A DNA stretch of 64,000 bases from Halopseudomonas xiamenensis (GTDB lineage: Bacteria; Pseudomonadota; Gammaproteobacteria; Pseudomonadales; Pseudomonadaceae). The notes beneath the pieces are model-generated. The model saw only the letters and a program-made list of their open reading frames with translations, made no database searches and was not told the origin of the DNA. The translations under genes were made by a program, and so were the position numbers. Below, piece by piece: positions 1 through 64,000 of the stretch. The stretch is taken from NCBI RefSeq assembly GCF_014219065.1, contig NZ_JACLGO010000010.1, positions 1 through 64,000 of the forward strand, in the 5' to 3' direction. The first letter of the stretch is position 1. Each line of letters opens with the position of its first letter.

Positions 1-299
1 GCGCGGGCGCCGAAGCCGCGCGAGGAGATCTGCAGGTCCTGGGCGTAGTTCTGCCGGTTCAGCGCCACCAGGCCGGGCACCCGCTGCAGGGATTCCGAGA
101 GGTTGGCGCCGAGGTTGGGGGCGGTCAGCTGTTCCGCGTTCAGGGTATGCCGGGCCAGCGGCAGTTGCAGGTCCTGGCCGTCATCGCCGCCGCCGAGGAT
201 GATCTGTGCCGGCAGGCTGAGCGGTTGGTTGGCGGCGTGGATGGAACAGGCGAGCAAACTGCTGGAAGCGGCAAGAACAAGGGGCAACAGCCTGGGCAT
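1..299 (-). CDS. TonB-dependent outer-membrane receptor, N-terminal part (truncated by window edge)
   Basis: Only the first 99 codons lie in the window; the gene runs off the left edge. The protein begins with a likely signal peptide (MPRLLPLVLAASSSLLACSIHA) and continues into a plug-like stretch: LNAEQLTAPNLGANLSESLQ, then RVPGLVALNRQ and ISSRGFGARA. That series is typical of the plug domain of TonB-dependent receptors, which take up siderophores, copper or other scarce ligands across the outer membrane. The start at 299 is the only ATG in frame with the signal peptide. No TonB box is obvious. The substrate cannot be told from this fragment. Its neighbour on the same strand is the NAGGN peptidase gene, which looks functionally unrelated. 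Confidence 0.8.
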   Translation of the reverse strand, partial: MPRLLPLVLAASSSLLACSIHAANQPLSLPAQIILGGGDDGQDLQLPLARHTLNAEQLTAPNLGANLSESLQRVPGLVALNRQNYAQDLQISSRGFGAR

Positions 300-366
300 G
301 GCACTCTCTCATGGCGGGAAGGTCACGACCCAGCTTAGCAGAGATGGGTGACCGCCCAGGCCTGGT

Positions 367-1554
367 TCATTTCTCGTCCTGGCTGCAGGCGAATATCTGC
401 TCCAGCGGTGGCAACGGGGTTTCGCTGGACAGCGGCATGTCGGCATCGGTCTGCAGCTGGAAGTGCTCCAGCGGTGCGTTGTCCCGGTTGTCATGCTCGA
501 ACACCGGCGGGCTGAACACATAGGCCACCAGCAATCGGGTCAGTGCTTCCAGGCTGTCGCGATGGGTGCGTTCGTAGCCGTGGGTGGCATCGGTGCCGAA
601 GGCGATCAGCGCCACTCGGGTATCGTTGCCGGCGCGGATCGCCGATTCCGCGTCGCTGTGGTAGTAGCGGAACAGGTCGCGCTGCACCGGAATCCGGTCG
701 CGCTCGCACAGGCCCAGCAGGTGACGGGTCAGATGGTAGTCATAGGGGCCACTGGAGTCCTGCATGCACAGGGTCACGGCATGCTCGCTGGAGGCCTGGC
801 CGGGCGCCACCGGGGCGATGTCCACGCCGACGAACTCGCTGACATCCCAGGGCAGTGCGCCGGCGGCGCCGGAGCCGGTTTCCTCGGTGATGGTGAACAG
901 CGGGTGACAGTCCATGGGCAGCGGCTGCCCACTGTCGACCACCTGCTTGATGGCGGTGAGCAGCGCCGCTGCGCCGGCCTTGTTGTCCAGATGCCGGGCG
1001 CTGATGAAGCCGTTCTCGGTGAATTCCTGCAGCGGGTCGAAGGCGACGAAGTCACCCACGCCAATGCCATGGGCCTGGGTTTCGGCCCGACTGTGGCTGA
1101 GGATGTCCAGGCGCAGTTCGATGGTGTCCCAGTTCACCGGCAGGGTGTCGACCTCGGTATTGAAGGCATGCCCGGAGGCCATCAGCGGCAGCACGCTGCC
1201 GCGAAAGCAGCCCTGTTCGGTGAACACGCTGACCCGGCTGCCCTCGGCGAAGCGGCTGGACCAGCAGCCGATCGGCGCCAGTTTCAGGCGGCCGCTGTCC
1301 TTGATCTCGCTGACCATGGCGCCGACGGTGTCCAGGTGGCTGGCAATGGCGCGGTCGGGGCTGCGCTGGCGGCCCTTGAGCGTGGCGCGGATGGTGCCGC
1401 GCCGGGTCAGTTCATAGGGGACGCCCATGGCGTCCAGGTGTTCGGCGACGTAGCGCACTATGCCATCGGTGAAGCCGGTGGGGCAGGGGATGGCCAGCAT
1501 TTCCAGCAGTACCTGGCGCAGGTACTGCATGTCGGGTCCATGGTCGGTGTGCAT
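367..1554 (-). CDS. M42-family peptidase of the NAGGN osmoprotectant locus
   Basis: A 395-residue co-catalytic metallopeptidase of the M42 (glutamyl/tetrahedral aminopeptidase) family. Metal-ligand motifs can be followed in order: AIASHLDTVGAM, SARHLDNKAGAA, TITEETGSGAAG, GVDIAP and GTDATHGYERTHRDS. I placed the start at 1554 rather than at an upstream in-frame ATG because AAGGAGG sits just before it. Upstream on the same strand are ngg and asnO. This trio is the conserved locus for the dipeptide osmolyte N-acetylglutaminylglutamine amide in Pseudomonas, where an M42 peptidase regularly accompanies the two synthetic genes. Its exact role there, for example turnover of the osmolyte, is not established as far as I know. 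Confidence 0.88.
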   Translation of the reverse strand: MHTDHGPDMQYLRQVLLEMLAIPCPTGFTDGIVRYVAEHLDAMGVPYELTRRGTIRATLKGRQRSPDRAIASHLDTVGAMVSEIKDSGRLKLAPIGCWSSRFAEGSRVSVFTEQGCFRGSVLPLMASGHAFNTEVDTLPVNWDTIELRLDILSHSRAETQAHGIGVGDFVAFDPLQEFTENGFISARHLDNKAGAAALLTAIKQVVDSGQPLPMDCHPLFTITEETGSGAAGALPWDVSEFVGVDIAPVAPGQASSEHAVTLCMQDSSGPYDYHLTRHLLGLCERDRIPVQRDLFRYYHSDAESAIRAGNDTRVALIAFGTDATHGYERTHRDSLEALTRLLVAYVFSPPVFEHDNRDNAPLEHFQLQTDADMPLSSETPLPPLEQIFACSQDEK

Positions 1555-1574
1555 GGGGCCTCCTTGGGTCGGGC

Positions 1575-3323
1575 TCAGCCGGGTTGGCTGAGCGGGAACA
1601 ACAGGTCGATGAAGCATTCGGCGGTGGGCTGGGGTTCATGGTTGGCCAGCCCTGGCCGCTCGTTGGCCTCGATGATCACGTAGTCGGATTGGTCAGCCGC
1701 AGGTACCAGCAGGTCGACACCGACCACCGGGATCTCCAGCGCCCGCGCGGCGGCGATGGCGGCATCGCGCAGGGTCGGATGCAACTGCGCGGTGACATCC
1801 TCCAGGGTGCCGCCGGTGTGCAGGTTGGCTGTACGCCGCACCTGCAGTTGCTGGCTGGCCGGCAGCACGCTGTGCATGTCGAAGCCGGCGGCCTGCACTG
1901 TGCGGCGGGTTTCCTCGTCCAGCGGTATGCGGCTTTCACCATCGGTGCTGGCCTGGCGTCGGCGGCTCTGCTTGTCGATCAGCTCGGCGACGGTCATGCG
2001 GCCATCGCCGCAGATCTGGGCTGGCTGGCGGATGGCGGCTGCCACTACCTGGTAGTTGATCACCAGCACGCGCAGGTCCGCGCCGGCGTGGTAGCTCTCC
2101 AGCAGTACCTGGCTGTCGAAGCGACGGGCCTCGGCGATGGCCTGTTCCAGGGTCTCGGTATCGCGGATATTCACCGCCACGCCATTGCCCTGCTCGCCAT
2201 TGTCGGGCTTGACCACCAGCGCGTCGTGTTTGGCGAGAAACGCCGCGTTGTCCTGCGCCTCACCCGCCAGCTGCCAGCGTGGTGTGCGCAGGCCGTGGCG
2301 TTGCAGGGTGCGGTGGGTCAACTGTTTCTGCTGGCACAGGGTCATGCTCACCGCGCTGGTCAGGTCGCTCAGCGACTCGCGACAGCGGATGCTGCGTCCG
2401 CCCTGGGTCAGGGTGAACAGCCCGGCAGCGGCATCGTTGATGGTCACTTCTATACCGCTGCGCCGCGCGGCCTGGGTGATGATGCGGGCATAGGGATTGA
2501 GTTCGCGGTCCAGTTGCGGACCGAGGAACAGTGCCTGGTTGATGCTGTTCTTGCGCTTGATGGTGAAGGTGCGCAGCTGGCGGAAGCCAAGCTTGCGGTA
2601 CAGCGTCTTGGCCTGGCGGTTGTCATGCAGCACCGATAGGTCCAGATAGCTGCTGCCGCGGCTCATGAAATATTCAACCAGGTGGCGCACCAGCATCTCG
2701 CCGACACCGAAACGCTGGGTATGGCTATCGGCGGCCAGGCACCAGAGGCTGGCGCCCCGGTCCGGGTCATCGTAGGCGCGGGCGTGGTTAAGGCCCATCA
2801 CGGTGCCGATGACCTGGTGGCTGTCGGTATCCTCGGCCAGCCAGAAGTCTGGCCCACCGGCCTCCCTGGGCGTGAGTCGTTGAGGATTGACCTGAACCAT
2901 GCCGTTGGCCAGGTACAGCTTGTTGATCGCCTGCCAGTCCGCTGCGCATTGCGGACGGCGAATATGGAAGCCGCGCATCGCACTGTGCGCCGGGCGGTAG
3001 TTGCTGAACCACAGGCGGAGGGTGTCGGACGGGTCGAGAAACAGTTGTTGCGGGGCGAAGGACAGCACCACGTGCGGATCGGCGACATACAGTGCGATGT
3101 CCCGTTCGCCCGGGGTTTCCTGCAGCAGGCTGTCGGCCAGGCGCTGCGGGTCGCTGAAGGTATGGCCGACCAGCAGCCGGCCCCAGCCGCAGTCCAGGGT
3201 GACGTCGGTGAGCCCGTCGCCGGGTTGCTGGCCCTGCTGCGCATGGCCGGCCTTGAGTCGCTCCCAGGTGGGTGTCTGGCCGCGGCGCAGACGCTGTTGT
3301 TCAGGAGGTTGCGAACGGGTCAT
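1575..3323 (-). CDS. ngg: N-acetylglutaminylglutamine synthetase (GNAT plus ATP-grasp)
   Basis: A 582-residue two-domain enzyme. The first half is a GNAT acetyltransferase (FHIRRPQCAADWQAINKLYL, then RFGVGEMLVRHLVEYF near residues 210-225). The second half is an ATP-grasp ligase (HDALVVKPDNGEQGNGVAVN near residue 390, IPVVGVDLLVPAAD and VIIEANERPGL near the C-terminus). This architecture belongs to the enzyme that acetylates glutamine and joins it to a second glutamine, giving N-acetylglutaminylglutamine, the precursor of the osmolyte NAGGN. It lies 21 bases downstream of asnO and 20 bases upstream of the M42 peptidase gene, so the three form one operon. Expression under osmotic stress is expected from the known pathway; no specific osmotic promoter element was identified. 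Confidence 0.92.
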   Translation of the reverse strand: MTRSQPPEQQRLRRGQTPTWERLKAGHAQQGQQPGDGLTDVTLDCGWGRLLVGHTFSDPQRLADSLLQETPGERDIALYVADPHVVLSFAPQQLFLDPSDTLRLWFSNYRPAHSAMRGFHIRRPQCAADWQAINKLYLANGMVQVNPQRLTPREAGGPDFWLAEDTDSHQVIGTVMGLNHARAYDDPDRGASLWCLAADSHTQRFGVGEMLVRHLVEYFMSRGSSYLDLSVLHDNRQAKTLYRKLGFRQLRTFTIKRKNSINQALFLGPQLDRELNPYARIITQAARRSGIEVTINDAAAGLFTLTQGGRSIRCRESLSDLTSAVSMTLCQQKQLTHRTLQRHGLRTPRWQLAGEAQDNAAFLAKHDALVVKPDNGEQGNGVAVNIRDTETLEQAIAEARRFDSQVLLESYHAGADLRVLVINYQVVAAAIRQPAQICGDGRMTVAELIDKQSRRRQASTDGESRIPLDEETRRTVQAAGFDMHSVLPASQQLQVRRTANLHTGGTLEDVTAQLHPTLRDAAIAAARALEIPVVGVDLLVPAADQSDYVIIEANERPGLANHEPQPTAECFIDLLFPLSQPG

Positions 3324-3344
3324 CGGCTATGCACCTTTGCTTGG

Positions 3345-5117
3345 TCAGAGTCCCTGCGCATCCAGCCACAGCTCCAGTACCGCCAGTTGCCACAGCCGGG
3401 AGCCGCGCAGCGGGGTGATATGGTCCATGGGATTCTGCAGCAGGGTATCGATGTAACGGGGGTTGAACAGCCCGCGGGCCTGGGCGCGGCTGCCGGTAAG
3501 ACTGTCGCGTACCCATTCCAGGGTGCTGCCCTGCAGGTATTTCAGGCCGGGGACCGGGAAGTAGCCTTTCGGTCGATCGATCACCGCGGCGGGCAGTAGT
3601 TGCCGTGCGGCTTCCTTGAGCACGTACTTGCCGTCCCCGGGCAACTTGAAGCGCCCCGGGATGCGTGCCGCCAGTTCGACCAACTGGTAATCCAGGAAGG
3701 GCACCCGGGCTTCCAGGCCCCAGGCCATGGTCATGTTGTCGACCCGCTTGACCGGGTCATCGACCAGCATCACCGTGGTGTCCAGGCGCAGCGCCTGGTC
3801 CAGCCCCGCTGCGGCGCCGGGCCGGGCGAAATGCTCGCGGATGAACTCGCCGGCATGATCCTGCTGCACCCAGGCTGGCTGTACCATGTCGCGATAGCCG
3901 GCGAAGTCCTGATCCATGAACGCCTGCTGGTAGCTTGCCAGCGGGTCGGCGGCCTCGGCGACGGTCGGGTACCAATGGTAGCCGGCGAAGATTTCATCGG
4001 CGCCCTGGCCACTCTGTACCACCTTGCAATGCCGGGATACCTCCCGCGACAGCAGGTAGAAAGCGATGCAGTCATGGCTGACCATCGGCTCGCTCATGGC
4101 CGCCAGCGCGTCGGGTAGATGGTCGAGGATCTCCTGTTCGGGAATCATCAGCTGGTGGTGGGTGGTGCCGTAGTGCTCGGCGATCAGGTCGGAATACCTG
4201 AACTCATTGCCCGCCTCGCCGTTGACGTCGGCAAAGCCGATGGAAAAGGTCTGCAGATGGCGTGCCCCGGCCTCATCCAGCAGGGCCACCAGCAGGCTGG
4301 AATCCACCCCACCCGAGAGCAGTACGCCGACATCCACCGCCGCCAGGTTGCGGCGCTTGACCGCGGCGCGCAGGCTGTCGAGCACCTGTTGTTGCCAGTC
4401 CTCGAAGCGCAGGTCGCGCTCATCGGCATGCGCGCCATAGTGCAGGGTCCACCAGCAATGCTGCTCGCGCCGGCCCTGGGCGTCGATACGCAGCCAATGG
4501 CCGGGCGGCAGTTTCTTCACGCCATTGAGCAGGGTCAGCGGGGCCGGCACCACCGAATGGAAGGACAGGTAATGGTTCAGCGCCACCGGGTTGATCGAGG
4601 TGTCCACCTCGCCACCGCGCAGCAGCGCCGGCAGGCTGGAGGCAAACCGTAACCGCTGCGGCGTGTCGGACAGGTACAGCGGCTTGATACCGAGGCGATC
4701 GCGGGCCAGGAACAGGCGTTGGCTGTCGCGCTCCCAGATGGCCAGGGCGAACATGCCATTGAAACGCTCGAGCATCTGCTCTCCCCAGGCATGGTAGGCC
4801 TTGAGCACCACCTCGGTATCGCCCTCGGAGAAGAACCGGTAACCCAGGCCCTCCAGTTCTCCGCGCAGCGCCGGGTAGTTATAGATGGCACCGTTGAAGA
4901 CCAGGCTCAGGCCCAGTTCGGGATCGACCATTGGCTGGCCGGAGGCCTCGGCCAGGTCCATGATCTTCAGCCGCCGGTGGCCCAGGGCGACCGGGCCGCT
5001 GGCCCAGATACCGGCGGCATCGGGGCCGCGGTTGATCATCTGGCCGGTGATCCGGGCCAGGTCGGCCAATGCGGGTAGTTGTCCGTCGAAGCGCAGTTCT
5101 CCTGCCAATCCACACAT
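3345..5117 (-). CDS. asnO: N-acetylglutaminylglutamine amidotransferase (asparagine-synthetase-like)
   Basis: A 590-residue class II glutamine amidotransferase of the AsnB type. It begins MCGLAGELRFDG, so Cys2 is the glutaminase nucleophile. The N-terminal hydrolase domain contains INRGPDAAG and GHRRLKIMD. The synthetase domain carries the PP-loop motif GVLLSGGVDSSLLVAL near residues 260-280. In the NAGGN locus this enzyme amidates N-acetylglutaminylglutamine to the neutral osmolyte. It is the first gene of the minus-strand operon. A perfect palindrome at 5141-5156 lies just upstream, and a divergent MarR gene follows it. The gene order, including the MarR gene, matches the locus I remember from Pseudomonas aeruginosa (PA3458-PA3461). 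Confidence 0.92.
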   Translation of the reverse strand: MCGLAGELRFDGQLPALADLARITGQMINRGPDAAGIWASGPVALGHRRLKIMDLAEASGQPMVDPELGLSLVFNGAIYNYPALRGELEGLGYRFFSEGDTEVVLKAYHAWGEQMLERFNGMFALAIWERDSQRLFLARDRLGIKPLYLSDTPQRLRFASSLPALLRGGEVDTSINPVALNHYLSFHSVVPAPLTLLNGVKKLPPGHWLRIDAQGRREQHCWWTLHYGAHADERDLRFEDWQQQVLDSLRAAVKRRNLAAVDVGVLLSGGVDSSLLVALLDEAGARHLQTFSIGFADVNGEAGNEFRYSDLIAEHYGTTHHQLMIPEQEILDHLPDALAAMSEPMVSHDCIAFYLLSREVSRHCKVVQSGQGADEIFAGYHWYPTVAEAADPLASYQQAFMDQDFAGYRDMVQPAWVQQDHAGEFIREHFARPGAAAGLDQALRLDTTVMLVDDPVKRVDNMTMAWGLEARVPFLDYQLVELAARIPGRFKLPGDGKYVLKEAARQLLPAAVIDRPKGYFPVPGLKYLQGSTLEWVRDSLTGSRAQARGLFNPRYIDTLLQNPMDHITPLRGSRLWQLAVLELWLDAQGL

Positions 5118-5140
5118 CTGTTGCTCCCGGTTGCAGACCT

Positions 5141-5156
5141 GTTTCCCTGGGGAAAC
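5141..5156. promoter_or_regulatory. Perfect palindrome between asnO and the MarR gene, candidate operator
   Basis: GTTTCCC-TG-GGGAAAC is a perfect inverted repeat with 7-base arms and a 2-base spacer, 24 bases upstream of the asnO start codon. Its size and symmetry suit a dimeric winged-helix repressor. The divergent MarR gene at 5339 is the obvious candidate to bind it. This is inference from position and symmetry only. Confidence 0.4.
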
Positions 5157-5338
5157 GGTTCCAGTTCAAAGTTTGCCGGCCCGATTTCCAACCCGGGCCA
5201 TTGCATTGGAAAGCGCTGGCGTGGTTTTGTTTGACGTTTTTTCCAGATAGGCGGATTTCGTCATGCTTATTACTGGAATGTTTCGGGTTTGTGGCAGAAT
5301 GCCCACCCAACGAGCTGATTTGCCGGGAGCAACACCAC

Positions 5339-5800
5339 ATGATGCACGATCTGTATCTGGCCCTGCGGCGACTGCAGCGCGCCACCGAGATCCATGCCAA
5401 GCGCCTGGGTCGGCACAGTGGCCTGACCCCCATTCAATTGCTGATCCTGCACAGTATCCAGGCCACCGGCGAAGGCACGCTGGGCACGCTGGCGAAGCAG
5501 GTCAGCGTATCCCAGGCGACCCTGAGCACCATCATCGACCGCCTGGAGAACCGCGAGCTGCTCAAGCGGGTGCGCAGCCAGAGCGACAAGCGCAAGGTGC
5601 ACCTGACCCTGACCGAGAAGGGCGAGGCGGTGATCCAGGCCGAACCGGCGCTGCTGCCCAGTGCCTTTCTCGAACGCTTCGGTCAGCTTGCCGACTGGGA
5701 GCAACTGATGCTGCTGGCCAGTCTGCAGCGGGTGGCCGGGTTGTTCGAGGAGGGCCAGCAACCCTCCCATGTGTTGATGGATGACGAGCCGCTGGTCTGA
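5339..5800 (+). CDS. MarR-family transcriptional regulator divergent from the NAGGN operon
   Basis: A 153-residue MarR-type winged-helix regulator. Helix-turn-helix and wing are visible in TLAKQVSVSQATLSTIIDRL followed by ENRELLKRVRSQSDKRKVHLTLTEKGEAV. I chose the ATG at 5339 (directly followed by a second ATG) because GGGAG precedes it and the protein then has the usual MarR length; the reading frame stays open further upstream, but that part has no family match. A homologue occupies the same divergent position next to the NAGGN genes in other Pseudomonas. It therefore probably senses the osmotic state or a metabolite and controls asnO-ngg. The ligand is unknown. Confidence 0.85.
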   Translation: MMHDLYLALRRLQRATEIHAKRLGRHSGLTPIQLLILHSIQATGEGTLGTLAKQVSVSQATLSTIIDRLENRELLKRVRSQSDKRKVHLTLTEKGEAVIQAEPALLPSAFLERFGQLADWEQLMLLASLQRVAGLFEEGQQPSHVLMDDEPLV

Positions 5801-5818
5801 GCTGACGGGTCAGTCCGC

Positions 5819-6003
5819 TATCGCGGCGAGGCGCCGCTCCTACAGGTCTACACTGAACACCAATCCGGCTTTTATGAGCGGTAGGCGAGGGCCGCCTTGC
5901 CGTGGACAGCTTGCGAGAGCAGGGCCTTCCGGGATCGGCACATACCTGCAGGAGTGCGCATTCCGGTGGGAGCGGCGCCTCGCCGCGATAGCGGGCTCCC
6001 ACC
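5819..6003. repeat. Pair of inverted REP-type palindromes filling the gap before gabD
   Basis: The MarR-gabD gap of about 295 bases contains two opposed copies of one palindromic element. One is near 5819-5844 (core TCGCGGCGAGGCGCCGCTCC) and the other, in reverse orientation, is near 5966-5994 (core GGAGCGGCGCCTCGCCGCGA). The second copy is extended by GTGGGAGC and GCTCCCAC flanks into a longer hairpin. This is the arrangement of a Pseudomonas REP doublet (REPIN): two head-to-head REPs about 150 bases apart. A related pair occurs near 37861. No gene is supported in the intervening bases. Confidence 0.7.
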
Positions 6004-6032
6004 TTGTCCACAGCGCATTTCCGCCGTAGCAT

Positions 6033-6048
6033 GTTTGAAATATCAAAC
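6033..6048. promoter_or_regulatory. Palindrome upstream of gabD, candidate operator
   Basis: GTTTGA-AATA-TCAAAC is a perfect inverted repeat with 6-base arms, centred about 55 bases before the gabD start codon and lying between the REP pair and the ribosome binding site. It could be an operator for the gabDT operon. No regulator gene is adjacent on this side, so the binding protein is unknown. Confidence 0.35.
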
Positions 6049-6095
6049 GCTGATGTGGCAAATGCGTGACGCCACCCCCCGGACAGGAGAACTCC

Positions 6096-7556
6096 ATGGA
6101 ATTGCACGCCCCCGAGCTGTTTCGCCAGCAGGCTTTCATCAATGGTAACTGGTGCGAAGCCGAGCGCGGCCAGCGTACCGAGATCTTCAATCCGGCCACC
6201 GGTGAACGCCTGGGCAGCGTGCCGGACATGGGCGTGGAGGACACGGGGCGGGCCATCGATGCGGCGCATGCGGCGCAGCCGGCCTGGCGCCGGCGTACCG
6301 CCAAGGAGCGTGCGGTTATCCTGCGCCGCTGGTACGAGCTGATCATGCAGCATCAGGAGGACCTGGCGCGGATCATGACCGCCGAGCAGGGCAAGCCGCT
6401 GGCCGAAGCCCGGGGCGAGATCGCCTACGCCGCCTCCTTTATCGAATGGTTCGCCGAGGAGGCCAAGCGCGTCTACGGTGACCTGATCCCGGCGCACCAG
6501 GGCGACAAGCGTATCCTGGTGCAGAAGGAGCCGGTCGGTGTCACGGCGGCCATCACCCCATGGAACTTCCCGGCGGCGATGATCACCCGCAAGGCCGGTC
6601 CGGCGCTGGCCGCCGGTTGCGCCATGGTACTCAAGCCGGCACCGCAGACACCGTTCTCGGCGCTGGCGCTGGTGCACCTGGCCGAGCAGGCCGGGCTGCC
6701 TGCTGGCCTGTTGAGCGTGGTCACCGCCGGCGTGGACAACTCGCGGCAGGTGGGCGCTGAGCTGTGCGCCAGTCCGGTGGTGCGCAAGCTGTCCTTTACC
6801 GGCTCCACCGCGGTCGGTATCCAGTTGATGCAGCAGTGCGCGCCGAGCCTGAAGAAACTGTCCCTGGAGCTGGGCGGTAACGCGCCCTTCATCGTGTTCG
6901 ACGATGCTGACCTGGATGAGGCGGTGGAAGGCGCGATGATTTCCAAATACCGCAATGCCGGGCAGACCTGCGTCTGCGCCAACCGCCTGTATGTGCAGGC
7001 TGGGGTATACGATGCCTTCGCCGAGAAACTGGCCGCCGCTGTACGTCGGCTGGAGGTCGGTGATGGCATGCGTGAAGGGGTGACTACCGGGCCGCTGATC
7101 AATGCCGAGGCGGTACAGAAGGTCCAGCTGCACGTGAAGGACGCGGTGGAGAGCGGTGCCACCCTGCTGGCTGGTGGCAAGCCGCATGCGCTGGGTGGGC
7201 TGTTCTTCGAACCGACCATCCTCACCGAGGTGACCAGCGACATGCTGATCGCCCGCGAAGAGACCTTCGGGCCGGTAGCGCCGCTGTTCCGCTTCGATGA
7301 TGAGGCCGATGTGATTCGCCTGGCCAACGACACCGAGTACGGCCTGGCCGCCTACTTCTATGCCCGCGACCTGAGCCGGGTATTCCGCGTCGCCGAGGCG
7401 CTGGAGTACGGTATGGTCGGTATCAATACCGGGCTGATTTCCACCGAAGTGGCGCCATTCGGCGGCATGAAGGCCTCCGGCCTGGGCCGCGAAGGTTCCA
7501 AGTACGGCATCGATGAGTATCTGGAAATCAAATACCTGTGCCTGGGCGGGATCTGA
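6096..7556 (+). CDS. gabD: Succinate-semialdehyde dehydrogenase (NAD(P)-dependent)
   Basis: A 486-residue aldehyde dehydrogenase. It oxidises succinate semialdehyde to succinate, the last step of GABA catabolism. Family motifs are clear: AAITPWNFPAAMITRK (cofactor pocket), LELGGNAPFIVFDDAD with the general-base Glu, and RNAGQTCVCANR with the catalytic Cys. The C-terminus FGGMKASGLGREGSKYGIDEYLEIKYLC is typical of GabD. The start at 6096 follows AGGAGA; an upstream ATG in frame has no ribosome binding site. gabT follows after 24 bases, so the two form an operon. The spu polyamine locus elsewhere in this window would generate GABA as substrate. Confidence 0.93.
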   Translation: MELHAPELFRQQAFINGNWCEAERGQRTEIFNPATGERLGSVPDMGVEDTGRAIDAAHAAQPAWRRRTAKERAVILRRWYELIMQHQEDLARIMTAEQGKPLAEARGEIAYAASFIEWFAEEAKRVYGDLIPAHQGDKRILVQKEPVGVTAAITPWNFPAAMITRKAGPALAAGCAMVLKPAPQTPFSALALVHLAEQAGLPAGLLSVVTAGVDNSRQVGAELCASPVVRKLSFTGSTAVGIQLMQQCAPSLKKLSLELGGNAPFIVFDDADLDEAVEGAMISKYRNAGQTCVCANRLYVQAGVYDAFAEKLAAAVRRLEVGDGMREGVTTGPLINAEAVQKVQLHVKDAVESGATLLAGGKPHALGGLFFEPTILTEVTSDMLIAREETFGPVAPLFRFDDEADVIRLANDTEYGLAAYFYARDLSRVFRVAEALEYGMVGINTGLISTEVAPFGGMKASGLGREGSKYGIDEYLEIKYLCLGGI

Positions 7557-7580
7557 CCCGCCGGCCAAAGGAGGAGCGTC

Positions 7581-8855
7581 ATGACTGATAGCAACGAATC
7601 CCTCATGCTGCGGCGTGAGCAGGCGGTGGCCCGGGGCGTCGGCCAGATCCATCCACTGTTCATCGAGCGGGCGGAAAATGCCACCATCTGGGATGTGCAA
7701 GGCCGCCAGTATATCGACTTCGCCGGCGGCATCGCCGTGCTCAACACCGGCCACTGCCATCCAAAGGTGATCGATGCGGTCAAGCGCCAGTTGGAGCTGT
7801 ATACCCACACCTGCTTCCAGGTGGTGGCCTATGAGCCCTATGTAGCGTTGTGCGAAAAAATCAACGCGCTGGTACCGGGTGACTTCGCCAAGAAGACCCT
7901 GCTGGTCACCACCGGCGCCGAGGCGCTGGAAAATGCGGTCAAGATCGCCCGTGCCGCCACCGGTCGCGCCGGGGTGATCGCCTTTGCCGGTGGTTACCAT
8001 GGTCGCACCATGATGACCCTGGCAATGACCGGCAAGGTCATGCCCTACGCCTCGGGCATGGGGCTGATGCCCGGCGGCGTGTTCCGTGCCCGCTTCCCCG
8101 ATGCGCTGCACGGCGTCAGCGAAGATGACGCCATCGACAGCATCGAGCAGATATTCAAGAACGACGCCGAGCCGCGCGACATTGCCGCGCTGGTGGTCGA
8201 GCCGGTGCAGGGCGAAGGCGGCTTCCGTGTCGCCTCGGCGCCATTCATGCAGCGTCTGCGCGCGTTGTGCGACCTGCACGGCATAGTGCTGATCGCCGAT
8301 GAGGTACAGACCGGCGCCGGGCGCACCGGCAGCTTCTTCGCCATGCAGCAGATGGGCGTCACCGCCGACCTGACCACCTTCGCCAAGTCAGTGGCCGGCG
8401 GCTTCCCGCTGGCCGGTGTGTGCGGCCGCGCCGAGCTGATGGACGCCATCGCCCCGGGTGGCCTCGGCGGCACCTACGCCGGCAACCCAGTGGCCTGCGC
8501 CGCCGCGCTGGCGGTGCTGGAGGTATTCGAGGAAGAGAACCTGCTGGCCCGCGCCCGTACCCTGGGCGACATGCTGACCCACCGTCTGCAACAACTGGCC
8601 GCAGGCGATAAACGTATTGCTGAGGTGCGCGGGCTGGGCGCGATGGTCGCCTGCGAGCTGATGACCGGGGATGGCCACCCCGACCCGGAACTGGCCAGTA
8701 GCCTGGTGATCAAGGCCCGCGAGAAGGGGTTGATCCTGTTGTCCTGTGGGCAGTACGCCAACGTGATCCGTCTCCTGGTGCCGCTGACCGCGACCGATGT
8801 GGAAGTGGAGGCGGGGATGGATATTATCGAGGCTTGTCTGGCGGAGTTGGGCTGA
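7581..8855 (+). CDS. gabT: 4-aminobutyrate aminotransferase
   Basis: A 424-residue class III PLP aminotransferase. It transfers the amino group of GABA to 2-oxoglutarate, giving succinate semialdehyde for GabD. The PLP-binding region is visible: VTTGAEALENAVKIARAATG, LIADEVQTGAGRTGSFFAMQ with the conserved Asp, and TFAKSVAGGFPLAGV with the Schiff-base lysine. Length and N-terminus (RREQAVARGVGQIHPLFIERA) match GabT closely. A strong ribosome binding site (AAAGGAGG) precedes the ATG. The gene ends near a large hairpin at 8865-8895 and converges with the phospholipase D-like gene. Confidence 0.93.
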   Translation: MTDSNESLMLRREQAVARGVGQIHPLFIERAENATIWDVQGRQYIDFAGGIAVLNTGHCHPKVIDAVKRQLELYTHTCFQVVAYEPYVALCEKINALVPGDFAKKTLLVTTGAEALENAVKIARAATGRAGVIAFAGGYHGRTMMTLAMTGKVMPYASGMGLMPGGVFRARFPDALHGVSEDDAIDSIEQIFKNDAEPRDIAALVVEPVQGEGGFRVASAPFMQRLRALCDLHGIVLIADEVQTGAGRTGSFFAMQQMGVTADLTTFAKSVAGGFPLAGVCGRAELMDAIAPGGLGGTYAGNPVACAAALAVLEVFEEENLLARARTLGDMLTHRLQQLAAGDKRIAEVRGLGAMVACELMTGDGHPDPELASSLVIKAREKGLILLSCGQYANVIRLLVPLTATDVEVEAGMDIIEACLAELG

Positions 8856-8864
8856 GGTCTGGCC

Positions 8865-8895
8865 TGGGAGGTAGGGTTGGAGCCCTGACCTCCCA
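8865..8895. terminator. Hairpin between convergent gabT and the phospholipase D-like gene
   Basis: TGGGAGGT and ACCTCCCA form an outer stem, with AGGG and CCCT continuing it inward. The structure sits in the 66-base gap between two convergent genes and could end transcription from both sides. There is no U tract on either strand, so an intrinsic terminator is not certain. Confidence 0.5.
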
Positions 8896-8921
8896 AGAAC
8901 GCCACGTTCCGGGAGAGCGGC

Positions 8922-10382
8922 TCAAAAGGTCGACAACCCCGTCGCCTCCATCACCCGATAGATCAGATACCGGCCAACGTTGTGATCAGCGAAGTCCTCG
9001 TAGGGCAGGCTGTAGGTGATGCTATCGGCATTGCTCCACAGTCGCTCGAAGGCGGAGCGTGCATCGGCCATCGCTGGATGATCGCGGTTGGCAGCCAGCT
9101 GCACATCGGTTTCCAGATTCAGGTCGTCCAGGTTGCGCCGGGTGAAATTGGCCGAGCCGCTGATCAGTTCGCTACTGCCATCGGCGCGGTCCAGGCGCAG
9201 CCATTTACGGTGACATTGCTCGCCACTGGTGGCGCACCAGCGCAGTGGGATGCCGGCGCGGTGCAGGTCCCAGGCGACCTGGCGGTTGGGGATGCCGTTC
9301 TTTTCCCGGCCAAAGGCATCACGATTCGGGTCCAGCAGGGCGCGTATCGTCACGCCGCGTTGCCGGGCACTGATCAGCGCTTCGACCAGCGGGCGATGGG
9401 ACAGATAGAAGACTTCCATGTCCAGCCGGTCGCCGGGCTGAGCACTGTCGATCAACTGCAGCAGGGCGTCACGCACCTCGCCTTCGGTGAGTACGCGCAA
9501 CCGGGGTCCGGTTGCAGGCGGCTGGCTGACGGCTGGCTGCGGCCAGTGGCGGGTATCGAGCCCTGCCAGGCGCGCTACCGCCTGTTCGGTCTGCAGCAGG
9601 TCCAGGGCGGCGCTGCCGTCGAAACGCAGCGCCTGGTTGCTATGCCGGCTGCTGGCATCGTGCGGATTGCCCGAGGTGACCAGGGCGGTCCAGCTGTCGC
9701 CCGCATCGGCCACCAGGGTCTTGCGGTGGTTGGCGCGGAAGTTGGCCAGGTGCAGATAGCTGCGTAGGGTAACCTTGCCCTGGCCCACCGGATTGGGCAG
9801 CCAGCCACCTTCGCTGCTGTTGCCGACGAACCGGCAGCAGAGGCTCCACAGGCCGGTCCACAGCGGGTTGGAGGCGCGCAGCTGCTGCAGGGGCGTCATC
9901 ACCACCTGCACCCCGGCCTGTTGCAGGGCACGCAGCTGAGGGTTGTCCACACCGCCATACAGGGTATTGAACGGATCGGTGATCAGTATCACCTCCATCC
10001 CCGGATGTCGGCTGCGGGCGCTGATCAATGCCTGTGACAGTTCGCTGGACAGCGAGCGGAAGCTGTTCTGGCCGGCGAACTCGTTGAACAGGAACATGTC
10101 GAGCACCACCAGGTGGCGGGCCTGGCCGATGATCTCCAGCACCTGGTCGAAGATCTGCTGGCGGCTGTGGCGCTGGCCGTCCGCCGTTTGCCAGGTCTGG
10201 TCCAGCAGCAGCTGAACATTGTCCGCCGGGCGCCAGGGTTGCTCGACCGACAGGCCCTCCGGCAGCGGGCGCAGAGCCTGGAACAGGCCCATGCCCAGCC
10301 ACAGTGCCAGCAACAGCAGGATCAGCCAGCGCAACGGGCGGGGCCGACGTTTGCGGCGATTGATCCGGCGGAGAATATCCAT
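8922..10382 (-). CDS. Phospholipase D-like / cardiolipin synthase-like membrane-anchored protein
   Basis: A 486-residue protein with a basic N-terminus and one membrane helix (PLRWLILLLLALWLGMGLF, about residues 17-35), then two phospholipase D half-sites. The first HKD motif is NHRKTLVAD with downstream SGNPHD; the second is CHRKWLRLD with GSANFTRRNLDDLN. Both fit HxKx4D. Members of the superfamily transfer phosphatidyl groups (cardiolipin synthases) or hydrolyse phosphodiesters. I cannot choose between these from sequence. The start at 10382 was chosen because it opens directly on the basic and membrane segment; the frame stays open upstream without family match. It is divergent from ydbH. 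Confidence 0.75.
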   Translation of the reverse strand: MDILRRINRRKRRPRPLRWLILLLLALWLGMGLFQALRPLPEGLSVEQPWRPADNVQLLLDQTWQTADGQRHSRQQIFDQVLEIIGQARHLVVLDMFLFNEFAGQNSFRSLSSELSQALISARSRHPGMEVILITDPFNTLYGGVDNPQLRALQQAGVQVVMTPLQQLRASNPLWTGLWSLCCRFVGNSSEGGWLPNPVGQGKVTLRSYLHLANFRANHRKTLVADAGDSWTALVTSGNPHDASSRHSNQALRFDGSAALDLLQTEQAVARLAGLDTRHWPQPAVSQPPATGPRLRVLTEGEVRDALLQLIDSAQPGDRLDMEVFYLSHRPLVEALISARQRGVTIRALLDPNRDAFGREKNGIPNRQVAWDLHRAGIPLRWCATSGEQCHRKWLRLDRADGSSELISGSANFTRRNLDDLNLETDVQLAANRDHPAMADARSAFERLWSNADSITYSLPYEDFADHNVGRYLIYRVMEATGLSTF

Positions 10383-10457
10383 ATCGCAGCCTTCATCAAT
10401 TGGATTGGTGCTGCATGCTAACCTTGATAGCTGATGTTTGTCTTGGGGGAGCGGTCG

Positions 10458-12755
10458 ATGCGCAAAGCGGCGATCAGCGCTGTGGTGGTATTGCTGTTTG
10501 TGCTGCTGGCGGCCTTGCTGGCCGGGCAGTGGCTGCAGCGCAGCCTGACCGCGGCCGGGGTCGAGCAACTGGACTGGCAGCAGCTGCGCTGGGGGGATGG
10601 CGCGCTGCACTTGCAGCAGCTCAGCGGCGCCTATGTTGCCGAGCAGGGCCGGCTGGGTTTTCGTCTGCACGGGGTCCGGCTGCAGCCGGCCTGGCGCGGC
10701 GGGCCGCGTATTGCGCAACTGCAGGTGGAGCAGATGCAACTGGTCTGGCAGCCGGCGCAGAACCTGCCGCGACGTGAGCCGGCAGACGATGACTGGAGCT
10801 TACCGGCACTGGCCGATCTGGCCGGGCCGCTGTCCTGGTTGCCTGATGAGTTGAGTGTCGACAGCCTGCAATTACAGCTGCCCTGCGAAGGCGCGTTCTG
10901 CACTCTGCAGGGCGACCTGCAACTGAGCAGCCGCCAGCAACCGATGATGCTGGATGCCCGACTCGATCTGCAGGCCGGCACGCAACGCCTGGATGGCTGG
11001 CTGCGCCTACAGCAGCAGGCCGACCGCTATCTGGTGCAGGCTGGTCTGGACGTGCCGCAACCCTTGCCGCTGGCTGGGCTGGGGCAGCTGCGTGGTAGTG
11101 CTGCGGTCGATCTGGAGAATCGCGGTAGCGAATGGCTGCTGCGCGAAGGGCAGGCGGACTGGCAGTTGACCGAGCTGGAGCTGGCCGCGCTGGCCGATGT
11201 ACCGGTGCAACTGCGCCCAAGCGCTCTGGCGCTGCAGGTAAAGCCACTGCCGGGCAGTCTGGCGGGTTGGCGACAGAGCATTGCGCTGGCGGTGCAGTTG
11301 CGGATCGAAGGGGCGGTGAACGGTGAGCTGAAAACAGCGCTGGAACTGACCAGCCAGCCGCAGTGGCAAGCCCGGTTGGCGGATGCCCGGCTGCAGCTGG
11401 CGGCGCAGCGCCTGGCGCTATCGGGTATCGAACTGCAGGGGTTGCGCCTGGATTGGCCGTTGCAGGCGCAGGTGGATAGCGAGCAGCTGACCGTGGCCCT
11501 GGGCAGCCCCGCACTGCTGACGGCGAGCAGCCTGGACCTGGCCGAGACCGGTCTGCAACTGAGCGGTCTGCGCGCGGACCTGGCCGAGGCGACGCTGCAA
11601 CTGCCGCTGGCCACGCCTGCGCAAATGAGCCTGCAGGCCCCGCTGCAGCTCGGCGTCAGCCGACTCAACCATACCGCACTCAAACCCCAGGGCTGGAACC
11701 TGCAGGGCAACCTGCAGCATACGGCCGCCGGCCTGACCCTGGATGCCAGCCTGGCAGCACTCAGCGGACTGAACAGCGACCTGCGGCTGACGTGGCCGAC
11801 CGATCAGCCCTGGCGGTTGGATCTGACACTACGCGAGATCTTCCTGCGCGCCGCTGATCCGCTGGCGGCGACTTTCAGCGACTGGCCGGCGCTGCTCAGC
11901 TTCTCCAGCGGCCGGATCAGCGGTCAGTTGCAGGCCACCGGGCGCACCGGGCTGGACCAGCTCGGCGGCCGGTTGACGCTGAGCGGCGGCCAGGGCATCT
12001 ACGATCGGGCCAGCTTCAGTGGCTTGTCCTTGCCGCTGGATGTGTCGCTGCAGGGCGAGCGGCTGCGGCTGTCCAGTGAGGCGCTGACGCTGAGCAGCCT
12101 GGACCCGGGCCTGCCGCTGGGTCCATTGAGCGCCAGTGGCAGCTACAGTGCTGCCCTGGACCAGCCGGCGGCTGGTGTGCTCGACCTGCGCAGCGCCAGC
12201 ATCGGCGTGCTGGATGGGCGCGTGCAACTGGAGCCGGCGAAGGTGGACCTGGGCCAGGCGCGGCAGACCCTGGTGGCGGTGGTGCAGGGCGTCGAACTGG
12301 CGCGGCTTTTCGAGGTCTATCCCGCCGAAGGATTGAGCGGCCAGGGCACGCTGGACGGGCGCTTCCCGGTGAGCCTGGTGGATGGCAAGTTGCTGGTCGA
12401 GGATGGTCGGCTGCAGGCGCGCCAGCCCGGTGGCGTGCTGCGTTACCAGGCGCAGCAACTACGCGACCTGGCGGCCAGCAACCCCAACCTGGAACAGCTG
12501 GCGGCGGCGCTGGACAACTTCCATTATCAGGTGCTGGCCAGCGATGTATCCTATGATGAGCAGGGCGTACTGGTGCTCGGGCTGCGGCTCGAAGGCAGCA
12601 ACCCGGCCTTCCAGCAGGGTCGGCCGGTGCACTTGAACATCCGCCTGGAAGAAGATATTCCGGCCCTGCTGACCAGCCTGCAGCTCAGTGGGCAGGTAAG
12701 CGAGATCATCAGGAACCGGGTTCAGCAGCACTACCTGCAGCGGCGTAACCCATGA
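10458..12755 (+). CDS. ydbH: YdbH-family large envelope protein (AsmA-like)
   Basis: A 765-residue protein with an N-terminal membrane anchor (AAISAVVVLLFVLLAALLAG) followed by a long Leu/Gln-rich beta-type sequence, as in the AsmA/TamB/YdbH superfamily. It is recognised mainly by size and by the two small genes behind it, ynbE and ydbL. In E. coli YdbH and its partner YnbE bridge the inner and outer membranes and help move phospholipids. The ATG at 10458 follows GGGGGAGCGG. An end segment (SGQVSEIIRNRVQQHYLQRR) resembles the C-terminus of YdbH. The composition is very rich in Gln and Leu. ynbE begins 12 bases later, so the three genes are one operon. Confidence 0.8.
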   Translation: MRKAAISAVVVLLFVLLAALLAGQWLQRSLTAAGVEQLDWQQLRWGDGALHLQQLSGAYVAEQGRLGFRLHGVRLQPAWRGGPRIAQLQVEQMQLVWQPAQNLPRREPADDDWSLPALADLAGPLSWLPDELSVDSLQLQLPCEGAFCTLQGDLQLSSRQQPMMLDARLDLQAGTQRLDGWLRLQQQADRYLVQAGLDVPQPLPLAGLGQLRGSAAVDLENRGSEWLLREGQADWQLTELELAALADVPVQLRPSALALQVKPLPGSLAGWRQSIALAVQLRIEGAVNGELKTALELTSQPQWQARLADARLQLAAQRLALSGIELQGLRLDWPLQAQVDSEQLTVALGSPALLTASSLDLAETGLQLSGLRADLAEATLQLPLATPAQMSLQAPLQLGVSRLNHTALKPQGWNLQGNLQHTAAGLTLDASLAALSGLNSDLRLTWPTDQPWRLDLTLREIFLRAADPLAATFSDWPALLSFSSGRISGQLQATGRTGLDQLGGRLTLSGGQGIYDRASFSGLSLPLDVSLQGERLRLSSEALTLSSLDPGLPLGPLSASGSYSAALDQPAAGVLDLRSASIGVLDGRVQLEPAKVDLGQARQTLVAVVQGVELARLFEVYPAEGLSGQGTLDGRFPVSLVDGKLLVEDGRLQARQPGGVLRYQAQQLRDLAASNPNLEQLAAALDNFHYQVLASDVSYDEQGVLVLGLRLEGSNPAFQQGRPVHLNIRLEEDIPALLTSLQLSGQVSEIIRNRVQQHYLQRRNP

Positions 12756-12767
12756 CAGGAGAGGTAT

Positions 12768-12956
12768 ATGCATTGGCGTCTGATGATAGTGGCGATGGCT
12801 GTCGGGGTCCTGACCGCCTGTACGCCGACGGTACAGCTGGCGGCACCCAGCGATCCGATCAACATCAATCTGAATGTGAAGATCCAGCATGAGATCTACA
12901 TCAAGGTCGACAAGGAACTGGATGATCTGTTCAGTGAATCCAGCGGACTGTTCTAG
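12768..12956 (+). CDS. ynbE: YnbE-family outer-membrane lipoprotein
   Basis: A 62-residue lipoprotein. The signal peptide ends in the lipobox LTAC, with the lipidated cysteine near residue 18. The mature part TPTVQLAAPSDPININLNVK then IQHEIYIKVD is the YnbE hallmark. In E. coli YnbE partners with YdbH as part of an intermembrane lipid bridge, extending its beta structure to the outer membrane. It lies 12 bases after ydbH and 12 bases before ydbL, and is preceded by AGGAGAGG. Confidence 0.87.
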   Translation: MHWRLMIVAMAVGVLTACTPTVQLAAPSDPININLNVKIQHEIYIKVDKELDDLFSESSGLF

Positions 12957-12968
12957 AAGGAGAATGGC

Positions 12969-13313
12969 ATGCGTATGAGTATCCGTATGGGCGGTCTGCT
13001 GCTGGCGCTGCTGCTGAGCGCACCCGCTTTGGCGTTGAGCCTGAACGAGGCGATGTCGGCCCTGCCCGCGGCCAAGGCGGCCGGGCAACTGGGTGAGCAG
13101 CCCGATGGTTATCTGGGGGTGGTGGCCGCTGGTGGCAATGCGGCGGAAATCGCCCGCCAGATCAACCAGGCGCGGCGGGATGAATATCAGCGCCTGGCCA
13201 AGGAGAACAACATCCAGCTGCGCGACGTCGAGTCCATGGCCGGCAAGAAGGCGCTGGAGCGTACTCCCGCCGGGCAGTACATCATGCTCAATGGGGTGTG
13301 GATGAAGAAGTAG
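12969..13313 (+). CDS. ydbL: YdbL-family periplasmic protein (DUF1318)
   Basis: A 114-residue secreted protein with a signal peptide (GGLLLALLLSAPALA) and a DUF1318 body: NEAMSALPAAKAAGQLGEQP, EIARQINQARRDEYQRLAKE, and C-terminal TPAGQYIMLNGVWMKK. YdbL is the third member of the YdbH-YnbE-YdbL module and is thought to modulate it. A second possible start two codons on (MSIRMG) cannot be excluded. The gene ends only 3 bases from the stop codon of the convergent foldase gene, leaving no room for a separate terminator. Confidence 0.87.
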   Translation: MRMSIRMGGLLLALLLSAPALALSLNEAMSALPAAKAAGQLGEQPDGYLGVVAAGGNAAEIARQINQARRDEYQRLAKENNIQLRDVESMAGKKALERTPAGQYIMLNGVWMKK

Positions 13314-13316
13314 CGG

Positions 13317-14321
13317 TCAGAGTCCATCCAGCAGGCTGCTTACCCGCAGCCGTTCATTCGGCTCGAACTGCTCCTGCAGCAGACTGTCGATGGCCTGCTG
13401 CTTGTCGTCGTCGGCCAGGCCGGGGTGTTGCAGAATCGCCTCGCGCTCATGGTTGAACTGCTCCAGCCGCTGTTGCCATTGCTGGCGTTGCCGGTCGAGC
13501 GCCTCTAGCCGACCGGTAGCCTCCGGCCCCACCAGGCTCAGGCGCAGCTGCTGGATCTGTTCGGGGCTGGCGCCTTCTTCCTGCAGGCTGCGGGTCTGCT
13601 GGCTCAATTGCTGATGAATCTGCGGTACCAGCAGGTCTTGCATGGCGCCGGGCAGGTCGTTGCGCAGTGCCTCTACCCGCTCGGCCTTGTCCTCGGCGCT
13701 CAGGCCATCATCCTGCAGAATCGCCAGGCGCTCCAAGGTGAAATTGTTGTAGACCTCCTCCGAGGCGAAGAACGCGGCGTGGGCCTCGGCACTGAACAAA
13801 CCGGCGCGCAGGCGCTGTACGGCATCCTCCCGCGCTCTCAGGTCATCGAGATCGGCGACCACCGGAAAACGCTCCTCCAGCGCCACCAGTTCCTCCTTGT
13901 ATTCGATATAACGCTCCAGCAGGTCCAGCGCCTGGCCCTGTGCCGGTTCTGGTAACTGGCTGGCGAGATAATCCCGGATGCGGGCAATGGCGCTGTCGAC
14001 ACTTTCCTCGCCCACGGTGGTGAGGAAATAGTCGAACAGATGGCGGATCTGGTCGGTGATCAGCAGGTTACCCTGGTGGTCGACCTCCAGCATGCCGTCG
14101 ACTGCGGTGTCGCGCAGCGACGCGGGCGCCGGGCCGGGTGCGGTGGCCGGCTGGTGTATGGCGTTGCTGATCATGGGCAGGTCTGCCTGGTCGGCTTGCT
14201 GCGGGTTGGCGGGGCGCTCTACCCGTGGCGCCGGTACTGTCGGCTCGTCAGCGGGGCCGAGAAAGTGCCAGCCAAGCAGTGCGGCGCTGATCAACAGGGG
14301 GGCGTAGATGACGGCTTTCAT
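13317..14321 (-). CDS. lifO: Lipase-specific foldase (lipase chaperone)
   Basis: A 334-residue membrane-anchored periplasmic steric chaperone. The N-terminus MKAVIYAPLLISAALLGWHFLG is the anchor, followed by a Pro/Ala-rich linker and the helical foldase domain. The family motif RxxFDY(F/L)LS appears as IRHLFDYFLTTVGEES near residues 88-103. Extended helices with many Gln, Glu and Arg follow (RLEALDRQRQQWQQRLEQF). It folds the secreted lipase encoded just upstream before export by the type II system. lipA ends 66 bases before its start, with a strong hairpin in between. Length and architecture are typical of Pseudomonas foldases (also called LipB, LipH or Lif). Confidence 0.92.
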   Translation of the reverse strand: MKAVIYAPLLISAALLGWHFLGPADEPTVPAPRVERPANPQQADQADLPMISNAIHQPATAPGPAPASLRDTAVDGMLEVDHQGNLLITDQIRHLFDYFLTTVGEESVDSAIARIRDYLASQLPEPAQGQALDLLERYIEYKEELVALEERFPVVADLDDLRAREDAVQRLRAGLFSAEAHAAFFASEEVYNNFTLERLAILQDDGLSAEDKAERVEALRNDLPGAMQDLLVPQIHQQLSQQTRSLQEEGASPEQIQQLRLSLVGPEATGRLEALDRQRQQWQQRLEQFNHEREAILQHPGLADDDKQQAIDSLLQEQFEPNERLRVSSLLDGL

Positions 14322-14357
14322 GGATCGGGTCCGAATGACTGCGGGGATAGGTCATGT

Positions 14358-14382
14358 TGGCCGGCCCCGCCGGGGCCGGCCA
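14358..14382 (-). promoter_or_regulatory. Stem-loop between lipase and foldase genes
   Basis: TGGCCGGCCCC and GGGGCCGGCCA pair perfectly over 11 bases with a 3-base loop. The structure sits in the 66-base gap between the lipase stop codon and the foldase start. No U tract follows, so it is more likely a partial attenuator or RNA-stability element setting lipase above foldase than a full terminator. Confidence 0.55.
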
Positions 14383-14387
14383 GCGGC

Positions 14388-15344
<957 letters not shown>

Positions 15345-15596
15345 TCATTGATTGTTGTATTTATTCGGCCCTGACTGCGCAACAGGGGCACTGAGAGGAT
15401 AACCGGCCCGGTGGGGTCTGTCGGGTCCGGGGCCAGGGTGACTTTCAGGCCGGCGGTTGACTGATAGGTCACCCGCTCTGTGGCGATATCATTCATATGG
15501 TGAATCCGACAGGCGGTACGCGCGATGGCCCCCTGCCAGCTACTTGCATCACTTGTCTTAAGCCTTCTCCATGCGTTTGCCTCCAAGCGATCCACC

Positions 15597-15619
15597 GCCA
15601 TTGCGGTCGCACCAATGCC
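15597..15619. promoter_or_regulatory. Imperfect inverted repeat, candidate enhancer-binding site
   Basis: GCCATTGCGG-TCG-CACCAATGCC is an inverted repeat with 8 of 10 arm positions matching. It is centred about 130 bases upstream of the start point expected from the sigma-54-like element at 15715-15731, a normal distance for a bacterial enhancer-binding protein. No such activator gene is in the window. This is inference from geometry. The rest of the 15333-15791 intergenic stretch holds no convincing gene. Confidence 0.3.
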
Positions 15620-15714
15620 GGGCGATTTCCTGTTCTCTGCAAGATACGTCCGACACTCCCTGTTTTCTGCTTTTGTCCTTTTAAATCAAAAGCGTAAGAA
15701 CTTATTTCGGAACC

Positions 15715-15731
15715 TTGGCACGCCCGGTGCA
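15715..15731 (+). promoter_or_regulatory. Candidate sigma-54 promoter of the organosulfur-type cluster
   Basis: TTGGCACGCCCGGTGCA matches the sigma-54 consensus (TTGGCACG-N4-TTGCA) at every position but one, with the -24 GG and -12 GC in correct spacing. Transcription would begin near 15741, about 50 bases before the substrate-binding protein start. In Pseudomonas, sulfone-use genes are known to be sigma-54 dependent through SfnR-type activators, which agrees with the suspected role of this cluster. Confidence 0.6.
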
Positions 15732-15755
15732 GCAGTAATAGCAGGCGTTATGACC

Positions 15756-15765
15756 TGTTAATACA
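15756..15765. promoter_or_regulatory. TGT-N4-ACA site between the sigma-54 element and the first gene
   Basis: TGTTAATACA has TGT/ACA half-sites like those bound by GntR-family regulators (GT...AC core). It lies about 15 bases downstream of the expected start point, where a bound repressor would block transcription. A second copy of the same pattern, TGTCATGACA, lies at 19036-19045 just before the GntR gene of the same cluster. Binding is inferred. Confidence 0.35.
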
Positions 15766-15791
15766 AGTTGACCAACCGCAAGGTGAAGACG

Positions 15792-17159
15792 ATGACGAAC
15801 CGAAAAGGCCTGATTGCTCTTGCACTAAGCAGTACGTTTCTGTTCAGCGGAATAACGATGGCGAAGACCATCGAAATCGGCATCGGTCATCAGAGCATGG
15901 TGACCAATACCGTTTCCGGTGGCGTGATTCTGGACAAGCTCAAACTCATTGAAAAATATCTGCCAACCACCGGGCAGTACGAAGACGCCAAGTACAAGAT
16001 CGTATTTCGTGACTACGACTCGGGCCCGCCGATCACCAATCAGATGCTTGCCGGCAAGCTCGACTTTGGCGTGATGGGTGACTACCCGCTGATTGTCAAT
16101 GGCGCCAAGTTTCAGGAAACCAAATCCCAGCAGACCCGATTCATCGGTGTTACCGGCTACAACCTCAAGGGCACCGGTAACGGCATCGTGGTGCCCTACG
16201 ACTCCCCTGTACAGTCGCTGGCCGATCTTGCCGGCAAGAGTCTGTCCGTTCCGGTGGGCAGCGCCGCCTGGGGGATGACGCTCAAATCACTGCGTGACGC
16301 CGGGTTGTTCGGCAAGGTGCAGATCGTCAATCAGGCACCACCGGTGGGTGCTGCCAATATCGCCGCCAGACGCATCGACGCCCATGCCGACTTCTGCCCG
16401 TGGTCGGAAATCATGGAATTTCGTGGCACGGCGCGCAAGATCTTCGATGGCAGCGAGGCGGGTATACCCACCTTCCACGGCATCGTGGTGCGCGAGGCTT
16501 TTGCCCGGCGGCATCCGCAGATCGTCGAGGCTGTGCTGGCTGCCACCCTGGAGGCTCAGCAATGGATTCAGTCCGATCCGGTGATGGCTGCCACCCAGGT
16601 ATCCGAATGGACCGGTGTGGAGAAGGAAGTGCTGTACCTGTATTTCAGCCAGGGCGGTATTTCCACCATGGAAGCCAGCATCAAACCGCAGTGGGTCGAG
16701 GCACTGAAGTACGACCACGCATTGTTGCAGAAGGAAATGGATATTCCGGATCTGGACTTCGACGCCTGGATCGATGACAGCTACCTGAAACGCGTCTATG
16801 CCCGCGCTGGCCTCGACTACGACGCCATGGTGCAGACCGTGGTCAGTACCCAGCCGGGTAACCCGGACTTGCCCGCCGCCGAGATGTGGCTCGAAGGCCA
16901 GGGCGTCCAGGGCTTCCCCTCCATCGCCGAGATGCTTGTTGCCGTTGAGGAGGCCAACGCCGCCGGCCACAAGATCAAAGCTACCTATGTGTACGACAAC
17001 CTCACCGGGCTGAAGCTGTTCGGTAAGGCGGCCTATCTGGTACGCGGCGAGGCGGGCGAGGTGGTCGCCTTCATGAAGAAGTCCGACTCCGACCAATACC
17101 TCGTCGAGCACGGCGGTACCGCGCTGCTCAAGGGCGACACCGTGGCAATGCTGCCCTGA
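15792..17159 (+). CDS. ABC transporter substrate-binding protein, SsuA/TauA/NMT1-like, with C-terminal extension
   Basis: A 455-residue periplasmic binding protein. The signal peptide is MTNRKGLIALALSSTFLFSG followed by ITMA. The body resembles sulfonate/nitrate/taurine binding proteins: FRDYDSGPPITNQMLAGKLD, FGVMGDYPLIVNG, SLADLAGKSLSVPVGSAAWG. It is longer than SsuA (about 320 residues). The last 60 residues (from about 396) read YVYDNLTGLKLFGKAAYLVR then VAFMKKSDSDQYLVEHGG, which reminds me of the NosL fold. The ATG at 15792 was preferred to a TTG eight codons earlier because AGGTGAAG precedes it. It starts the cluster and is followed by permease and ATPase. A sulfonate or other organosulfur ligand is likely, given the neighbours, but not proven. 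Confidence 0.82.
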   Translation: MTNRKGLIALALSSTFLFSGITMAKTIEIGIGHQSMVTNTVSGGVILDKLKLIEKYLPTTGQYEDAKYKIVFRDYDSGPPITNQMLAGKLDFGVMGDYPLIVNGAKFQETKSQQTRFIGVTGYNLKGTGNGIVVPYDSPVQSLADLAGKSLSVPVGSAAWGMTLKSLRDAGLFGKVQIVNQAPPVGAANIAARRIDAHADFCPWSEIMEFRGTARKIFDGSEAGIPTFHGIVVREAFARRHPQIVEAVLAATLEAQQWIQSDPVMAATQVSEWTGVEKEVLYLYFSQGGISTMEASIKPQWVEALKYDHALLQKEMDIPDLDFDAWIDDSYLKRVYARAGLDYDAMVQTVVSTQPGNPDLPAAEMWLEGQGVQGFPSIAEMLVAVEEANAAGHKIKATYVYDNLTGLKLFGKAAYLVRGEAGEVVAFMKKSDSDQYLVEHGGTALLKGDTVAMLP

Positions 17160-17177
17160 CGCAGAAGGAATTCCGAT

Positions 17178-18116
17178 ATGAATATGAAAGTGAGCGCAGT
17201 GGTTGCCGATCCAGTATCCACTGAAGTAACCGAACCCTGTCAGTCTGGCGACACTCCGACCGTCAGCGCCCCGCTGGCGCCGGCGGCGCAGCATGCCGAG
17301 CAGGACGCCCATGCACGGATAGCTGCACGGCACGCCTTGATGGAGAAGAGCAGGCGCTATCTGGTGCGTGTCGCCGCGCTGATCATGGCGGTGGCGCTAT
17401 GGCACCTTGCATCAACCTACGATTTCAATCTGTTCGTCAACTTCGAACATGTACCGGAGCCTGCGCTGGTGGGCCAGGCACTCATGGCCGAGTTGTCAGG
17501 CAGCGAGTTCTACCTGCATATCGCCCATAGTCTGCAGCGCATTGCCATCGCCTACGGTCTGGCAGTCGTGCTCGGGGTAACACTGGGCGTGCTGATGGGC
17601 CGCTCGAAGTGGGCCGAAGACATCATCCTGCCGTATATCGAGCTGCTGCGCCCGATACCGGCGGTGGCCTGGATTCCGCTGGCCATCCTGATGCTGCCCA
17701 GTGAGCAATCGAGCATCGTGTTCATCACCTTCCTCGGAGCGCTGTTTCCGGTGGTGCTCAACACCGTGCACGGCGTGGAACAGACCAGCGGCGTGCTGGT
17801 GCGTGCCGCCCGCTGTCTGGGTGCCAACAATCGCTCGATCCTCTGGCACGTGATCATCCCGGGTGCCATGCCGAGCATCGTTACCGGTCTGGCGGTGGGC
17901 ATGGGCGTGGCGTGGTTCTCCTTGCTTGCTGGGGAAATCATCAGCGGCCAGTACGGTATCGGCTACTTCACCTGGACCTCCTACACGCTGATCCAGTATC
18001 CGCAAATCATCATTGGCATGCTCACCATCGGCCTGCTCGGCACGCTGAGCACCTTGCTGGTACGCAAGGTCTGCAGTCCGCTGCTGCGCTGGCAGCCCAC
18101 AGGAGGTCGTGTATGA
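17178..18116 (+). CDS. ABC transporter permease, SsuC/TauC-type
   Basis: A 312-residue inner-membrane permease of the nitrate/sulfonate/taurine ABC family. A hydrophilic N-terminus of about 55 residues precedes the first helix (VRVAALIMAVALWHLAS). Further helices are IAYGLAVVLGVTLGVLMG and IVFITFLGALFPVVLNTVHG, then the EAA-loop region (RAARCLGANNRSILWHVIIP then GAMPSIVTGLAVGMG) that contacts the ATPase. It starts 18 bases after the binding-protein gene and overlaps the ATPase gene by four bases (ATGA), so translation is coupled. Confidence 0.88.
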   Translation: MNMKVSAVVADPVSTEVTEPCQSGDTPTVSAPLAPAAQHAEQDAHARIAARHALMEKSRRYLVRVAALIMAVALWHLASTYDFNLFVNFEHVPEPALVGQALMAELSGSEFYLHIAHSLQRIAIAYGLAVVLGVTLGVLMGRSKWAEDIILPYIELLRPIPAVAWIPLAILMLPSEQSSIVFITFLGALFPVVLNTVHGVEQTSGVLVRAARCLGANNRSILWHVIIPGAMPSIVTGLAVGMGVAWFSLLAGEIISGQYGIGYFTWTSYTLIQYPQIIIGMLTIGLLGTLSTLLVRKVCSPLLRWQPTGGRV

Positions 18117-18991
18117 ACAGCACCCTGGTTAACGACAGCCGTCTCGCTGTACTCGATCACAGCCGGCTCAAGTCCAAGTCCATCAGGGACGTAGAGGGGC
18201 GTGGCAGGATTCTGGTCAGCGGGGTCGATATCGAGTTTGGCCATAAGGGAGCCAGGACCGTGGCGGTGGGGCAGGCCAACCTGGAGATCCACTCTGGCGA
18301 GTTCGTCTGTCTGCTCGGGCCATCCGGGTGTGGCAAATCGACCCTGCTCAATGCCATCGCCGGCTTCGTCACTCCCACCCGGGGGCAACTCAGCGTGGAT
18401 GGCAAGGCGGTGACCGAGCCGGGGCCGGATCGCGGCATGGTGTTCCAGCAGCATTCGCTGTTCCCCTGGAAAAGCGTGCACGACAACGTCGCTTTCGGTC
18501 CGCTGATGGCGGGCGCCAGTCGCCCCGAGGCCGGCAGCGTAGCGCGCACCTTCCTGTCGCTGGTCGGCCTGGCAGCGTTCGCCGATGCCTATCCCACCAC
18601 GCTGTCCGGGGGCATGCAGCAGCGTGTGGGGATTGCCCGGGCGCTGGCCAACTACCCAAGTGTTCTGCTGATGGACGAGCCCTTCGGCGCGCTGGATGCA
18701 CAGACCCGGATCATGATGCAGGAGAATCTGCTGGAGATCTGGCGCGAGTTCCGCAACACCGTGGTGTTCGTTACCCACGATATCGACGAGGCCGTGTTCC
18801 TCTCCGACCGCATCGTGGTGATGAGCGCCAGCCCCGGGCGGATCATCGCTGACATCAAGGTGGATCTGCCGCGCCCACGCGACCAGAGCCTGCTCACCAG
18901 TCCCGAATTCATGATGCTCAAGCGCCAGTGTCTGGAATTGATCCGTGAGCAGACCTTGGCGGCCTTCAAGCAACAGAACCAGGCGGGCTGA
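18113..18991 (+). CDS. ABC transporter ATP-binding protein, SsuB/TauB-type
   Basis: A 292-residue ABC ATPase. Walker A is LLGPSGCGKSTLLNAIAG, the Q-loop is in GMVFQQHSLFPWKSV, the signature is TLSGGMQQRVGIARAL, Walker B is VLLMDEPFGALDAQTR, and the switch histidine is in FVTHDIDEAVFLSDR. The LFPWKSVHDNV segment is characteristic of the nitrate/sulfonate/taurine importers. I chose the ATG at 18113, which overlaps the permease stop and follows AGGAGG; it leaves a 35-residue N-terminal extension before the ABC domain. It completes the importer with the two preceding genes. Confidence 0.9.
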   Translation: MNSTLVNDSRLAVLDHSRLKSKSIRDVEGRGRILVSGVDIEFGHKGARTVAVGQANLEIHSGEFVCLLGPSGCGKSTLLNAIAGFVTPTRGQLSVDGKAVTEPGPDRGMVFQQHSLFPWKSVHDNVAFGPLMAGASRPEAGSVARTFLSLVGLAAFADAYPTTLSGGMQQRVGIARALANYPSVLLMDEPFGALDAQTRIMMQENLLEIWREFRNTVVFVTHDIDEAVFLSDRIVVMSASPGRIIADIKVDLPRPRDQSLLTSPEFMMLKRQCLELIREQTLAAFKQQNQAG

Positions 18992-19035
18992 ACATGGGCA
19001 ATCCGATGTTTCTCCCATCTGTGCTCGACATTACA

Positions 19036-19045
19036 TGTCATGACA
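19036..19045. promoter_or_regulatory. Perfect palindrome TGTCATGACA before the GntR gene
   Basis: TGTCATGACA is a perfect 10-base palindrome with TGT-N4-ACA half-sites, ending 15 bases before the chosen GntR start codon. It matches the TGT-N4-ACA pattern at 15756-15765 in front of the first gene of the cluster. Autoregulation by the GntR protein is a reasonable inference. Confidence 0.4.
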
Positions 19046-19060
19046 ACCGGAGTGACCGCC

Positions 19061-19804
19061 ATGAACGGAACTGAGCAATTCGCGCCGGGCCAGTCGCCAC
19101 TGCCGCTGTATGTGCAGATCCGCGACAACCTGCGGCGCAGGATTCTGGAGGGTAGTTATGCCATCCATGAGCGCCTGCCGTCGGAAAACGAAATGATGCA
19201 CGCCTTCGGTGTCAGCCGCATCACCATCCGCCAGGCTCTGCGTGACCTGCATAACGAAGGCCTGGTGTTCAGCGCCCAGGGCAAGGGTACCTATGTCAGC
19301 AAGCCCAAGGCTGTGCAGAACGTGCAACGGCTGCAGGGCTTTGGTGAAGCGATGGCCGCCCAGGGCTATGAAGCCACAGGCAGGCTGCTGGGTATCCGCC
19401 AGGGCAAACCGTCCAAGCCGGTGATCGCCGCGCTTGGTCTGCCACTCCACGAGGAGGTGGTGGAGGTCAAGCGCGTGCGCTACCTCAACCGCGAGCCGGT
19501 GTGTCTGGAGAGCAGTTACTTCCCGCTGGATATCGGCCGTCGGCTGTTTTCCAGGGACCTGTCCGGCGACATTTTTCCCATGCTTGAAAACTTCTTCGGC
19601 ATCCCCCTCGGCAGCGCGGAGATCGGCCTTGAGGCGGTCCTTGCCGATGACGAAACCCAGGACCTGCTCGGCCTCAAAGCCGGTGAGGCGATCCTGCGGG
19701 TGGAGCGCCTCACCCATGACCGCAACGGTCGCCCCATCGACTTCGAATACCTCTGTTACCGCGGTGATTCATTCAAATACCAGTTCCGTGTAGAGCGGAA
19801 ATAG
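19061..19804 (+). CDS. GntR-family regulator with UTRA ligand domain (HutC type)
   Basis: A 247-residue regulator. The N-terminal winged helix is plain: LPLYVQIRDNLRRRILEGSY, LPSENEMMHAFGVSRITIRQ and GLVFSAQGKGTYVSKPK. The C-terminal UTRA domain includes VVEVKRVRYLNREPVCLESS, LKAGEAILRVERLTHDRNG and FEYLCYRGDSFKYQFRV. UTRA domains bind small metabolites; HutC-type members usually repress the catabolic genes next to them. I took the ATG at 19061, which has GGAGTG upstream, over one at 19040 that lacks a site and overlaps a palindrome. Its place between importer and enzyme genes suggests it controls the cluster. The inducer is probably the imported compound or a product of it. Confidence 0.87.
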   Translation: MNGTEQFAPGQSPLPLYVQIRDNLRRRILEGSYAIHERLPSENEMMHAFGVSRITIRQALRDLHNEGLVFSAQGKGTYVSKPKAVQNVQRLQGFGEAMAAQGYEATGRLLGIRQGKPSKPVIAALGLPLHEEVVEVKRVRYLNREPVCLESSYFPLDIGRRLFSRDLSGDIFPMLENFFGIPLGSAEIGLEAVLADDETQDLLGLKAGEAILRVERLTHDRNGRPIDFEYLCYRGDSFKYQFRVERK

Positions 19805-19814
19805 GAGATCAGCC

Positions 19815-21554
19815 ATGACTACAACCATCAATGACATACCCGTAATCGATACCGACGTGCTGGTGATCGGTGGCGGCACCGCTGGCCCGATGGCCGCGGT
19901 AACGGTGAAGGAGCAGGACCCTTCGCTGAAGGTGATGCTGCTGGAAAAGGCCAACGTCAAACGCTCGGGTGCCATCTCCATGGGCATGGACGGGCTCAAC
20001 AATGCGGTGGTGCCCGGCCATGCCACCCCCGAGCAGTACGTCAAGGAAATCACCATCGCCAATGACGGCATCGTCCACCAGCCGGCCCTGATGGCCTACG
20101 CCACGCGTTCCTTTCCGATGATCGAGAAGCTCGACTCCTGGGGTGTGCATTTCCAGAAGGATGAAACCGGCGACTACGACATGAAGAAGGTGCATCACCT
20201 GGGCACCTATGTTCTGCCGATGCCCGAAGGGCACAACGTGAAGAAGATCCTCTACCGCCGCCTGCGCCGTGTGCGGGTGGAGATCGAGAACCGCTTCCAG
20301 GCCACCCGCCTGCTCAAGGACCCGGACGGCAACATCGCCGGCATGATCGGGGTGAACACCCGTACCGCCGAGCCGATCATCATCCGCGCCAAGGCGGTGA
20401 TCATGGCCACCGGTGCCGCCGGCCGCATAGGCCTGCCCAACTCCGGCTACCTGTTCGGCACCTATGAGAACCCCGCCAACTGCGGTGATGGTCACGCCAT
20501 GGCCTATCACGCCGGTGCCGATCTGGTGAACCTGGAGTGCTTCCAGGTCAACCCGCTGCTCAAGGACTACAACGGCCCGGCCTGCGCCTACGTTACCGGT
20601 CCCCTGGGCGGTTTCACCGCCAATGCCTATGGCGAGCGCTTCATCGAATGCGATTACTGGTCCGGGCAGATGATGCTGGAGTTCTTCAAGGAGCTGGAAT
20701 CCGGCACCGGCCCGGTGTTTCTCAAGCTCGATCACCTGGCCGAGGAAACCATCCAGGAGATCGAGACCGTGTTGCACACCAATGAGCGACCGACCCGCGG
20801 CCGCTTCCATGATGGGCGCCAGGTCGACTACCGCCAGCGCATGGTCGAGATGCATATCTCCGAGATCGGCTTCTGTTCCGGCCACTCCGCCTCGGGCGTA
20901 TGGACCGACGAAACCGGCGCAACCACGGTACCCGGCCTGTATGGCGCCGGGGATATGGCCTCGGTCGCGCACAACTACATGCTCGGTGCCTTCGTCTTCG
21001 GCCAGATCTGCGGCGAAAGCGCTGCGCAGTTCGTCAAGGATCGCGCCACGCCCGTACTCGACGAGGGTTTCATTGCCGCGGAGCTGGCGCGTATCCAGGC
21101 TCCGTTGCAGGTCAAGGACGGTATCCCCCCCGAGCAGATGGAATACAAGGTGCGCCGGCTGGTGAACGATTACCTGCAACCGCCCAAGGTCACCAAAAAA
21201 ATGGAGATCGGCCTGGAGCGCATTCTTGCCGTGCGCGAGGACCTGCCCCTGCTCTCGGCGGCCGACCCACACCAATTGCTGCGCGCGCTGGAGCTGCAGT
21301 CAATTATCGACTGCGCCGAGATGGCCGCCCGCGCCTCGTTGTACCGCACTGAATCGCGCTGGGGGCTGTACCACTACCGCGTCGATTATCCCGAGCAGGA
21401 CAACGGCGAATGGTTCTACCACACCCGCCTGTTCAAGGATGCCAACGGCAACATGGCCAGCGGCAAGCGGCCGGTCGCCGAGTACATCGTACCGCTGGGT
21501 GAGGAGAAGGACGCCTACAGCAAGATGCGTGTCAAGAAAGCGGCCAATGCCTGA
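19815..21554 (+). CDS. AprA-like FAD flavoprotein (adenylylsulfate reductase alpha / fumarate reductase superfamily)
   Basis: A 579-residue flavoprotein. The FAD Rossmann motif VLVIGGGTAGPMAAVTVKEQ is at residues 15-34, followed by LLEKANVKRSGAISMGMDGL and later VIMATGAAGRIGLPNSGY. Three areas resemble dissimilatory APS reductase AprA more than fumarate reductase: EKANVKRSGA, the segment SGHSASGVWTDE with His357 where AprA has a conserved active-site His, and the C-terminal RTESRWGLYHYRVDYPEQDN. The next gene encodes an AprB-like two-cluster ferredoxin. A heterotrophic pseudomonad with an organosulfur-type importer is not expected to reduce sulfate for respiration, so the pair may act on another sulfur compound or run oxidatively. 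The substrate is unknown. An AGGAGA site precedes the ATG. Confidence 0.8.
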   Translation: MTTTINDIPVIDTDVLVIGGGTAGPMAAVTVKEQDPSLKVMLLEKANVKRSGAISMGMDGLNNAVVPGHATPEQYVKEITIANDGIVHQPALMAYATRSFPMIEKLDSWGVHFQKDETGDYDMKKVHHLGTYVLPMPEGHNVKKILYRRLRRVRVEIENRFQATRLLKDPDGNIAGMIGVNTRTAEPIIIRAKAVIMATGAAGRIGLPNSGYLFGTYENPANCGDGHAMAYHAGADLVNLECFQVNPLLKDYNGPACAYVTGPLGGFTANAYGERFIECDYWSGQMMLEFFKELESGTGPVFLKLDHLAEETIQEIETVLHTNERPTRGRFHDGRQVDYRQRMVEMHISEIGFCSGHSASGVWTDETGATTVPGLYGAGDMASVAHNYMLGAFVFGQICGESAAQFVKDRATPVLDEGFIAAELARIQAPLQVKDGIPPEQMEYKVRRLVNDYLQPPKVTKKMEIGLERILAVREDLPLLSAADPHQLLRALELQSIIDCAEMAARASLYRTESRWGLYHYRVDYPEQDNGEWFYHTRLFKDANGNMASGKRPVAEYIVPLGEEKDAYSKMRVKKAANA

Positions 21555-21628
21555 ACGGACAGTATGTGCTGCGGCCCGAATGGCCGCGGCGCTCCAGACC
21601 TGACTATAGCCTTGATGAGGATACAACC

Positions 21629-21862
21629 ATGCCCATAGCCAACCATTACGCCAGCGTCCCGGTCGTTGTGGACGAAGAGAAATGCATCGCCGACAAGGGC
21701 TGTCGCGTATGCATCGATGTCTGCCCGCTCGACGTTCTGTGGATCAACGAAGACACCGGCAAGGCACACATGAAGTACGACGAATGCTGGTACTGCATGC
21801 CCTGCGAGACCGACTGCCCCACCGATGCGGTGAAGGTCAACATCCCTTACCTCCTGCGCTGA
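21629..21862 (+). CDS. AprB-like 2x[4Fe-4S] ferredoxin
   Basis: A 77-residue iron-sulfur protein with two cysteine clusters: EKCIADKGCRVCIDVCPLDV and DECWYCMPCETDCPTDAVKV. Each ends in CP, as in 8Fe ferredoxins and in the beta subunit of APS reductase, but the protein lacks the long C-terminal tail by which AprB wraps AprA. Its position directly behind the AprA-like gene (74-base gap) makes it the probable electron carrier or subunit for that flavoprotein. The ATG at 21629 follows GATGAGGA. The HEAT-repeat gene starts 11 bases after its stop. Confidence 0.85.
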   Translation: MPIANHYASVPVVVDEEKCIADKGCRVCIDVCPLDVLWINEDTGKAHMKYDECWYCMPCETDCPTDAVKVNIPYLLR

Positions 21863-21873
21863 AGGACGACACC

Positions 21874-22833
21874 ATGAAGACTTATGACGATCCAGACCTG
21901 CAGGATATTGCCCTGAAACTCGCTTCCACCGACCCGGGTATCCGCCGCGTTGCGGTACTCGACCTGGTGGACAGCGGTGAGCCGGAAGCCGTCGAACTGC
22001 TGATCCAGGCTCTCAACGACCCGGACCCCTCGGTGCGTCAGGAAGCAGCCAAGGTGGTGGACGAATTCGATGCGGTGGATATTGCCGATGCACTGATCGC
22101 TGCCCTGGGCGATAGCAACGAAGTGGTGCGCAACGCCGCAGCCCATGCCCTGGCCGACCTGAAGGACCCGGCTGCTGCCTACCCGCTGCTCGAGGCACTG
22201 GCGGGCAGCCAGGACAGCTTCGTCGTGGCGGGCATCCTGCGTGCGCTCAAGCCGCTGCGCAATCCCGCTGCCCAGGGTCCCGCCCTGGCGCGTCTGAGCG
22301 ATCCCGATGCGCTGGTACGCCGCGAGGCCGTGGGCGTCATCGGCTGGCTGAAACAACCGGAAAACCTGCCGGCGCTGATGGAGCGTGCGCAACAGGATGA
22401 CGATCCGGATGTGCGCCGTGCCGCCACTGGTGCACTGGTCTATGCCGACGCGGCGCAGGTCGGGCCGACGCTGGTCAGCCTCCTGGGCGATCAGCACTGG
22501 CAGGTACGGATCGAGGCGGCGGTGAGCATCGGCAAGCTGGATTACCAGCAGGCCATGCCGGAGCTGATCAAGTCCACGCGTGACAGCTTCTGGCAGGTTC
22601 GCGAGAAAGCTGTCGATGCCCTGGGCAAGCTGGGGGCGGTCGGCGCGATTCCGGTGCTGGGTGAGTGCGCGCGCGACCCCATGAGCAACCTGCGCAAGGC
22701 GGCCATCGGCGCGCTGGGCAGCATCGGCCACGACGATGGCCGGCCCTTCATCTCGGTCGCCATGGATGATCCGGACCCGGATGTACGCAAGCTTGCGCGC
22801 TGGGCCATGTCGAAGCTGGGCGCAGCCGCCTGA
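21874..22833 (+). CDS. HEAT-repeat protein (PBS-lyase-type repeats)
   Basis: A 319-residue all-helical repeat protein, with roughly nine HEAT-like units of about 31 residues. Examples are DPDPSVRQEAAKVVDEFDAV, SNEVVRNAAAHALADLKDPA, DPDALVRREAVGVIGWLKQP and DDPDVRRAATGALVYADAAQ. No catalytic motif is seen. Such proteins act as scaffolds or chaperones and recur beside cofactor-containing oxidoreductases, so it may assemble or hold the AprA-like and ferredoxin proteins. The ATG at 21874 follows GAAGGACG; the frame is open further upstream but overlaps the ferredoxin gene in another frame. A long stem-loop follows the stop codon. Confidence 0.85.
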   Translation: MKTYDDPDLQDIALKLASTDPGIRRVAVLDLVDSGEPEAVELLIQALNDPDPSVRQEAAKVVDEFDAVDIADALIAALGDSNEVVRNAAAHALADLKDPAAAYPLLEALAGSQDSFVVAGILRALKPLRNPAAQGPALARLSDPDALVRREAVGVIGWLKQPENLPALMERAQQDDDPDVRRAATGALVYADAAQVGPTLVSLLGDQHWQVRIEAAVSIGKLDYQQAMPELIKSTRDSFWQVREKAVDALGKLGAVGAIPVLGECARDPMSNLRKAAIGALGSIGHDDGRPFISVAMDDPDPDVRKLARWAMSKLGAAA

Positions 22834-22842
22834 ACCAGGCGG

Positions 22843-22880
22843 CTGACCTGGCCAGCCGTGTAACGGGCTGGCCAGGTCAG
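22843..22880 (+). promoter_or_regulatory. Perfect 15-bp intercistronic stem-loop
   Basis: CTGACCTGGCCAGCC and GGCTGGCCAGGTCAG pair perfectly around an 8-base loop in the 81-base gap between the HEAT-repeat and 7Fe ferredoxin genes. No U tract follows and the genes continue on the same strand. It probably acts as an mRNA stability, processing or partial termination element separating the upstream and downstream halves of the cluster. Confidence 0.65.
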
Positions 22881-22914
22881 CAGGTTGAAAAGCATATGTA
22901 ATGAGGATTTCGCC

Positions 22915-23238
22915 ATGACCTTTGTCGTTACCGAAAACTGTATCCGCTGCAAGTACACCGACTGCGTGGAAGTCTGTCCGGCGGACTGCTTCCATGAAGG
23001 CCCGAACTTTCTGGTGATCAATCCGCAGACCTGCATCGATTGCAGTCTGTGCGTCCCGGAATGTCCCGCTGACGCGATATTCGCCGACAAGGAAATACCC
23101 CCAGCGCAGGCGCACTTCATCGAGTTGAACGCCGAGCTGTCCGAGCTCTGGCCGGTCATCAGCCAGACCAGCGAGCCCATGTACGGCGCAGATGACTGGG
23201 TCGATCAGGGCGGCAAGCTGCAGTTCCTCGAGCGCTGA
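22915..23238 (+). CDS. fdxA: 7Fe ferredoxin (FdxA-type)
   Basis: A 107-residue ferredoxin with one [3Fe-4S] and one [4Fe-4S] site. The motifs are [20 protein letters not shown] and [17 protein letters not shown], followed by the long C-terminal tail [18 protein letters not shown] typical of the Azotobacter/Pseudomonas FdxA family. It is a low-potential electron carrier. Here it sits inside a cluster that also encodes a ferredoxin-NADP reductase, so it may carry electrons between NADPH and the AprA-like enzyme. The ATG at 22915 was selected because the family begins [17 protein letters not shown] and GAGGA precedes it. Confidence 0.9.
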
Positions 23239-23241
23239 ACC

Positions 23242-23409
23242 ATGCGCCAACTTGTCATGACGAGTGGCTTGAAACAGATGCTGGTCGCCCTGTTGATTGT
23301 CGGCGCAGCCAGCGACAGCGCTCGTCCTGTGCTGCTGGAAGACCGGTTTATCAGGCTCGCCGAGGCGCCAGTGCTGCTGATCCCGGCTCGTACCGGCCCG
23401 AATAGTTGA
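23242..23409 (+). CDS. Small ORF of 55 residues, unrecognised
   Basis: This reading frame starts 4 bases after the FdxA stop and ends 12 bases before the DUF971 start, so it exactly fills the gap. It encodes a basic start (MRQLVMTSGLKQM), a short hydrophobic run (LVALLIVGAAS) and a polar C-terminus ending ARTGPNS. No family is recognised. Translation could be coupled to fdxA. It may be a real small membrane-associated protein of the cluster or simply an open gap; the only support is its fit in the operon. Confidence 0.4.
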   Translation: MRQLVMTSGLKQMLVALLIVGAASDSARPVLLEDRFIRLAEAPVLLIPARTGPNS

Positions 23410-23421
23410 GGAGTAGAAACC

Positions 23422-23754
23422 ATGTCCATTCAGATCGTTGTCGAGGCACCCCGGGAAGTACGCCTGAGAAAGGCGCAAAAGAAACTGGAAATACTCTGGT
23501 CGGACGGCGAGCTCAGCAGCTTCAGCTGTCTGGCCCTGCGCAAGTCCTGCGCCTGCGCATCCTGCATCCGGGACCGGCAGGTTGGCACGCTGACGCTGAT
23601 CGACGCCGAGGTCGCGATCGACCGGCTTGAGGTTCCCGGTGTCAGCGGGTTGCAGTTTCACTTTTCCGATGGTCATTACCGCGGGCTCTACCCCTGGGCC
23701 TACCTGCGCGAACTGGCCGGTCTGACCACCAGCCCCGGCGAGCAAGCAGCATGA
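23422..23754 (+). CDS. DUF971 protein (gamma-butyrobetaine-hydroxylase-like N-terminal domain)
   Basis: A 110-residue single-domain DUF971 protein. The characteristic core is KKLEILWSDGELSSFSCLAL followed by RKSCACASCIRDRQVG, with a Cys-x-Cys-x2-Cys metal-site pattern, then SDGHYRGLYPWAYLREL. DUF971 domains occur free-standing, fused to gamma-butyrobetaine hydroxylase, and next to Mrp/ApbC ATPases, and are suspected to act in metal or Fe-S handling. That fits the Mrp gene in this cluster. It overlaps the start of the YeiH-type exporter gene by four bases (ATGA). Confidence 0.85.
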   Translation: MSIQIVVEAPREVRLRKAQKKLEILWSDGELSSFSCLALRKSCACASCIRDRQVGTLTLIDAEVAIDRLEVPGVSGLQFHFSDGHYRGLYPWAYLRELAGLTTSPGEQAA

Positions 23755-24758
23755 GCGAGCGCGCCCAACCCCGGGAGTGGCTGTCGTGGATGGCGGTGCG
23801 GCGCCTGTATCCCGGCGTCGCACTCTGCGTAGTGCTGGCTCTGGCAGGCAGCTTCCTGGCGGAGCATTACCTGACCCCGGCCCTGTTGCTGGTGCTGCTG
23901 CTCGGGTTCGGTTTCGCCAGCCAGGCGGGTGATGAGCGCGTCCAGCCGGGGATCAACTTCTGCAGCCGCCAGGTTCTACGCATCGGCGTGGCATTGCTGG
24001 GCGCACGCATGGGCGTTGAGCAGTTGCTGGTGGTGGGGAGCCTGCCGTTGTTGGTGGTACTGACCTGCGTACCCCTGACCATCGGCGTTGCCCTGGGACT
24101 GGGCCGTTGGTTGGGGCTGCCCACCATGCAAAGCCTGGTGGCCGGCGTCGCCGTTGCCATTTGCGGCGTATCTGCGGCTATCGCGGTAGCGGCGGTGCTC
24201 CCGGCTGGCCGGCTGGAAGAGCGCCGGTTGTTGGCCGTGGTGGTCGGCGTGACGGTGCTGGGAACCCTGTCCATGCTGGTCTACCCGCCGCTGCTCTCCG
24301 CCCTGGGGTATACCGAGGTGCAGGCGGGGCTGCTGCTTGGTACGGCCATTCATGATGTGGCTCAGGCGGCGGGCGCTGGCTATCTGATCTCCGATTCCGC
24401 AGGTGACGTTGCCACCCTGACCAAGCTGCTGCGCGTGGCACTGCTGGCGCCACTGGTGCTCCTGCTCGGCTTGCTGTTGCGCAGGGGCAGGACCGGCGAA
24501 ACGGAATTCCCCTGGTTTCTGCTGGGCTTTCTGGCGCTGTTCTGCCTGAACAGTCTCGGCTGGCTGCCTTCCCCGCTGCAAAACATTCTGGTGTCGATTT
24601 CCACCGCCTGCCTGCTGGTCACCATGGCTGCGCTGGGCATGCGCACCAGTCTGGGCGCATTGCTGGCACAGGGCTGGCAACCAATAGCCCTGTTACTGAT
24701 TACGAGCCTGCTGCTGATGGTGTCCGCCATCGGTTCGCTGGCGCTATTTACGAGTTGA
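23751..24758 (+). CDS. YeiH/TauZ-family putative sulfate or sulfite exporter
   Basis: A 335-residue polytopic membrane protein of the UPF0324/YeiH family, with about ten hydrophobic segments. Family landmarks are GINFCSRQVLRIGVALLGAR, VAVAICGVSAAIAVAAVLPA and LLGTAIHDVAQAAGAGYLIS followed by TKLLRVALLAP. Members, including TauZ of taurine-degrading bacteria, are proposed to expel sulfite or sulfate released from organosulfonates. Its presence here is one of the strongest hints that the cluster liberates inorganic sulfur from an imported compound. It overlaps the DUF971 gene by four bases and is followed by the ferredoxin reductase gene after 28 bases. Confidence 0.85.
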   Translation: MSERAQPREWLSWMAVRRLYPGVALCVVLALAGSFLAEHYLTPALLLVLLLGFGFASQAGDERVQPGINFCSRQVLRIGVALLGARMGVEQLLVVGSLPLLVVLTCVPLTIGVALGLGRWLGLPTMQSLVAGVAVAICGVSAAIAVAAVLPAGRLEERRLLAVVVGVTVLGTLSMLVYPPLLSALGYTEVQAGLLLGTAIHDVAQAAGAGYLISDSAGDVATLTKLLRVALLAPLVLLLGLLLRRGRTGETEFPWFLLGFLALFCLNSLGWLPSPLQNILVSISTACLLVTMAALGMRTSLGALLAQGWQPIALLLITSLLLMVSAIGSLALFTS

Positions 24759-24786
24759 TTTTCTGCAATCGTTGGAGGATGCCCCT

Positions 24787-25563
24787 ATGGCAGCAATAGG
24801 TACGGAAAGTGTTCTGAGTGTCCATCACTGGAACGATACGCTGTTCAGCTTCAGGACCACGCGCGATCAGAGCCTGCGTTTCGAGAACGGGCATTTCGTC
24901 ATGATCGGTCTGCCAATTGATGGCAAGCCGCTGATGCGCGCCTACAGCATCGTCAGCGCTAACCATGACGAGTATCTGGAGTTTCTCAGCATCAAGGTTC
25001 CGGACGGGCCGCTGACGTCGCGACTGCAGCATCTGAAGGCGGGCGACTCGCTGATGATCAGCCGCAAGCCAGTAGGCACCCTGGTGATTCACGATCTGCG
25101 CCCCGGCAAGCACCTGTTCCTGTTCGGCACCGGTACCGGGCTGGCCCCGTTCATGAGCATCATCCGTGATCCGGAGGTCTACGAGCGGTTCGAGAAGGTG
25201 GTACTGGTGCACGGCGTGCGTCAGGTCAGCGAACTGGCCTATCACGACTATCTGACCCGGGAGCTGCCGGAGCACGAGTTCCTCGGCGAAGAGGTGCGTG
25301 AGAAGCTCATCTACTATCCCACCGTCACCCGCGAGCCGTTTCGCAACCAGGGCCGCATCACCACATTGCTGGAGACCGGCAAATTGACCAGCGATCTGGG
25401 CTTGCCCGCAATCAACAGTACCACTGACCGGGTGATGATGTGCGGTAGTCCGGCCATGCTGGAGGAGCTGACCAGGATGCTCGATGGCATGGGTTTCTGC
25501 GCCTCGGCGCAGCAGGGGGAGCCGGGTGACTATGTGATCGAACGGGCTTTCGTTGAGAAATGA
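24787..25563 (+). CDS. fpr: Ferredoxin-NADP(+) reductase
   Basis: A 258-residue Fpr-type flavoenzyme. The FAD site is in LMRAYSIVSANHDEYLEFLS, close to the RxYS motif, with the nucleotide-binding LFGTGTGLAPFMSIIRDPEV. The NADP region includes VLVHGVRQVSELAYHDYL and VMMCGSPAMLEEL, and the protein ends VIERAFVEK as bacterial Fpr enzymes do. It exchanges electrons between NADPH and ferredoxin or flavodoxin. The start at 24787 follows GGAGG; an in-frame ATG five codons earlier overlaps that site. Its place in the cluster suggests it supplies or receives electrons through FdxA or the AprB-like ferredoxin. Confidence 0.92.
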   Translation: MAAIGTESVLSVHHWNDTLFSFRTTRDQSLRFENGHFVMIGLPIDGKPLMRAYSIVSANHDEYLEFLSIKVPDGPLTSRLQHLKAGDSLMISRKPVGTLVIHDLRPGKHLFLFGTGTGLAPFMSIIRDPEVYERFEKVVLVHGVRQVSELAYHDYLTRELPEHEFLGEEVREKLIYYPTVTREPFRNQGRITTLLETGKLTSDLGLPAINSTTDRVMMCGSPAMLEELTRMLDGMGFCASAQQGEPGDYVIERAFVEK

Positions 25564-25602
25564 CAACCGCCTGGCGATGAACGTCGAACCAAGGAGTACA
25601 GC

Positions 25603-26469
25603 ATGTCGCAAGCACAACCAGCAATAGCAACGATCCCATCGAGCCCGGCGGTCGAGCGGGTTCCCCAGTCGATACCCGGTGTGAAACATCTTATTGCTGT
25701 GGCCTCGGGCAAGGGCGGCGTCGGCAAATCGACCACGACCACCAATTTGGCCCTGGCTTTTGCCGCAGAGGGCGCCAGGGTCGGCATTCTTGATGCTGAT
25801 CTGTACGGCCCCAGCCAGCCAAGAATGCTGGGGTTGACCGGCTTGCCGCAGGTGGTTGAAGGTCGCATGCAACCGCTGGTGGGATACGGTATACAAACCA
25901 TGTCCATCGGTTTTCTGATCGATGATGAATCCCCGGTTATCTGGCGCGGCCCGATGATCACCCAGGCGCTGGCACGCTTGCTGAACGAGACGGACTGGCA
26001 GCAACTGGATTACCTGATCATCGATATGCCACCGGGAACCGGCGATATCCACCTGACCATGGCGCAGCGCATGCCGGTTTCCGGCGCGGTTATTGTCACC
26101 ACCCCACAGGACATTGCGCTGCTCGATGCCCGCAAGGGCTTGAAGATGTTCCAGAAGGTCAACATTCCGGTGTTGGGCATCATCGAGAACATGAGCACCC
26201 ATCTATGCAGCCAGTGCGGTCATGAAGAACACATCTTCGGGGCAGGGGGCGCGCTGCGTATGGCCGAGCAGTACGGCAGTGAAATGCTTGGTGAGTTGCC
26301 CCTGGATATCCGCATCCGCATCGGTGCCGATGACGGCCGTCCCATTCTCGTGGCCGATCCGCAGGGCGCTCTGGCCCAGACCTATCGGGACATCGCGCGC
26401 AAGATCGCCGCGAGATTGTCCACCACTGTCCAGACCACGCAGCCGATACCGACCATCACCATTGCCTAG
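25603..26469 (+). CDS. Mrp/ApbC-type P-loop ATPase, Fe-S cluster carrier
   Basis: A 288-residue Mrp/Nbp35 ATPase. The deviant Walker A is VASGKGGVGKSTTTTNLAL, followed by ILDADLYGPSQPRMLGL, and the switch region contains IIDMPPGTGDIHLT. The C-terminal CSQCGHEEHIFG carries the paired cysteines that hold a bridging [4Fe-4S] cluster. It lacks the N-terminal DUF59 domain of E. coli Mrp, so it is a short form. It probably loads clusters onto the two ferredoxins in this cluster. It is the last gene on this strand before a 124-base gap containing an inverted repeat (GCGGCCA...TGGCCGC near 26533-26558). Confidence 0.9.
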   Translation: MSQAQPAIATIPSSPAVERVPQSIPGVKHLIAVASGKGGVGKSTTTTNLALAFAAEGARVGILDADLYGPSQPRMLGLTGLPQVVEGRMQPLVGYGIQTMSIGFLIDDESPVIWRGPMITQALARLLNETDWQQLDYLIIDMPPGTGDIHLTMAQRMPVSGAVIVTTPQDIALLDARKGLKMFQKVNIPVLGIIENMSTHLCSQCGHEEHIFGAGGALRMAEQYGSEMLGELPLDIRIRIGADDGRPILVADPQGALAQTYRDIARKIAARLSTTVQTTQPIPTITIA

Positions 26470-26593
26470 GACCGAAAACAGGCTCCGGGTCGTTGCCGGG
26501 TTCACACATTCAGGTCATTTTTCCAACAGCTGAGCGGCCAATCTGCTAGTCTGGCCGCGTGGCCCCGGGCGGGGCGTCTAGGGACGAACTCTC

Positions 26594-27064
26594 ATGTTGT
26601 TTGGCAGTTTTCTCAATGGATATGCCTTCTGGCTGCTGCTGGGGGTGGCATTGCTGATATCGGAATTCTTCATTCCGGGGTTGGTGGCGGTGTTCTTTGG
26701 CATTGGCGCACTGGCCGTCGGATTGCTCACCCTGTTCGGTGTCATCGACAGCCTGGCGGTGCAGTTGCTGAGTTTTGGCGTGATCAGCCTGGTGGCCCTG
26801 TTCGGCCTGCGCCGGCATTGCACCCGCTGGCTCAAGGGCGCGGTGGCCGGGCGCGCTGTCGAGGACCTGGATGACGCCGGTGTGATCGGCCAGCGGGTGA
26901 TGGTGCTGACCGACTTCCATGACGGTATCGGTGATGTCCAGCTCAATGGTGCCAAATGGGATGCCGAATCCAGTGACCCGCTGCGCGCCGGCGACACGGC
27001 CTGGGTGATCGGCTTCAGCGGCATCGTATTGAAGGTGGCTGCGCGTACCGGTAGCGCTTCCTGA
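26594..27064 (+). CDS. NfeD-family membrane protein (short form)
   Basis: A 156-residue protein with tightly packed N-terminal helices (FWLLLGVALLISEFFIPGLV, AVFFGIGALAVGLLTLFG, LLSFGVISLVALFGLR) and a C-terminal OB-fold domain (GQRVMVLTDFHDGIGDVQLN and GDTAWVIGFSGIVLKVAA). This is the short NfeD type, which is encoded with an SPFH/stomatin protein and thought to act with it on membrane quality or lateral organisation. The stomatin-like gene follows after 36 bases. No protease domain is present. Confidence 0.88.
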   Translation: MLFGSFLNGYAFWLLLGVALLISEFFIPGLVAVFFGIGALAVGLLTLFGVIDSLAVQLLSFGVISLVALFGLRRHCTRWLKGAVAGRAVEDLDDAGVIGQRVMVLTDFHDGIGDVQLNGAKWDAESSDPLRAGDTAWVIGFSGIVLKVAARTGSAS

Positions 27065-27100
27065 ACCTGAATCAATAACCAATCGAACAGAGAGGCACGT

Positions 27101-28021
27101 ATGGAAACCGCAACAATCATCGCCCTGGCACTGCTGGTGCTGATCGTCATTACCGTGGCCAAGACCGCACAGATAGTGCCGCAGCGTTCTGCCTACGTGG
27201 TCGAGCGGCTGGGTAAATACGCCAAGACCCTGGAGGCCGGCTTTCACCTGCTGATTCCTTTCGTCGATCGCATTGCCTATCGCCACACCATGAAGGAAGA
27301 GGCCATCGATGTGGATCGCCAGGCCTGCGTGACCAAGGACAATATCCAGGTGGTGGTCAATGGCGTCATCTACCTGCAGGTGGTGGACCCCAAGGCCGCC
27401 AGCTACGGTATTTCCAACTACCGCTATGCCGCCACCCAGCTGGCGCAGACCACCCTACGCTCGGTGATCGGTAAGATCGACCTGGACAAGACCTTCGAGG
27501 AGCGCGATGCGATCAACGTCCAGGTGGTGGATGCGCTGGACGAAGCGGCGCGGCCCTGGGGTGTCAAGGTGATGCGCTACGAGATCGCCGATATCGAACT
27601 GCCGGCGACCATCCTCGATGCGCTGGAAAAGCAGATGCGCGCCGAGCGGGAACGCCGCGCGGTGGTGGCCCAGTCCGAGGGTGAGCGGCAGGCCAAGATC
27701 AACGTCTCCGAGGGTATCAAGCAGGAAACCATCAACCTGTCCGAAGCCGACAAGCTGCGCCAGATCAACGAGGCCGAGGGTAAGGCACGGCAGATCGAAC
27801 TGGTGGCCCAGGCTACCGCCGAAGGCCTGCGCCTGGTGGCCGAAGCGATCAACACCCAAGGCGGCAAGGATGCGGTGGCGCTGCGGGTGGCCGAGCAGTA
27901 CGTCACCGAGTTCGGCAAGTTGGCCAAGACCAACAACACCATGATCCTGCCGGCGGAGCTGAGCAATATCGGCGGGGCGGTGGCGGCGATCACCAAGACT
28001 CTGGATACGGTGAAGCAGTAA
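27101..28021 (+). CDS. qmcA: SPFH/stomatin-family membrane protein (QmcA-like)
   Basis: A 306-residue band-7 protein. One N-terminal membrane helix (IIALALLVLIVITVAKTAQ) is followed by the SPFH core: IVPQRSAYVVERLGKYAKTL, KDNIQVVVNGVIYLQVVDPK and LAQTTLRSVIGKIDLDKTFE. A long charged helix follows (AEREVRR-like RAERERRAVVAQSEGERQAK, then GKARQIELVAQATAEGLRLV). The C-terminus is PAELSNIGGAVAAITK. Such proteins oligomerise into cages around membrane proteases or domains. It is paired with the NfeD gene just upstream, the usual arrangement. Confidence 0.9.
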   Translation: METATIIALALLVLIVITVAKTAQIVPQRSAYVVERLGKYAKTLEAGFHLLIPFVDRIAYRHTMKEEAIDVDRQACVTKDNIQVVVNGVIYLQVVDPKAASYGISNYRYAATQLAQTTLRSVIGKIDLDKTFEERDAINVQVVDALDEAARPWGVKVMRYEIADIELPATILDALEKQMRAERERRAVVAQSEGERQAKINVSEGIKQETINLSEADKLRQINEAEGKARQIELVAQATAEGLRLVAEAINTQGGKDAVALRVAEQYVTEFGKLAKTNNTMILPAELSNIGGAVAAITKTLDTVKQ

Positions 28022-28123
28022 TCGGCCCCGGAACAGGCAGTGACACCGCCTCCAGCGCCATCCGGAAACCGGCAGTGTCACCCAATCGTCATGCGCAACT
28101 GGCATCCTCTGCAGTATTCGGAG

Positions 28124-28152
28124 TTGAACAGTGCCAGTGAATGCAGTAAGTT
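28124..28152 (+). promoter_or_regulatory. Candidate sigma-70 promoter of the DAHP synthase leader region
   Basis: TTGAAC at 28124-28129 and TAAGTT at 28147-28152 are separated by 17 bases, the standard sigma-70 spacing. Transcription would begin near 28160, about 20 bases before leader peptide 1. This is a pattern match only. Confidence 0.45.
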
Positions 28153-28177
28153 AACGGCAACTCAACGGAGAACACCC

Positions 28178-28303
28178 ATGGCAGTCAGCACATCCATTTT
28201 GCAGCATCACACCCCGGCCGTAGCCGTGGCAGCTGCCTGTGCGCTGGTTGCCAGTGTTGCCGTGTATTTCTATGGGTATTGGTTTAGCTACGGGCTGGCC
28301 TGA
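28178..28303 (+). CDS. Aromatic-rich leader peptide 1 of the DAHP synthase attenuator
   Basis: A 41-residue frame preceded by CGGAGA. It begins MAVSTSILQHHTPAVAVAAA and ends VYFYGYWFSYGLA. Tyr, Phe, Tyr, Tyr, Trp, Phe and Tyr codons are packed between 28265 and 28291, ten bases before the stop codon. A hairpin and a strong rho-independent terminator follow at once, and the DAHP synthase gene lies downstream. This is the layout of a ribosome-mediated attenuator that senses charged aromatic tRNAs. The middle part (VAVAAACALVASVAV) is hydrophobic, so a small membrane protein is an alternative reading, though the terminator arrangement favours a leader. Confidence 0.75.
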   Translation: MAVSTSILQHHTPAVAVAAACALVASVAVYFYGYWFSYGLA

Positions 28304-28308
28304 TACCA

Positions 28309-28389
28309 GGCGGCCCACTCCAGACGGGCCGCCCAACGCAACACTCAGAAACCCCCGGTCGGCCCTCCGACCGGGGGTTTTGTTTTTTT
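28309..28389 (+). terminator. Attenuator: upstream hairpin plus strong rho-independent terminator
   Basis: The first hairpin is GGCGGCCC (28309-28316) with GGGCCGCC (28326-28333). The terminator stem of 14 pairs is 28349-28362 with 28367-28380, loop CCCT, followed by TGTTTTTTT. GGGCCG at 28326-28331 can also pair with CGGCCC at 28360-28365 inside the terminator stem, giving a possible antiterminator. It sits between leader peptide 1 and leader peptide 2, upstream of the DAHP synthase gene. Confidence 0.85.
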
Positions 28390-28424
28390 CGGCCAATCAC
28401 GGCCATGACATTGAGGATGACACC

Positions 28425-28517
28425 ATGAGCAACTACTTCAGCTATTCCTACCGTTACTGCAGCTGGCGATTTACCGGTCGTACCGACCATCACAGACCAC
28501 TACGAACAACACGATAG
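28425..28517 (+). CDS. Aromatic-rich leader peptide 2 before DAHP synthase
   Basis: A 30-residue frame that begins 36 bases after the attenuator U tract and is preceded by GAGGATG. It starts MSNYFSYSYRYCSWRF, with four Tyr, two Phe and one Trp in 16 residues, then turns basic (TGRTDHHRPLRTTR). It ends 40 bases before the DAHP synthase start, with a 9-bp hairpin in between that abuts the ribosome binding site of the enzyme gene. The composition is unlikely by chance in GC-rich DNA and suggests a second, possibly translational, sensing step behind the transcriptional attenuator. Confidence 0.65.
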   Translation: MSNYFSYSYRYCSWRFTGRTDHHRPLRTTR

Positions 28518-28520
28518 AAC

Positions 28521-28544
28521 GCCGCGCGGACCTTACCGCGCGGC
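28521..28544 (+). promoter_or_regulatory. Hairpin abutting the DAHP synthase ribosome binding site
   Basis: GCCGCGCGG (28521-28529) pairs with CCGCGCGGC (28536-28544) around a 6-base loop. AAGGA, the likely ribosome binding site of the enzyme gene, begins at 28546. No U tract follows. The hairpin starts 4 bases after the stop codon of leader peptide 2, so ribosomes on that peptide would melt it. Confidence 0.55.
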
Positions 28545-28557
28545 CAAGGACAATATG

Positions 28558-29652
28558 ATGACTTCTTCCGTATCCGCCCTGCAGCTTTCCCTGGTCTCCA
28601 GCAACGATCTGGTTACCGATAGCGTTTCTCCCAGCCCGCGCCGCACACGGCCGCTGCCGACCCCGGCGGTGCTGCGTCAGCGTCTGCCGCTCAATGCCGC
28701 GCAGCGTGAACAGGTTCAGGCCCAGCGTCAGGCCATCCGCAATATCCTCCATGGTCATGACCGACGCCTGCTGGTGGTGGTCGGCCCCTGCTCCATCCAT
28801 GACGCCGATGCAGCGCTGGATTACGCCCAGCGGCTGGCCGAACTGGCCCCCCGGGTGGCCGATCAGATGTTGCTGGTGATGCGCGCCTACATTGAAAAGC
28901 CCCGCACCACCATCGGCTGGAAGGGGCTGGTCTACGACCCGCAACTGGATGGCAGTGGTGACATGGCCGCCGGGCTGGAACTGTCGCGCCGGCTGATGCT
29001 GCGCATGATCGACTTGGGCCTGCCATTGGCCAGTGAGCTGCTGCAGCCGCTGGTGGCCGGTTATGTCGATGACTTGCTGGGCTGGGCAGCCATCGGCGCA
29101 CGGACCAGCGAGTCGCAGATTCACCGAGAGCTGGTCAGCGGCCTGGACATGGCGGTGGGCTTCAAGAACGGCACCGACGGCAGCATGGGTATCGCCATCG
29201 ACGCCATGCGCTCGGCGGAGCACCCGCATCAGCATTTCGGCATGGACGAGCTGGGCCGCCCGGCACTGGTGGAAACCGAGGGCAATCCGGATAGCCATCT
29301 GGTGCTGCGCGGCGGCAACCAGGGGCCCAACTTCGATGCGGTCAGTGTGGCAGCGGCCAGAGCGGCGCTGGACAAGGCCGGCATCACGCCCAGCATCATG
29401 GTCGATTGCAGCCACGCCAACAGTGGCAAGGACCCGCTGCGTCAGCCCGAGGTACTGCAGGCTGTGATCGACCAGCGGCTGGCCGGCGATCACAGCCTGC
29501 GTGCGGTGATGCTGGAAAGTCACCTGTTCGACGGCAACCAGCCGTTATCGGACGAGCTGCAGTACGGCGTGTCGGTTACCGACGGCTGTCTGGGCTGGGC
29601 CGGCACCGAGCAGCTGCTGCACGATGCTGCAGAGCGTCTGCGCCAGGGGTAG
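28558..29652 (+). CDS. 3-deoxy-7-phosphoheptulonate (DAHP) synthase, class I (AroG/AroF type)
   Basis: A 364-residue class I DAHP synthase. It condenses phosphoenolpyruvate and erythrose-4-phosphate, the first step of the shikimate pathway. Visible motifs are LLVVVGPCSIHDADAALDYA, MRAYIEKPRTTIGWKGL, GARTSESQIHRELVSGLDMA, GFKNGTDGSMG, LRGGNQGPNFD and IMVDCSHANSGKDP, containing the metal-binding Cys and His and the substrate lysine. Two ATGs stand in tandem; I prefer the second (28558) because AAGGA is then 7 bases away. The leader architecture upstream predicts control by aromatic amino acid supply. Which amino acid inhibits the enzyme cannot be told from sequence. Confidence 0.94.
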   Translation: MTSSVSALQLSLVSSNDLVTDSVSPSPRRTRPLPTPAVLRQRLPLNAAQREQVQAQRQAIRNILHGHDRRLLVVVGPCSIHDADAALDYAQRLAELAPRVADQMLLVMRAYIEKPRTTIGWKGLVYDPQLDGSGDMAAGLELSRRLMLRMIDLGLPLASELLQPLVAGYVDDLLGWAAIGARTSESQIHRELVSGLDMAVGFKNGTDGSMGIAIDAMRSAEHPHQHFGMDELGRPALVETEGNPDSHLVLRGGNQGPNFDAVSVAAARAALDKAGITPSIMVDCSHANSGKDPLRQPEVLQAVIDQRLAGDHSLRAVMLESHLFDGNQPLSDELQYGVSVTDGCLGWAGTEQLLHDAAERLRQG

Positions 29653-30006
29653 TTTCCGGGTTGTCGCGCGCCCGCGCGACGACACTGTGGCGCTGCTGCG
29701 GACCTGCCGGCGTAGCGCGGGCGCGCTACACCCCGTAGCTCGGTAGTGGTATCAGCTTTGCTGCAGCAGCTCTTCATCGCGGTTGGTTTCGGGTTGTCGC
29801 GCGCCTGCGCGACGACACTGCTGGCGCCGCTGAGGGCCTGCCGGCGTAGCGCGGGCGCGCTACACCCCGTAGCTCGGTAATGGTATCAGCCTTGCTGCAG
29901 CACCTCTTCATCGCGGTTAGTTTCGGGTTGTCGCGCGCCCGCGCGACGACACTGTGGCGCTGCTGAGGACCTGCCGGCGTAGCGCGGGCGCGCTACACCT
30001 TGCAGC
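29653..30006. repeat. Tandem repeat, about 2.7 copies of a 133-bp unit, between convergent genes
   Basis: Three units begin with GGGTTGTCGCGCG at about 29658, 29791 and 29925, giving periods of 133 and 134 bases. Each unit carries two palindromes, GTCGCGCG-cccg-CGCGAC and GTAGCGC-gggc-GCGCTAC. The first two units also contain CTTCATCGCGGTT; the third is cut off near the end of the DUF4105 gene. Copies differ by only a few bases, so the array is recent. It fills the whole gap between the convergent DAHP synthase and DUF4105 genes and contains no supported gene. Strong hairpins on both strands could end transcription. Confidence 0.88.
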
Positions 30007-31863
30007 TCAGTAGTGATACCAGCGCAGCTGCAGCATCAGCTCATTCTGCGGCGCGCCCCACTGGCTGAATTCACGCTGGGCGGTCAGTCGCACGCCGAGG
30101 TTGCGGCCCAGCTCCAGCTGCTGGGTCAGCCCCAGGCTGCGACGTACCTCGCCATTGTGGAAATAGTCTGCCTGGGCCTCCAGCAGCAGATTACCGGCGC
30201 GATTACGCCACAGCAGACCGCTGTCAAAACCGGCTGCCGGACTCAGGGTGGTGGCGAAGTCTCGATGGTGCTCGACGCGCAGGGTGGCCAGCGCATAACC
30301 CAGTACGTGCTCGCTGAGCTGCCAGGTAAAGCCGGCGCCGCCATTCAGATGACCCACCAGCCGCCGCTTGCCATCTTTGCCTGCGACCCGTTCCAGCCCG
30401 ATTTCTACCTGCCAGGACCAGGGCTTGAGCAACTGGCTGCGTGGCGTCAGCGAGCGGATGCTGACCAGCCCCAGTTCCTCCAGTTGCCAGTGATTGCCTT
30501 CATATTGACGCACGCGCAGCTTGCCCAGCTCGATCTGCGCACCCAGCGGGAAGCCCGCCAGGTTGTCGTTCAGGTCGTGGTAGGCCATGCGCAGGCCATA
30601 CTCGGCAAAGGTACGGTGATCCTGGCTGCCGAGCGCCAGCTGCCAGGTGCGGGATTCATGGCCGTCCTCGGGCTGGGTCGGGGTGGCGATGTCCAGGCGC
30701 GGCGGTGGGTTCTGGTTGATCGCCTGCAGCATGCGGAAACTGCGTTCGGCGTTGCCCGCATCGCGCTCCTGGCCGGCGGCCTGGTAGCGTAGCAGGCGGT
30801 AGGCGGTTTCCTGGATCAGCGCCTGGCGCTCATCCGGCAGGGCGCGGAAGTCGCTACTATCGAGCAGCGCGGTATCCGCCGCCAGCGCCTGGGCCCAGCT
30901 GACCTCCTCGGGTCGCAGCGGCGCGGCGCGGGCCAGCAGTTCTTTCTCCCGGGAGGGCCGGTAGTTGACGTCCTGCACCAGGCCGGCGTCCTTTACCGCC
31001 CGCACGGTGTCGGCGGGGATCGCGGTCAGTGGAAACTGCTCGATCAGCCGCAGTCCGGGGCGGGCGATCTCCAGCAGCTCGAGCAGGCGGTAGGAGCAGT
31101 TCTCATCGAAGAAGAAGTAGTCGAAGCGGATCTGGCGCAGCTCCCAGACATGTTCGATCATGCGCCCGGTTTCCTCGGGCGTCAGATCCAGCTGGTATTC
31201 CCACAGGTCGCGGTTTTCCAGGCTGCTGTATTCGCTGATCTTCTCGCGGTAGGGCAGCAGTGCGAACTGCCCCGGATAACCCCCCGCCAGTCCCTTCCAG
31301 GCATACAGGATGCTGTTATCCATGCCTTCGATCATGGCGCCGAAGTTCAGGGCATAGCTGAGCAGCGCCGTGCCGCTGCCTTCGGTGGCGGCCGAGTCGA
31401 TGCGCAGCAGGGTGTGCCCGAACATCGAGGAGGGGCTGTTCAGATAGGCATCGGGGAACACCAGAACCGTGGTATGCGGATCGATGTCGGCATACCAGGT
31501 ATCGAATTCCGCGCATTGCACCGCCGGCAGGTCGTCCAGTAGCAATTGCTGACGCAACCAGCGGGTGCGCGATGGAAAGCGGCACTGCGGATGCGCATCG
31601 GCCAGCTCCGGGTCGGCATGCAGGCCTTCGAGCGTGGCCGCGAGCTCTGCCAGCGGAGAGCGTTCGCCATCGGTGGCCAGGAAGAAGTCGGCATCATCCA
31701 CATAGCTGCGCCAGCCGCCGAAGGTCTGCCGCTCGTAATGACCCAGCGAGATCCAGTAGGGATCCTCGGCCAGTCTCTGCAGCGTGGCTACATCGGGTTG
31801 CGGGGCCGCCTGGGCGGTAATGCCGAGCAGGCTCAGCAGCAGGGGAAGCAAACGTCTGGACAT
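30007..31863 (-). CDS. DUF4105 protein, secreted, with C-terminal outer-membrane-like region
   Basis: A 618-residue exported protein. The signal peptide is MSRRLLPLLLSLLGITAQAA. The DUF4105 core includes TVLVFPDAYLNSPSSMFGHT, TALLSYALNFGAMIEGMDNS and FDYFFFDENCSYRLLELLEI. The conserved His and Cys are reminiscent of NlpC/P60-type thiol peptidases, which I treat as a distant resemblance. The last 200 residues alternate polar and hydrophobic positions and end LMLQLRWYHY with a terminal aromatic, like an outer-membrane beta-barrel. Function is unknown. The next gene on this strand upstream is a DUF3015 gene, a pairing I recall from other Pseudomonas. Confidence 0.82.
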   Translation of the reverse strand: MSRRLLPLLLSLLGITAQAAPQPDVATLQRLAEDPYWISLGHYERQTFGGWRSYVDDADFFLATDGERSPLAELAATLEGLHADPELADAHPQCRFPSRTRWLRQQLLLDDLPAVQCAEFDTWYADIDPHTTVLVFPDAYLNSPSSMFGHTLLRIDSAATEGSGTALLSYALNFGAMIEGMDNSILYAWKGLAGGYPGQFALLPYREKISEYSSLENRDLWEYQLDLTPEETGRMIEHVWELRQIRFDYFFFDENCSYRLLELLEIARPGLRLIEQFPLTAIPADTVRAVKDAGLVQDVNYRPSREKELLARAAPLRPEEVSWAQALAADTALLDSSDFRALPDERQALIQETAYRLLRYQAAGQERDAGNAERSFRMLQAINQNPPPRLDIATPTQPEDGHESRTWQLALGSQDHRTFAEYGLRMAYHDLNDNLAGFPLGAQIELGKLRVRQYEGNHWQLEELGLVSIRSLTPRSQLLKPWSWQVEIGLERVAGKDGKRRLVGHLNGGAGFTWQLSEHVLGYALATLRVEHHRDFATTLSPAAGFDSGLLWRNRAGNLLLEAQADYFHNGEVRRSLGLTQQLELGRNLGVRLTAQREFSQWGAPQNELMLQLRWYHY

Positions 31864-31954
31864 GCGGGGCCGGGGTGGAAAGCGGAGGTGTCAGCCGACA
31901 CCGGGGAGTGCCCGTAGCCAGCGCGAACGCTGGCCCGGAACGGTAGAGCGGGGA

Positions 31955-32443
31955 TCAGGCCTGATCGGCGTACTTGGCCAGAACCGCGTCCTGCTTCATC
32001 ACTGCCAGGGTAGCGGCGTGAACCTGCTCGGCGGTGACATCGGCGGAGCTGAAGATGTCGTTGAAGTGCTGGCTGGTCACCGCGGCGAAATGTGCGCGAT
32101 CCTCTGCCGGTACGCCCAGTACCACGGCATAGGTGGTCAGGGCTTCGCCCTCGCCACGGGCCATGTCTTCGGACAGCTCGTTCATGATGCTGCTCAACAC
32201 GATCATCGACTTGCCATGGTAGGCCAGTGCGCCACTGGTGTCGCAACCGTTGGTGCCCGAAGTCATGCCGAAGGTGGCGTTACCGGAGGTGCCATTGGTG
32301 ATGGAGGCAACCAGGTGGGACGGCAGGCCGCGCTGGCCTTCGAACAGCATGTTGCCCCAGCCACAGCCCGGGCCGCCCGGAGCGGTGGCGAAGGCATTGA
32401 GGGAAGCGGCGGCAAGCAGGGAACCGAGCAGGATCCGTTTCAT
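31955..32443 (-). CDS. DUF3015-family periplasmic protein
   Basis: A 162-residue secreted protein. The signal peptide is MKRILLGSLLAAASLNAFA; the mature protein starts TAPGGPGCGWGNMLFEGQRG. DUF3015 features are the paired cysteines (GPGCGWGN and TNGCDTSG) and a helical C-terminus (MNELSEDMARGEGEALTTYA). I used the ATG at 32443, which opens the signal peptide. The function is unknown. It is encoded 91 bases ahead of the DUF4105 gene, with two small hairpins in the gap (GGTGTC...GACACC and CCAGCG...CGCTGG) that may reduce read-through. Confidence 0.85.
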   Translation of the reverse strand: MKRILLGSLLAAASLNAFATAPGGPGCGWGNMLFEGQRGLPSHLVASITNGTSGNATFGMTSGTNGCDTSGALAYHGKSMIVLSSIMNELSEDMARGEGEALTTYAVVLGVPAEDRAHFAAVTSQHFNDIFSSADVTAEQVHAATLAVMKQDAVLAKYADQA

Positions 32444-32727
32444 GGTGGTTTTTCCGTTCGTGTATGAAGAAGCCCAAGAATCTACCAACCCGCTTCGTTT
32501 ATTGCAATTTGATTGCCGAACTATGTAGCACCGGTGACGCCGTGTCGGCTTGGTAAAGCGTCAGACTGTGAGGGACATCACAACTGCCACGGTGCGCATT
32601 CGGTGAGGCGGTCGCCATGTGGGCATCTATAGAGGTGTATATATGTGCTGGATTTGCCTTTGCACACGGAGCGCGTAGCGCTAGGGTCTGGGGATCAATA
32701 ATTACAATCAGGCCGAGGAGGCATGTC

Positions 32728-34413
32728 ATGAACGCGAGTGCGCAATTACGCTGGCTGGGCTCCTACCCCCAGAGCATGCGCTGGGATGCCGAGCTGCCGA
32801 CCGGTCCAGCCTGGGGCTTGCTGGACCAGGCGGTTACGACGTTTCCCGAGCATCCGGCGATCGACTTCCTCGGTCACAAGCTGACCTATCGCCAGCTGGA
32901 TGAGTTGGTCAGGCGCACCGCCTGTGGTCTGCAGCGCCTGGGTGTCGGTCCGGGGGTGCACGTGGGCTTGTATCTGCCCAATTGCCCGCACTATTTCATC
33001 GCCTTCTTCGCCGTGTTGCGTGCCGGTGGCACCGTGGTCAACTATTCGCCGCTGGATGCTGACCGGACCCTGGCACACAAGATAGAGGACAGCCAGACCG
33101 ATATCATGCTGACCCTGGACTTGGCCAGCCTGTACCCGAAGATGGCTGGCCTGGTCGCTGACAGTCGGCTCAAGGGGCTGGTGGTCGGCCAACTGACGGA
33201 ATTCTGCGGGCCGGTCAGCGAGGCGCAGGCCGGTCAGCTGGGGCCGTCGGTAGACGTCGAGTGGAACAGCCATACCCACTCCTTCGCCAGTCTGCTGGAC
33301 AACCCCGGCGACTTCACCGCCCACCCGCTGGATGATCCGGCCGCGACCCTGGCCGTGTTGCAGTACACCGGCGGCACCACCGGCGCGCCCAAGGGGGCGA
33401 TGCTTACCCATGCCAACCTCACCGCCAGCTGCTCCCAGCTGCAGGCGATCCTGGACGAGTCGCTGCAGGCGGGCCAGGAGCGGGTGCTGGCGGTACTGCC
33501 GCCGTTCCATATCTATGCGCTGATGATCAACATGCTGTTCAGCGTGCGCATGGCCGCGGAAGTCTATCTGCACCCGCGTTTCGACGCCGAGACGGTGTTG
33601 CGGGAAATTCACCATAACCGCATCACCACCTTCCCCGGCGTACCGACCATGTTCATCGGCCTGCTGGCCCACCCGCTGACTGCGCAGCTGGACCTGACCT
33701 CGCTGAAGCTGTGCAACTCCGGCGGGGCGCCGCTGCCGCTGGAAGTGCAGCAGCGCTATTCGGAGATGGCCGGCTGCGCCCTGCGCGAGGGCTGGGGCAT
33801 GACCGAGACCACCACTACCGGCACCTTCACCCCCCGGGATGCCGAGCCGCGCCCCGGCTCCTGCGGCATGCCGGTGCCGGGGGCGACCATCCGCATCGCG
33901 CCGCTGGACGGTTCCCCCGGCAGTTTGCCCGCCGGTGAGCGTGGCGAGGTCTGCATTGCCGGGCCGAACGTCACCGCCGGCTACTGGAAGCGCGCCGACG
34001 CCACCGCCGAGGCGATGACCGAGGATGGCTTCCTGCGTACCGGGGATGTCGGCTACATGGACGAGCAGGGCTGGCTGTATATCGTCGATCGCACCAAGGA
34101 CATGATCCTGTGCAGCGGCTACAACGTCTATCCAAGGGTGATCGAGGAGGCCATCTACGAGCATCCGGCGGTGGAGGAGGTGTCGGTGATCGGTATCGAT
34201 GATGCCTATCGGGGCCAGGCGCCCAAGGCCTTCATCAAGCTCAAGAGCGGGGCCGAGGCGTTCGATTTCGCCGAGTTGCAGGCCTTTCTCGAGCCGCGCC
34301 TGGGCAAGCACGAGCGCCTGGCAGCGATGGAGATCCGCGCAGCGCTGCCGCGTACCCCGGTGGGCAAGCTATCGAAGAAGGAACTGGTGGACGAGGAGCG
34401 GGCCAGGGCCTGA
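32728..34413 (+). CDS. AMP-forming acyl-CoA ligase (FadD/PimA-like)
   Basis: A 561-residue adenylate-forming ligase. It activates a carboxylic acid with ATP and joins it to coenzyme A. Motifs are VLQYTGGTTGAPKGAMLTHA (phosphate loop), LREGWGMTETTTTGTF, FLRTGDVGYMDEQGWLYIVD, RTKDMILCSGYNVYPRVIEE and the catalytic lysine in TPVGKLSKKEL. Overall it resembles long-chain or dicarboxylic acid CoA ligases; the substrate cannot be set from sequence. The ATG at 32728 was chosen because GAGGAGG lies upstream; an earlier in-frame start adds 37 unrelated residues. The 284-base gap before it holds no recognisable gene. The hydratase-like gene follows after 95 bases and a GC hairpin. Confidence 0.85.
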   Translation: MNASAQLRWLGSYPQSMRWDAELPTGPAWGLLDQAVTTFPEHPAIDFLGHKLTYRQLDELVRRTACGLQRLGVGPGVHVGLYLPNCPHYFIAFFAVLRAGGTVVNYSPLDADRTLAHKIEDSQTDIMLTLDLASLYPKMAGLVADSRLKGLVVGQLTEFCGPVSEAQAGQLGPSVDVEWNSHTHSFASLLDNPGDFTAHPLDDPAATLAVLQYTGGTTGAPKGAMLTHANLTASCSQLQAILDESLQAGQERVLAVLPPFHIYALMINMLFSVRMAAEVYLHPRFDAETVLREIHHNRITTFPGVPTMFIGLLAHPLTAQLDLTSLKLCNSGGAPLPLEVQQRYSEMAGCALREGWGMTETTTTGTFTPRDAEPRPGSCGMPVPGATIRIAPLDGSPGSLPAGERGEVCIAGPNVTAGYWKRADATAEAMTEDGFLRTGDVGYMDEQGWLYIVDRTKDMILCSGYNVYPRVIEEAIYEHPAVEEVSVIGIDDAYRGQAPKAFIKLKSGAEAFDFAELQAFLEPRLGKHERLAAMEIRAALPRTPVGKLSKKELVDEERARA

Positions 34414-34508
34414 TCCCACCGGATCCGTGGTCATTCATGAATGCTGAAAGGGAGCCGGGCGAATGCCCGGCAATCCTGTGTAGCCAATAATCAATTGGAG
34501 TTTCTGTA

Positions 34509-35291
34509 ATGAATCAGTCGCTGATCGATGAGCTGGGTGACGAACTGTACCTTGCCTTGGCCTCCTCCAGTGCGGTTGACCCGCTGACCAGCCGCGTTAC
34601 CGATATGAGCCTTGAGGACGCCTACCGGGTGCAGCAGCGTCTGCTGGCGCGGCGGCTGGAGCAGGGCGAGCGCGCTGTCGGCTGGAAGATCGGCGCCACC
34701 AGCCGCAGGGCGATGGAGCTGATGAAGGTCGACCAACCGAACTTCGGCGTGCTCACCGATCGCATGCTGGTGAAGTCGGGGGACTGCATCGACCGGACAA
34801 CGCTGGTCATGCCCATGGCCGAAGGCGAGATCGCCTTCCTGCTGCAGGATGACCTTGCCGGCCCCGGCGTGACGGCGGCTGACGTGCTGCGTGCGACCAA
34901 GGGCGTGATGGCCTGTTTTGAGATCATCGATTCGCGCGTGCGCAACTGGCAGATCAGAATTCAGGACAGTGTGGCGGACAACTCCTCCAGCGGTCTGTTC
35001 GTGCTGGGGGAGCAATGGGTCGATCCGCAGCAGGTGGACCTGGTGAACTGTGCCATGACCCTGGAGAAGAATGGTGCGGTGGTCGGTACCGGGGTTGGCG
35101 GCAACTGCCTGGACTCGCCGGCCAACGCCGTGGCCTGGCTGGCCAACGCGCTGGGGCAGGAGGGCACGGGGCTCAAGGCCGGCGAGGTGATCCTGTCCGG
35201 GGCGCTGTCGGGCGTGGTGCCGGTGGCCGCCGGTGACGAGCTGAGCGTGAGCATCGAAGGTCTGGGCAACTGCCGCGTACGCTTTGCCTGA
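34509..35291 (+). CDS. 2-keto-4-pentenoate hydratase / fumarylacetoacetase-fold enzyme
   Basis: A 260-residue enzyme of the FAH superfamily, MhpD/DmpE/XylJ type. Family segments are VGWKIGATSRRAMELMKVDQ, PNFGVLTDRM, MAEGEIAFLLQDDLAGPGVT, ACFEIIDSRVRNWQIRIQDS and VADNSSSGLFVLG, including the Glu and Asp metal ligands. These enzymes hydrate 2-oxopent-4-enoate or decarboxylate 4-oxalocrotonate in meta-cleavage of aromatics. No other meta-cleavage gene is nearby, so the true substrate is uncertain. It follows the acyl-CoA ligase gene on the same strand. GGAG precedes the ATG. Confidence 0.85.
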   Translation: MNQSLIDELGDELYLALASSSAVDPLTSRVTDMSLEDAYRVQQRLLARRLEQGERAVGWKIGATSRRAMELMKVDQPNFGVLTDRMLVKSGDCIDRTTLVMPMAEGEIAFLLQDDLAGPGVTAADVLRATKGVMACFEIIDSRVRNWQIRIQDSVADNSSSGLFVLGEQWVDPQQVDLVNCAMTLEKNGAVVGTGVGGNCLDSPANAVAWLANALGQEGTGLKAGEVILSGALSGVVPVAAGDELSVSIEGLGNCRVRFA

Positions 35292-35322
35292 GCCGATAAG
35301 GCGGCAGCTGCCGGACGACAGC

Positions 35323-36939
35323 TCAGGCATGTAGCCGGGCGGCCAGCTCATTGAGCTCTGCGGACAACTCCTGCAGGGCTTCACTGGCCCGGGAGGTATG
35401 CTCGACTTCCTGCTGGTTGGCGGCGGCGATCTGGGTGATCTCGGTGATGTTGCGCGAGATATCCTCGGACACGCTGGTCTGCTCCTCGGCGGCGGTGGCG
35501 ATCTGGCGGTTCATGTCGCGGATCGACTCCACCGCCATGGCGATCTGCTGCAGACTGTCCCCGGCCAGGGTCACGTGCTGCATGCTCAGGTCACTGCTGC
35601 TTTTACCGGCGTCGATCGCCTTGCCGGCTTCCTGGGCGCCTTGCTGCACACTATTGATGATGCTCTGGATTTCCGCGGTCGACTCGCTGGTGCGCTGGGC
35701 CAGGGTGCGCACCTCATCGGCGACCACGGCGAAACCACGTCCGGCCTCGCCGGCGCGGGCGGCTTCGATGGCGGCATTGAGTGCCAGCAGGTTGGTCTGC
35801 TCGGCGATACTCTGGATGACTTCCAGCACCTTGCCGATGCGGTGGCTGTCGTCTTCCAGGCGGTGGATGACGTCGGCGGTATGCTGGATTTCCTGCAGCA
35901 GCGCCTGCATGGCATCGATGGTCTCGGTCATGGTCTGGCGACCACTGCGCGCATTCTGGTCCGCGGCATCGGCAGCGCCGGCGGCTTCGGCGGCATAGCG
36001 CGCCACCTCGGCGGCGGTGGCGGACATTTCCTGCATCGCCGTGGCGACCTGATCGGTGCGTGAAAACTGTTCGCGACTACCCTGGGCCATGCGCGTGGCG
36101 ACGGTGTTCAAGCCACCGCTGGCGCTATCCAGTTCGCCTGTGCTGTGGCGCAGCCCGACGGCGGTTTCGGCGAGGAATCCACGTAACTGGTTGGCCGTGC
36201 GGGCCAGCACGCCGAGTTCATCCTGGCGGGAGCTGGTGATCTCCCGATCGAAGCGGCCCTGGCCCAGCTGCTGCATCTGTTCGACCAGGAGAGCAATCGG
36301 ATCGATCAGCCGGCGACCGATCAGCCAACTGGCCAATATGGCGATCAGTACCGCGCTGCCGGCCAGCGCCAGTACGGTGACCCAGACGGTGCGCAGGGTG
36401 GCCTGGCGAATGCGCTGCACTTCGCTGGCGGCGTGGCCGTTGAGCTCGCTGACCAGTTGCTCCAGTTGTTCGCTGGTGGCCCGGTCTATCCCGCGTACCA
36501 GCGTGTCGCCAGCCACCGGGTCGCGGCCGGCGTCGATAAAGCGTTGCAGACCGTCACGGTAATCCCCGCCCAGGCGCTGGTGTTCGTTTTTCAACGAGGC
36601 GACCTGGCGCAGGAAAGTGTCCGACATGTTCAGCCCACCGATCTGCTCCAGCAGAGTCTGGACGCGCTGTTCATTATCCTGGAATTGTCGCCAGTAGCGG
36701 TCCAGGCTGGGCTGATCGGCGCCGCGCAGCAGCACGTTCTTCCACTCCTGCACCTGGATCTTGAAGCTCAGGTTGGACTCGTTGATCAGGTTGGCGGCCG
36801 CCTCCGGGCCCTCCATCAGCAGGCGGTAGTTGCGCAACTCCATGGCCAACGCCAGAACGCTCACCAGGGACACGACCAGCATCAGCGTCATGCTGCCGAT
36901 CAGTACGGTCAGGCTTTGCACTCGCAGGGAAGACTTCAT
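35323..36939 (-). CDS. Methyl-accepting chemotaxis protein
   Basis: A 538-residue chemoreceptor. The first membrane helix ([20 protein letters not shown]) is near the N-terminus, followed by a periplasmic helical domain of about 150 residues. The second helix ([20 protein letters not shown]) leads into a HAMP domain and the cytoplasmic signalling hairpin, whose tip reads [20 protein letters not shown] then [18 protein letters not shown]. It should signal to CheA-CheW and flagellar motors. The periplasmic part is all-helical ([20 protein letters not shown]), as in four-helix or HBM-type sensors; the ligand is unknown. It stands alone and converges with the hydratase-like gene. Confidence 0.92.
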
Positions 36940-37126
36940 GGGTATGGGAATCTCTATGTGGGAAGAATGAACGACAACGGACCCGCCGCTGGTCGGCCAG
37001 CAGGCAGGCGTGGATGATTTTTTATGGGAATGCCGGGCTTATCGGCTGGTAGCCGAAAAAACTTTAACCCATACTGGGCGGCCTTGTTGATTCCATGGTC
37101 AACGCAACCGAGATTACCCGTACATC

Positions 37127-37837
37127 ATGAACGACGCTTTACCGACTACCCCGCAACACAAACCCCGTCCGCTGGTCGACCTGCTGGTCAGTATCGTGAT
37201 CCCCTCGGTGATCCTGATGAAGTTCAGCGGTGATGCCCATCTCGGCCCACACCAGGCGCTGCTCGTGGCGCTGGCCTTCCCGCTGGGCTGGGGGTTGTTC
37301 GAACTGGTGCGCTATCGCAAATACAATTTCATCGCCGTGCTGGGTGTCATCAGCGTGTTCCTCACCGGCGGCATCGGCCTGCTGGAGCTGGACCCGCAGT
37401 GGCTGGCGATCAAGGAAGCGGCGGTGCCAGGGGTGATCGGGCTGGCGGTGCTGTTCTCCACCCGTACCCGCTACCCGCTGATCCGCACCCTGCTGTACAA
37501 CGAAAAGGTGCTGAATGTGCAGCGCGTGGACGAGCGCCTGCGCGAGCGCGGGTTGCGGGAGGTGTTCGAGCAGCGGCTGCTCAGGGCGACCTACTTCCTG
37601 GCGGGCACCTTCTTCTTTTCCTCGTTCATGAACTACGTGATTGCCAAGTGGATCGTGGTCAGTCCGGCGGGTACCGAGGCGTTCAATGCCGAACTGGGGC
37701 GCATGACCCTGGTCAGTTACCCGATGATCGCCATACCCTCGATGATCATGATGCTGGCGATCCTGTTCTACCTGTGGCGGACCATCCATGGCCTGACCGG
37801 CTTGAAGATGGAAGACATAGTCGCGCAGCAGAAGTAG
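37127..37837 (+). CDS. VC0807-family integral membrane protein
   Basis: A 236-residue polytopic membrane protein. Hydrophobic segments include LLVSIVIPSVILMKF, ALLVALAFPLGWGLFELV, FIAVLGVISVFLTGGIGLLE, AAVPGVIGLAVLF, YFLAGTFFFSSFMNYVIA and ISMIMMLAILFYLWRTIHG-like helices near the C-terminus. The order of charged motifs (RYRKYNF, STRTRYPLIRTLLYNEKVLN) matches the VC0807 family. No function is known for this family. It is monocistronic, with a REP doublet downstream. Confidence 0.78.
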   Translation: MNDALPTTPQHKPRPLVDLLVSIVIPSVILMKFSGDAHLGPHQALLVALAFPLGWGLFELVRYRKYNFIAVLGVISVFLTGGIGLLELDPQWLAIKEAAVPGVIGLAVLFSTRTRYPLIRTLLYNEKVLNVQRVDERLRERGLREVFEQRLLRATYFLAGTFFFSSFMNYVIAKWIVVSPAGTEAFNAELGRMTLVSYPMIAIPSMIMMLAILFYLWRTIHGLTGLKMEDIVAQQK

Positions 37838-37860
37838 GTTTCTGGACTCATTGCTATCCC

Positions 37861-37961
37861 GTAGGAGCGCCGCCTCGGCGCGAAGCGGCCTGGCAGCGAG
37901 CATTACCTTGCCTGTTATCCTGATCGGCACGTGCCGATCGCCGCGAGGCGCGGCTCCCACC
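37861..37961. repeat. REP doublet downstream of the VC0807-family gene
   Basis: Two opposed palindromic units lie in the 321-base gap before vgrG. The left unit is GTAGGAGCGCCGCCTCGGCG (from 37861). The right unit, read on the minus strand, is GTGGGAGCCGCGCCTCGCGG (ending at 37961). They resemble the pair near 5819-6003, so this is a genome-wide REP/REPIN family. The remaining 200 bases before vgrG hold no supported gene. Confidence 0.7.
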
Positions 37962-38158
37962 ATCGGTGCGGCGTTTCTCGGCTCGCCCACCTCTCTCCTT
38001 CGGAATATGTCGCAGATATCCCATGCTGCGAACTGGCGCACACCCGTCTGCGCGTAATTTTGTGACAATGCGTCGCCATCGGCCGGGCAAGCGGTCGGGG
38101 GTGTTGCTGTTTCAGCATCAGCAGCGGTCATACGATTACGGTAGAAAGAGGACAGCGG

Positions 38159-40258
38159 ATGTTTGCCCCGGCCAATGAAGCCCACTTCACCCTGCACCTG
38201 CCCGGCCTCGAACACGACTTCAAGGTGCTCGAATTCCGCGCCCGCGAAGCCCTCAACCAGTGCTACCGCATCGAGCTGCAACTGGTCAGCGAACAGCCCG
38301 ACCTGGACCTCGAAACCCTGCTGCAACGCAGCGCCTGGCTGGACCTGGGCAACGGCAGCGGCCTGCATGGCCTGGTGCACCACGCCGCCATCGGCGAAGC
38401 CGGCCAGCGCCTGACCCGCTACCGCCTGGAACTGGTACCACAGCTGCACTACCTGGCCCTGCGTCACAATCAGCGCATCTTCCAGCACCTCAGCGTGCCG
38501 CAGATCATCGCCCGCCTGCTCGAAGAGCACGGCATCCAGTCCGATGCCTACCTGTTTCAGCTCGGCAGCGACTACCCTGAGCGCGACTATTGCACCCAAT
38601 ACGACGAGACCGATCTGCACTTCCTCCAGCGCCTGTGCGAGGAAGAGGGCATTCACTACCACTTCCGCCACAGCCAGGACGGCCACCTGCTGGTATTCGG
38701 CGACGACCAGACCGCCTTTCCACGTCTCGAACCGACCGGCTTCGAGCAAGGCAACGGCCTGGTCGCCGATGAACCGGTGGTCAAGCGCTTCGGCGTCCGC
38801 CTGGAAACCCGCAGCAGCCGCGTCACCCGCCGCGACTACGACCACAACAAGGCCCGCCTGCTACTGGAAGGCGAAGCCCGCAGCGAGCAACTGCCAGACC
38901 TGGAGGACTACCACTACCCCGGCCAGTTCACCGACCGCACCTACGCTAAACACCTGGCCCGCCGCACCCTGGAACGCCACCGCAGCGACTACCACCAGGC
39001 CAGCGGCCACAGCGACCAACCGACCCTGCGCAGCGGCCACTTCCTCGAACTACAAGACCACCCCCGCACCAGTTGGAACGACCTCTGGCTACTCACCGAC
39101 ATCCACCACCACGGCAAACAACCACAAGTGCTGGAAGAGTCCATCACAGAGACATCAGGACAACACCGTTTTACCCCCTCTCCCCTCGCGGGAGAGGGCC
39201 GGGGAGAGGGGGATAAAAAGCCCAAAGAAGCCTTCTACCAAGGCTACCGCAACCACTTCATCGCCACCCCCTGGGCCACCCCCCACCGCCCAGCCCTGCA
39301 CCACCACAAACCCAACATCCTGGGCACCCAAACCGCCACCGTCACCGGCCCCGACAACGAAGAAATCCACTGCGACCCCCAAGGCCGGATCAAGGTCCAG
39401 TTCCACTGGGACCGCGAAGGCCAGGCCGACGCCCACACCAGCTGCTGGCTGCGGGTGGCCAGCAGCTGGGCCGGCAACCAGTGGGGCAGCATCACTATCC
39501 CGCGCATCGGCATGGAAGTGCTGGTCAGCTTCCTCGAAGGTGACCCGGACCAACCACTGGTCTCGGGCTGCCTGTACAACAGCGCTCACCCCGTGCCCTA
39601 CGCGTTGCCGGAACACAAGACCCGCAGCCTGTTCAAGAGCCAGAGCAGCCCCGGCGGTGAGGGCTTCAACGAACTGCGCATCGAGGACAAGGCCGGCGAG
39701 GAGCAGATCTTCATCCACGCCCAGCGGGACTGGGACCAGCGCATCCAGCACGACCAGCGCATCCACGTCGGCCATGAACGGCATGAGCGCATTGCAGCCA
39801 ACCGCTATACCGAGAATCTCGCCGAGGAGCACCACCGCACCCACGGTGACAGGAAAACCGAGATCAAGTCAGACGATCACCTGACCATCGCGGGCAACCA
39901 GCATATCAAGACAGGGACTGCACAGCTGACCAAGGCAGGCCGTGAGATACACCTCAAGGCCGGGCAGAAAATGGTCATCGAAGCCGGCAGCGAGCTGACG
40001 CTCACCGCCGGCGGCAGTTTTATCCGGATTACTCCGGCCGGTGTAACAGCGGTCGGGCCGAGCATTCGACAGAACGCCGGGGGCAGTCCCGGGCGAGGGG
40101 CAGCGGCCGCACCCAGGCTGCCCGGGGAAACTCTCGATACGGATACAAGCATGGCCGGAGCAGCGCTGGAGCCCGGTCTGCCCGCCCCGGAGAATATCTG
40201 TCTTGAATGCTGGCGCAAGGCACTGAATACCAACCAGTCCATTCTCTGGGGAGACTGA
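38159..40258 (+). CDS. vgrG: Type VI secretion tip protein VgrG
   Basis: A 699-residue VgrG (TssI). The gp27-like base starts [18 protein letters not shown] and includes [20 protein letters not shown] with [17 protein letters not shown]. The gp5-type OB fold is [19 protein letters not shown] with [21 protein letters not shown] beta-helix/DUF2345 tail follows ([20 protein letters not shown], then [11 protein letters not shown]-like repeats), and the end reads [19 protein letters not shown]. It forms the puncturing tip of a T6SS and carries effectors. Downstream genes encode a DUF4123 adaptor and a candidate effector; no structural T6SS genes are in the window, so this is an orphan vgrG island. 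A palindromic insertion lies at residues 339-351. Confidence 0.95.
39174..39212. repeat. In-frame palindromic insertion inside vgrG
   Basis: CCCCCTCTCCCC (39174-39185) and GGGGAGAGGGGG (39201-39212) are perfect 12-base inverted arms, with a nested CTCTCCC...GGGAGAG hairpin inside. Read through in vgrG they give [16 protein letters not shown], a motif generated by a dispersed palindrome common in Xanthomonas and Pseudomonas genomes. Its composition is unlike the flanking VgrG sequence. It falls between the base and the OB-fold domain and does not break the frame. Confidence 0.75.
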
Positions 40259-40260
40259 GC

Positions 40261-41070
40261 GTGGCCGAAGCCTATTTCGTTATCGTGGAACAATGTGCTC
40301 CCTCGCCATCGAGCGAGGCCTTCTGGGCCAGCAACGTACTCCCCAGATTGTCATTGATGCGCTGCAGGGCGCTGTCGCATCTGGCCAAGGAGGGCCCCTG
40401 GCTGGTCGCTGTTGAAGGTGATGTGCTCTCGGTAGTGAACGAACTCGGGGAGCAGTTGGGTGAACAGGCAGTCATGGGGTGGTTGTCGAGCTACTTGTCC
40501 CACGTCAGTCTGGCCGAACATTTGAGCAGGGCTCTGGTGGCGCAGAATGCGGAGGGCCGTAGCGTCCTGCTGAGGAGCTATACACCGCAGGTGATGCCGG
40601 TCCTGCATGCCCGGATCGATTGCCCCTGGCGTGATTATCTGTTTGCTCCGATCAACAACTGGTGGATCAACAACGGAGCCGAAGTACAGCAATATGCAGG
40701 TGCGGGCCTCGCCGCCGTACCGGATGAGTTCCAGCCGATCACTCTGGACGATGATCTGCTCGCCATGCTGGGCTCGGACCAGCAAGCCCTGGCGTTACTC
40801 AAAGAGCTTGAAAAAGCCGCCCCCCAGATCTTCAAATCCGACTGCCATGGCCAGCGCCTAGGCCAGGTGGATCAGGCGCTGGCCCTTGGGCGCAACTCAG
40901 GTCTGAGCCATGCGGAGGATCAGCTGTTGTTCGCAACGCTCACATTGCTGGAGGGGCAACCGCCAGACCAACAGGAATATTGGCCGCAGGTGCTGCAAAT
41001 GGTCAGTGAACAGCCGATTACACTCGGCCACGCGCTCGAGCAGGTATTGGAGCAAACCTTTCATGACTAG
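40261..41070 (+). CDS. DUF4123 protein, T6SS effector adaptor (Tap/TEC-like)
   Basis: A 269-residue DUF4123 protein. These adaptors load a specific effector onto the VgrG encoded beside them. The conserved type is seen in GPWLVAVEGDVLSVVNELGE, SHVSLAEHLSRALVAQNAEG and SVLLRSYTPQVMPVLHARID, leading to LFAPINNWWI. I start it at the GTG at 40261, three bases after the vgrG stop and behind GGGGAGA; the frame upstream only repeats vgrG coding sequence in another phase. It overlaps the DUF3304 gene by 8 bases. Its partner should be the DUF2235 protein. Confidence 0.87.
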   Translation: MAEAYFVIVEQCAPSPSSEAFWASNVLPRLSLMRCRALSHLAKEGPWLVAVEGDVLSVVNELGEQLGEQAVMGWLSSYLSHVSLAEHLSRALVAQNAEGRSVLLRSYTPQVMPVLHARIDCPWRDYLFAPINNWWINNGAEVQQYAGAGLAAVPDEFQPITLDDDLLAMLGSDQQALALLKELEKAAPQIFKSDCHGQRLGQVDQALALGRNSGLSHAEDQLLFATLTLLEGQPPDQQEYWPQVLQMVSEQPITLGHALEQVLEQTFHD

Positions 41071-41527
41071 CCTTTACCAGAAGTGGTTATCCACACCCAA
41101 GGCCATCCGCTGGCCAATTATCATCCTCTTCTACCTGATGCTGATCGTCGGCTACCTGCTTTGGCAATCCCAGCGCCCTGGTGGTGCCTTTCTGTATGGA
41201 CACAACCATACGGACAGACCGATTTTCAGTTATTGGGTAAATGACAAATGGGGCGGGAATGGCGGGGTAACCTGTTGCTGGCGTATTCGGGGCGACACCT
41301 TGAAAGTGGTCTGGATTCTGGATGTAACCCAGAAGCAGTTTGATGAAGGTCTGGGTGAAGAGCGTTATGAGTTGGAAGTTCCAAACCCACCCAGACAACG
41401 TCCTGATGACACCTTGCATGTCCATTTTCTGCCGGGCAATCAGGTACGCCTGGCCTGGAACCACAGTGCTGCTAGTCCACTGGAAGAGGAGTTGGCGGAT
41501 TATTACTACCAGGGGGATACCAGATGA
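41063..41527 (+). CDS. DUF3304 protein with N-terminal membrane anchor, candidate immunity or accessory protein
   Basis: A 154-residue protein. One membrane helix near the N-terminus (IRWPIIILFYLMLIVGYLLW) leaves a periplasmic domain with YGHNHTDRPIFSYWVNDKWG, GGVTCCWRIRGDTLKVVWIL and LEVPNPPRQRPDDTLHVHFL, as in the DUF3304 family. Members are commonly encoded beside DUF2235/Tle1-type phospholipase effectors of the T6SS, where a membrane-anchored periplasmic protein suits an immunity role; this is inference. It overlaps both neighbours (8 and 4 bases), so all four genes of the island are translationally coupled. Confidence 0.75.
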   Translation: MTSLYQKWLSTPKAIRWPIIILFYLMLIVGYLLWQSQRPGGAFLYGHNHTDRPIFSYWVNDKWGGNGGVTCCWRIRGDTLKVVWILDVTQKQFDEGLGEERYELEVPNPPRQRPDDTLHVHFLPGNQVRLAWNHSAASPLEEELADYYYQGDTR

Positions 41528-43308
41528 CGACCCAGAACACCCTGGAATTCGGCCAGGCTGTCAGCGTTCGTAGCCATACACCAGCACCGCCGCTGGCCTG
41601 TGGCCGAACCCTGCATTTCGGTTTCTTCTTCGATGGTTTTGGCAGGAACCTGGAAGAAGATTTGAAAGAAAACCGGGTCAGTAATATCGGCAAGCTTTTT
41701 CTTGCTCACGAACTTGATACTCCAAACGCGCCATCCGATGAGTTTAATGCGTACCGTAAGAGCTATCTGAGTGGGCTGGGGGCGAACTTCGATGTGTCGC
41801 TCGGCGTCCAGGCTGGCGGAGCCCTGAATCGAGCGGTTTCGGAAGTTGCTGATATTCCTGGTGATATCGCTGGTGAGCAGGTACTCAAGGGAGCCAGGGA
41901 TGGTCTGGCTGGGCGCAGTTGGTGGCAGCGCATGCAGCGCGAGGTGGGCAGCCTGGCGGATAAACCCTGGAGAGCGCTCAAGACCCTCCGGGACACGCTG
42001 CTCAATACTGCTGCAGAAGCGCTGGAGCCGATTCGCGACTCCCGCTGGTCAGCTCATTGGCTCAAGACGGGTGTGGATACCCGGCTGGAGGGCGCCCTTG
42101 CTGCCCTTAACCGGGAAATCACCAATTTGAATTCAGGGCAGATGCCCCTGCGCACTATCAAGATTTCGGTATTCGGCTTCGATTTCGGTGCCACGCTGGC
42201 CAGGGCCTTTGTGCATATGCTTCTGGAGCGCAGCCAGCAGCGGGACGGTTATGCTGTCTATCGCAATGCCCGTCTGGAGATCATTTTTGCCGGGTTGTTC
42301 GATGCGGTGGACCGCACTGCGGCCAGCGTGCCACCGCTGGAGTTCTTTCTTCCCACCACCAATGTGGTTGAGGATGGTGGACTGGTGCCTGCGCAGGTCA
42401 GGTCGGTGCTGCATCTGGTTGCGGCCCATGAGAGAAGATTCTATCGGCGTGTTCGGCTGCTCGGCGATGCCCGACGGGGTTGGCGGGAGGTGTTGATGCC
42501 GGGCGTCAGTGAGGATATTGGCGGCGGCATTGCGCCAGGTGAGCAGAAGCCAAGTAACGAATTGGCGCTGGTCAGTCTGCATCAGATGTACCGGGCAGCA
42601 TCCAGTGCTGGGGCATCCTTGGTCCCAATGGAGATGTTACCGGCAAAGGGGCGCGTGCTTGCCTCGTTGTTCACCTACAACGATCGCACCCCGAGTCGGT
42701 ACAACGCCCTCGGATTGGCACGTCGCTACCAGGACTGGGTAGGACGCCATGAACCCGGCCATGATGCCTTTCTGCATCACATGAGGTACTACATCCGCTG
42801 GCTGGCCCACGTCTGGCATGCCTACCACGCGGAGTTGGCGGAACTCGGGGAGCGGGAGGAGCAGCTCTACCAAAGCCAGTTCGTCGAGTCATCCACGCTG
42901 GCCAGAATGTTTCGGGTGAGCGGTGAGAGCGCCGCCCAGCGCCAGCAGCGTGTGGAGCAGACTCGGGAGGTTCAGCAGCGCCGTCGTCAGTTGCAGGCAG
43001 AGTTTCGCTGGTTGCAGGGTGTCGACAAGGAAGCCAGGGATATGCGCAGGCGCGGGTTACCCGCTTATGATCCGCAAAGGAGTGAGGTCTGGTTGGTGCT
43101 GCTGAACGAATGGTTTCAGCCTCAGCCGCTGCAGCCGGAAATAGCCGAGCTGTTTGGCTACTTCGTGCATGACCTGCTGGTACCTTCTCCGCTTCAGCGC
43201 GTTGGCTCGGACTGGTTCGGCGGCGAGGACTTCTTTGCCATACGCGGGTTTGATCGGCCACGAGGGACGCAGCCAGTAGATCAGCAGGCACCGCTGGCCG
43301 CCTGCTGA
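41524..43308 (+). CDS. DUF2235/Tle1-like T6SS effector candidate, probably lacking the catalytic serine
   Basis: A 594-residue protein of the DUF2235 alpha/beta-hydrolase type found in Tle1 phospholipase effectors. The fold is traced by RTLHFGFFFDGFGRNLEEDL, TIKISVFGFDFGATLARAFV, IIFAGLFDAVDRTAA and LMPGVSEDIGGGIAPGE. In active relatives the second motif is GxSxG, with the nucleophile Ser; here it reads GFDFG, with Asp at residue 220. The His expected before the DxGGG motif is Ser329. The middle acidic residue (Asp260) is kept. It may therefore be inactive, or use another mechanism. It begins in an ATGA overlap with the DUF3304 gene. A coiled, Gln/Arg-rich stretch lies near residues 470-500. 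Confidence 0.75.
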   Translation: MTTQNTLEFGQAVSVRSHTPAPPLACGRTLHFGFFFDGFGRNLEEDLKENRVSNIGKLFLAHELDTPNAPSDEFNAYRKSYLSGLGANFDVSLGVQAGGALNRAVSEVADIPGDIAGEQVLKGARDGLAGRSWWQRMQREVGSLADKPWRALKTLRDTLLNTAAEALEPIRDSRWSAHWLKTGVDTRLEGALAALNREITNLNSGQMPLRTIKISVFGFDFGATLARAFVHMLLERSQQRDGYAVYRNARLEIIFAGLFDAVDRTAASVPPLEFFLPTTNVVEDGGLVPAQVRSVLHLVAAHERRFYRRVRLLGDARRGWREVLMPGVSEDIGGGIAPGEQKPSNELALVSLHQMYRAASSAGASLVPMEMLPAKGRVLASLFTYNDRTPSRYNALGLARRYQDWVGRHEPGHDAFLHHMRYYIRWLAHVWHAYHAELAELGEREEQLYQSQFVESSTLARMFRVSGESAAQRQQRVEQTREVQQRRRQLQAEFRWLQGVDKEARDMRRRGLPAYDPQRSEVWLVLLNEWFQPQPLQPEIAELFGYFVHDLLVPSPLQRVGSDWFGGEDFFAIRGFDRPRGTQPVDQQAPLAAC

Positions 43309-43328
43309 TCCGCTTCTCGATTTGCTGT

Positions 43329-44459
43329 CTACACGGCCTCGAGTGCCTGACGCAGCCGTGCCACCGCACCCTCCACATCCTGCAGCTTGTCCAGCCCGAA
43401 CAGGCCGACGCGGAAGGTCTTGAAGCCGGCAGGCTCGTCACACATCAGTGGTACCCCGCTGGCGGTCTGCAGGCCCTGTGCAGCGAAGGCCCTGCCGCTG
43501 TGGATGCCGTCGTCGCTGGTATAGCTGACCACCACCCCGGGGGCCTGGAAGCCCGGCGCGGCGACGCTGGCGAAGTCGTGGCCTTCCAGCAGCGCACGTA
43601 CTCCCTTGCCCAGTTCCCATTGCTGCTGCTTGAGTTGCTCGAAGCCAAGTTTGCGGGTTTCCAGCATGGTATCGCGCAGGCGCTTCAAGGCATCGGTAGG
43701 CAGGGTGGCGTGGTAGGCGTGGCCGCCATTCTCGTAGGCGCGCATGATCTGCAGCCACTTTTTCAGGTCGCAGGCAAAGCTGTTGCTGGTGGTGTGCTCG
43801 ATACGCTCCAGCGCACGCTCACCGAGCATCACCAGTGCGCAGGAGGGGGAGGCGCTCCAGCCCTTCTGCGGCGCGCTGATGAGAACGTCCACCCGGCAAT
43901 CGCGCATATCCACCCACAGGGTGCCGGAAGCCACGCAGTCGAGCACGAACAACCCGCCGACAGCCTGGACTGCCTCGCCGACCGCGCGCAGGTAGTCATC
44001 CGGCAAGAGAATGCCTGAGGCGGTTTCGACATGGGGAGCGAATACCACATCGGGTTTCTGCGCGTGGATAGCTGCCACCACTTCGTCGATCGGTGCCGGA
44101 GCGAAGGAGGCCTGCTCGCTATCGGAGGTCGGCCTGGCCTTGAGTACGATTTCCTCGGCGGGCAGCTCAGTAGCGGCGAATATCTGCGACCAGCGATAGC
44201 TGAACCAGCCGTTGCGCAGCACCATGCAGCGTTGGTCGCGGGCGAACTGGCGGGCCACCGCTTCCATGCCGTAGGTGCCTCCGCCCGGCACCAGCGCCAC
44301 GCCATCGGCGCCGTACACCTGACGCAGGGTAGCGGATAGGTCGCGCATGACCTGCTGGAATTCGGCGGACATGTGATTCAGCGAGCGGTCGGTGAATACC
44401 ACGGAATATTCGAACAGGCCGTCGGGGTCTACAGCGGGAACCAGGCTGGACACGGGCAA
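43329..44459 (-). CDS. Class V PLP aminotransferase (PhnW / serine-glyoxylate aminotransferase-like)
   Basis: A 376-residue fold-type I class V enzyme. PLP-site features are LVPGGGTYGMEAVARQFARD, FAPHVETASGILLPDDYLRA, LFVLDCVASGTLWVDMRDCR and the Schiff-base lysine in VLISAPQKGWSASPSCALVM. Relatives include 2-aminoethylphosphonate-pyruvate and alanine- or serine-glyoxylate aminotransferases. No phosphonate genes are adjacent, so the donor is unresolved. It is alone on the minus strand and converges with the T6SS island after 20 bases. A hairpin (GGCCGGT...ACCGGCC, 44479-44498) lies upstream of it. Confidence 0.82.
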   Translation of the reverse strand: MPVSSLVPAVDPDGLFEYSVVFTDRSLNHMSAEFQQVMRDLSATLRQVYGADGVALVPGGGTYGMEAVARQFARDQRCMVLRNGWFSYRWSQIFAATELPAEEIVLKARPTSDSEQASFAPAPIDEVVAAIHAQKPDVVFAPHVETASGILLPDDYLRAVGEAVQAVGGLFVLDCVASGTLWVDMRDCRVDVLISAPQKGWSASPSCALVMLGERALERIEHTTSNSFACDLKKWLQIMRAYENGGHAYHATLPTDALKRLRDTMLETRKLGFEQLKQQQWELGKGVRALLEGHDFASVAAPGFQAPGVVVSYTSDDGIHSGRAFAAQGLQTASGVPLMCDEPAGFKTFRVGLFGLDKLQDVEGAVARLRQALEAV

Positions 44460-44542
44460 TCTCCTTGCAGGGCAGGGTGGCCGGTGCTGATACCGGCCCG
44501 TTCTGAAACCCTATCCCAATACCGGGCGATTGCAAGTACGGC

Positions 44543-45043
44543 TTATTGCCGCGTCAGGTGGAAGAAGAAGTCGGTGGGCTTGCCCTTGATATCACCCAGG
44601 CCGATGACCACGTCCTCGTTGACCTTGCGGAAGTAGTCCATGATCGGCTGGCTGTCGTAGATCAGTGCGGCCGAGACCTTGCCATCGAACTCCAGCAGGC
44701 GCATCTGTGCTGCGCCGAGCCGGTCATAGGTGACCACCTCGCCGTCGGTGTTGGTGACCAGCAGAGGCTCGACGTCGCTGGTCGAAGTGAAGCGCTTGCC
44801 GTACCAGTTGATCGGGTCGGGCTCCGCGCCGCCGTCGAACTTGCCTCCCTTCCAGGTGCCGACCATGAAGTCGGTATCCACCGGCGGCAGTTGCCTGAAC
44901 AGCGGCAGCAGGGTGTCCGCCGAATAGGCCTGGCCGCTGGCGATCATTTCCAGCCATTGCTGTTCCGCGTCCGCGGCCAGGCTGGGGCCGGTAAGCAGGG
45001 TGGTCAGGCCAAGGGCGGCCAGTGTTGCAGTCATCGTTCGCAT
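44543..45043 (-). CDS. Exported GXWXG/DUF4334-type protein
   Basis: A 166-residue protein with a signal peptide (MRTMTATLAALGLTTLLTGP then SLAADAE). The mature part holds the GXWXG motif in DFMVGTWKGGKFDGG, then the DUF4334-like stretch INWYGKRFTSTSDVEPLLVT, LGAAQMRLLEFDGKVSAALI and YDSQPIMDYFRKVNEDVVIG. These two domains usually occur together; the biochemical role is unknown. I chose the ATG at 45043, three codons inside the longest frame, because GAGG is then 9 bases upstream. The TetR gene ends 42 bases before it, which suggests co-transcription. Most relatives I recall are cytoplasmic, so the signal peptide is notable. Confidence 0.72.
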   Translation of the reverse strand: MRTMTATLAALGLTTLLTGPSLAADAEQQWLEMIASGQAYSADTLLPLFRQLPPVDTDFMVGTWKGGKFDGGAEPDPINWYGKRFTSTSDVEPLLVTNTDGEVVTYDRLGAAQMRLLEFDGKVSAALIYDSQPIMDYFRKVNEDVVIGLGDIKGKPTDFFFHLTRQ

Positions 45044-45085
45044 GTCGTTCATCCTCGTCGGGTATACGGCATACGGACAGTTGGA

Positions 45086-45712
45086 TCAACCGGTGCACAG
45101 GCTCCAGCAGGCATCCCTGGCGGCATCGATGTCGGCGTCGCTCAGGCTGATGTGGCCATCGCGTTCGGCCTTGATCAGGTTGACGAAGGCGCCCCACACC
45201 AGCGTCATCAGTACCTCGGCACGCAGGTCGCTGCGGAATACGCCGCGTTTCTGCAATGCCCGGTATTGCGCCAGGATGGGTGCCAGCGCTTCATGCTCGA
45301 GTTGTCGGCTGGCCTCATCGAGGTAGGGCCGGTGGTCCTGCAACTCCATGAAGCGGTAGGCATGCGGTGCTTCGCGGGTGAAGGCTACCATGCGCCGCCA
45401 GACCTCATCGAACAGCTCACGGGCCGGGCGCTGTAGGTCGAGATCGCCATACAGTCGCTGGTTGATGGCCAGTTTCTGTTCGCGGAACAACTCGTTGACC
45501 AGCAGCTCCTTGCTCTCGAAGTAGCGGTAGATGGTGCCCGTGCCGACGTTGGCCTGCTGGGCCACCACCGGCATGGGTACACCGTTCACTCCACCTTCGG
45601 CGAACACCCGGAGGGCGGCCTGGAGAATGGCGCTGCGCTTGTCCTTGATCCTCGGTCGAACAGCCCTGACCGGGGCCTGTGCCTTGTTGGCGGTCTTGGA
45701 ATGATTGTTCAT
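45086..45712 (-). CDS. TetR-family transcriptional regulator
   Basis: A 208-residue TetR regulator. The DNA-binding domain is KDKRSAILQAALRVFAEGGV then VVAQQANVGTGTIYRYFESK, followed by ELLVNELFREQ. The C-terminal ligand domain is less conserved (VWRRMVAFTREAPHAYRFME). It lies in the middle of a three-gene minus-strand unit, after the unrecognised gene at 45751 and before the GXWXG gene. A perfect 7-2-7 palindrome at 46557-46572 upstream of the unit is the likely operator. The effector is unknown. Confidence 0.9.
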   Translation of the reverse strand: MNNHSKTANKAQAPVRAVRPRIKDKRSAILQAALRVFAEGGVNGVPMPVVAQQANVGTGTIYRYFESKELLVNELFREQKLAINQRLYGDLDLQRPARELFDEVWRRMVAFTREAPHAYRFMELQDHRPYLDEASRQLEHEALAPILAQYRALQKRGVFRSDLRAEVLMTLVWGAFVNLIKAERDGHISLSDADIDAARDACWSLCTG

Positions 45713-45750
45713 CGTTGCATTCTAACCGCTTCCAACTATCCGTACAGTGC

Positions 45751-46524
45751 TCAGGTGTAAAAAGTCTGGTACGGCTGGAAAATGCAGATGTTGGTGCCAC
45801 CCATGCTGTTGCCGTCGGTCAGCTCGGTGAAGTAGGTGAAGGCGGTGTCGGGCTTGAGTTCGGCCTTGACCACCAGGTGGTTGCGATTCTTGCCAGCGTC
45901 CGGGTTGCTGAAGCGCTCAAGGAAGATATTGTCCCACCAGTACAGGTTCTGCGGGTCGAACTCCTTGCTGTTGGCCGCCTCGCAGATACGGAACACGTAC
46001 CAGGCATCCTCGCCGGTGAGTTGCTTGAACGAGGCACAATCGATCGCCAGGTTCGTCAGCGCGGTGCCTGCTGGCAGTGTCTGCCCCTGGCCTGGTGTGT
46101 AGCTGGCCTTGAGTGTGTCGCGGTGCCGCAGGTAGGCGGCCATCAGCCGCTCGGAGGGTTCGTTGTCCTGGGTGCGGGTAATGCTCTTGACCGAGCCGTC
46201 CTTGCACTTGACTTCGATGCGGTACTCGCCCGGTGCCATGAAGCCGGTAGCCAGGTTGACCATATACCAATGCGAATTGGTGGTGCGGTCGAAAATGTGG
46301 CCATTGAGGTTGGTGATGGTGAACGGCTGGTTGGCCACTTCCACCACATAGCCATCCGGACCATGGGCGGTGATGCTGTCGATCAGCTCATGCACCGGTG
46401 CGCCGCCGCTCGGATGGAAGGCGATGAGGAACTTGTGCTGCTCCCTGGGCAGGCCGGTATCCTCGAAATCCATGTAGACGTTACAGGCCATCAGATCGTA
46501 GATCTCCACTTTACCCTGACTCAT
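45751..46524 (-). CDS. Unrecognised conserved-looking cytoplasmic protein of 257 residues
   Basis: The protein is soluble, with no signal peptide or membrane helix, and begins MSQGKVEIYDLMACNVYMDF. Features are a central beta-rich part (GPDGYVVEVANQPFTITNLN, SHWYMVNLATGFMAPGEYRI) and a Trp/Tyr-rich C-terminus (YWWDNIFLERFSN, NICIFQPYQTFYT). I cannot assign a family. The ATG at 46524 follows GAGGACA; the frame is open for 48 more codons upstream through the palindromic operator, which is against an earlier start. It heads a unit with a TetR regulator and an exported GXWXG protein. Confidence 0.65.
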   Translation of the reverse strand: MSQGKVEIYDLMACNVYMDFEDTGLPREQHKFLIAFHPSGGAPVHELIDSITAHGPDGYVVEVANQPFTITNLNGHIFDRTTNSHWYMVNLATGFMAPGEYRIEVKCKDGSVKSITRTQDNEPSERLMAAYLRHRDTLKASYTPGQGQTLPAGTALTNLAIDCASFKQLTGEDAWYVFRICEAANSKEFDPQNLYWWDNIFLERFSNPDAGKNRNHLVVKAELKPDTAFTYFTELTDGNSMGGTNICIFQPYQTFYT

Positions 46525-46556
46525 GTCGCTGTCCTCTGTTGTTGTTCTGATTAAGA

Positions 46557-46572
46557 ATGAATGTTCATTCAT
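46557..46572. promoter_or_regulatory. TetR-type operator candidate
   Basis: ATGAATG-TT-CATTCAT is a perfect inverted repeat with 7-base arms, 33 bases upstream of the 45751-46524 start codon on the minus strand. TGAATG/CATTCA arms are common among TetR-family operators. The TetR gene two positions downstream is the expected binder, giving autoregulation of the three-gene unit. Inferred from symmetry and position. Confidence 0.55.
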
Positions 46573-46664
46573 GTTTTCAGCATAACGACATGATGCAGGA
46601 TTGCCAAGCGGAAAATGAGAAGGGAGGGAAACGCCGGGGCCGGGCTGGCCGACCCTGGTGCGGG

Positions 46665-47540
46665 TCAATGGGATGGGTCGATGGCCGGGACTTTACCGCG
46701 CGGCTGCTCTTCCTCCGGCGGCGGCATGCGGCTGCGCCGCTCGGCCCGGCGGAAGATGAACCATACCAGCAGGGTGAACAGCGACACGGCCAGCAGGATG
46801 ATACTGGCGATGGCATTGATCTCCGGCTTGACCCCCAGGCGCACGGCGGAAAAGATCTCCATCGGCAGGGTGGTCGAGCCGGGGCCGGAGACGAAGCTGG
46901 CCAGCACCAGATCGTCCAGCGACAGGGTGAAGGCCAGCAGCCAGCCGGCAATGATCGAGGGTGCGATCATCGGCACGGTAATCTGCAGGAAGGTCTTCCA
47001 TGGCGGGGAGCCCAGGTCCAGGGCCGCTTCCTCGATGGACTGGTCCAACTCGCCCAGGCGGCTGCTGACAACGATGGCGACATAGGCCACCGAGAAGGTG
47101 GTATGGGCGATCCAGATGGTCAGCATGCCGCGGTCGAATATCACCCCCAGCAGCGATTCCAGTATCTGTGCCAGCGCCACGAACAGCAGCAACAGGGACA
47201 GGCCGGTAATCACCTCGGGCATCACCAGCGGCGCGGTGACCATGCCGGAGAACAGCGTGCGCCCGCGAAAGCGGCTGATGCGGGTCATGGCGAAGGCGGC
47301 CAGGGTACCCAGCGCCACCGCGGCGGTGGCCGTGTAGAAGGCGATCTGCAGGCTGCGCCTGACTGCGCTCATCAACTGGCTGTTGTCCAGCAGGCCGACA
47401 TACCAGTGCACCGACCAGCCGCCCCACACGGTGACCAGTCGCGAGGCATTGAACGAATAGATCACCAGGATGACCATCGGCAGGTAGATGAACAACAGCC
47501 CCAGCCAAAGTACCACGCTGGAGAAATCCGGACGCTTCAT
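46665..47540 (-). CDS. spuH: Polyamine ABC transporter permease, PotI/SpuH type
   Basis: A 291-residue inner-membrane permease with six predicted helices, e.g. VVLWLGLLFIYLPMVILVIY and MVTAPLVMPEVITGLSLLLL. The EAA loop is EEAALDLGSPPWKTFLQITV followed by PMIAPSIIAG. It pairs with SpuG to make the channel for putrescine or spermidine. Its start overlaps the spuG stop by four bases (ATGA). The C-terminus is a charged tail (FRRAERRSRMPPPEEEQPRG). It is the last gene of the minus-strand polyamine operon. Confidence 0.9.
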   Translation of the reverse strand: MKRPDFSSVVLWLGLLFIYLPMVILVIYSFNASRLVTVWGGWSVHWYVGLLDNSQLMSAVRRSLQIAFYTATAAVALGTLAAFAMTRISRFRGRTLFSGMVTAPLVMPEVITGLSLLLLFVALAQILESLLGVIFDRGMLTIWIAHTTFSVAYVAIVVSSRLGELDQSIEEAALDLGSPPWKTFLQITVPMIAPSIIAGWLLAFTLSLDDLVLASFVSGPGSTTLPMEIFSAVRLGVKPEINAIASIILLAVSLFTLLVWFIFRRAERRSRMPPPEEEQPRGKVPAIDPSH

Positions 47541-48436
47541 GCCTTCTTCTCCATTTCCCGGGCCTGGTTGTAGTGGAACAGCGTGATCGGGATCAGCAGC
47601 AGTACCAGCATCACGATTGCCAGCGCCGAGGCCACCGGCCAGTCACGGTTGTTGAAGAACTCCTGCCACAGCACCTTGCCGATCATCAGCGTTTCCGGTC
47701 CACCCAGCAGTTCCGGGATGACGAACTCACCGACCACCGGGATGAACACCAGCATGGAGCCGGCGATGATGCCGGAGCGCGACAGCGGTACGGTCACCTT
47801 CCAGAACGCCTGGATGCGCCCGGCGCCGAGGTCCAGCGCCGCTTCCAGCAGGGTCGCGTCGTGCTTGACCAGGTTGGCGTACAGCGGTAGTACCATGAAC
47901 GGCAGGTAGGCATAGACCACGCCGATATACACGGCGGTGTTGGTATTGAGAATCTGCAGTGGCGCATCGATCAGGCCCAGCGACAGCAGCGTCGAGTTGA
48001 GCAGGCCGTTGCTGCTGAGAATGCCCATCCAGGCGTAGACGCGGATCAGGATCGCGGTCCAGGTCGGCATCATGATCAGCAGCAGGTAAATCAGCTGGCG
48101 TTCGCGTGGTGCCCGGGCGATGGCATAGGCCATCGGGTAGCCGAGCGCCAGGCACACCAGGGTGGAGATCAGGGCGATCTTCAGCGAGCCGAGATAGGCC
48201 GAGACATACAGGCTGTCCTGGGTCAGGAAGATATAGTTGCCCATGTTCAGGACAACCGTCAGCGCCTGCTCGGCATACTGGAAGATCGGCTCGTAGGGCG
48301 GGATGGCGATCGCCGCCTGGGAGAAGCTGATCTTCAGCACGATGGCAAACGGCAACAGGAAGAACAGCAGCATCCACAGGTAGGGGATGCTGATCACCAG
48401 CGCTTTGCCGCTGGGCAGGTGCAGGCGTTTTCTCAT
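47537..48436 (-). CDS. spuG: Polyamine ABC transporter permease, PotH/SpuG type
   Basis: A 299-residue permease. The first helix is ALVISIPYLWMLLFFLLPFA, later helices include ALISTLVCLALGYPMAYAIA and YLLLIMMPTWTAILIRVYAW. The EAA loop is EAALDLGAGRIQAFWKVTVP, which docks the ATPase. It overlaps spuF by four bases upstream and spuH by four bases downstream. The family transports putrescine and spermidine with a PotF/SpuD-like binding protein, encoded at 49619. Confidence 0.9.
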   Translation of the reverse strand: MRKRLHLPSGKALVISIPYLWMLLFFLLPFAIVLKISFSQAAIAIPPYEPIFQYAEQALTVVLNMGNYIFLTQDSLYVSAYLGSLKIALISTLVCLALGYPMAYAIARAPRERQLIYLLLIMMPTWTAILIRVYAWMGILSSNGLLNSTLLSLGLIDAPLQILNTNTAVYIGVVYAYLPFMVLPLYANLVKHDATLLEAALDLGAGRIQAFWKVTVPLSRSGIIAGSMLVFIPVVGEFVIPELLGGPETLMIGKVLWQEFFNNRDWPVASALAIVMLVLLLIPITLFHYNQAREMEKKA

Positions 48437-49569
48437 GTCGGCAGTACCACGCCGCCATCGTCATCCCAGCTGACGTAGACCTTGTCCTCCCAGGTCGGGC
48501 GCGGCAGCCGGCGTTCGGAGTTGGCGAAGAACGCCTGCACCATCTTGCCGCTGTCGAGCTTGATGTAGTATACCGAGTGGCCACCGAGGTAGGCGATGTC
48601 ATGCACCACGCCGTGGGCCCAGTTGTAGGGCTGCTCGGGTTGCTCGGTGGTGACGAAGACCTTTTCCGGACGCAGCGCGTAGATCGCGCTCTTGTCCTGG
48701 GCGCGGGTGGTGACGCCGTGGCCGACGTAGATCTGCCGGTCCAACTGCGGGCACTGGATCATCGCGTGGTCTTCCATGTCGGCGACGATCTCGCCCTCGA
48801 AGATGTTCACGCTGCCGACGAACTCGGCGACATGCCGGCTGACCGGGCTTTCGTAGATATCCACCGGGGTGCCGACCTGCACTATCCAGCCCTGGTCCAT
48901 GATGGCGATGCGCTGGGCCATGGTCATGGCCTCTTCCTGGTCATGGGTGACCACGATGCAGGTCACGCCGACCCGCTCGATGATCTCGACCAGTTCCAGC
49001 TGCATCTGCGAACGCAGCTTCTTGTCCAGCGCGCCCATGGGCTCGTCCAGCAGCAACAGCTTGGGACGCTTGGCCAGGGAGCGGGCCAGGGCCACGCGCT
49101 GGCGCTGGCCGCCGGACAACTGGTGCGGTTTGCGCTTGGCGTACTTGCTCATCTGCACCAGCTTGAGCATTTCCGCCACCCGCTCGGTGATCTCCGTCTT
49201 GCTCAGCTTGTCCTGCTTGAGACCGAAGGCGATGTTCTGTTCCACGGTCATGTGCGGGAACAGGGCGTAGGACTGGAACATCATGTTGATCGGCCGCTTG
49301 TGCGGCGGCAGATCGGTAATATTCTGGCCGTCGAGCAATACGCGGCCTTCGCTGGGCTTCTCGAAGCCGGCCAGGATCCGCAGCAGGGTGGATTTACCCG
49401 AGCCAGAGCCGCCCAGCAGGGCGAAGATCTCGCCCCGGTTGATGGTGAGGGTCACATCGTCTACTGCCAAGGCGTCATCGAATTGCTTGCTGACGCGCTC
49501 GATCTTGACGAACTCGACCGGTTCGTTCTTGGCCATGGCCTGTTTCATGGCCCCTGCTGCGCCCACCAT
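48433..49569 (-). CDS. spuF: Polyamine ABC transporter ATP-binding protein, PotG/SpuF type
   Basis: A 378-residue ABC ATPase. Walker A is LLGGSGSGKSTLLRILAGFE, the Q-loop is in INMMFQSYALFPHMTVEQNI, the signature is QLSGGQRQRVALARSLAKRP, and Walker B is LLLLDEPMGALDKKLR. The C-terminal TOBE-type domain (about 260-378) is typical of PotG. Three in-frame ATGs are possible; I used 49569, which has GGGGGAG upstream. The binding-protein gene lies 49 bases upstream, separated by a hairpin at 49592-49610. Confidence 0.92.
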   Translation of the reverse strand: MVGAAGAMKQAMAKNEPVEFVKIERVSKQFDDALAVDDVTLTINRGEIFALLGGSGSGKSTLLRILAGFEKPSEGRVLLDGQNITDLPPHKRPINMMFQSYALFPHMTVEQNIAFGLKQDKLSKTEITERVAEMLKLVQMSKYAKRKPHQLSGGQRQRVALARSLAKRPKLLLLDEPMGALDKKLRSQMQLELVEIIERVGVTCIVVTHDQEEAMTMAQRIAIMDQGWIVQVGTPVDIYESPVSRHVAEFVGSVNIFEGEIVADMEDHAMIQCPQLDRQIYVGHGVTTRAQDKSAIYALRPEKVFVTTEQPEQPYNWAHGVVHDIAYLGGHSVYYIKLDSGKMVQAFFANSERRLPRPTWEDKVYVSWDDDGGVVLPT

Positions 49570-49591
49570 ATGTTACTCCCCCAACAAGTGA

Positions 49592-49610
49592 GGGGCCGCA
49601 GGGCGGCCCC
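49592..49610 (-). promoter_or_regulatory. Hairpin between spuD and spuF
   Basis: GGGGCCGC and GCGGCCCC form an 8-bp stem with a 3-base loop between the binding-protein stop and the ATPase start. Such hairpins often let the binding protein be made in excess of the membrane components. No U tract follows on the minus strand. Confidence 0.5.
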
Positions 49611-49618
49611 GACAAGGT

Positions 49619-50716
49619 TCAGCGTCCCGATTTGATCCTGTTCCAGGCGCGGGTGATGATCCGTTGAGATGCCAGCGGGCGCGGTTTGGCCACAAACAGT
49701 TTGGCCATGACTTCCTCTGTGGGATAGATCGCCGGATCGTTCAGCACCTCCGGGTCAACGAACTCGTTGGCTGCCAGGTTGGGGTTGGCGTAGGCCACAT
49801 AGTCGGTGATCGGCGCGACTACCTCAGGGCGCAGGATGTAGTTGATGAAGGCGTGCGCGTTATCCGGGTTGGGTGCACCTTTGGGAATGGCCATCATGTC
49901 GAACCACAGCTGGGTCCCTTCGCTGGGAATGCTGTAGCCGATATTCACCCCGTTCTCCGCTTCCTCAGCCCGGTCGGCGGCCTGGAACACGTCACCGGAA
50001 AAGCCCACAGCGACGCAGATCTCGCCGTTGGCCAGGTCGGAGATATAGCGTGAGGAGTGGAAGTAGGTCACATGCCCACGCACGCTCATCAGCAGTTCCT
50101 CGGCCTTCTTCAGGTCGTCGGCACTGTTGCTGTTGGGGTCCAGGCCCAGGTATTGCAGGGCCGAGGTCAGCATGTCGTCACCGGAATCGAGCATGGAAAT
50201 ACCGCAACTGGCCAGTTTGGCGGCAACCTCGGGCTTGAATACCAGGTCCCAGGAGTCCAGCGGGGCGTCATCACCGAGGATGGCCTGCACCTTGTCGATG
50301 TTGTAGCCGACACCGTTGGTGCCCCACATGTAGGGAATCGAGTACTGGCTGCCCGGATCGATGCTTTCCATCTCATCCATCAGATCGGGGTTGAGGTTCT
50401 TCATGTTCGGCAGCTTGCTGTGGTCCAGCTTCTGGTAGACGCCCGCCTCGATCTGCTTGGTCAGGAAGTGGTTGGACGGTACGACTATGTCGAAGCCGGA
50501 GCGGCCGGTGAGCAGCTTGGCATCCAGTACCTCGTTGGAGTCGTATACGTCATAGGTCACCTTGATGCCGGTTTCCTTCTCGAAATTGGCGATGGTGTCC
50601 TCGGCGATATAGTCCGACCAGTTGTAGATCTTCAATTGACCGGCGGCCTGTGCGGCACCTGCGAACAACCCGGTCACTGCCAAAGCCAGCAACGTCTTGT
50701 GCATTGTCGGTTTCAT
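49619..50716 (-). CDS. spuD: Polyamine-binding periplasmic protein, PotF/SpuD type
   Basis: A 365-residue binding protein. The signal peptide is [20 protein letters not shown] ending AAQA, and the mature protein opens [20 protein letters not shown], the PotF/SpuD hallmark. Further family segments are GYDIV-like [40 protein letters not shown] and [21 protein letters not shown] chose the ATG at 50716, which follows GGAGAAAGC. P. aeruginosa has two such genes (spuD, spuE); only one is present here, so ligand specificity (putrescine versus spermidine) is open. The 224 bases between it and spuC hold no convincing gene. Confidence 0.92.
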
Positions 50717-50940
50717 GCTTTCTCCTGTTACAGACGCCGTCCTGGGGCCGGGCCGGTCTGTGCTGTGATTGGCCGGAGGGCCGGCCGTCATCGGTTGATC
50801 GATCAATACCCGGAAACACGCCGGGTTCCACTTTGCTACGAACGCTCCATGTCGGCAGGCAGTTCGGCCAGCCGGGATAGTGTATGCAAGGTCTCTTCGC
50901 GCGGATAGAGCATCTTGCCATCAGGATGTCCTTGCCAGGT

Positions 50941-52311
50941 TCAGGTCAATTCCCGCGCCGCCATGTTCAGGCTGCGCCAGGCCTTGTCGAACAACTCATC
51001 TATCTCCTCCGGTTGGATGATCAGTGGCGGTGACATGATCATGCTGTCACCGACCGCGCGCATGACCAGGCCGTTGCTGATGCACAGGTCGCGGCACAGG
51101 GTGCCGGCGGCACCCTTGCCGGGGAAGCGTTCGCGGCTGGCCTTGTCACGCACCAGCTCGAAGGCACCGAGCATGCCGGCGCCCCGGACCTGGCCGACCA
51201 GCGGGTGCTCGGCCAGCGCGGCGATCTTCTCCTGCAGGTAGGGCGCTGCTTCGTTACGAGCATAGTCGACGATGTGTTCGTCGCGCAGGATACGCAGGTT
51301 CTCCAGGCCGACCGCCGCTGCCACCGGGTGGCCGGAATAGGTATAGCCATGGAAGAATTCACCGCCGCTGTCGATCAGGCAGGAGGCCACGCGCTCGCCG
51401 ACGATCACCCCGCCCATCGGCAGGTAGCCGGAGGTCATGCCCTTGGCGATCGGCATCAGGTCCGGTTGCAGATCGTAGTACTGGCTGCCGAACCATTCGC
51501 CGGTGCGGCCAAAGCCGCAGATCACCTCGTCGACCACCAGCAGGATGCCGTACTTGTCGACGATGCGCTTGATCTCCGGCCAGTAGGTCGGCGGCGGCAC
51601 TATCACCCCGCCAGCGCCCTGGATCGGTTCGGCGATGAAGGCCGCGGCCTTGTCGGTGCCGACCTGCAGGATCTTCTCTTCCAGCTGGCGCGCCGCCCAC
51701 AGGCCGAACTCGTTCTCGCTCATATCGCCGCCTTCGCCATACCAGTAGGGCTGGGGGATATGAACTATGCCGGGAATCGGCAGGTCGCCCTGCTCGTGCA
51801 TGGCGCTCATGCCGCCGAGACTCGCGCCGGCGACGGTCGAGCCGTGATAGCCATTGATGCGGCCGATCACCACTTTCTTCTGCGGCTGGCCCTGCAGGTC
51901 CCAGTAGCGGCGCACCATACGCAGTACGGTGTCATTGGCTTCGGAGCCGGAACCGGTGAAGAATACATGGTTCATGTGCGCCGGCGCCTGCTCGGCGATG
52001 GCGCTGGCCAGCTGCACCGCCGGCGGGTGGGTGCACTGGAAGAAGCTGTTGTAGTAGGGCAGCTCCAGCATCTGCCGGTAGGCGGCATCGGCCAGTTCGG
52101 TGCGGCCATAGCCGATATTGACGCACCACAGCCCGGCCATGCCGTCGAGCAGGCGATTACCGTCGCTGTCCCACAGATACACCCCCGAGGCGCGCTCGAT
52201 GATGCGCGTGCCCCGGCTGCCCAGGTCCTTGTGGTCGGTGAACGGATGCAGGTAGTGGGCAGCGTCCAGTGCCTGCAGTTCAGCGGTGGTGGGTTTGCCT
52301 GCTCTGGTCAT
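50941..52311 (-). CDS. spuC: Polyamine:pyruvate aminotransferase, SpuC type
   Basis: A 456-residue class III PLP aminotransferase. Motifs are FFTGSGSEANDTVLRMVRRY, GRINGYHGSTVAGASLGGM, VVDEVICGFGRTGEWFGSQY and the lysine in MPIAKGMTSGYLPMGGVIVG. The N-terminus (LDAAHYLHPFTDHKDLGSRG then TRIIERASGVYLWDSDGNRL) matches SpuC, which uses putrescine with pyruvate as acceptor. It lies between spuB and spuD as in P. aeruginosa. AGGAG precedes the ATG. It offers a transamination route beside the gamma-glutamylation route of SpuB. Confidence 0.92.
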   Translation of the reverse strand: MTRAGKPTTAELQALDAAHYLHPFTDHKDLGSRGTRIIERASGVYLWDSDGNRLLDGMAGLWCVNIGYGRTELADAAYRQMLELPYYNSFFQCTHPPAVQLASAIAEQAPAHMNHVFFTGSGSEANDTVLRMVRRYWDLQGQPQKKVVIGRINGYHGSTVAGASLGGMSAMHEQGDLPIPGIVHIPQPYWYGEGGDMSENEFGLWAARQLEEKILQVGTDKAAAFIAEPIQGAGGVIVPPPTYWPEIKRIVDKYGILLVVDEVICGFGRTGEWFGSQYYDLQPDLMPIAKGMTSGYLPMGGVIVGERVASCLIDSGGEFFHGYTYSGHPVAAAVGLENLRILRDEHIVDYARNEAAPYLQEKIAALAEHPLVGQVRGAGMLGAFELVRDKASRERFPGKGAAGTLCRDLCISNGLVMRAVGDSMIMSPPLIIQPEEIDELFDKAWRSLNMAARELT

Positions 52312-52350
52312 GCTCGGTACTCCTGTGATCCGTGTTGTTAGCGGCGGGCG

Positions 52351-53697
52351 CTATACGCTCAGCAATAGAAACTCCCGTTCCCAGGAACTGATGACGCGCT
52401 TGTAGTTCTCGTTTTCCACCCGCTTGACCGCGATATAGCCGCGGCAGAACTTCTCGCCGAGCACTTCCTCGACATCCCGGCATTGCTCCATGCGCTCCAG
52501 CGCCGACTCCAGCGAGAACGGCAGGCGCAGGTTGCGACGTTCATAGGCACGGCCCTCCACCGGCGCGCTGGGGGCGATGCGGTTGATCATGCCCAGGTAA
52601 CCGCACAGCAAGCTGGCAGCGATGGCGATATAGGGGTTGGCATCGGCGCCGGGCAGGCGGTTTTCCAGGCGCATGTTCTCCGGCGAGGAGTCGGGCACGC
52701 GCAGGCCGGCGGTGCGGTTTTCCCGGCCCCACTCGACGTTCACCGGGGCCGAGGTGTCCGGCAGGAAGCGGCGGAACGAGTTGACGTTGGGTGCGAACAG
52801 CGGCAGCACTTCCGGGATGTAGCGCTGCAAACCGCCGATATGGTGCAGGAACAGCTCGCTCATGCTGCCGTCGGGGTTGGCAAAGATGTTCTTGCCGGTG
52901 TTCACATCGATGATGCTCTGGTGCAGGTGCATGGCGCTGCCCGGCTCATTGGTGATCGGCTTGGCCATGAAGGTGGCGGCCACGTCATGCTTGAGCGCCG
53001 CCTCGCGCATGGTGCGCTTGAACACCAGCACCTGGTCGGCCAGGTGCAGCGGATCACCATGACGGAAGTTGATTTCCATCTGCGCCGTGCCTTCCTCGTG
53101 GATCAGGGTATCCAGATCCAGGCCCTGGGCCTCGCACCAGTCGTACATGTCCTCGAACAGCGGGTCGAACTCGTTGGCTGCGTCGATCGAGAACGACTGG
53201 CGCCCGGTCTCCTGGCGTCCGGAACGGCCGATCGGCGGCTGCAGCGGCAGGTCGGGGTCGTCGTTGCGCTTGGTCAGGTAGAACTCCATTTCCGGTGCCA
53301 CCAGCGGCTTCCAGCCTTTCTCCTGGTACAGGCGCAGCACCTTCTTCAGCAGGTTGCGCGGCGACATCTCGATCGGCTCGCCCTGCTTGGTGTAGCAGTC
53401 ATGGATGATCACCGCGGTCGGCTCGATGGCCCAGGGCACCAGGTAGATGCCGTCATCGTCCGGTTTGCAGATCATGTCGATGTCCGCCGGATCGAGCAGG
53501 TCGTAATACACATCATCATCCACATAATCACCGGTAACCGATTGCAGCAGGATGCTCTCGGGCAGGCGCATGCCCTTTTCCGACATGAATTTCACCGTCG
53601 GTGCGATCTTGCCCCGGGCGATGCCGGTGAGGTCGCTGACCATGCATTCGACCTCGGTGATTCTGTGTTCCTTGAGAAAGGCTTCAATCTTGTTCAT
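52351..53697 (-). CDS. spuB: Gamma-glutamylpolyamine synthetase, SpuB/PuuA type (glutamine synthetase fold)
   Basis: A 448-residue glutamine-synthetase-like ligase. It opens MNKIEAFLKEHRITEVECMV followed by SDLTGIARGK, as PuuA-like enzymes do, and contains metal and ATP motifs HEEGTAQMEINFRHGDPLHL, KPITNEPGSAMHLHQSI and NVEWGRENRTAGLRVPDSSP then ENMRLENRLPGADANPY. It joins glutamate to an amino group of putrescine or a related polyamine, the first step of gamma-glutamylated catabolism. It overlaps the spuA stop by four bases and precedes spuC by 39 bases. A paralogue is encoded divergently at 54734. Confidence 0.92.
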   Translation of the reverse strand: MNKIEAFLKEHRITEVECMVSDLTGIARGKIAPTVKFMSEKGMRLPESILLQSVTGDYVDDDVYYDLLDPADIDMICKPDDDGIYLVPWAIEPTAVIIHDCYTKQGEPIEMSPRNLLKKVLRLYQEKGWKPLVAPEMEFYLTKRNDDPDLPLQPPIGRSGRQETGRQSFSIDAANEFDPLFEDMYDWCEAQGLDLDTLIHEEGTAQMEINFRHGDPLHLADQVLVFKRTMREAALKHDVAATFMAKPITNEPGSAMHLHQSIIDVNTGKNIFANPDGSMSELFLHHIGGLQRYIPEVLPLFAPNVNSFRRFLPDTSAPVNVEWGRENRTAGLRVPDSSPENMRLENRLPGADANPYIAIAASLLCGYLGMINRIAPSAPVEGRAYERRNLRLPFSLESALERMEQCRDVEEVLGEKFCRGYIAVKRVENENYKRVISSWEREFLLLSV

Positions 53698-54464
53698 ACA
53701 GTCCTCTTGGGCCGGGCCGCGTGGGCTCGGCAGGCGTCACCAAACGCCTTGAATATACGCAGGTAGAAGGGGTTTTCCATTACCTTCCACTCCGGGTGCC
53801 ATTGCACGCCGAGGGCGAAGTTGCTCGCTGCGGTAACGGAAAAGGCCTCGATGAGTCCGTCAGGCGCCGTCGCTTCGGGCTGCAGGCCGGGGGCCAGACG
53901 GTCGACGCCCTGGGTATGCAGGGAGTTGACCTGTGCCGAGCTGCAGCCGGCGATGCGGTCGAGCAGCCCTCCCGGTTCGATGCGCACCTCATGCGCGGGC
54001 CCGTATTGCACCTCCACAGGTTGCGTGGTGTCCTCGCGGTGTTCAATAAAACCGGGCACTTCATGCAGTCGCTGGTGCAGGCTGCCGCCGAAGGCCACGT
54101 TCATTTCCTGGAAGCCACGGCACAGGCCCAGCAGCGGTACGCCGCGCTCGATCGCGGCGCGGATCAGCGGCAGGGTGGTGGCGTCGCGTTGGGGATCATG
54201 CCGGGTGCCAGGGGCGCTGTCGGGTCCGGCATAGTGATGGGGCTCGACGTTCGAGGGTGAACCGGTGAACAGCAGGCCGTCCAGGCTGTCCAGCAACGGC
54301 TCGAGTGGCAGCTGGGTACCCAGCGCCGGAATCAGCAACGGCAAGCCGTCGGCTCCCTGCAGCACGCCGAGAATGTACTTTTCACCAACCATATGGAACG
54401 GGTGCGGGCCGAAGGTGGTGGTACAGCAGGAGATGCCGATCAACGGCTTGCGGGTCTCGGACAT
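53694..54464 (-). CDS. spuA: Gamma-glutamyl-GABA hydrolase, SpuA/PuuD type (class I amidotransferase-like)
   Basis: A 256-residue peptidase C26 enzyme. It begins MSETRKPLIGISCCTTTFGP. The nucleophile elbow is PLLGLCRGFQEMNVAFGGSL with Cys at its centre, and the catalytic His and Glu are in LGVQWHPEWKVM. It hydrolyses gamma-glutamyl-GABA to glutamate and GABA, closing the pathway started by SpuB; GABA then goes to GabT and GabD. Two starts are possible, 54494 and 54464, both with weak ribosome binding sites; I favour the second because it gives the family-typical N-terminus. It leads the minus-strand spu operon. Confidence 0.9.
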   Translation of the reverse strand: MSETRKPLIGISCCTTTFGPHPFHMVGEKYILGVLQGADGLPLLIPALGTQLPLEPLLDSLDGLLFTGSPSNVEPHHYAGPDSAPGTRHDPQRDATTLPLIRAAIERGVPLLGLCRGFQEMNVAFGGSLHQRLHEVPGFIEHREDTTQPVEVQYGPAHEVRIEPGGLLDRIAGCSSAQVNSLHTQGVDRLAPGLQPEATAPDGLIEAFSVTAASNFALGVQWHPEWKVMENPFYLRIFKAFGDACRAHAARPKRTV

Positions 54465-54652
54465 GATGGTGTCTGCGCGGGTGGCGGCTTGCATAATGGA
54501 TTGTTCAATTTTTCATACAATAGCAACAAAAAATAATAACCACAAAATGATGATGATCTCATGATGGTGAGGTGGGCAAACTACTGTTGCCGGAGCTTGA
54601 TAATGATCATAGAGGGTGCGCTACGCCCCGTTTTGGGGCGGCTGGGGTTCTA

Positions 54653-54681
54653 TTGACTCACCGGGGGCTTTCGGATTTACT
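54653..54681 (+). promoter_or_regulatory. Candidate sigma-70 promoter for the gene at 54734
   Basis: TTGACT at 54653-54658 and TTTACT at 54676-54681 are spaced by 17 bases. They lie 53 bases before the start codon of the glutamine-synthetase-like gene. A palindrome CGCCCC-gtttt-GGGGCG lies just upstream at 54624-54640, and an ATTGT...ACAAT repeat at 54500-54521 lies nearer spuA. Confidence 0.4.
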
Positions 54682-54733
54682 CTCAGGCAAGAGAGTCATG
54701 ATTGATATATTTTACAAATAACAGGTGACGAAC

Positions 54734-56179
54734 ATGCCCTCCCCAGCCGATGTCACGGGCGTCGGTAGCGAGCCCGCCAAGGTCATAACCATTGACGCTG
54801 CCGAGACTGTTACCCCTCCCGTTTCTGTACGGGAAGCCGAAGCCTTCCTTGCTGCCTATCCCGATGTCCACTTCATCGACCTGCTGATCGCTGACATGAA
54901 CGGCATTGTCCGCGGCAAGCGCATTGACCGTTCGGCGCTGGTCAAGGCCTTCGAGCGCGGTATTGCCCTGCCGGCATCGGTATTCGCCCTGAATATCCAG
55001 GGCACCACCGTCGAGGAAACCGGGCTGGGCATGGAAATCGGCGATGCCGACCGTATCTGCCTGCCGATCCCCGGCACCCTGTGCATCGAGCCTTGGCAGA
55101 AGCGCCCGACCGGGCAGCTGCTGATGACCATGTACGAGCTGGATCGCCAGACCCCTTTCTTTGCCGATCCGCGTTATGTACTGCAGCGGGTGGTCGAACG
55201 TTTCAATGAGCTGGGTCTCAAGCCGGTATCGGCCTTCGAACTGGAGTTCTTCCTGATCGACCAGGAGAACATCACCGGGCGTCCGCAGCCGCCGCGCTCG
55301 CCGATCTCCGGCAAGCGCCCCAACTCGGTGCAGGTCTATTCCATGGACGACCTGGACGAATATGCTGAATTTCTCGAGGACGTCATCGAAGCTGCCCACG
55401 AGCAGGGCATCCCCGCTGACGCCATCGTCGCCGAATCGGCCCCCGGCCAGTTCGAAGTCAACCTCCATCACGTCGATGACCCGGTCAAGGCCTGCGACTA
55501 CAGCGTGCTGCTCAAGCGGGTGATCAAGAGCGTGGCCTACGACCACGAGATGGATACCACCTTCATGGCCAAGCCCTACCACGACCAGGCGGGCAATGGC
55601 ATGCATGTGCATATCAGCCTGGAGCGCGACGGGCAGAACACCTTCGCCCCGGATGCCGACGGCCAGCTGTCCGACAACCTGCGCTGGGCCATTGGCGGGC
55701 TGCTGCAGACCCTGCCGCAGTACATGGCCTTCCTGTGTCCCAACGTCAACTCCTACCGGCGCTTCAGTCCTGGCTTCTTCGTGCCCTGTGCGCCGACCTG
55801 GGGTATCGACAACCGTACCGTGGCGGTGCGTGTGCCCGGCGGCGAACCGGAGGCGATGCGCATCGAACACCGCCTCGGCGGCGCCGATGCCAACCCCTAC
55901 CTGCTGATGGCGGCGCTGCTGTCAGCAATTCACTACGGCATCAGCAACCGTATCGAGCCGCCGGAGATGACCGAGGGCAACGCCTACGAACAGCACGAGC
56001 CGTCGCTGCCGACCAACCTGCGCGATGCGCTGCGTGAGCTGGAAGCCTCGGAGGTGATGAAGGAGTACATCGGCGAGGAGTATCTCGACGTCTTCGTGCT
56101 GTGCAAGGAGAGCGAGATGGAAGAGTTCGAGCGGACCATCTCGGATCTGGAGTACATGTGGTACCTGCATACCGTATAG
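54734..56179 (+). CDS. Second gamma-glutamylpolyamine synthetase-like protein (PauA/glutamine synthetase family)
   Basis: A 481-residue glutamine-synthetase-like ligase. Family motifs include FIDLLIADMNGIVRGKRIDR, AESAPGQFEVNLHHVDDPVK, MAKPYHDQAGNGMHVHISLE and WGIDNRTVAVRVPGGEPEAM then RIEHRLGGADANPYLLMAAL. It has about 40 extra N-terminal residues compared with SpuB, low in structure. Pseudomonas genomes carry several PauA paralogues with different polyamine preferences, and this one is probably another. I used the ATG at 54734 with AGGTGA upstream. It is divergent from spuA across a 269-base region, so the two could share regulators. It ends before a palindromic repeat. Confidence 0.88.
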   Translation: MPSPADVTGVGSEPAKVITIDAAETVTPPVSVREAEAFLAAYPDVHFIDLLIADMNGIVRGKRIDRSALVKAFERGIALPASVFALNIQGTTVEETGLGMEIGDADRICLPIPGTLCIEPWQKRPTGQLLMTMYELDRQTPFFADPRYVLQRVVERFNELGLKPVSAFELEFFLIDQENITGRPQPPRSPISGKRPNSVQVYSMDDLDEYAEFLEDVIEAAHEQGIPADAIVAESAPGQFEVNLHHVDDPVKACDYSVLLKRVIKSVAYDHEMDTTFMAKPYHDQAGNGMHVHISLERDGQNTFAPDADGQLSDNLRWAIGGLLQTLPQYMAFLCPNVNSYRRFSPGFFVPCAPTWGIDNRTVAVRVPGGEPEAMRIEHRLGGADANPYLLMAALLSAIHYGISNRIEPPEMTEGNAYEQHEPSLPTNLRDALRELEASEVMKEYIGEEYLDVFVLCKESEMEEFERTISDLEYMWYLHTV

Positions 56180-56188
56180 ATCGGGATC

Positions 56189-56274
56189 GGGGTGTAGCGC
56201 GCCTGCGCTACGCCTGCACGGCAGGGAGTCATCAGGCGTAGCGCCCGAACGCGAACCGGAGCACTACACCCCGG
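56189..56274. repeat. Palindromic repeat between convergent genes (GGGGTGTAGCGC family)
   Basis: The sequence starts GGGGTGTAGCGC and ends GCACTACACCCC, with internal palindromes GTAGCGC...GCGCTAC-like and GGCGTAGCGC. The same GTGTAGCGC-core palindrome recurs near 58195, 58338 and inside the 29653-30006 array. It lies between the convergent glutamine-synthetase-like and yddG genes, a usual place for dispersed palindromic repeats. Confidence 0.7.
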
Positions 56275-56295
56275 GTACACTGCTTCGAACAAGCC

Positions 56296-57210
56296 TCAGC
56301 TGGCGGTGGCTTCCTGCATATCACTGCGTTTACCGCGTGTGGCCAGCCAGCACAGGGTCGAGCCCAGGCAAACCATGGCCGCCCCCTGCCAGAAGGCCAG
56401 CGATAGCTGGGTCTGCAGTACCAGCGCCGCCAGCGCCGCTGAGATCACCGGAATGAAATAGGACGCACCGGCGAGCACGGTGACATTGCCATACAGGATG
56501 CCGACGTTCCACGCCGCATAGCCGAACCCCATGGCCGCCGCGGCCAGCACCAGGTAGATCATGGCCGTCAGACTGAACTCCATGGGCTCGCCGCCGATGA
56601 ACGCATACTTCAGCCACAGGGTCACGGCGGTCAGGGCGAAGAACAGGGTGATGCCGTTATTGCCCTCGGAAATCCGCGCGGTCACCGTGCAATAGGCCGT
56701 CCAGATCAGCGCGCCGAGAAAGGCCAGTCCATAGCTCAGCGGATTGTCCTGGATATTCTCCAGCATGCTCGGCAGATGCAGCCCCTCATCGCCCCCCAGC
56801 ACCCAGCAAATACCGAGAATGGCCAGCACAAAGCCGGGCAGCAGGATCAGCCAGTTGGCCCGTTGTTTATTGAACAGGATGGCGGCGACCATGACGAAAG
56901 CGGGCCACAGGTAGTTGACCATGCCCACCTCGATGGCCTGCCGGCTGGAATTGGCATAGCCGATGGACAGCGCCAGGCACAGTTCATAGGTAACGAACAG
57001 CAGGCTGCCCCAGAACAGATAGCGCCTGGGAAACTGCCGGACCCGGGTAGGGCCAACGGACAACAACAGGAAAACAGCTGCCACGCTGTAGATCATGGCC
57101 GCGCCACCGGTTGCGCCGAGGTGTTCACTCACGCCGCGAATGAGGCCCACGATCGAGCTCCATAGCAGGATGGCGATCAGCCCTATCAGGGTGGCATTCT
57201 TACTGGTCAT
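56296..57210 (-). CDS. yddG: Aromatic amino acid exporter YddG (DMT/EamA family)
   Basis: A 304-residue membrane protein of ten helices. Its opening MTSKNATLIGLIAILLWSSI followed by VGLIRGVSEHLGATGGAAMI is close to YddG. Other helices are YLFWGSLLFVTYELCLALSI, WLILLPGFVLAILGICWVLG and FIPVISAALAALVLQTQLSL. YddG exports aromatic amino acids and analogues. I chose the ATG at 57210 because it gives this family N-terminus; the frame upstream adds 15 residues. It is monocistronic, convergent with the glutamine-synthetase-like gene. Confidence 0.85.
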   Translation of the reverse strand: MTSKNATLIGLIAILLWSSIVGLIRGVSEHLGATGGAAMIYSVAAVFLLLSVGPTRVRQFPRRYLFWGSLLFVTYELCLALSIGYANSSRQAIEVGMVNYLWPAFVMVAAILFNKQRANWLILLPGFVLAILGICWVLGGDEGLHLPSMLENIQDNPLSYGLAFLGALIWTAYCTVTARISEGNNGITLFFALTAVTLWLKYAFIGGEPMEFSLTAMIYLVLAAAAMGFGYAAWNVGILYGNVTVLAGASYFIPVISAALAALVLQTQLSLAFWQGAAMVCLGSTLCWLATRGKRSDMQEATAS

Positions 57211-57341
57211 GGTTATCCGGGCGACTCGTTCTGGCAGGAGCATGGCTGCTGACAATACACGGGCAGATGGCTAGTGCTCCAGTGGTTGTTGCCATCAGCC
57301 TGGCCGATCGGATGCAGCCGCGCCGATGACAACGCGAGCAG

Positions 57342-58187
57342 ATGCCGTACCATGGGCTGAGCTTGTGCCATATCGAGGGGAGAGCCGTCATCAACAACAG
57401 AGTCGTCACACCCAGGCCGCGGGGCTGGTGGCAACGCCTGCGCCGCTGGCGAGAGGATCGTCAATTGCGCGGCCTGGCCATCAGCGCCGGGCAATGGCAT
57501 CAGGCGCTGGGGGATTGGGCGGTTTACCGGCGTTACCGTCCCGGGCAGCAGCAGCGGATTCAGGAACTCGCGCTGCGCCTGCTACTGCGCAAACATCTGG
57601 TGGCGGTCAATGGCGCCGAACTGGATGACCGACTGCGCCTGCGCATTGCTGGCATGGCCGTGGTGCCGGTATTGGAGCTGGGGCTGGATTGGTACGAGCG
57701 CTGGCAGACACTGATTCTTTACGATGGGCCCTTCGTCGCCGAGCATAGCTGGGAAGATGAGTTCGGCATCGTCCATCAGGAAACCAGCGAACGCAGTGGT
57801 GAGGCCTGGGAGCGGGGGCCGGTGGTATTGTCGCTGGAGGATGTCTGGCATTCCGGCCAGGGTGACGGCTACAACGTGGTCATCCACGAGCTGGCGCATA
57901 CCCTGGATATGCGCGATGCGTCAGCCAACGGTGCGCCTCCGCTGCATGCGGGTATGGATGCCGCCGCCTGGCAAGCTGACATGCAGGCTGCCTGGGATGA
58001 CCTGGCCCGGCGTGCGGAACTGGGCGAGACGTTACCGGTGGATGAATACGCGCTGGAAGACCCGGCGGAGTTCTTTGCCGTGCTGTCGGAAACCTTCTTC
58101 GAACAGCCTGAACCGCTGCGGGCCGCCTGGCCTGCGGTATACCGTCATCTGGCGGATTTCTATCGGCAGGATCTGCTGAAGCCATAA
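57342..58187 (+). CDS. mtfA: M90 metallopeptidase, MtfA-like
   Basis: A 281-residue zinc peptidase. The HExxH motif is VVIHELAHTLDMRDASANG, with His182, Glu183 and His186, and the third ligand lies in the C-terminal EDPAEFFAVLSETFFEQPEP region. The N-terminal part (RELALRLL-like QELALRLLLRKHLVAVNGAE) also matches. In E. coli MtfA binds the repressor Mlc and so affects glucose uptake; whether that holds here is unknown. The start is uncertain: the ATG at 57342 has no clear ribosome binding site, and a GAGGGGAG at about 57375 is not followed by a standard start codon. Confidence 0.82.
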   Translation: MPYHGLSLCHIEGRAVINNRVVTPRPRGWWQRLRRWREDRQLRGLAISAGQWHQALGDWAVYRRYRPGQQQRIQELALRLLLRKHLVAVNGAELDDRLRLRIAGMAVVPVLELGLDWYERWQTLILYDGPFVAEHSWEDEFGIVHQETSERSGEAWERGPVVLSLEDVWHSGQGDGYNVVIHELAHTLDMRDASANGAPPLHAGMDAAAWQADMQAAWDDLARRAELGETLPVDEYALEDPAEFFAVLSETFFEQPEPLRAAWPAVYRHLADFYRQDLLKP

Positions 58188-58194
58188 AGGACGT

Positions 58195-58366
58195 GGGGTG
58201 TAGCGCGCCTGCGCTACGCCAACGAAGTCGCAGCGGGGACGCAGCCCGTCGGCGAGCAGGGGCTCGCCAACCCCAGGGGGCAGCAGACAAGCCTGATCGC
58301 TAGGCCTGGACTGCACCAGTCATGGGGGGCTTTGCCTGGGGGTGTAGCGCCCCTGCGCTACGCCTG
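58195..58366. repeat. Two copies of the GTGTAGCGC palindrome before the HlyD cassette
   Basis: GGGGTGTAGCGCGCCTGCGC (from about 58197) and GGGGTGTAGCGCCCCTGCGC (from about 58340) each form a GTAGCGC...GCGCTAC hairpin and lie about 143 bases apart in the same orientation. They share the core of the repeats at 56189 and 29653. The 268-base gap between mtfA and the HlyD-like gene otherwise shows nothing I can support as a gene. Confidence 0.65.
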
Positions 58367-58455
58367 CGCAGTATCACATCGAGGCGCAGTTACGCCAATT
58401 TGCCGTACGCGGCTTGTGCTGTAGACTGCGCTGAGTTCATGCAAGGACGTATGCC

Positions 58456-59235
58456 ATGCTTCGCCACACCGCCCGCCTGTCCATCCTCGGCCTGCTGATG
58501 CTGCCACTCGGCTCGCCAGTCTGGGCTGAGCCATTGCTCGAACCGCTTGCCATTACCGCGCTGCAGACCGGGGAACGCCAGGTGCGCGGGGTATTGCGAG
58601 CACGCCATCAGGCTGTGCTCTCCAGCGAACTGCCGGGACGTATCGTCGAGATGCCGTTCGCCGATGGTCAGGCTTTCGCCAAAGGCGACGTCCTGGTGCG
58701 TTTCGATTGCAGTGCCTACCAGGCCCAGCTCGACGCCGCACAAGCCGCCGTGCGCGCCACCCGCGAAGAATTGAACCACAAGAAGCAACTGGCTGCGCTC
58801 AACTCGGTCGGTCGCTTCGAAGTGGCACTGGCCGAAGCCCGCCAGGCCCAGAGCCTGGCAGAGACCCAGGTATATCAGGTGCAGGTGAGACGCTGCAGTG
58901 TCGTCGCCCCGTTCAATGGACGAGTGGTGCAACGCCGCGCCCAACCGCACGAAAGCGTCGCCAACGGCGCCCCGCTGCTGGATGTGGTCGACAACGGCAC
59001 TCTGGAAATCTACCTGCTGGTACCGTCCAGCTGGCTGAGCCGGATCGAACCCGAACAACCCTTCGAATTCACCCCGGACGAAACCGGTACCCCGCTGCGA
59101 GCGGTGGTCAAACGCCTGGGCGCACGGATCGACGAGGGCAGCCAGACCTTGTTGCTGATCGGTGGTCTGCCCGAGGATGCCAGCGGCTTGCTGGCCGGCA
59201 TGAGTGGTACCGCCCAGTTCCAGGTGGCGGAGTGA
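58456..59235 (+). CDS. HlyD/AcrA-type periplasmic adaptor (first of two)
   Basis: A 259-residue exported adaptor. The signal peptide is LSILGLLMLPLGSPVWA (ending near residue 25). The barrel-lipoyl part is VRGVLRARHQAVLSSELPGR then IVEMPFADGQAFAKGDVLVR. A short coiled coil (YQAQLDAAQAAVRATREELN) and the second lipoyl half (CSVVAPFNGRVVQRRAQPHE) follow, then a beta-barrel. It is shorter than RND adaptors. It overlaps the next gene by four bases (GTGA). It probably joins an inner-membrane component to an outer-membrane channel not present in this window. Confidence 0.85.
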   Translation: MLRHTARLSILGLLMLPLGSPVWAEPLLEPLAITALQTGERQVRGVLRARHQAVLSSELPGRIVEMPFADGQAFAKGDVLVRFDCSAYQAQLDAAQAAVRATREELNHKKQLAALNSVGRFEVALAEARQAQSLAETQVYQVQVRRCSVVAPFNGRVVQRRAQPHESVANGAPLLDVVDNGTLEIYLLVPSSWLSRIEPEQPFEFTPDETGTPLRAVVKRLGARIDEGSQTLLLIGGLPEDASGLLAGMSGTAQFQVAE

Positions 59236-60551
59236 ACGCCCCCTTGCCGGGTACGGCCGAACGTGTCTTCGCTCTGTTTCTCGGGCTGCAGCAACAGGCC
59301 CGCAGGGCGGGCACCGTCGAGCAACTCGCCTTCGCCATGGTCAACGACGGCCAGGCGCTGTTCGGCTTCCGGCATGCCGCACTGCTGGTCGCCGGCAAGG
59401 TGCAGGCACTGACCGGTATCAGCGTGGTGGAGCCGCACGCACCCTTTGTGGCCTTCGTCGAACGTGCAGCCTCGCACCTGCTCAGCCAGGGGCAACTGAA
59501 TGAGGCTCACGGCATTGATCCGCAACGACTGGATGAGCAGGATCGCGCCGACTGGCAAAGCCTGTCCGCTCCCCAGGCCTACTGGCTGCCATTGAAGAAC
59601 CGGCAGAACGAAACCTTCGGCGGACTCTGGTTGGCCCGGGAACAGCCATTCAGCGAAGCCGAACAATCCCTGCTGGCCCAGCTGGCCGACACCTATGCCC
59701 ACGCCTGGCTGGCCCTGCAGCCGCGCAAGCCCTGGCGTATGCGCTGGCCGCGAAAAAAACTGCTAATGGTCGCCGCCGCGCTATCGCTGACCCTGCTGGT
59801 ACCGGTACGCCAGTCGGTCTTGGCCCCCGCCGAAGTCGTTCCCCAGGGAGGACGCGTGGTCGCCGCGCCGCTGGATGGTGTGATTGCCGAATTCCTGGTC
59901 AAACCCAACCAGAATGTCGCTGCCGGAGAGTTGCTGGTGCGTTTCGATGCCACCAGTCTCAAGGCGCAGGCAGATGTGGCCGAACGCGCTCTCGGGGTGG
60001 CCGAGGCCGAGCTCAAAGCCAACGCCCAACGTGCCTTCGCCGATGCCGAATCCAGCGCTCGCATTGACCTGCTGGCAGCTCGGGTGGAACAGAAACGCGC
60101 CGAGCTCGACTACGCTCGCCAGCTGCTGGCCCGCAGCGAAGTGCGTGCCGAGCGCGCCGGCATCGCCGTGTTCGCCGACGCCGAGCGTCTTACCGGTAAA
60201 CCGGTTCAGACCGGCGAGCGGCTGATGCAGATCGCCGACCCGACCCAGGCGGAACTGCGCATCGAGTTGTCAGTTGGCGATGCCATCGCCCTGCAACCTG
60301 GTGCTGAGATCGCTCTGTTTCTCGACAGCGACCCGCTCAACAGGCATGGCGCACGACTGGAGCGCTCGGCCTACGAAGCCCAGACCACTGCCGCCGGGCA
60401 ACTGGCCTATCGTCTGGATGCGAGCTTCGTGGACGCTCCGCCACGTATCGGCCTGCGCGGCACGGCCAAGTTGTTCGGTGACCGCGCCCCCCTGGCCTAC
60501 TACCTCATGCGCCGCCCCCTGGCTGCTGCGCGCCAGAGCCTGGGGCTGTAA
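59232..60551 (+). CDS. HlyD-like protein with N-terminal GAF-like region and one membrane helix
   Basis: A 439-residue protein starting at GTG inside the preceding stop codon. Residues 1-160 form a soluble cytoplasmic part resembling a GAF sensor (LAFAMVNDGQALFGFRHAAL, QAYWLPLKNRQNETFGGLWL). A basic stretch and membrane helix follow (RWPRKKLLMVAAALSLTLLV). The rest is HlyD-like: VVPQGGRVVAAPLDGVIAEF, VKPNQNVAAGELLVRFDATS, a coiled coil (SARIDLLAARVEQKRAELDY) and a barrel. This domain order is unusual for adaptors. Its last base is shared with the next start codon. Confidence 0.78.
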   Translation: MNAPLPGTAERVFALFLGLQQQARRAGTVEQLAFAMVNDGQALFGFRHAALLVAGKVQALTGISVVEPHAPFVAFVERAASHLLSQGQLNEAHGIDPQRLDEQDRADWQSLSAPQAYWLPLKNRQNETFGGLWLAREQPFSEAEQSLLAQLADTYAHAWLALQPRKPWRMRWPRKKLLMVAAALSLTLLVPVRQSVLAPAEVVPQGGRVVAAPLDGVIAEFLVKPNQNVAAGELLVRFDATSLKAQADVAERALGVAEAELKANAQRAFADAESSARIDLLAARVEQKRAELDYARQLLARSEVRAERAGIAVFADAERLTGKPVQTGERLMQIADPTQAELRIELSVGDAIALQPGAEIALFLDSDPLNRHGARLERSAYEAQTTAAGQLAYRLDASFVDAPPRIGLRGTAKLFGDRAPLAYYLMRRPLAAARQSLGL

Positions 60552-62644
60552 TGCTGCCCGCTCTGCGCCCCGATCTGCAGTTGTCGCCGGCTGCCCCTGG
60601 CCTCGACGGCGCGCCGCAGTGGACGCTGGCCGACCCCTTGCGTGGTCGCTATTTCAAACTGGGCGCTGCTGCTGTGCGGCTGTTGCGCCATTGGCTGCTG
60701 GGCGATCCACAACGGGTGCTGGCAGCGGCCAATGCCGAGCCCGGTGCGCCCTTGAACGAAGCCGACCTCGAGGAACTGCTACGTTTTCTCAGTGGCCATG
60801 ACTTGATTGCCGCCCTGGACGATACGCAGCGCGCCAGTTACGCCGCCAAGGCCGCCGCGATGCGCCAGAGCCCGTGGAAGAGCGTACTGCATCAATACCT
60901 GTTCTTCCGTATTCCCTTGTGGCGACCGGATGCCTTCCTCAATCGCACATGGCCCGTGCTGGAGCGCTACGGCCCCGGAGTCCTGCGCTGGGGCTTGCCG
61001 CTGGTGTTCGCTATCGGCCTGTTTCTGGTGATGCGCGACTGGCAACGCTTCATCGCCACCTTCCCGCATCTGTTCAGCCTCGGCGGCGCTCTGGCCTTCG
61101 GCGTGGCTCTTACCTTCGCCAAGCTTTGCCACGAATTCGGCCACGCCTTCATGGCCAAACGAGCAGGCTGCCGGGTGCAGAGCATGGGCCTGGCCTTCAT
61201 GGTGCTGCTGCCGATGCTCTATACCGACGTCAGCGACGCCTGGCGGGTGCGCGATCGCCGCTCACGTCTGCTGATCGGCGCCGGTGGAGTACTCGCCGAG
61301 CTGATCCTGGCCGTTATCGCGCTGCTGGCCTGGTCACTGCTGCCCGAGGGTCCGGTGCGTACGGCAGCCTTCATGCTGGCCAGCGCCACCTGGATCACCA
61401 CGTTGATCATCAATCTCAATCCCTTCATGCGCTTCGATGGCTACTTTCTGCTCAGCGATCTGTGGGGTGTGGACAACCTGCAGAGCCGCGCCTTCGCACT
61501 GTGTCGCTGGCGCCTGCGCGAAGCGCTGTTCGGTTATGGCGAACCCGCCCCGGAGCCCTGGTCGTCGACCATGCGCCGGCGCCTGCTGGTATGGGGCTAT
61601 GGCTCCTGGCTATGGCGTGCCGTGCTGTTCCTGGGCATCGCGCTGGCGGTATACCACCTGTTCTTCAAGGTGCTGGGCATATTCCTGATGCTGGTGGAAC
61701 TGGCCTGGTTCATCGGTCTGCCGATCTGGCGGGAACTGAGCGAATGGTGGCAACGCCGTGACCATGCCGATCCACGCAAGGTGCTGTACACCGGCCTCGG
61801 GCTCGGCGCACTCCTGCTGGTGCTGGTGGTGCCCTGGCGCGGCTCGGTGGAGGTACCGGCACAGCTTGAAGCAACGCGCGCCAGCGCCCTGCATGCACCG
61901 ATCGCCGCGCGGCTGAAATCCGTGCACGTCCAGGACGGACAGGCGGTGGAGGCCGGTACGCTGCTGCTGGAACTGGAGTCGCCGGATCTGGATTCGCGAC
62001 AGACCATTGTTCGCCGCGAGATAGAGATCATCCAGTTGCAGCTGCGCCGCCAGGCCTCGCGCAGCGAGACCGCCGCCGACGCCGGCATTCTCGAACAACG
62101 CCTGGCCGAGGCGGTGGCCGAGTACCGCGGTCTGGAAGCACGGCGCGCGCGCCTGCAACTGCGCGCCCCGCAGGCCGGCGAGGTAAGGGATCTGCTGCCC
62201 GATCTATCGCCCGGCCGCTGGCTCAGTCCGAACGTGCCGCTGGCTCGTGTGGTGGCGCCCGGCCTGCGCCTGCGCGGCTACCTGGCAGAGAAACACCTCT
62301 GGCGGGTCGAGCCCGGTGCCGAAGGCCATTTCATCGCTGACGATCCAGCGCGCCGCGCGCTGGCGGTGCGTCTGGATGAGGTGAATACCACCGGTGCGGC
62401 CTATGTGGAGCTGGAGGCCCTGACCTCCGACCACCACGGACAGATCGCCGTACGCCGCGACGCACAGAACCGCGCCGAACCCGTAGAGGCGCAGTACGGA
62501 GTACGCCTGAGCCTGCTCGCCGACGACATCCAGCTGGCCCATCCGCTACGCGGCGTCGTTGTGCTCAAGGGTGAACGCCAGTCGCTGCTGGGTGCGGCCT
62601 GGCGCCGTCTGGCGGCACTGGGCGTGCGTGAGAGCGGTTTCTGA
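60551..62644 (+). CDS. Membrane M50 (site-2-protease-like) protein fused to a HlyD-like domain
   Basis: A 697-residue protein. The N-terminal 150 residues are soluble. Several membrane helices follow, with HExxH in LCHEFGHAFMAKRAG (His194, Glu195, His198) and the second site-2-protease motif in NLNPFMRFDGYFLLSDLWG. After the last helix (LGLGALLLVLVVPWRGSVEV) comes a periplasmic HlyD-like half: THAPIAARL-like ALHAPIAARLKSVHVQDGQA then VEAGTLLLELESPDLDSRQT. A coiled coil (LEQRLAEAVAEYRGLEARRA) and a barrel end it. Such fusions occur in export cassettes for large or peptide substrates; proteolytic activity is not assured. It starts on the last base of the previous gene. Confidence 0.83.
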   Translation: MLPALRPDLQLSPAAPGLDGAPQWTLADPLRGRYFKLGAAAVRLLRHWLLGDPQRVLAAANAEPGAPLNEADLEELLRFLSGHDLIAALDDTQRASYAAKAAAMRQSPWKSVLHQYLFFRIPLWRPDAFLNRTWPVLERYGPGVLRWGLPLVFAIGLFLVMRDWQRFIATFPHLFSLGGALAFGVALTFAKLCHEFGHAFMAKRAGCRVQSMGLAFMVLLPMLYTDVSDAWRVRDRRSRLLIGAGGVLAELILAVIALLAWSLLPEGPVRTAAFMLASATWITTLIINLNPFMRFDGYFLLSDLWGVDNLQSRAFALCRWRLREALFGYGEPAPEPWSSTMRRRLLVWGYGSWLWRAVLFLGIALAVYHLFFKVLGIFLMLVELAWFIGLPIWRELSEWWQRRDHADPRKVLYTGLGLGALLLVLVVPWRGSVEVPAQLEATRASALHAPIAARLKSVHVQDGQAVEAGTLLLELESPDLDSRQTIVRREIEIIQLQLRRQASRSETAADAGILEQRLAEAVAEYRGLEARRARLQLRAPQAGEVRDLLPDLSPGRWLSPNVPLARVVAPGLRLRGYLAEKHLWRVEPGAEGHFIADDPARRALAVRLDEVNTTGAAYVELEALTSDHHGQIAVRRDAQNRAEPVEAQYGVRLSLLADDIQLAHPLRGVVVLKGERQSLLGAAWRRLAALGVRESGF

Positions 62645-62843
62645 GCATCCGCTCAGCAACTGGACGAGGGCATTCGTGAGCCAGAAGCTTCATACGCACG
62701 TTTGGCAAAAGTCGCCTGGATGCGCAATGAAATACTTGCGATTGGCTTTCCCCTTCATATAGGCTGTTTTCACTAAAACAGCGTGTCTTACAATAGTTGG
62801 CGCCAGCTCCCGCAGAGCCCGGCCCGCAGGGAAGCCCGACACC

Positions 62844-63335
62844 ATGCCCAGACCCGAGGTGAGTCTCCGTCCCGTCGAGAGTGCCGACCTGGCGTTCCTG
62901 CAGGGACTGTATGCAAGCACCCGCCAAGGGGAACTGGAGCGTCTGCCCTGGGATCAGGCCACCAAGGATGCTTTTCTCGACCAGCAGTTCGATGCCCAGC
63001 ATCGTCACTATCAGCAACACTATCGGGAAGCGGAATTCTCGGTGGTACTCCACGCTGACCAGTCAATCGGCCGTCTCTATCTCTTCCGTGGCCCGACTAC
63101 CTATAACCTGATGGATCTTTCGCTGCTGCCGGCCTGGCGCGGCCGCGGTATAGGCAGCCATCTGCTGTCGCTGCTGGTGCGGGAAGCCGACGCCGCCGAC
63201 AGGTCGATCCGCCTGTACGTCGAACCCGACAACCCTGCACGTCGCCTCTACGAGCGCTTCGGCTTCACCATTACCGGCCAGCATCCAGTCTACCTGCAGA
63301 TGCATCGCCCCGTCGCACGGAGGCTGAGTGCATGA
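62844..63335 (+). CDS. GNAT-family N-acetyltransferase
   Basis: A 163-residue GNAT enzyme. The acetyl-CoA site is LLPAWRGRGIGSHLLSLLVR, followed by SIRLYVEPDNPARRLYERFG and FTITGQHPVYLQMHRP. The substrate is unknown. It overlaps the DUF6916 gene by four bases (ATGA), and a tail-collar gene follows, a trio that I recall together in other proteobacteria. A possible promoter (TTGCGA...TATAGG) lies in the 199-base gap after the M50-HlyD gene, so it may be transcribed separately. Confidence 0.87.
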   Translation: MPRPEVSLRPVESADLAFLQGLYASTRQGELERLPWDQATKDAFLDQQFDAQHRHYQQHYREAEFSVVLHADQSIGRLYLFRGPTTYNLMDLSLLPAWRGRGIGSHLLSLLVREADAADRSIRLYVEPDNPARRLYERFGFTITGQHPVYLQMHRPVARRLSA

Positions 63336-63646
63336 GTGACATTCCCAGCCAGGAAGAACTGCAGCAGGCCCTGGGTCATACCTGGCGCCTGAGCTGGGAA
63401 GGCCACCCAGGCATCGACGTGGAATTGCTGGAAGTGAACCAGGGCAAGCCCATGAACCCTCGCTACCAGTGCTACGACGCGGTATTCCGACAGCCTGCGG
63501 GTGTCGATTTGCCGCAATACAGCTACACCTTGCACAGTCCGGCCGCATCGTCATGGTGGGTCATGCTCACTCCCATTGGCCCGGACGACGATGGAGCCCG
63601 ACTATTGCAGGCGGTGTTTCACGTCCGGGCACCTGGCAACCAATAG
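63332..63646 (+). CDS. DUF6916-type small protein
   Basis: A 104-residue soluble protein beginning MSDIPSQEELQQALGHTWRL. It has the pattern of the small DUF6916 proteins encoded with tail-collar genes: FEV-like IDVELLEVNQGKPMNPRYQC and ends RLLQAVFHVRAPGNQ. No function is known. It overlaps the GNAT gene and lies 60 bases before the tail-collar gene. Confidence 0.7.
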   Translation: MSDIPSQEELQQALGHTWRLSWEGHPGIDVELLEVNQGKPMNPRYQCYDAVFRQPAGVDLPQYSYTLHSPAASSWWVMLTPIGPDDDGARLLQAVFHVRAPGNQ

Positions 63647-63706
63647 CTTCAACCGATAACGACAATCCGCCGGCAGAGCCGGCAACACAAGGCAGGGAGC
63701 AACAAC

Positions 63707-64000
63707 ATGGAACCGTTTCTCGGCGAAATTAAAATGGTCGGCTTCAACTTCGCACCGCGCGGCTACGCGATGTGCCAGGGCCAGTTGATGAGCATCTCGC
63801 AGAACACCGCGCTTTTCTCATTGCTCGGCACCACCTACGGCGGCAACGGCCAGACCACCTTCGCTCTGCCCGACTACCGCGGTCGCGGCCCGGTGGGCAT
63901 GGGGCAGGGTCCCGGGCTGGGCATGATCAGCCAGGGTGAAATGGCGGGCACCGAGAGCGTCACGTTGACGACGTCGCAACTGCCACCACATGCGCCGACC
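63707..64000 (+). CDS. Tail-collar domain protein (microcystin-dependent-protein type), truncated by window end
   Basis: The first 98 codons are present. The N-terminus MEPFLGEIKMVGFNFAPRGY followed by AMCQGQLMSISQNTALFSLL and GTTYGGNGQTTFALPDYRGR is the classic phage-tail-collar (Mdp) domain. The rest runs off the window. These proteins resemble phage tail fibres but are usually encoded in chromosomal sets of two or three after GNAT and DUF6916 genes, and are thought to be exported. GGGAG precedes the ATG. The upstream HlyD/M50 cassette may be the export machinery; this is inference from proximity. Confidence 0.88.
   Translation, partial: MEPFLGEIKMVGFNFAPRGYAMCQGQLMSISQNTALFSLLGTTYGGNGQTTFALPDYRGRGPVGMGQGPGLGMISQGEMAGTESVTLTTSQLPPHAPT

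Follow-up and report, generated by a model that had tools for sequence, protein, structure and literature searches.

A conserved gene cluster around an APS reductase-like flavoprotein and its predicted sigma54/NtrC promoter

The 64,000-nucleotide stretch of Halopseudomonas xiamenensis DNA analyzed here (the window) contains a co-directional run of twelve genes on the + strand (15792-26469), centered on a flavoprotein of the PRK08275 family. The run was delineated from the open reading frames (ORFs) of the window and by profile searches (Table 1), which recovered every gene named in the original prediction, on the same strand and in the same order. The new element is a predicted sigma54 promoter with an NtrC-type site preceding the operon (15609-15731). 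The promoter DNA suggests that some bacteria turn the cluster on under nitrogen rather than sulfur shortage.

Table 1. Features of the cluster in the window.
Feature	Position	Strand	Basis
NtrC-type enhancer box GCAC-N7-GGGC	15609..15623	+	one mismatch to GCAC-N7-GTGC
sigma54 -24/-12 promoter TTGGCACG-CCCG-GTGCA	15715..15731	+	12/13 consensus positions
SsuA/TauA-like periplasmic binding protein (SBP)	15792..17159	+	profile searches, nearest solved structures
NosL-like C-terminal domain of SBP	16857..17156	+	PF05573, NosL 7og7 profile match
ABC transporter permease	17178..18116	+	PF00528
ABC transporter ATPase	18113..18991	+	PF00005
GntR/UTRA regulator	19040..19804	+	PF00392, PF07702
AprA-like FAD subunit, PRK08275 family	19815..21554	+	NF006131, tree, residues, fold
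AprB-like ferredoxin, two [4Fe-4S]	21626..21862	+	eight cysteines
HEAT-repeat protein	21874..22833	+	PF13646, E 8.6e-59
FdxA ferredoxin	22915..23238	+	NF045490, 159.8 bits, cut-off 135
DUF971 (now PF06155)/GBBH-like N domain protein	23422..23754	+	PF06155
YeiH/UPF0324 putative sulfite or sulfate exporter	23751..24758	+	PF03601
Fpr-like ferredoxin-NADP reductase	24787..25563	+	NF008178, 149 bits, below the cut-off of 390
Mrp/ApbC Fe-S carrier ATPase	25603..26469	+	NF008669, 376 bits, cut-off 348

Results

The cluster is co-conserved in three phyla

In a survey of gene neighborhoods, the AprA-like protein, its ferredoxin, and the HEAT protein were found together in all 106 loci fetched via AprA, so the cluster is more than a chance arrangement. 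ABC transporter genes were present in 93 to 96 of the same AprA-fetched loci and the DUF971 protein in 84. In Tsukamurella, the flavoprotein and the HEAT protein are fused into a single polypeptide, encoded in a run that also contains genes for GntR, ferredoxin, and the ABC transporter; the HEAT protein of the window aligns to the AprA-HEAT fusion model NF010374 at positions 613-896. The module spans Pseudomonadota, Cyanobacteriota, and Actinomycetota, in chromosomal and plasmid copies. Its holders include Stutzerimonas, sulfur-oxidizing lithotrophs (Thiobacillus, Halothiobacillus, Sulfuriferula, and Acidithiobacillus caldus), a methanotroph, rhizobia, and cyanobacteria.

The 80 named loci are the top-ranking ones among 514 confirmed relatives, so that counts lean toward near relatives; the sample covers 24 named genera and 18 loci without a genus. 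Plasmid loci were hand-picked from 55 records: six belong to the set of 106 loci, and another seven were added for the set of 113. One unannotated locus (L141) entered the residue comparison, the tree, and the promoter-box search only, and the Ilyobacter locus (L145) served as a reference row only. Eight of the 106 loci are shorter than 15 kb, so absences in those eight mean little.

An anti-phage function was considered and rejected: among the six of twelve cluster proteins scanned, AprA, ferredoxin, SBP, and DUF971 had no PADLOC match, and HEAT and Mrp gave only generic ones. A literature search by protein terms returned no description of the whole gene set, in agreement with the earlier statement that no characterized pathway could be named for it. 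A search via pTcM1 led to a 2025 plasmid paper (PMC12375680) that labels the A. caldus copy as organosulfonate uptake and assimilation for use as a sulfur source. The main text of a Gordonia fluorotelomer-sulfonate transcriptome (PMC7661421) mentions neither fumarate reductase nor ferredoxin, and that of a P. stutzeri A1501 nitrogen-fixation transcriptome (PMC2820453) mentions neither sulfonate, fumarate reductase, nor HEAT.

A third branch alongside APS and PAPS reductases

The flavoprotein scored 1024 bits against NF006131 (PRK08275; cut-off 587) and thus belongs to this family, which carries "fumarate reductase/succinate dehydrogenase" as a label and not as a tested function. Its scores fell below the cut-offs of the dissimilatory AprA model TIGR02061 (152.5 bits versus 641.75), of PRK06854 (NF005331), which represents PAPS reductases of the MtPAPSR type (278 versus 557), and of the succinate dehydrogenase/fumarate reductase model TIGR01812 (155 versus 567). 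In the tree of AprA-like proteins, it makes up a third branch, sister to APS and PAPS reductases, and lies outside the succinate dehydrogenase/aspartate oxidase group, whose three Sdh/Nad rows make up a separate starred group. This placement supports the proposal of an APS reductase-like flavin/Fe-S enzyme.

Two AprA residues, Asn74 and His398, have counterparts in all 114 loci compared (Asn62 and His357), and Asn and His occupy these positions in 6/6 AprA controls. Arg265 and Trp234 (A. fulgidus numbering) are present in 6/6 controls and are replaced by Leu248 and Tyr217 in 114/114 loci. The family also has many invariant residues of its own, three of them cysteines. Leu in place of Arg265, together with these residues, shows that the active site is altered. 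Membership among APS or PAPS reductases is ruled out by the cut-offs, the tree, and the residues. AlphaFold2 models of the flavoprotein had a poor pLDDT of 61.3 with one alignment (A1) and 72.5 with another (A2); in the latter, segments 201-224, 243-261, and 339-356, which contain Tyr217, Leu248, Cys257, and Cys354, stayed below 50.

Among the closest known systems, dissimilatory AprBA shares the common fold, the Asn74 and His398 counterparts, and a beta subunit with two [4Fe-4S] clusters, but the cluster flavoprotein lies far under the TIGR02061 cut-off and lacks Arg265 and Trp234. MtPAPSR of Methanothermococcus thermolithotrophicus (PDB 8a8o; PMC10322725) is a flavin PAPS reductase; the cluster flavoprotein sits on a separate branch and has Leu where MtPAPSR retains the Arg265 equivalent. 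The Ilyobacter relative of MtPAPSR adjoins cysC/cysD, whereas the cluster has an importer and a HEAT protein instead. The isethionate reductase IsrBHDK (PMC11423573) likewise acts on a sulfonate taken up from outside, which is assimilated while sulfite is set free; it is used with an SsuCAB transporter and termed a reductase by its authors. It differs in being a nitrogenase-like enzyme with a radical SAM protein, reported as a pathway for sulfur supply. The AprB-like ferredoxin has eight cysteines and Trp55 in 114/114 loci; it matches the beta subunit of MtPAPSR (4.7e-7), and chains of the polyferredoxin FwdF match better (2e-11).

The binding protein resembles sulfonate binders

Among solved proteins, those nearest to the SBP are SsuA and TauA, as expected for the sulfonate-type importer originally proposed; a fourth match is labeled a nitrate transport protein. 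The score against the SsuA model TIGR01728 (SsuA_fam) was 112.6 bits, below the cut-off of 163.5, and the likeness to the aliphatic sulfonate binder SsuA suggests that the SBP may work like it. The cluster differs from SsuABC/TauABC systems in that its SBP carries an additional NosL-like domain at the C terminus and no SsuD- or TauD-type enzyme is found among its twelve genes. PF05573 was matched at E ≤0.1 in 11/11 C-terminal domains scanned (best, 3.3e-9), whereas the SBP of the window searched as a whole protein reached only E 0.15. The domain also gave a profile match to NosL 7og7 (1.7e-4). The aligned NosL stretch is YVHDMS, whose H and M, presumably copper ligands in NosL, are not conserved in the SBP domains; therefore, we do not claim copper binding.

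Ferredoxin-reducing modules and exporters vary between loci

Ferredoxin-reducing modules were found in the forms of Fpr (44), an Nfn-like protein (9), and Rnf (4) among 113 loci, with no locus carrying two (P ~0.0006, assuming independent placement and ignoring phylogeny); the Nfn-like protein scored 526 bits, below the family cut-off of 1072. No such module was present within 10.5 kb in 56/113 loci. The occurrence of alternative modules that are never paired points to a reductive reaction and agrees with the proposed supply of electrons through ferredoxin reductases. The homology to AprBA, a reversible enzyme, would also allow the oxidative direction, as in sulfur oxidizers, with the ferredoxin reductases acting as electron sinks, but we consider this very improbable, since Rnf, Nfn-like proteins, and Fpr interchange as expected from a common need for reduced ferredoxin, and the importer and exporters point toward degradation of an imported compound.

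Exporters were YeiH (37/113 loci) and TauE (10/113); five loci had both, so that either was present in 42, and none was found within 10.5 kb in 71. Among the TauE matches, several are of low identity (26-33%), distances reach 8.8 kb, and one match is on the opposite strand. The YeiH/UPF0324 protein of the window scored 207 bits against PF03601 (gathering score 24.5) and 122.8 bits against TIGR00698, below the cut-off of 232.6. Exporters in 42/113 loci point to a sulfur-oxyanion product, which makes the predicted export of sulfite or sulfate probable.

A predicted nitrogen-type promoter precedes the cluster in some lineages

The sigma54 promoter lies 60 nt upstream of the SBP start codon and outside every ORF of at least 100 amino acids, and has the top score among 13 pattern matches in its own genome. 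The start originally assigned to the cluster, 15715, is the first base of this promoter. We take GCAC-N7-GTGC upstream of a -24/-12 promoter to be the NtrC box consensus; the single mismatch of the window box is in the second half-site. The window has the combination of -24/-12 promoter and upstream box expected for a member of the NtrC/RpoN regulon, and glnA and glnK of the same genome show the same layout with perfect NtrC boxes.

The sigma54-NtrC pair was found upstream of the first gene in 36/106 loci versus 4/806 non-cluster control ORFs. Upstream of any cluster gene it was found in 45/106 loci (53/964 cluster genes), a count that tests about nine genes per locus and is less strict than that for the first gene. 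Of the 43 loci that have a sigma54 site, 36 contain an NtrC box with no more than one mismatch (versus 5.3% of random stretches) and 13 a perfect one (versus 0.4% of random stretches); with a 9-nt spacing, one mismatch was also reached in 21 of the 43. Of three cyanobacterial loci, two carry an NtcA-type box ahead of the SBP gene, at distances of 73 and 75 nt, and a pattern search found no GlnR box upstream in two actinobacterial loci. None of the 27 loci arranged as in Burkholderia kin, Massilia, Herbaspirillum, and six same-family genomes had the nitrogen promoter, and only one of the 20 with the DUF971/CRP layout did. Some of the promoter-bearing loci are closely related to one another (17/48 genus-level labels). 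An exporter accompanied 26/45 loci with the promoter versus 13/61 without, and a ferredoxin-reducing module 37/45 versus 20/61.

Discussion

Our tentative reading, to which we give somewhat less than even weight, is that in lineages with the sigma54/NtrC promoter, the cluster scavenges nitrogen from an anion bearing both nitrogen and sulfur, with sulfur as waste. Starting from what was observed, namely the genes present, their co-conservation, the fusion, the layout of the promoter, the exchange of electron donors, and the active-site differences, we infer the direction of the reaction, its N5 chemistry, the substrate class, and the role of every accessory protein as follows. The SsuA/TauA-like ABC importer would bring in a small anion that contains nitrogen as well as a sulfonate-type S(VI) group. 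Ferredoxin, reduced by NADPH, NADH, or an ion gradient via Fpr, the Nfn-like protein, or Rnf, would pass electrons to the AprB-like subunit, and the reduced FAD of the AprA-like subunit would use its N5 to attack the sulfur of the sulfuryl group, as happens in APS reductase. The nitrogen-bearing product would leave the enzyme first, followed by sulfite; nitrogen would be retained and excess sulfite or sulfate exported by YeiH or TauE. The HEAT protein would be an obligate partner, probably a scaffold, and DUF971 and Mrp would probably serve in Fe-S cluster supply. Counting against this reading are the layouts in which the promoter is missing or nearly so, the kinship among loci that have it, the mismatch in the window box and the boxes reached with a 9-nt spacing, the lack of GlnR boxes in the two actinobacterial loci, the loci without an exporter or a ferredoxin-reducing module, the weak TauE matches, and the Nfn-like score below its cut-off. 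In a yeast, moreover, sulfamate serving as a sulfur source is processed via sulfate and not sulfite (PMC5534208).

A more specific version, which we regard as rather unlikely, is that this third AprBA-type class cleaves the N-S bond of sulfamate or another N-sulfonate with low-potential ferredoxin electrons, yielding ammonia or an amine and sulfite. Such cleavage, with nitrogen acquired and sulfur discarded, would explain why only an importer, AprAB, HEAT, a donor, and an exporter are needed. Among the 25 of 83 matches listed for sulfamate as a nitrogen source, titles and abstract beginnings mention no bacterial use of its nitrogen, and a literature search on reductive desulfonation returned only three papers, all on chemistry.

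We think it unlikely, though worth keeping as a rival, that an imported sulfonate is reductively desulfonated solely to obtain sulfite as a sulfur source. The proximity of the SBP to SsuA and TauA, an LLM monooxygenase gene or a second set of SsuA-type ABC genes adjoining some loci, the layouts that lack the nitrogen promoter, and the way PMC12375680 labels the A. caldus copy would all fit. The promoter evidence lowers this rival, exporters would be superfluous in a pure sulfur-source pathway, and the cluster occurs in sulfur oxidizers. The NtrC/sigma54 layout, the cyanobacterial NtcA-type sites, and the sulfur-oxidizing hosts speak against the sulfur-source role implied by the original prediction for the lineage of the window, and nitrogen scavenging fits better where such sites exist.

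It is doubtful that the substrate is instead a sulfur-free nitrogen compound (nitro or N-oxide), the likeness to AprA and SsuA reflecting ancestry and YeiH exporting something else. Leu for Arg265, the family-specific invariant residues including three cysteines, the nitrogen promoter, and the SBP match labeled as nitrate transport would be compatible with it, but the frequency of YeiH and TauE and an SBP nearest to sulfonate binders argue otherwise.

The flavoprotein is currently filed under fumarate reductase despite belonging to a module found in three phyla. If nitrogen scavenging is correct, it would be a third APS reductase-like enzyme, with a remodeled active site, and some bacteria would gain nitrogen from sulfonated nitrogen compounds in a ferredoxin-driven process that excretes sulfur. 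The nitrogen and sulfur cycles would then be linked in organisms including Stutzerimonas, sulfur oxidizers, a methanotroph, rhizobia, and cyanobacteria.

Gene content of the cluster

The original prediction placed an importer, a GntR regulator, an AprBA-like flavoenzyme, a HEAT-repeat protein, and genes for electron and Fe-S supply and export in one organosulfur-type cluster; each of these genes was verified in the window. The flavoprotein belongs to the NCBI family PRK08275 (1024 bits against a cut-off of 587); the family's title, "fumarate reductase/succinate dehydrogenase," is a mere label. Its distribution is patchy: of 398 genomes sampled from the phylum, 21 (own genome counted) score above the cut-off. 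Among the matches listed, the closest named relatives are Pseudomonas sp. MYb185 (AprA 99%), P. profundi, Stutzerimonas, Marinobacter, and Halomonas. The C terminus of the binding protein is a NosL-like domain that is also present in the other aligned binding proteins (alignment A3); PF05573 matched 11 of 11 such domains at E ≤ 0.1 (best, 3.3e-9), and the HxM stretch of NosL 7og7 was not conserved in them. Elsewhere in the window, one region looks like polyamine uptake and breakdown, and an open reading frame adjoining a lipase secretion chaperone looks by eye like its lipase, with no NCBIfam match at 1e-30.

Coordinates of features in the window and in compared loci
Feature	Sequence	Position	Details
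Sigma54 −24/−12 promoter	Window	15715-15731	TTGGCACG-CCCG-GTGCA; upstream of binding-protein gene
NtrC-type box	Window	15609-15623	GCAC-N7-GGGC; 106 nt upstream of sigma54 promoter
Gene cluster, + strand	Window	15792-26469	In order: SsuA/TauA-like binding protein, permease, ATPase, GntR/UTRA regulator, AprA-like flavoprotein, AprB-like double-[4Fe-4S] ferredoxin, HEAT-repeat protein, FdxA, DUF971 protein, YeiH/UPF0324, Fpr-like reductase, Mrp/ApbC
NosL-like domain	Window	16857-17156	C terminus of binding protein
Nfn-like protein	L104	16800-20339	PRK06567 below cut-off
Nfn-like protein	L133	10574-14035	PRK06567 below cut-off
MtPAPSR-like AprA/ferredoxin pair	L145	7399-10878	Ilyobacter plasmid pILYOP02
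Putative polyamine region	Window	48436-56176	Polyamine ABC ATPase (TIGR01187 above cut-off), aminotransferase (NF005682 above cut-off), two glutamine-synthetase-like proteins (each under its model's cut-off)
Lipase secretion chaperone	Window	13320-14321	NF002334 above cut-off
Putative lipase	Window	14391-15332	

Conservation across loci

Using AprA, we retrieved 106 loci from 20 further genomes, 80 named contigs (the best 80 of 514 confirmed relatives), and 6 plasmids. All 106 contain AprA together with its ferredoxin and the HEAT protein. The importer genes are nearly as frequent (ATPase, 96; permease, 94; binding protein, 93), followed by GntR (85), DUF971 (84), FdxA (60), Fpr (44), YeiH (35), a CRP-family regulator (19), and Mrp (15). 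Since gene order varies among lineages, the association cannot be put down to shared synteny alone. Tsukamurella carries AprA and HEAT as a single 893-residue fusion protein (NF010374, 1568 bits against a cut-off of 1196), and this fusion is contiguous with GntR, the ferredoxin, and three ABC genes, with no intervening gene. Pseudanabaena and Leptolyngbya, both cyanobacteria, carry the cluster together with Mrp, a YeiH-type exporter, and TauE/SafE. Therefore, the minimal set is the importer, AprA, AprB, HEAT, and a regulator.

In some marine gammaproteobacteria (L072, L075, L076, L077, and L079), genes for SCO1/SenC and cytochrome c separate the ABC genes from GntR. On a 44-kb Acinetobacter baumannii plasmid (L135), the cluster adjoins a chromate efflux gene; the plasmid position is one sign of cluster mobility.

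Nitrogen-type promoter

Promoters were searched for with the consensus sequences of sigma54, NtrC, and NtcA sites. A sigma54 site matching at least 10 of 13 positions precedes the first gene in 43 of 106 loci, compared to 210 of 5000 random 420-nt stretches. Of these 43, 36 also have, 60 to 140 nt upstream, a GCAC-N7-GTGC box that deviates from the consensus at no more than one position; the match is perfect in 13. Among random stretches, 0.4% had a perfect box and 4.9% a box with a single mismatch. Other box spacings yielded one perfect box in total, yet a 9-nt spacing with one mismatch occurred in 21 of 43. The pair of sites stands before 36 of the 106 first genes. Over all cluster genes, it precedes 53 of 964, in 45 of 106 loci, compared with 4 of 806 non-cluster open reading frames from the same loci. 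As a positive control, the glnA and glnK promoters of the own genome share the layout found in the window, whose promoter has the top promoter score among 13 own-genome pattern matches (5 with a reversed control pattern). Two of three cyanobacterial loci have an NtcA-type palindrome, GTA-N8-TAC, upstream of the binding-protein gene, at distances of 73 and 75 nt; such sites are few in these two loci, numbering 4 in 25.7 kb and 2 in 23.5 kb.

The pair was found in 28 of 35 loci with the ABC-GntR-AprA layout of the window and in 15 of 17 with the GntR-AprA...FdxA-SBP layout (Thiobacillus, Azoarcus, and A. caldus). It was found in 0 of 27 loci with the AprA-AprB-SBP layout (relatives of Burkholderia, among others), 1 of 20 with the DUF971/CRP layout, and 1 of 7 with other layouts. 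No GlnR box was found in the two actinobacterial loci searched. Together, these observations make the predicted nitrogen control well supported for two lineages, but not general. Exporters (26 of 45 versus 13 of 61 loci) and ferredoxin-reducing modules (37 of 45 versus 20 of 61) are commoner with the nitrogen promoter than without it, both uncorrected for kinship.

Probable electron supply and export

When seven more plasmid loci were included (113 in total), three unrelated ferredoxin-reducing modules were found beside the core: Fpr (44 loci), an Nfn-like protein (9), and an Rnf operon (4). Two modules never occur together (0 of 113; P of about 0.0006 under independent placement, kinship ignored), Fpr being absent from all 9 loci with the Nfn-like protein, and 56 of 113 loci have no module within 10.5 kb. 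The Nfn-like protein (~1,180 residues; nearest model PRK06567, 526 bits, below the cut-off of 1072) resembles a fused glutamate-synthase-beta/NAD(P)-binding ferredoxin oxidoreductase. Since the modules substitute for one another, we infer that what the loci have in common is a need for reduced ferredoxin, and that the enzyme acts in the reductive direction. On general redox grounds, N5 chemistry of the AprA type would plausibly require electrons of lower potential where the sulfuryl group is less activated than in APS.

Of the 113 loci, 42 have YeiH or TauE/SafE within 10.5 kb, and five of these have both; of ten TauE matches, several are weak or distant. These exporter genes suggest that the pathway ends in sulfite or sulfate, formed beyond need. 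No exporter was seen in 6 of 7 loci from sulfur-oxidizing lineages (L084, L089, L092, L093, L104, L108, and L133; two are contigs of about 10 kb); such hosts could oxidize sulfite by themselves.

Discussion

In a 2025 account of Fervidacidithiobacillus caldus plasmids, the pTcM1 copy is drawn as "ferredoxin/APS reductase/GntR" with a NitT/TauT-type sulfonate transporter, and such operons are labeled as organosulfonate uptake and assimilation as a sulfur source (PMC12375680). IsrBHDK assimilates a sulfonate, releasing sulfite, but is nitrogenase-like, unlike the AprBA-like enzyme of the cluster (PMC11423573). Among the open-licence papers listed for cluster proteins, desulfonation, and sulfamate, none was seen to describe the gene set as a whole, the HEAT partner, the AprA-HEAT fusion, the NosL-like domain, or nitrogen control. 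The Ilyobacter pair, which resembles the flavin PAPS reductase of Methanothermococcus thermolithotrophicus (MtPAPSR; described in PMC10322725), is flanked by cysC and cysD, has a DASS anion symporter as a neighbor, and is a candidate operon for a bacterial flavin PAPS reductase.

In the proposed mechanism, an anion bearing both nitrogen and sulfur would be imported, the AprBA-like enzyme would act on it reductively, and the sulfur would leave through the exporters. Because no deaminase or carbon-breakdown gene was seen to recur among the annotated neighbors, the most economical guess at the substrate is an N-sulfonate, for instance sulfamate, from which cleavage would yield ammonia directly; taurine-like aminosulfonates come next. 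Against sulfamate, a yeast is described as using it as a sulfur source, via sulfate rather than sulfite (PMC5534208). At some loci, amtB-glnK, allophanate hydrolase, or amidase genes (the last in 8 of 113 loci) are neighbors; they are not conserved but are compatible with nitrogen scavenging. Overall, judged from gene content and promoters, the simplest account fitting the importer, the reductive enzyme, the exporters, and the nitrogen control is that the anion would serve as a nitrogen source, with sulfur as waste.
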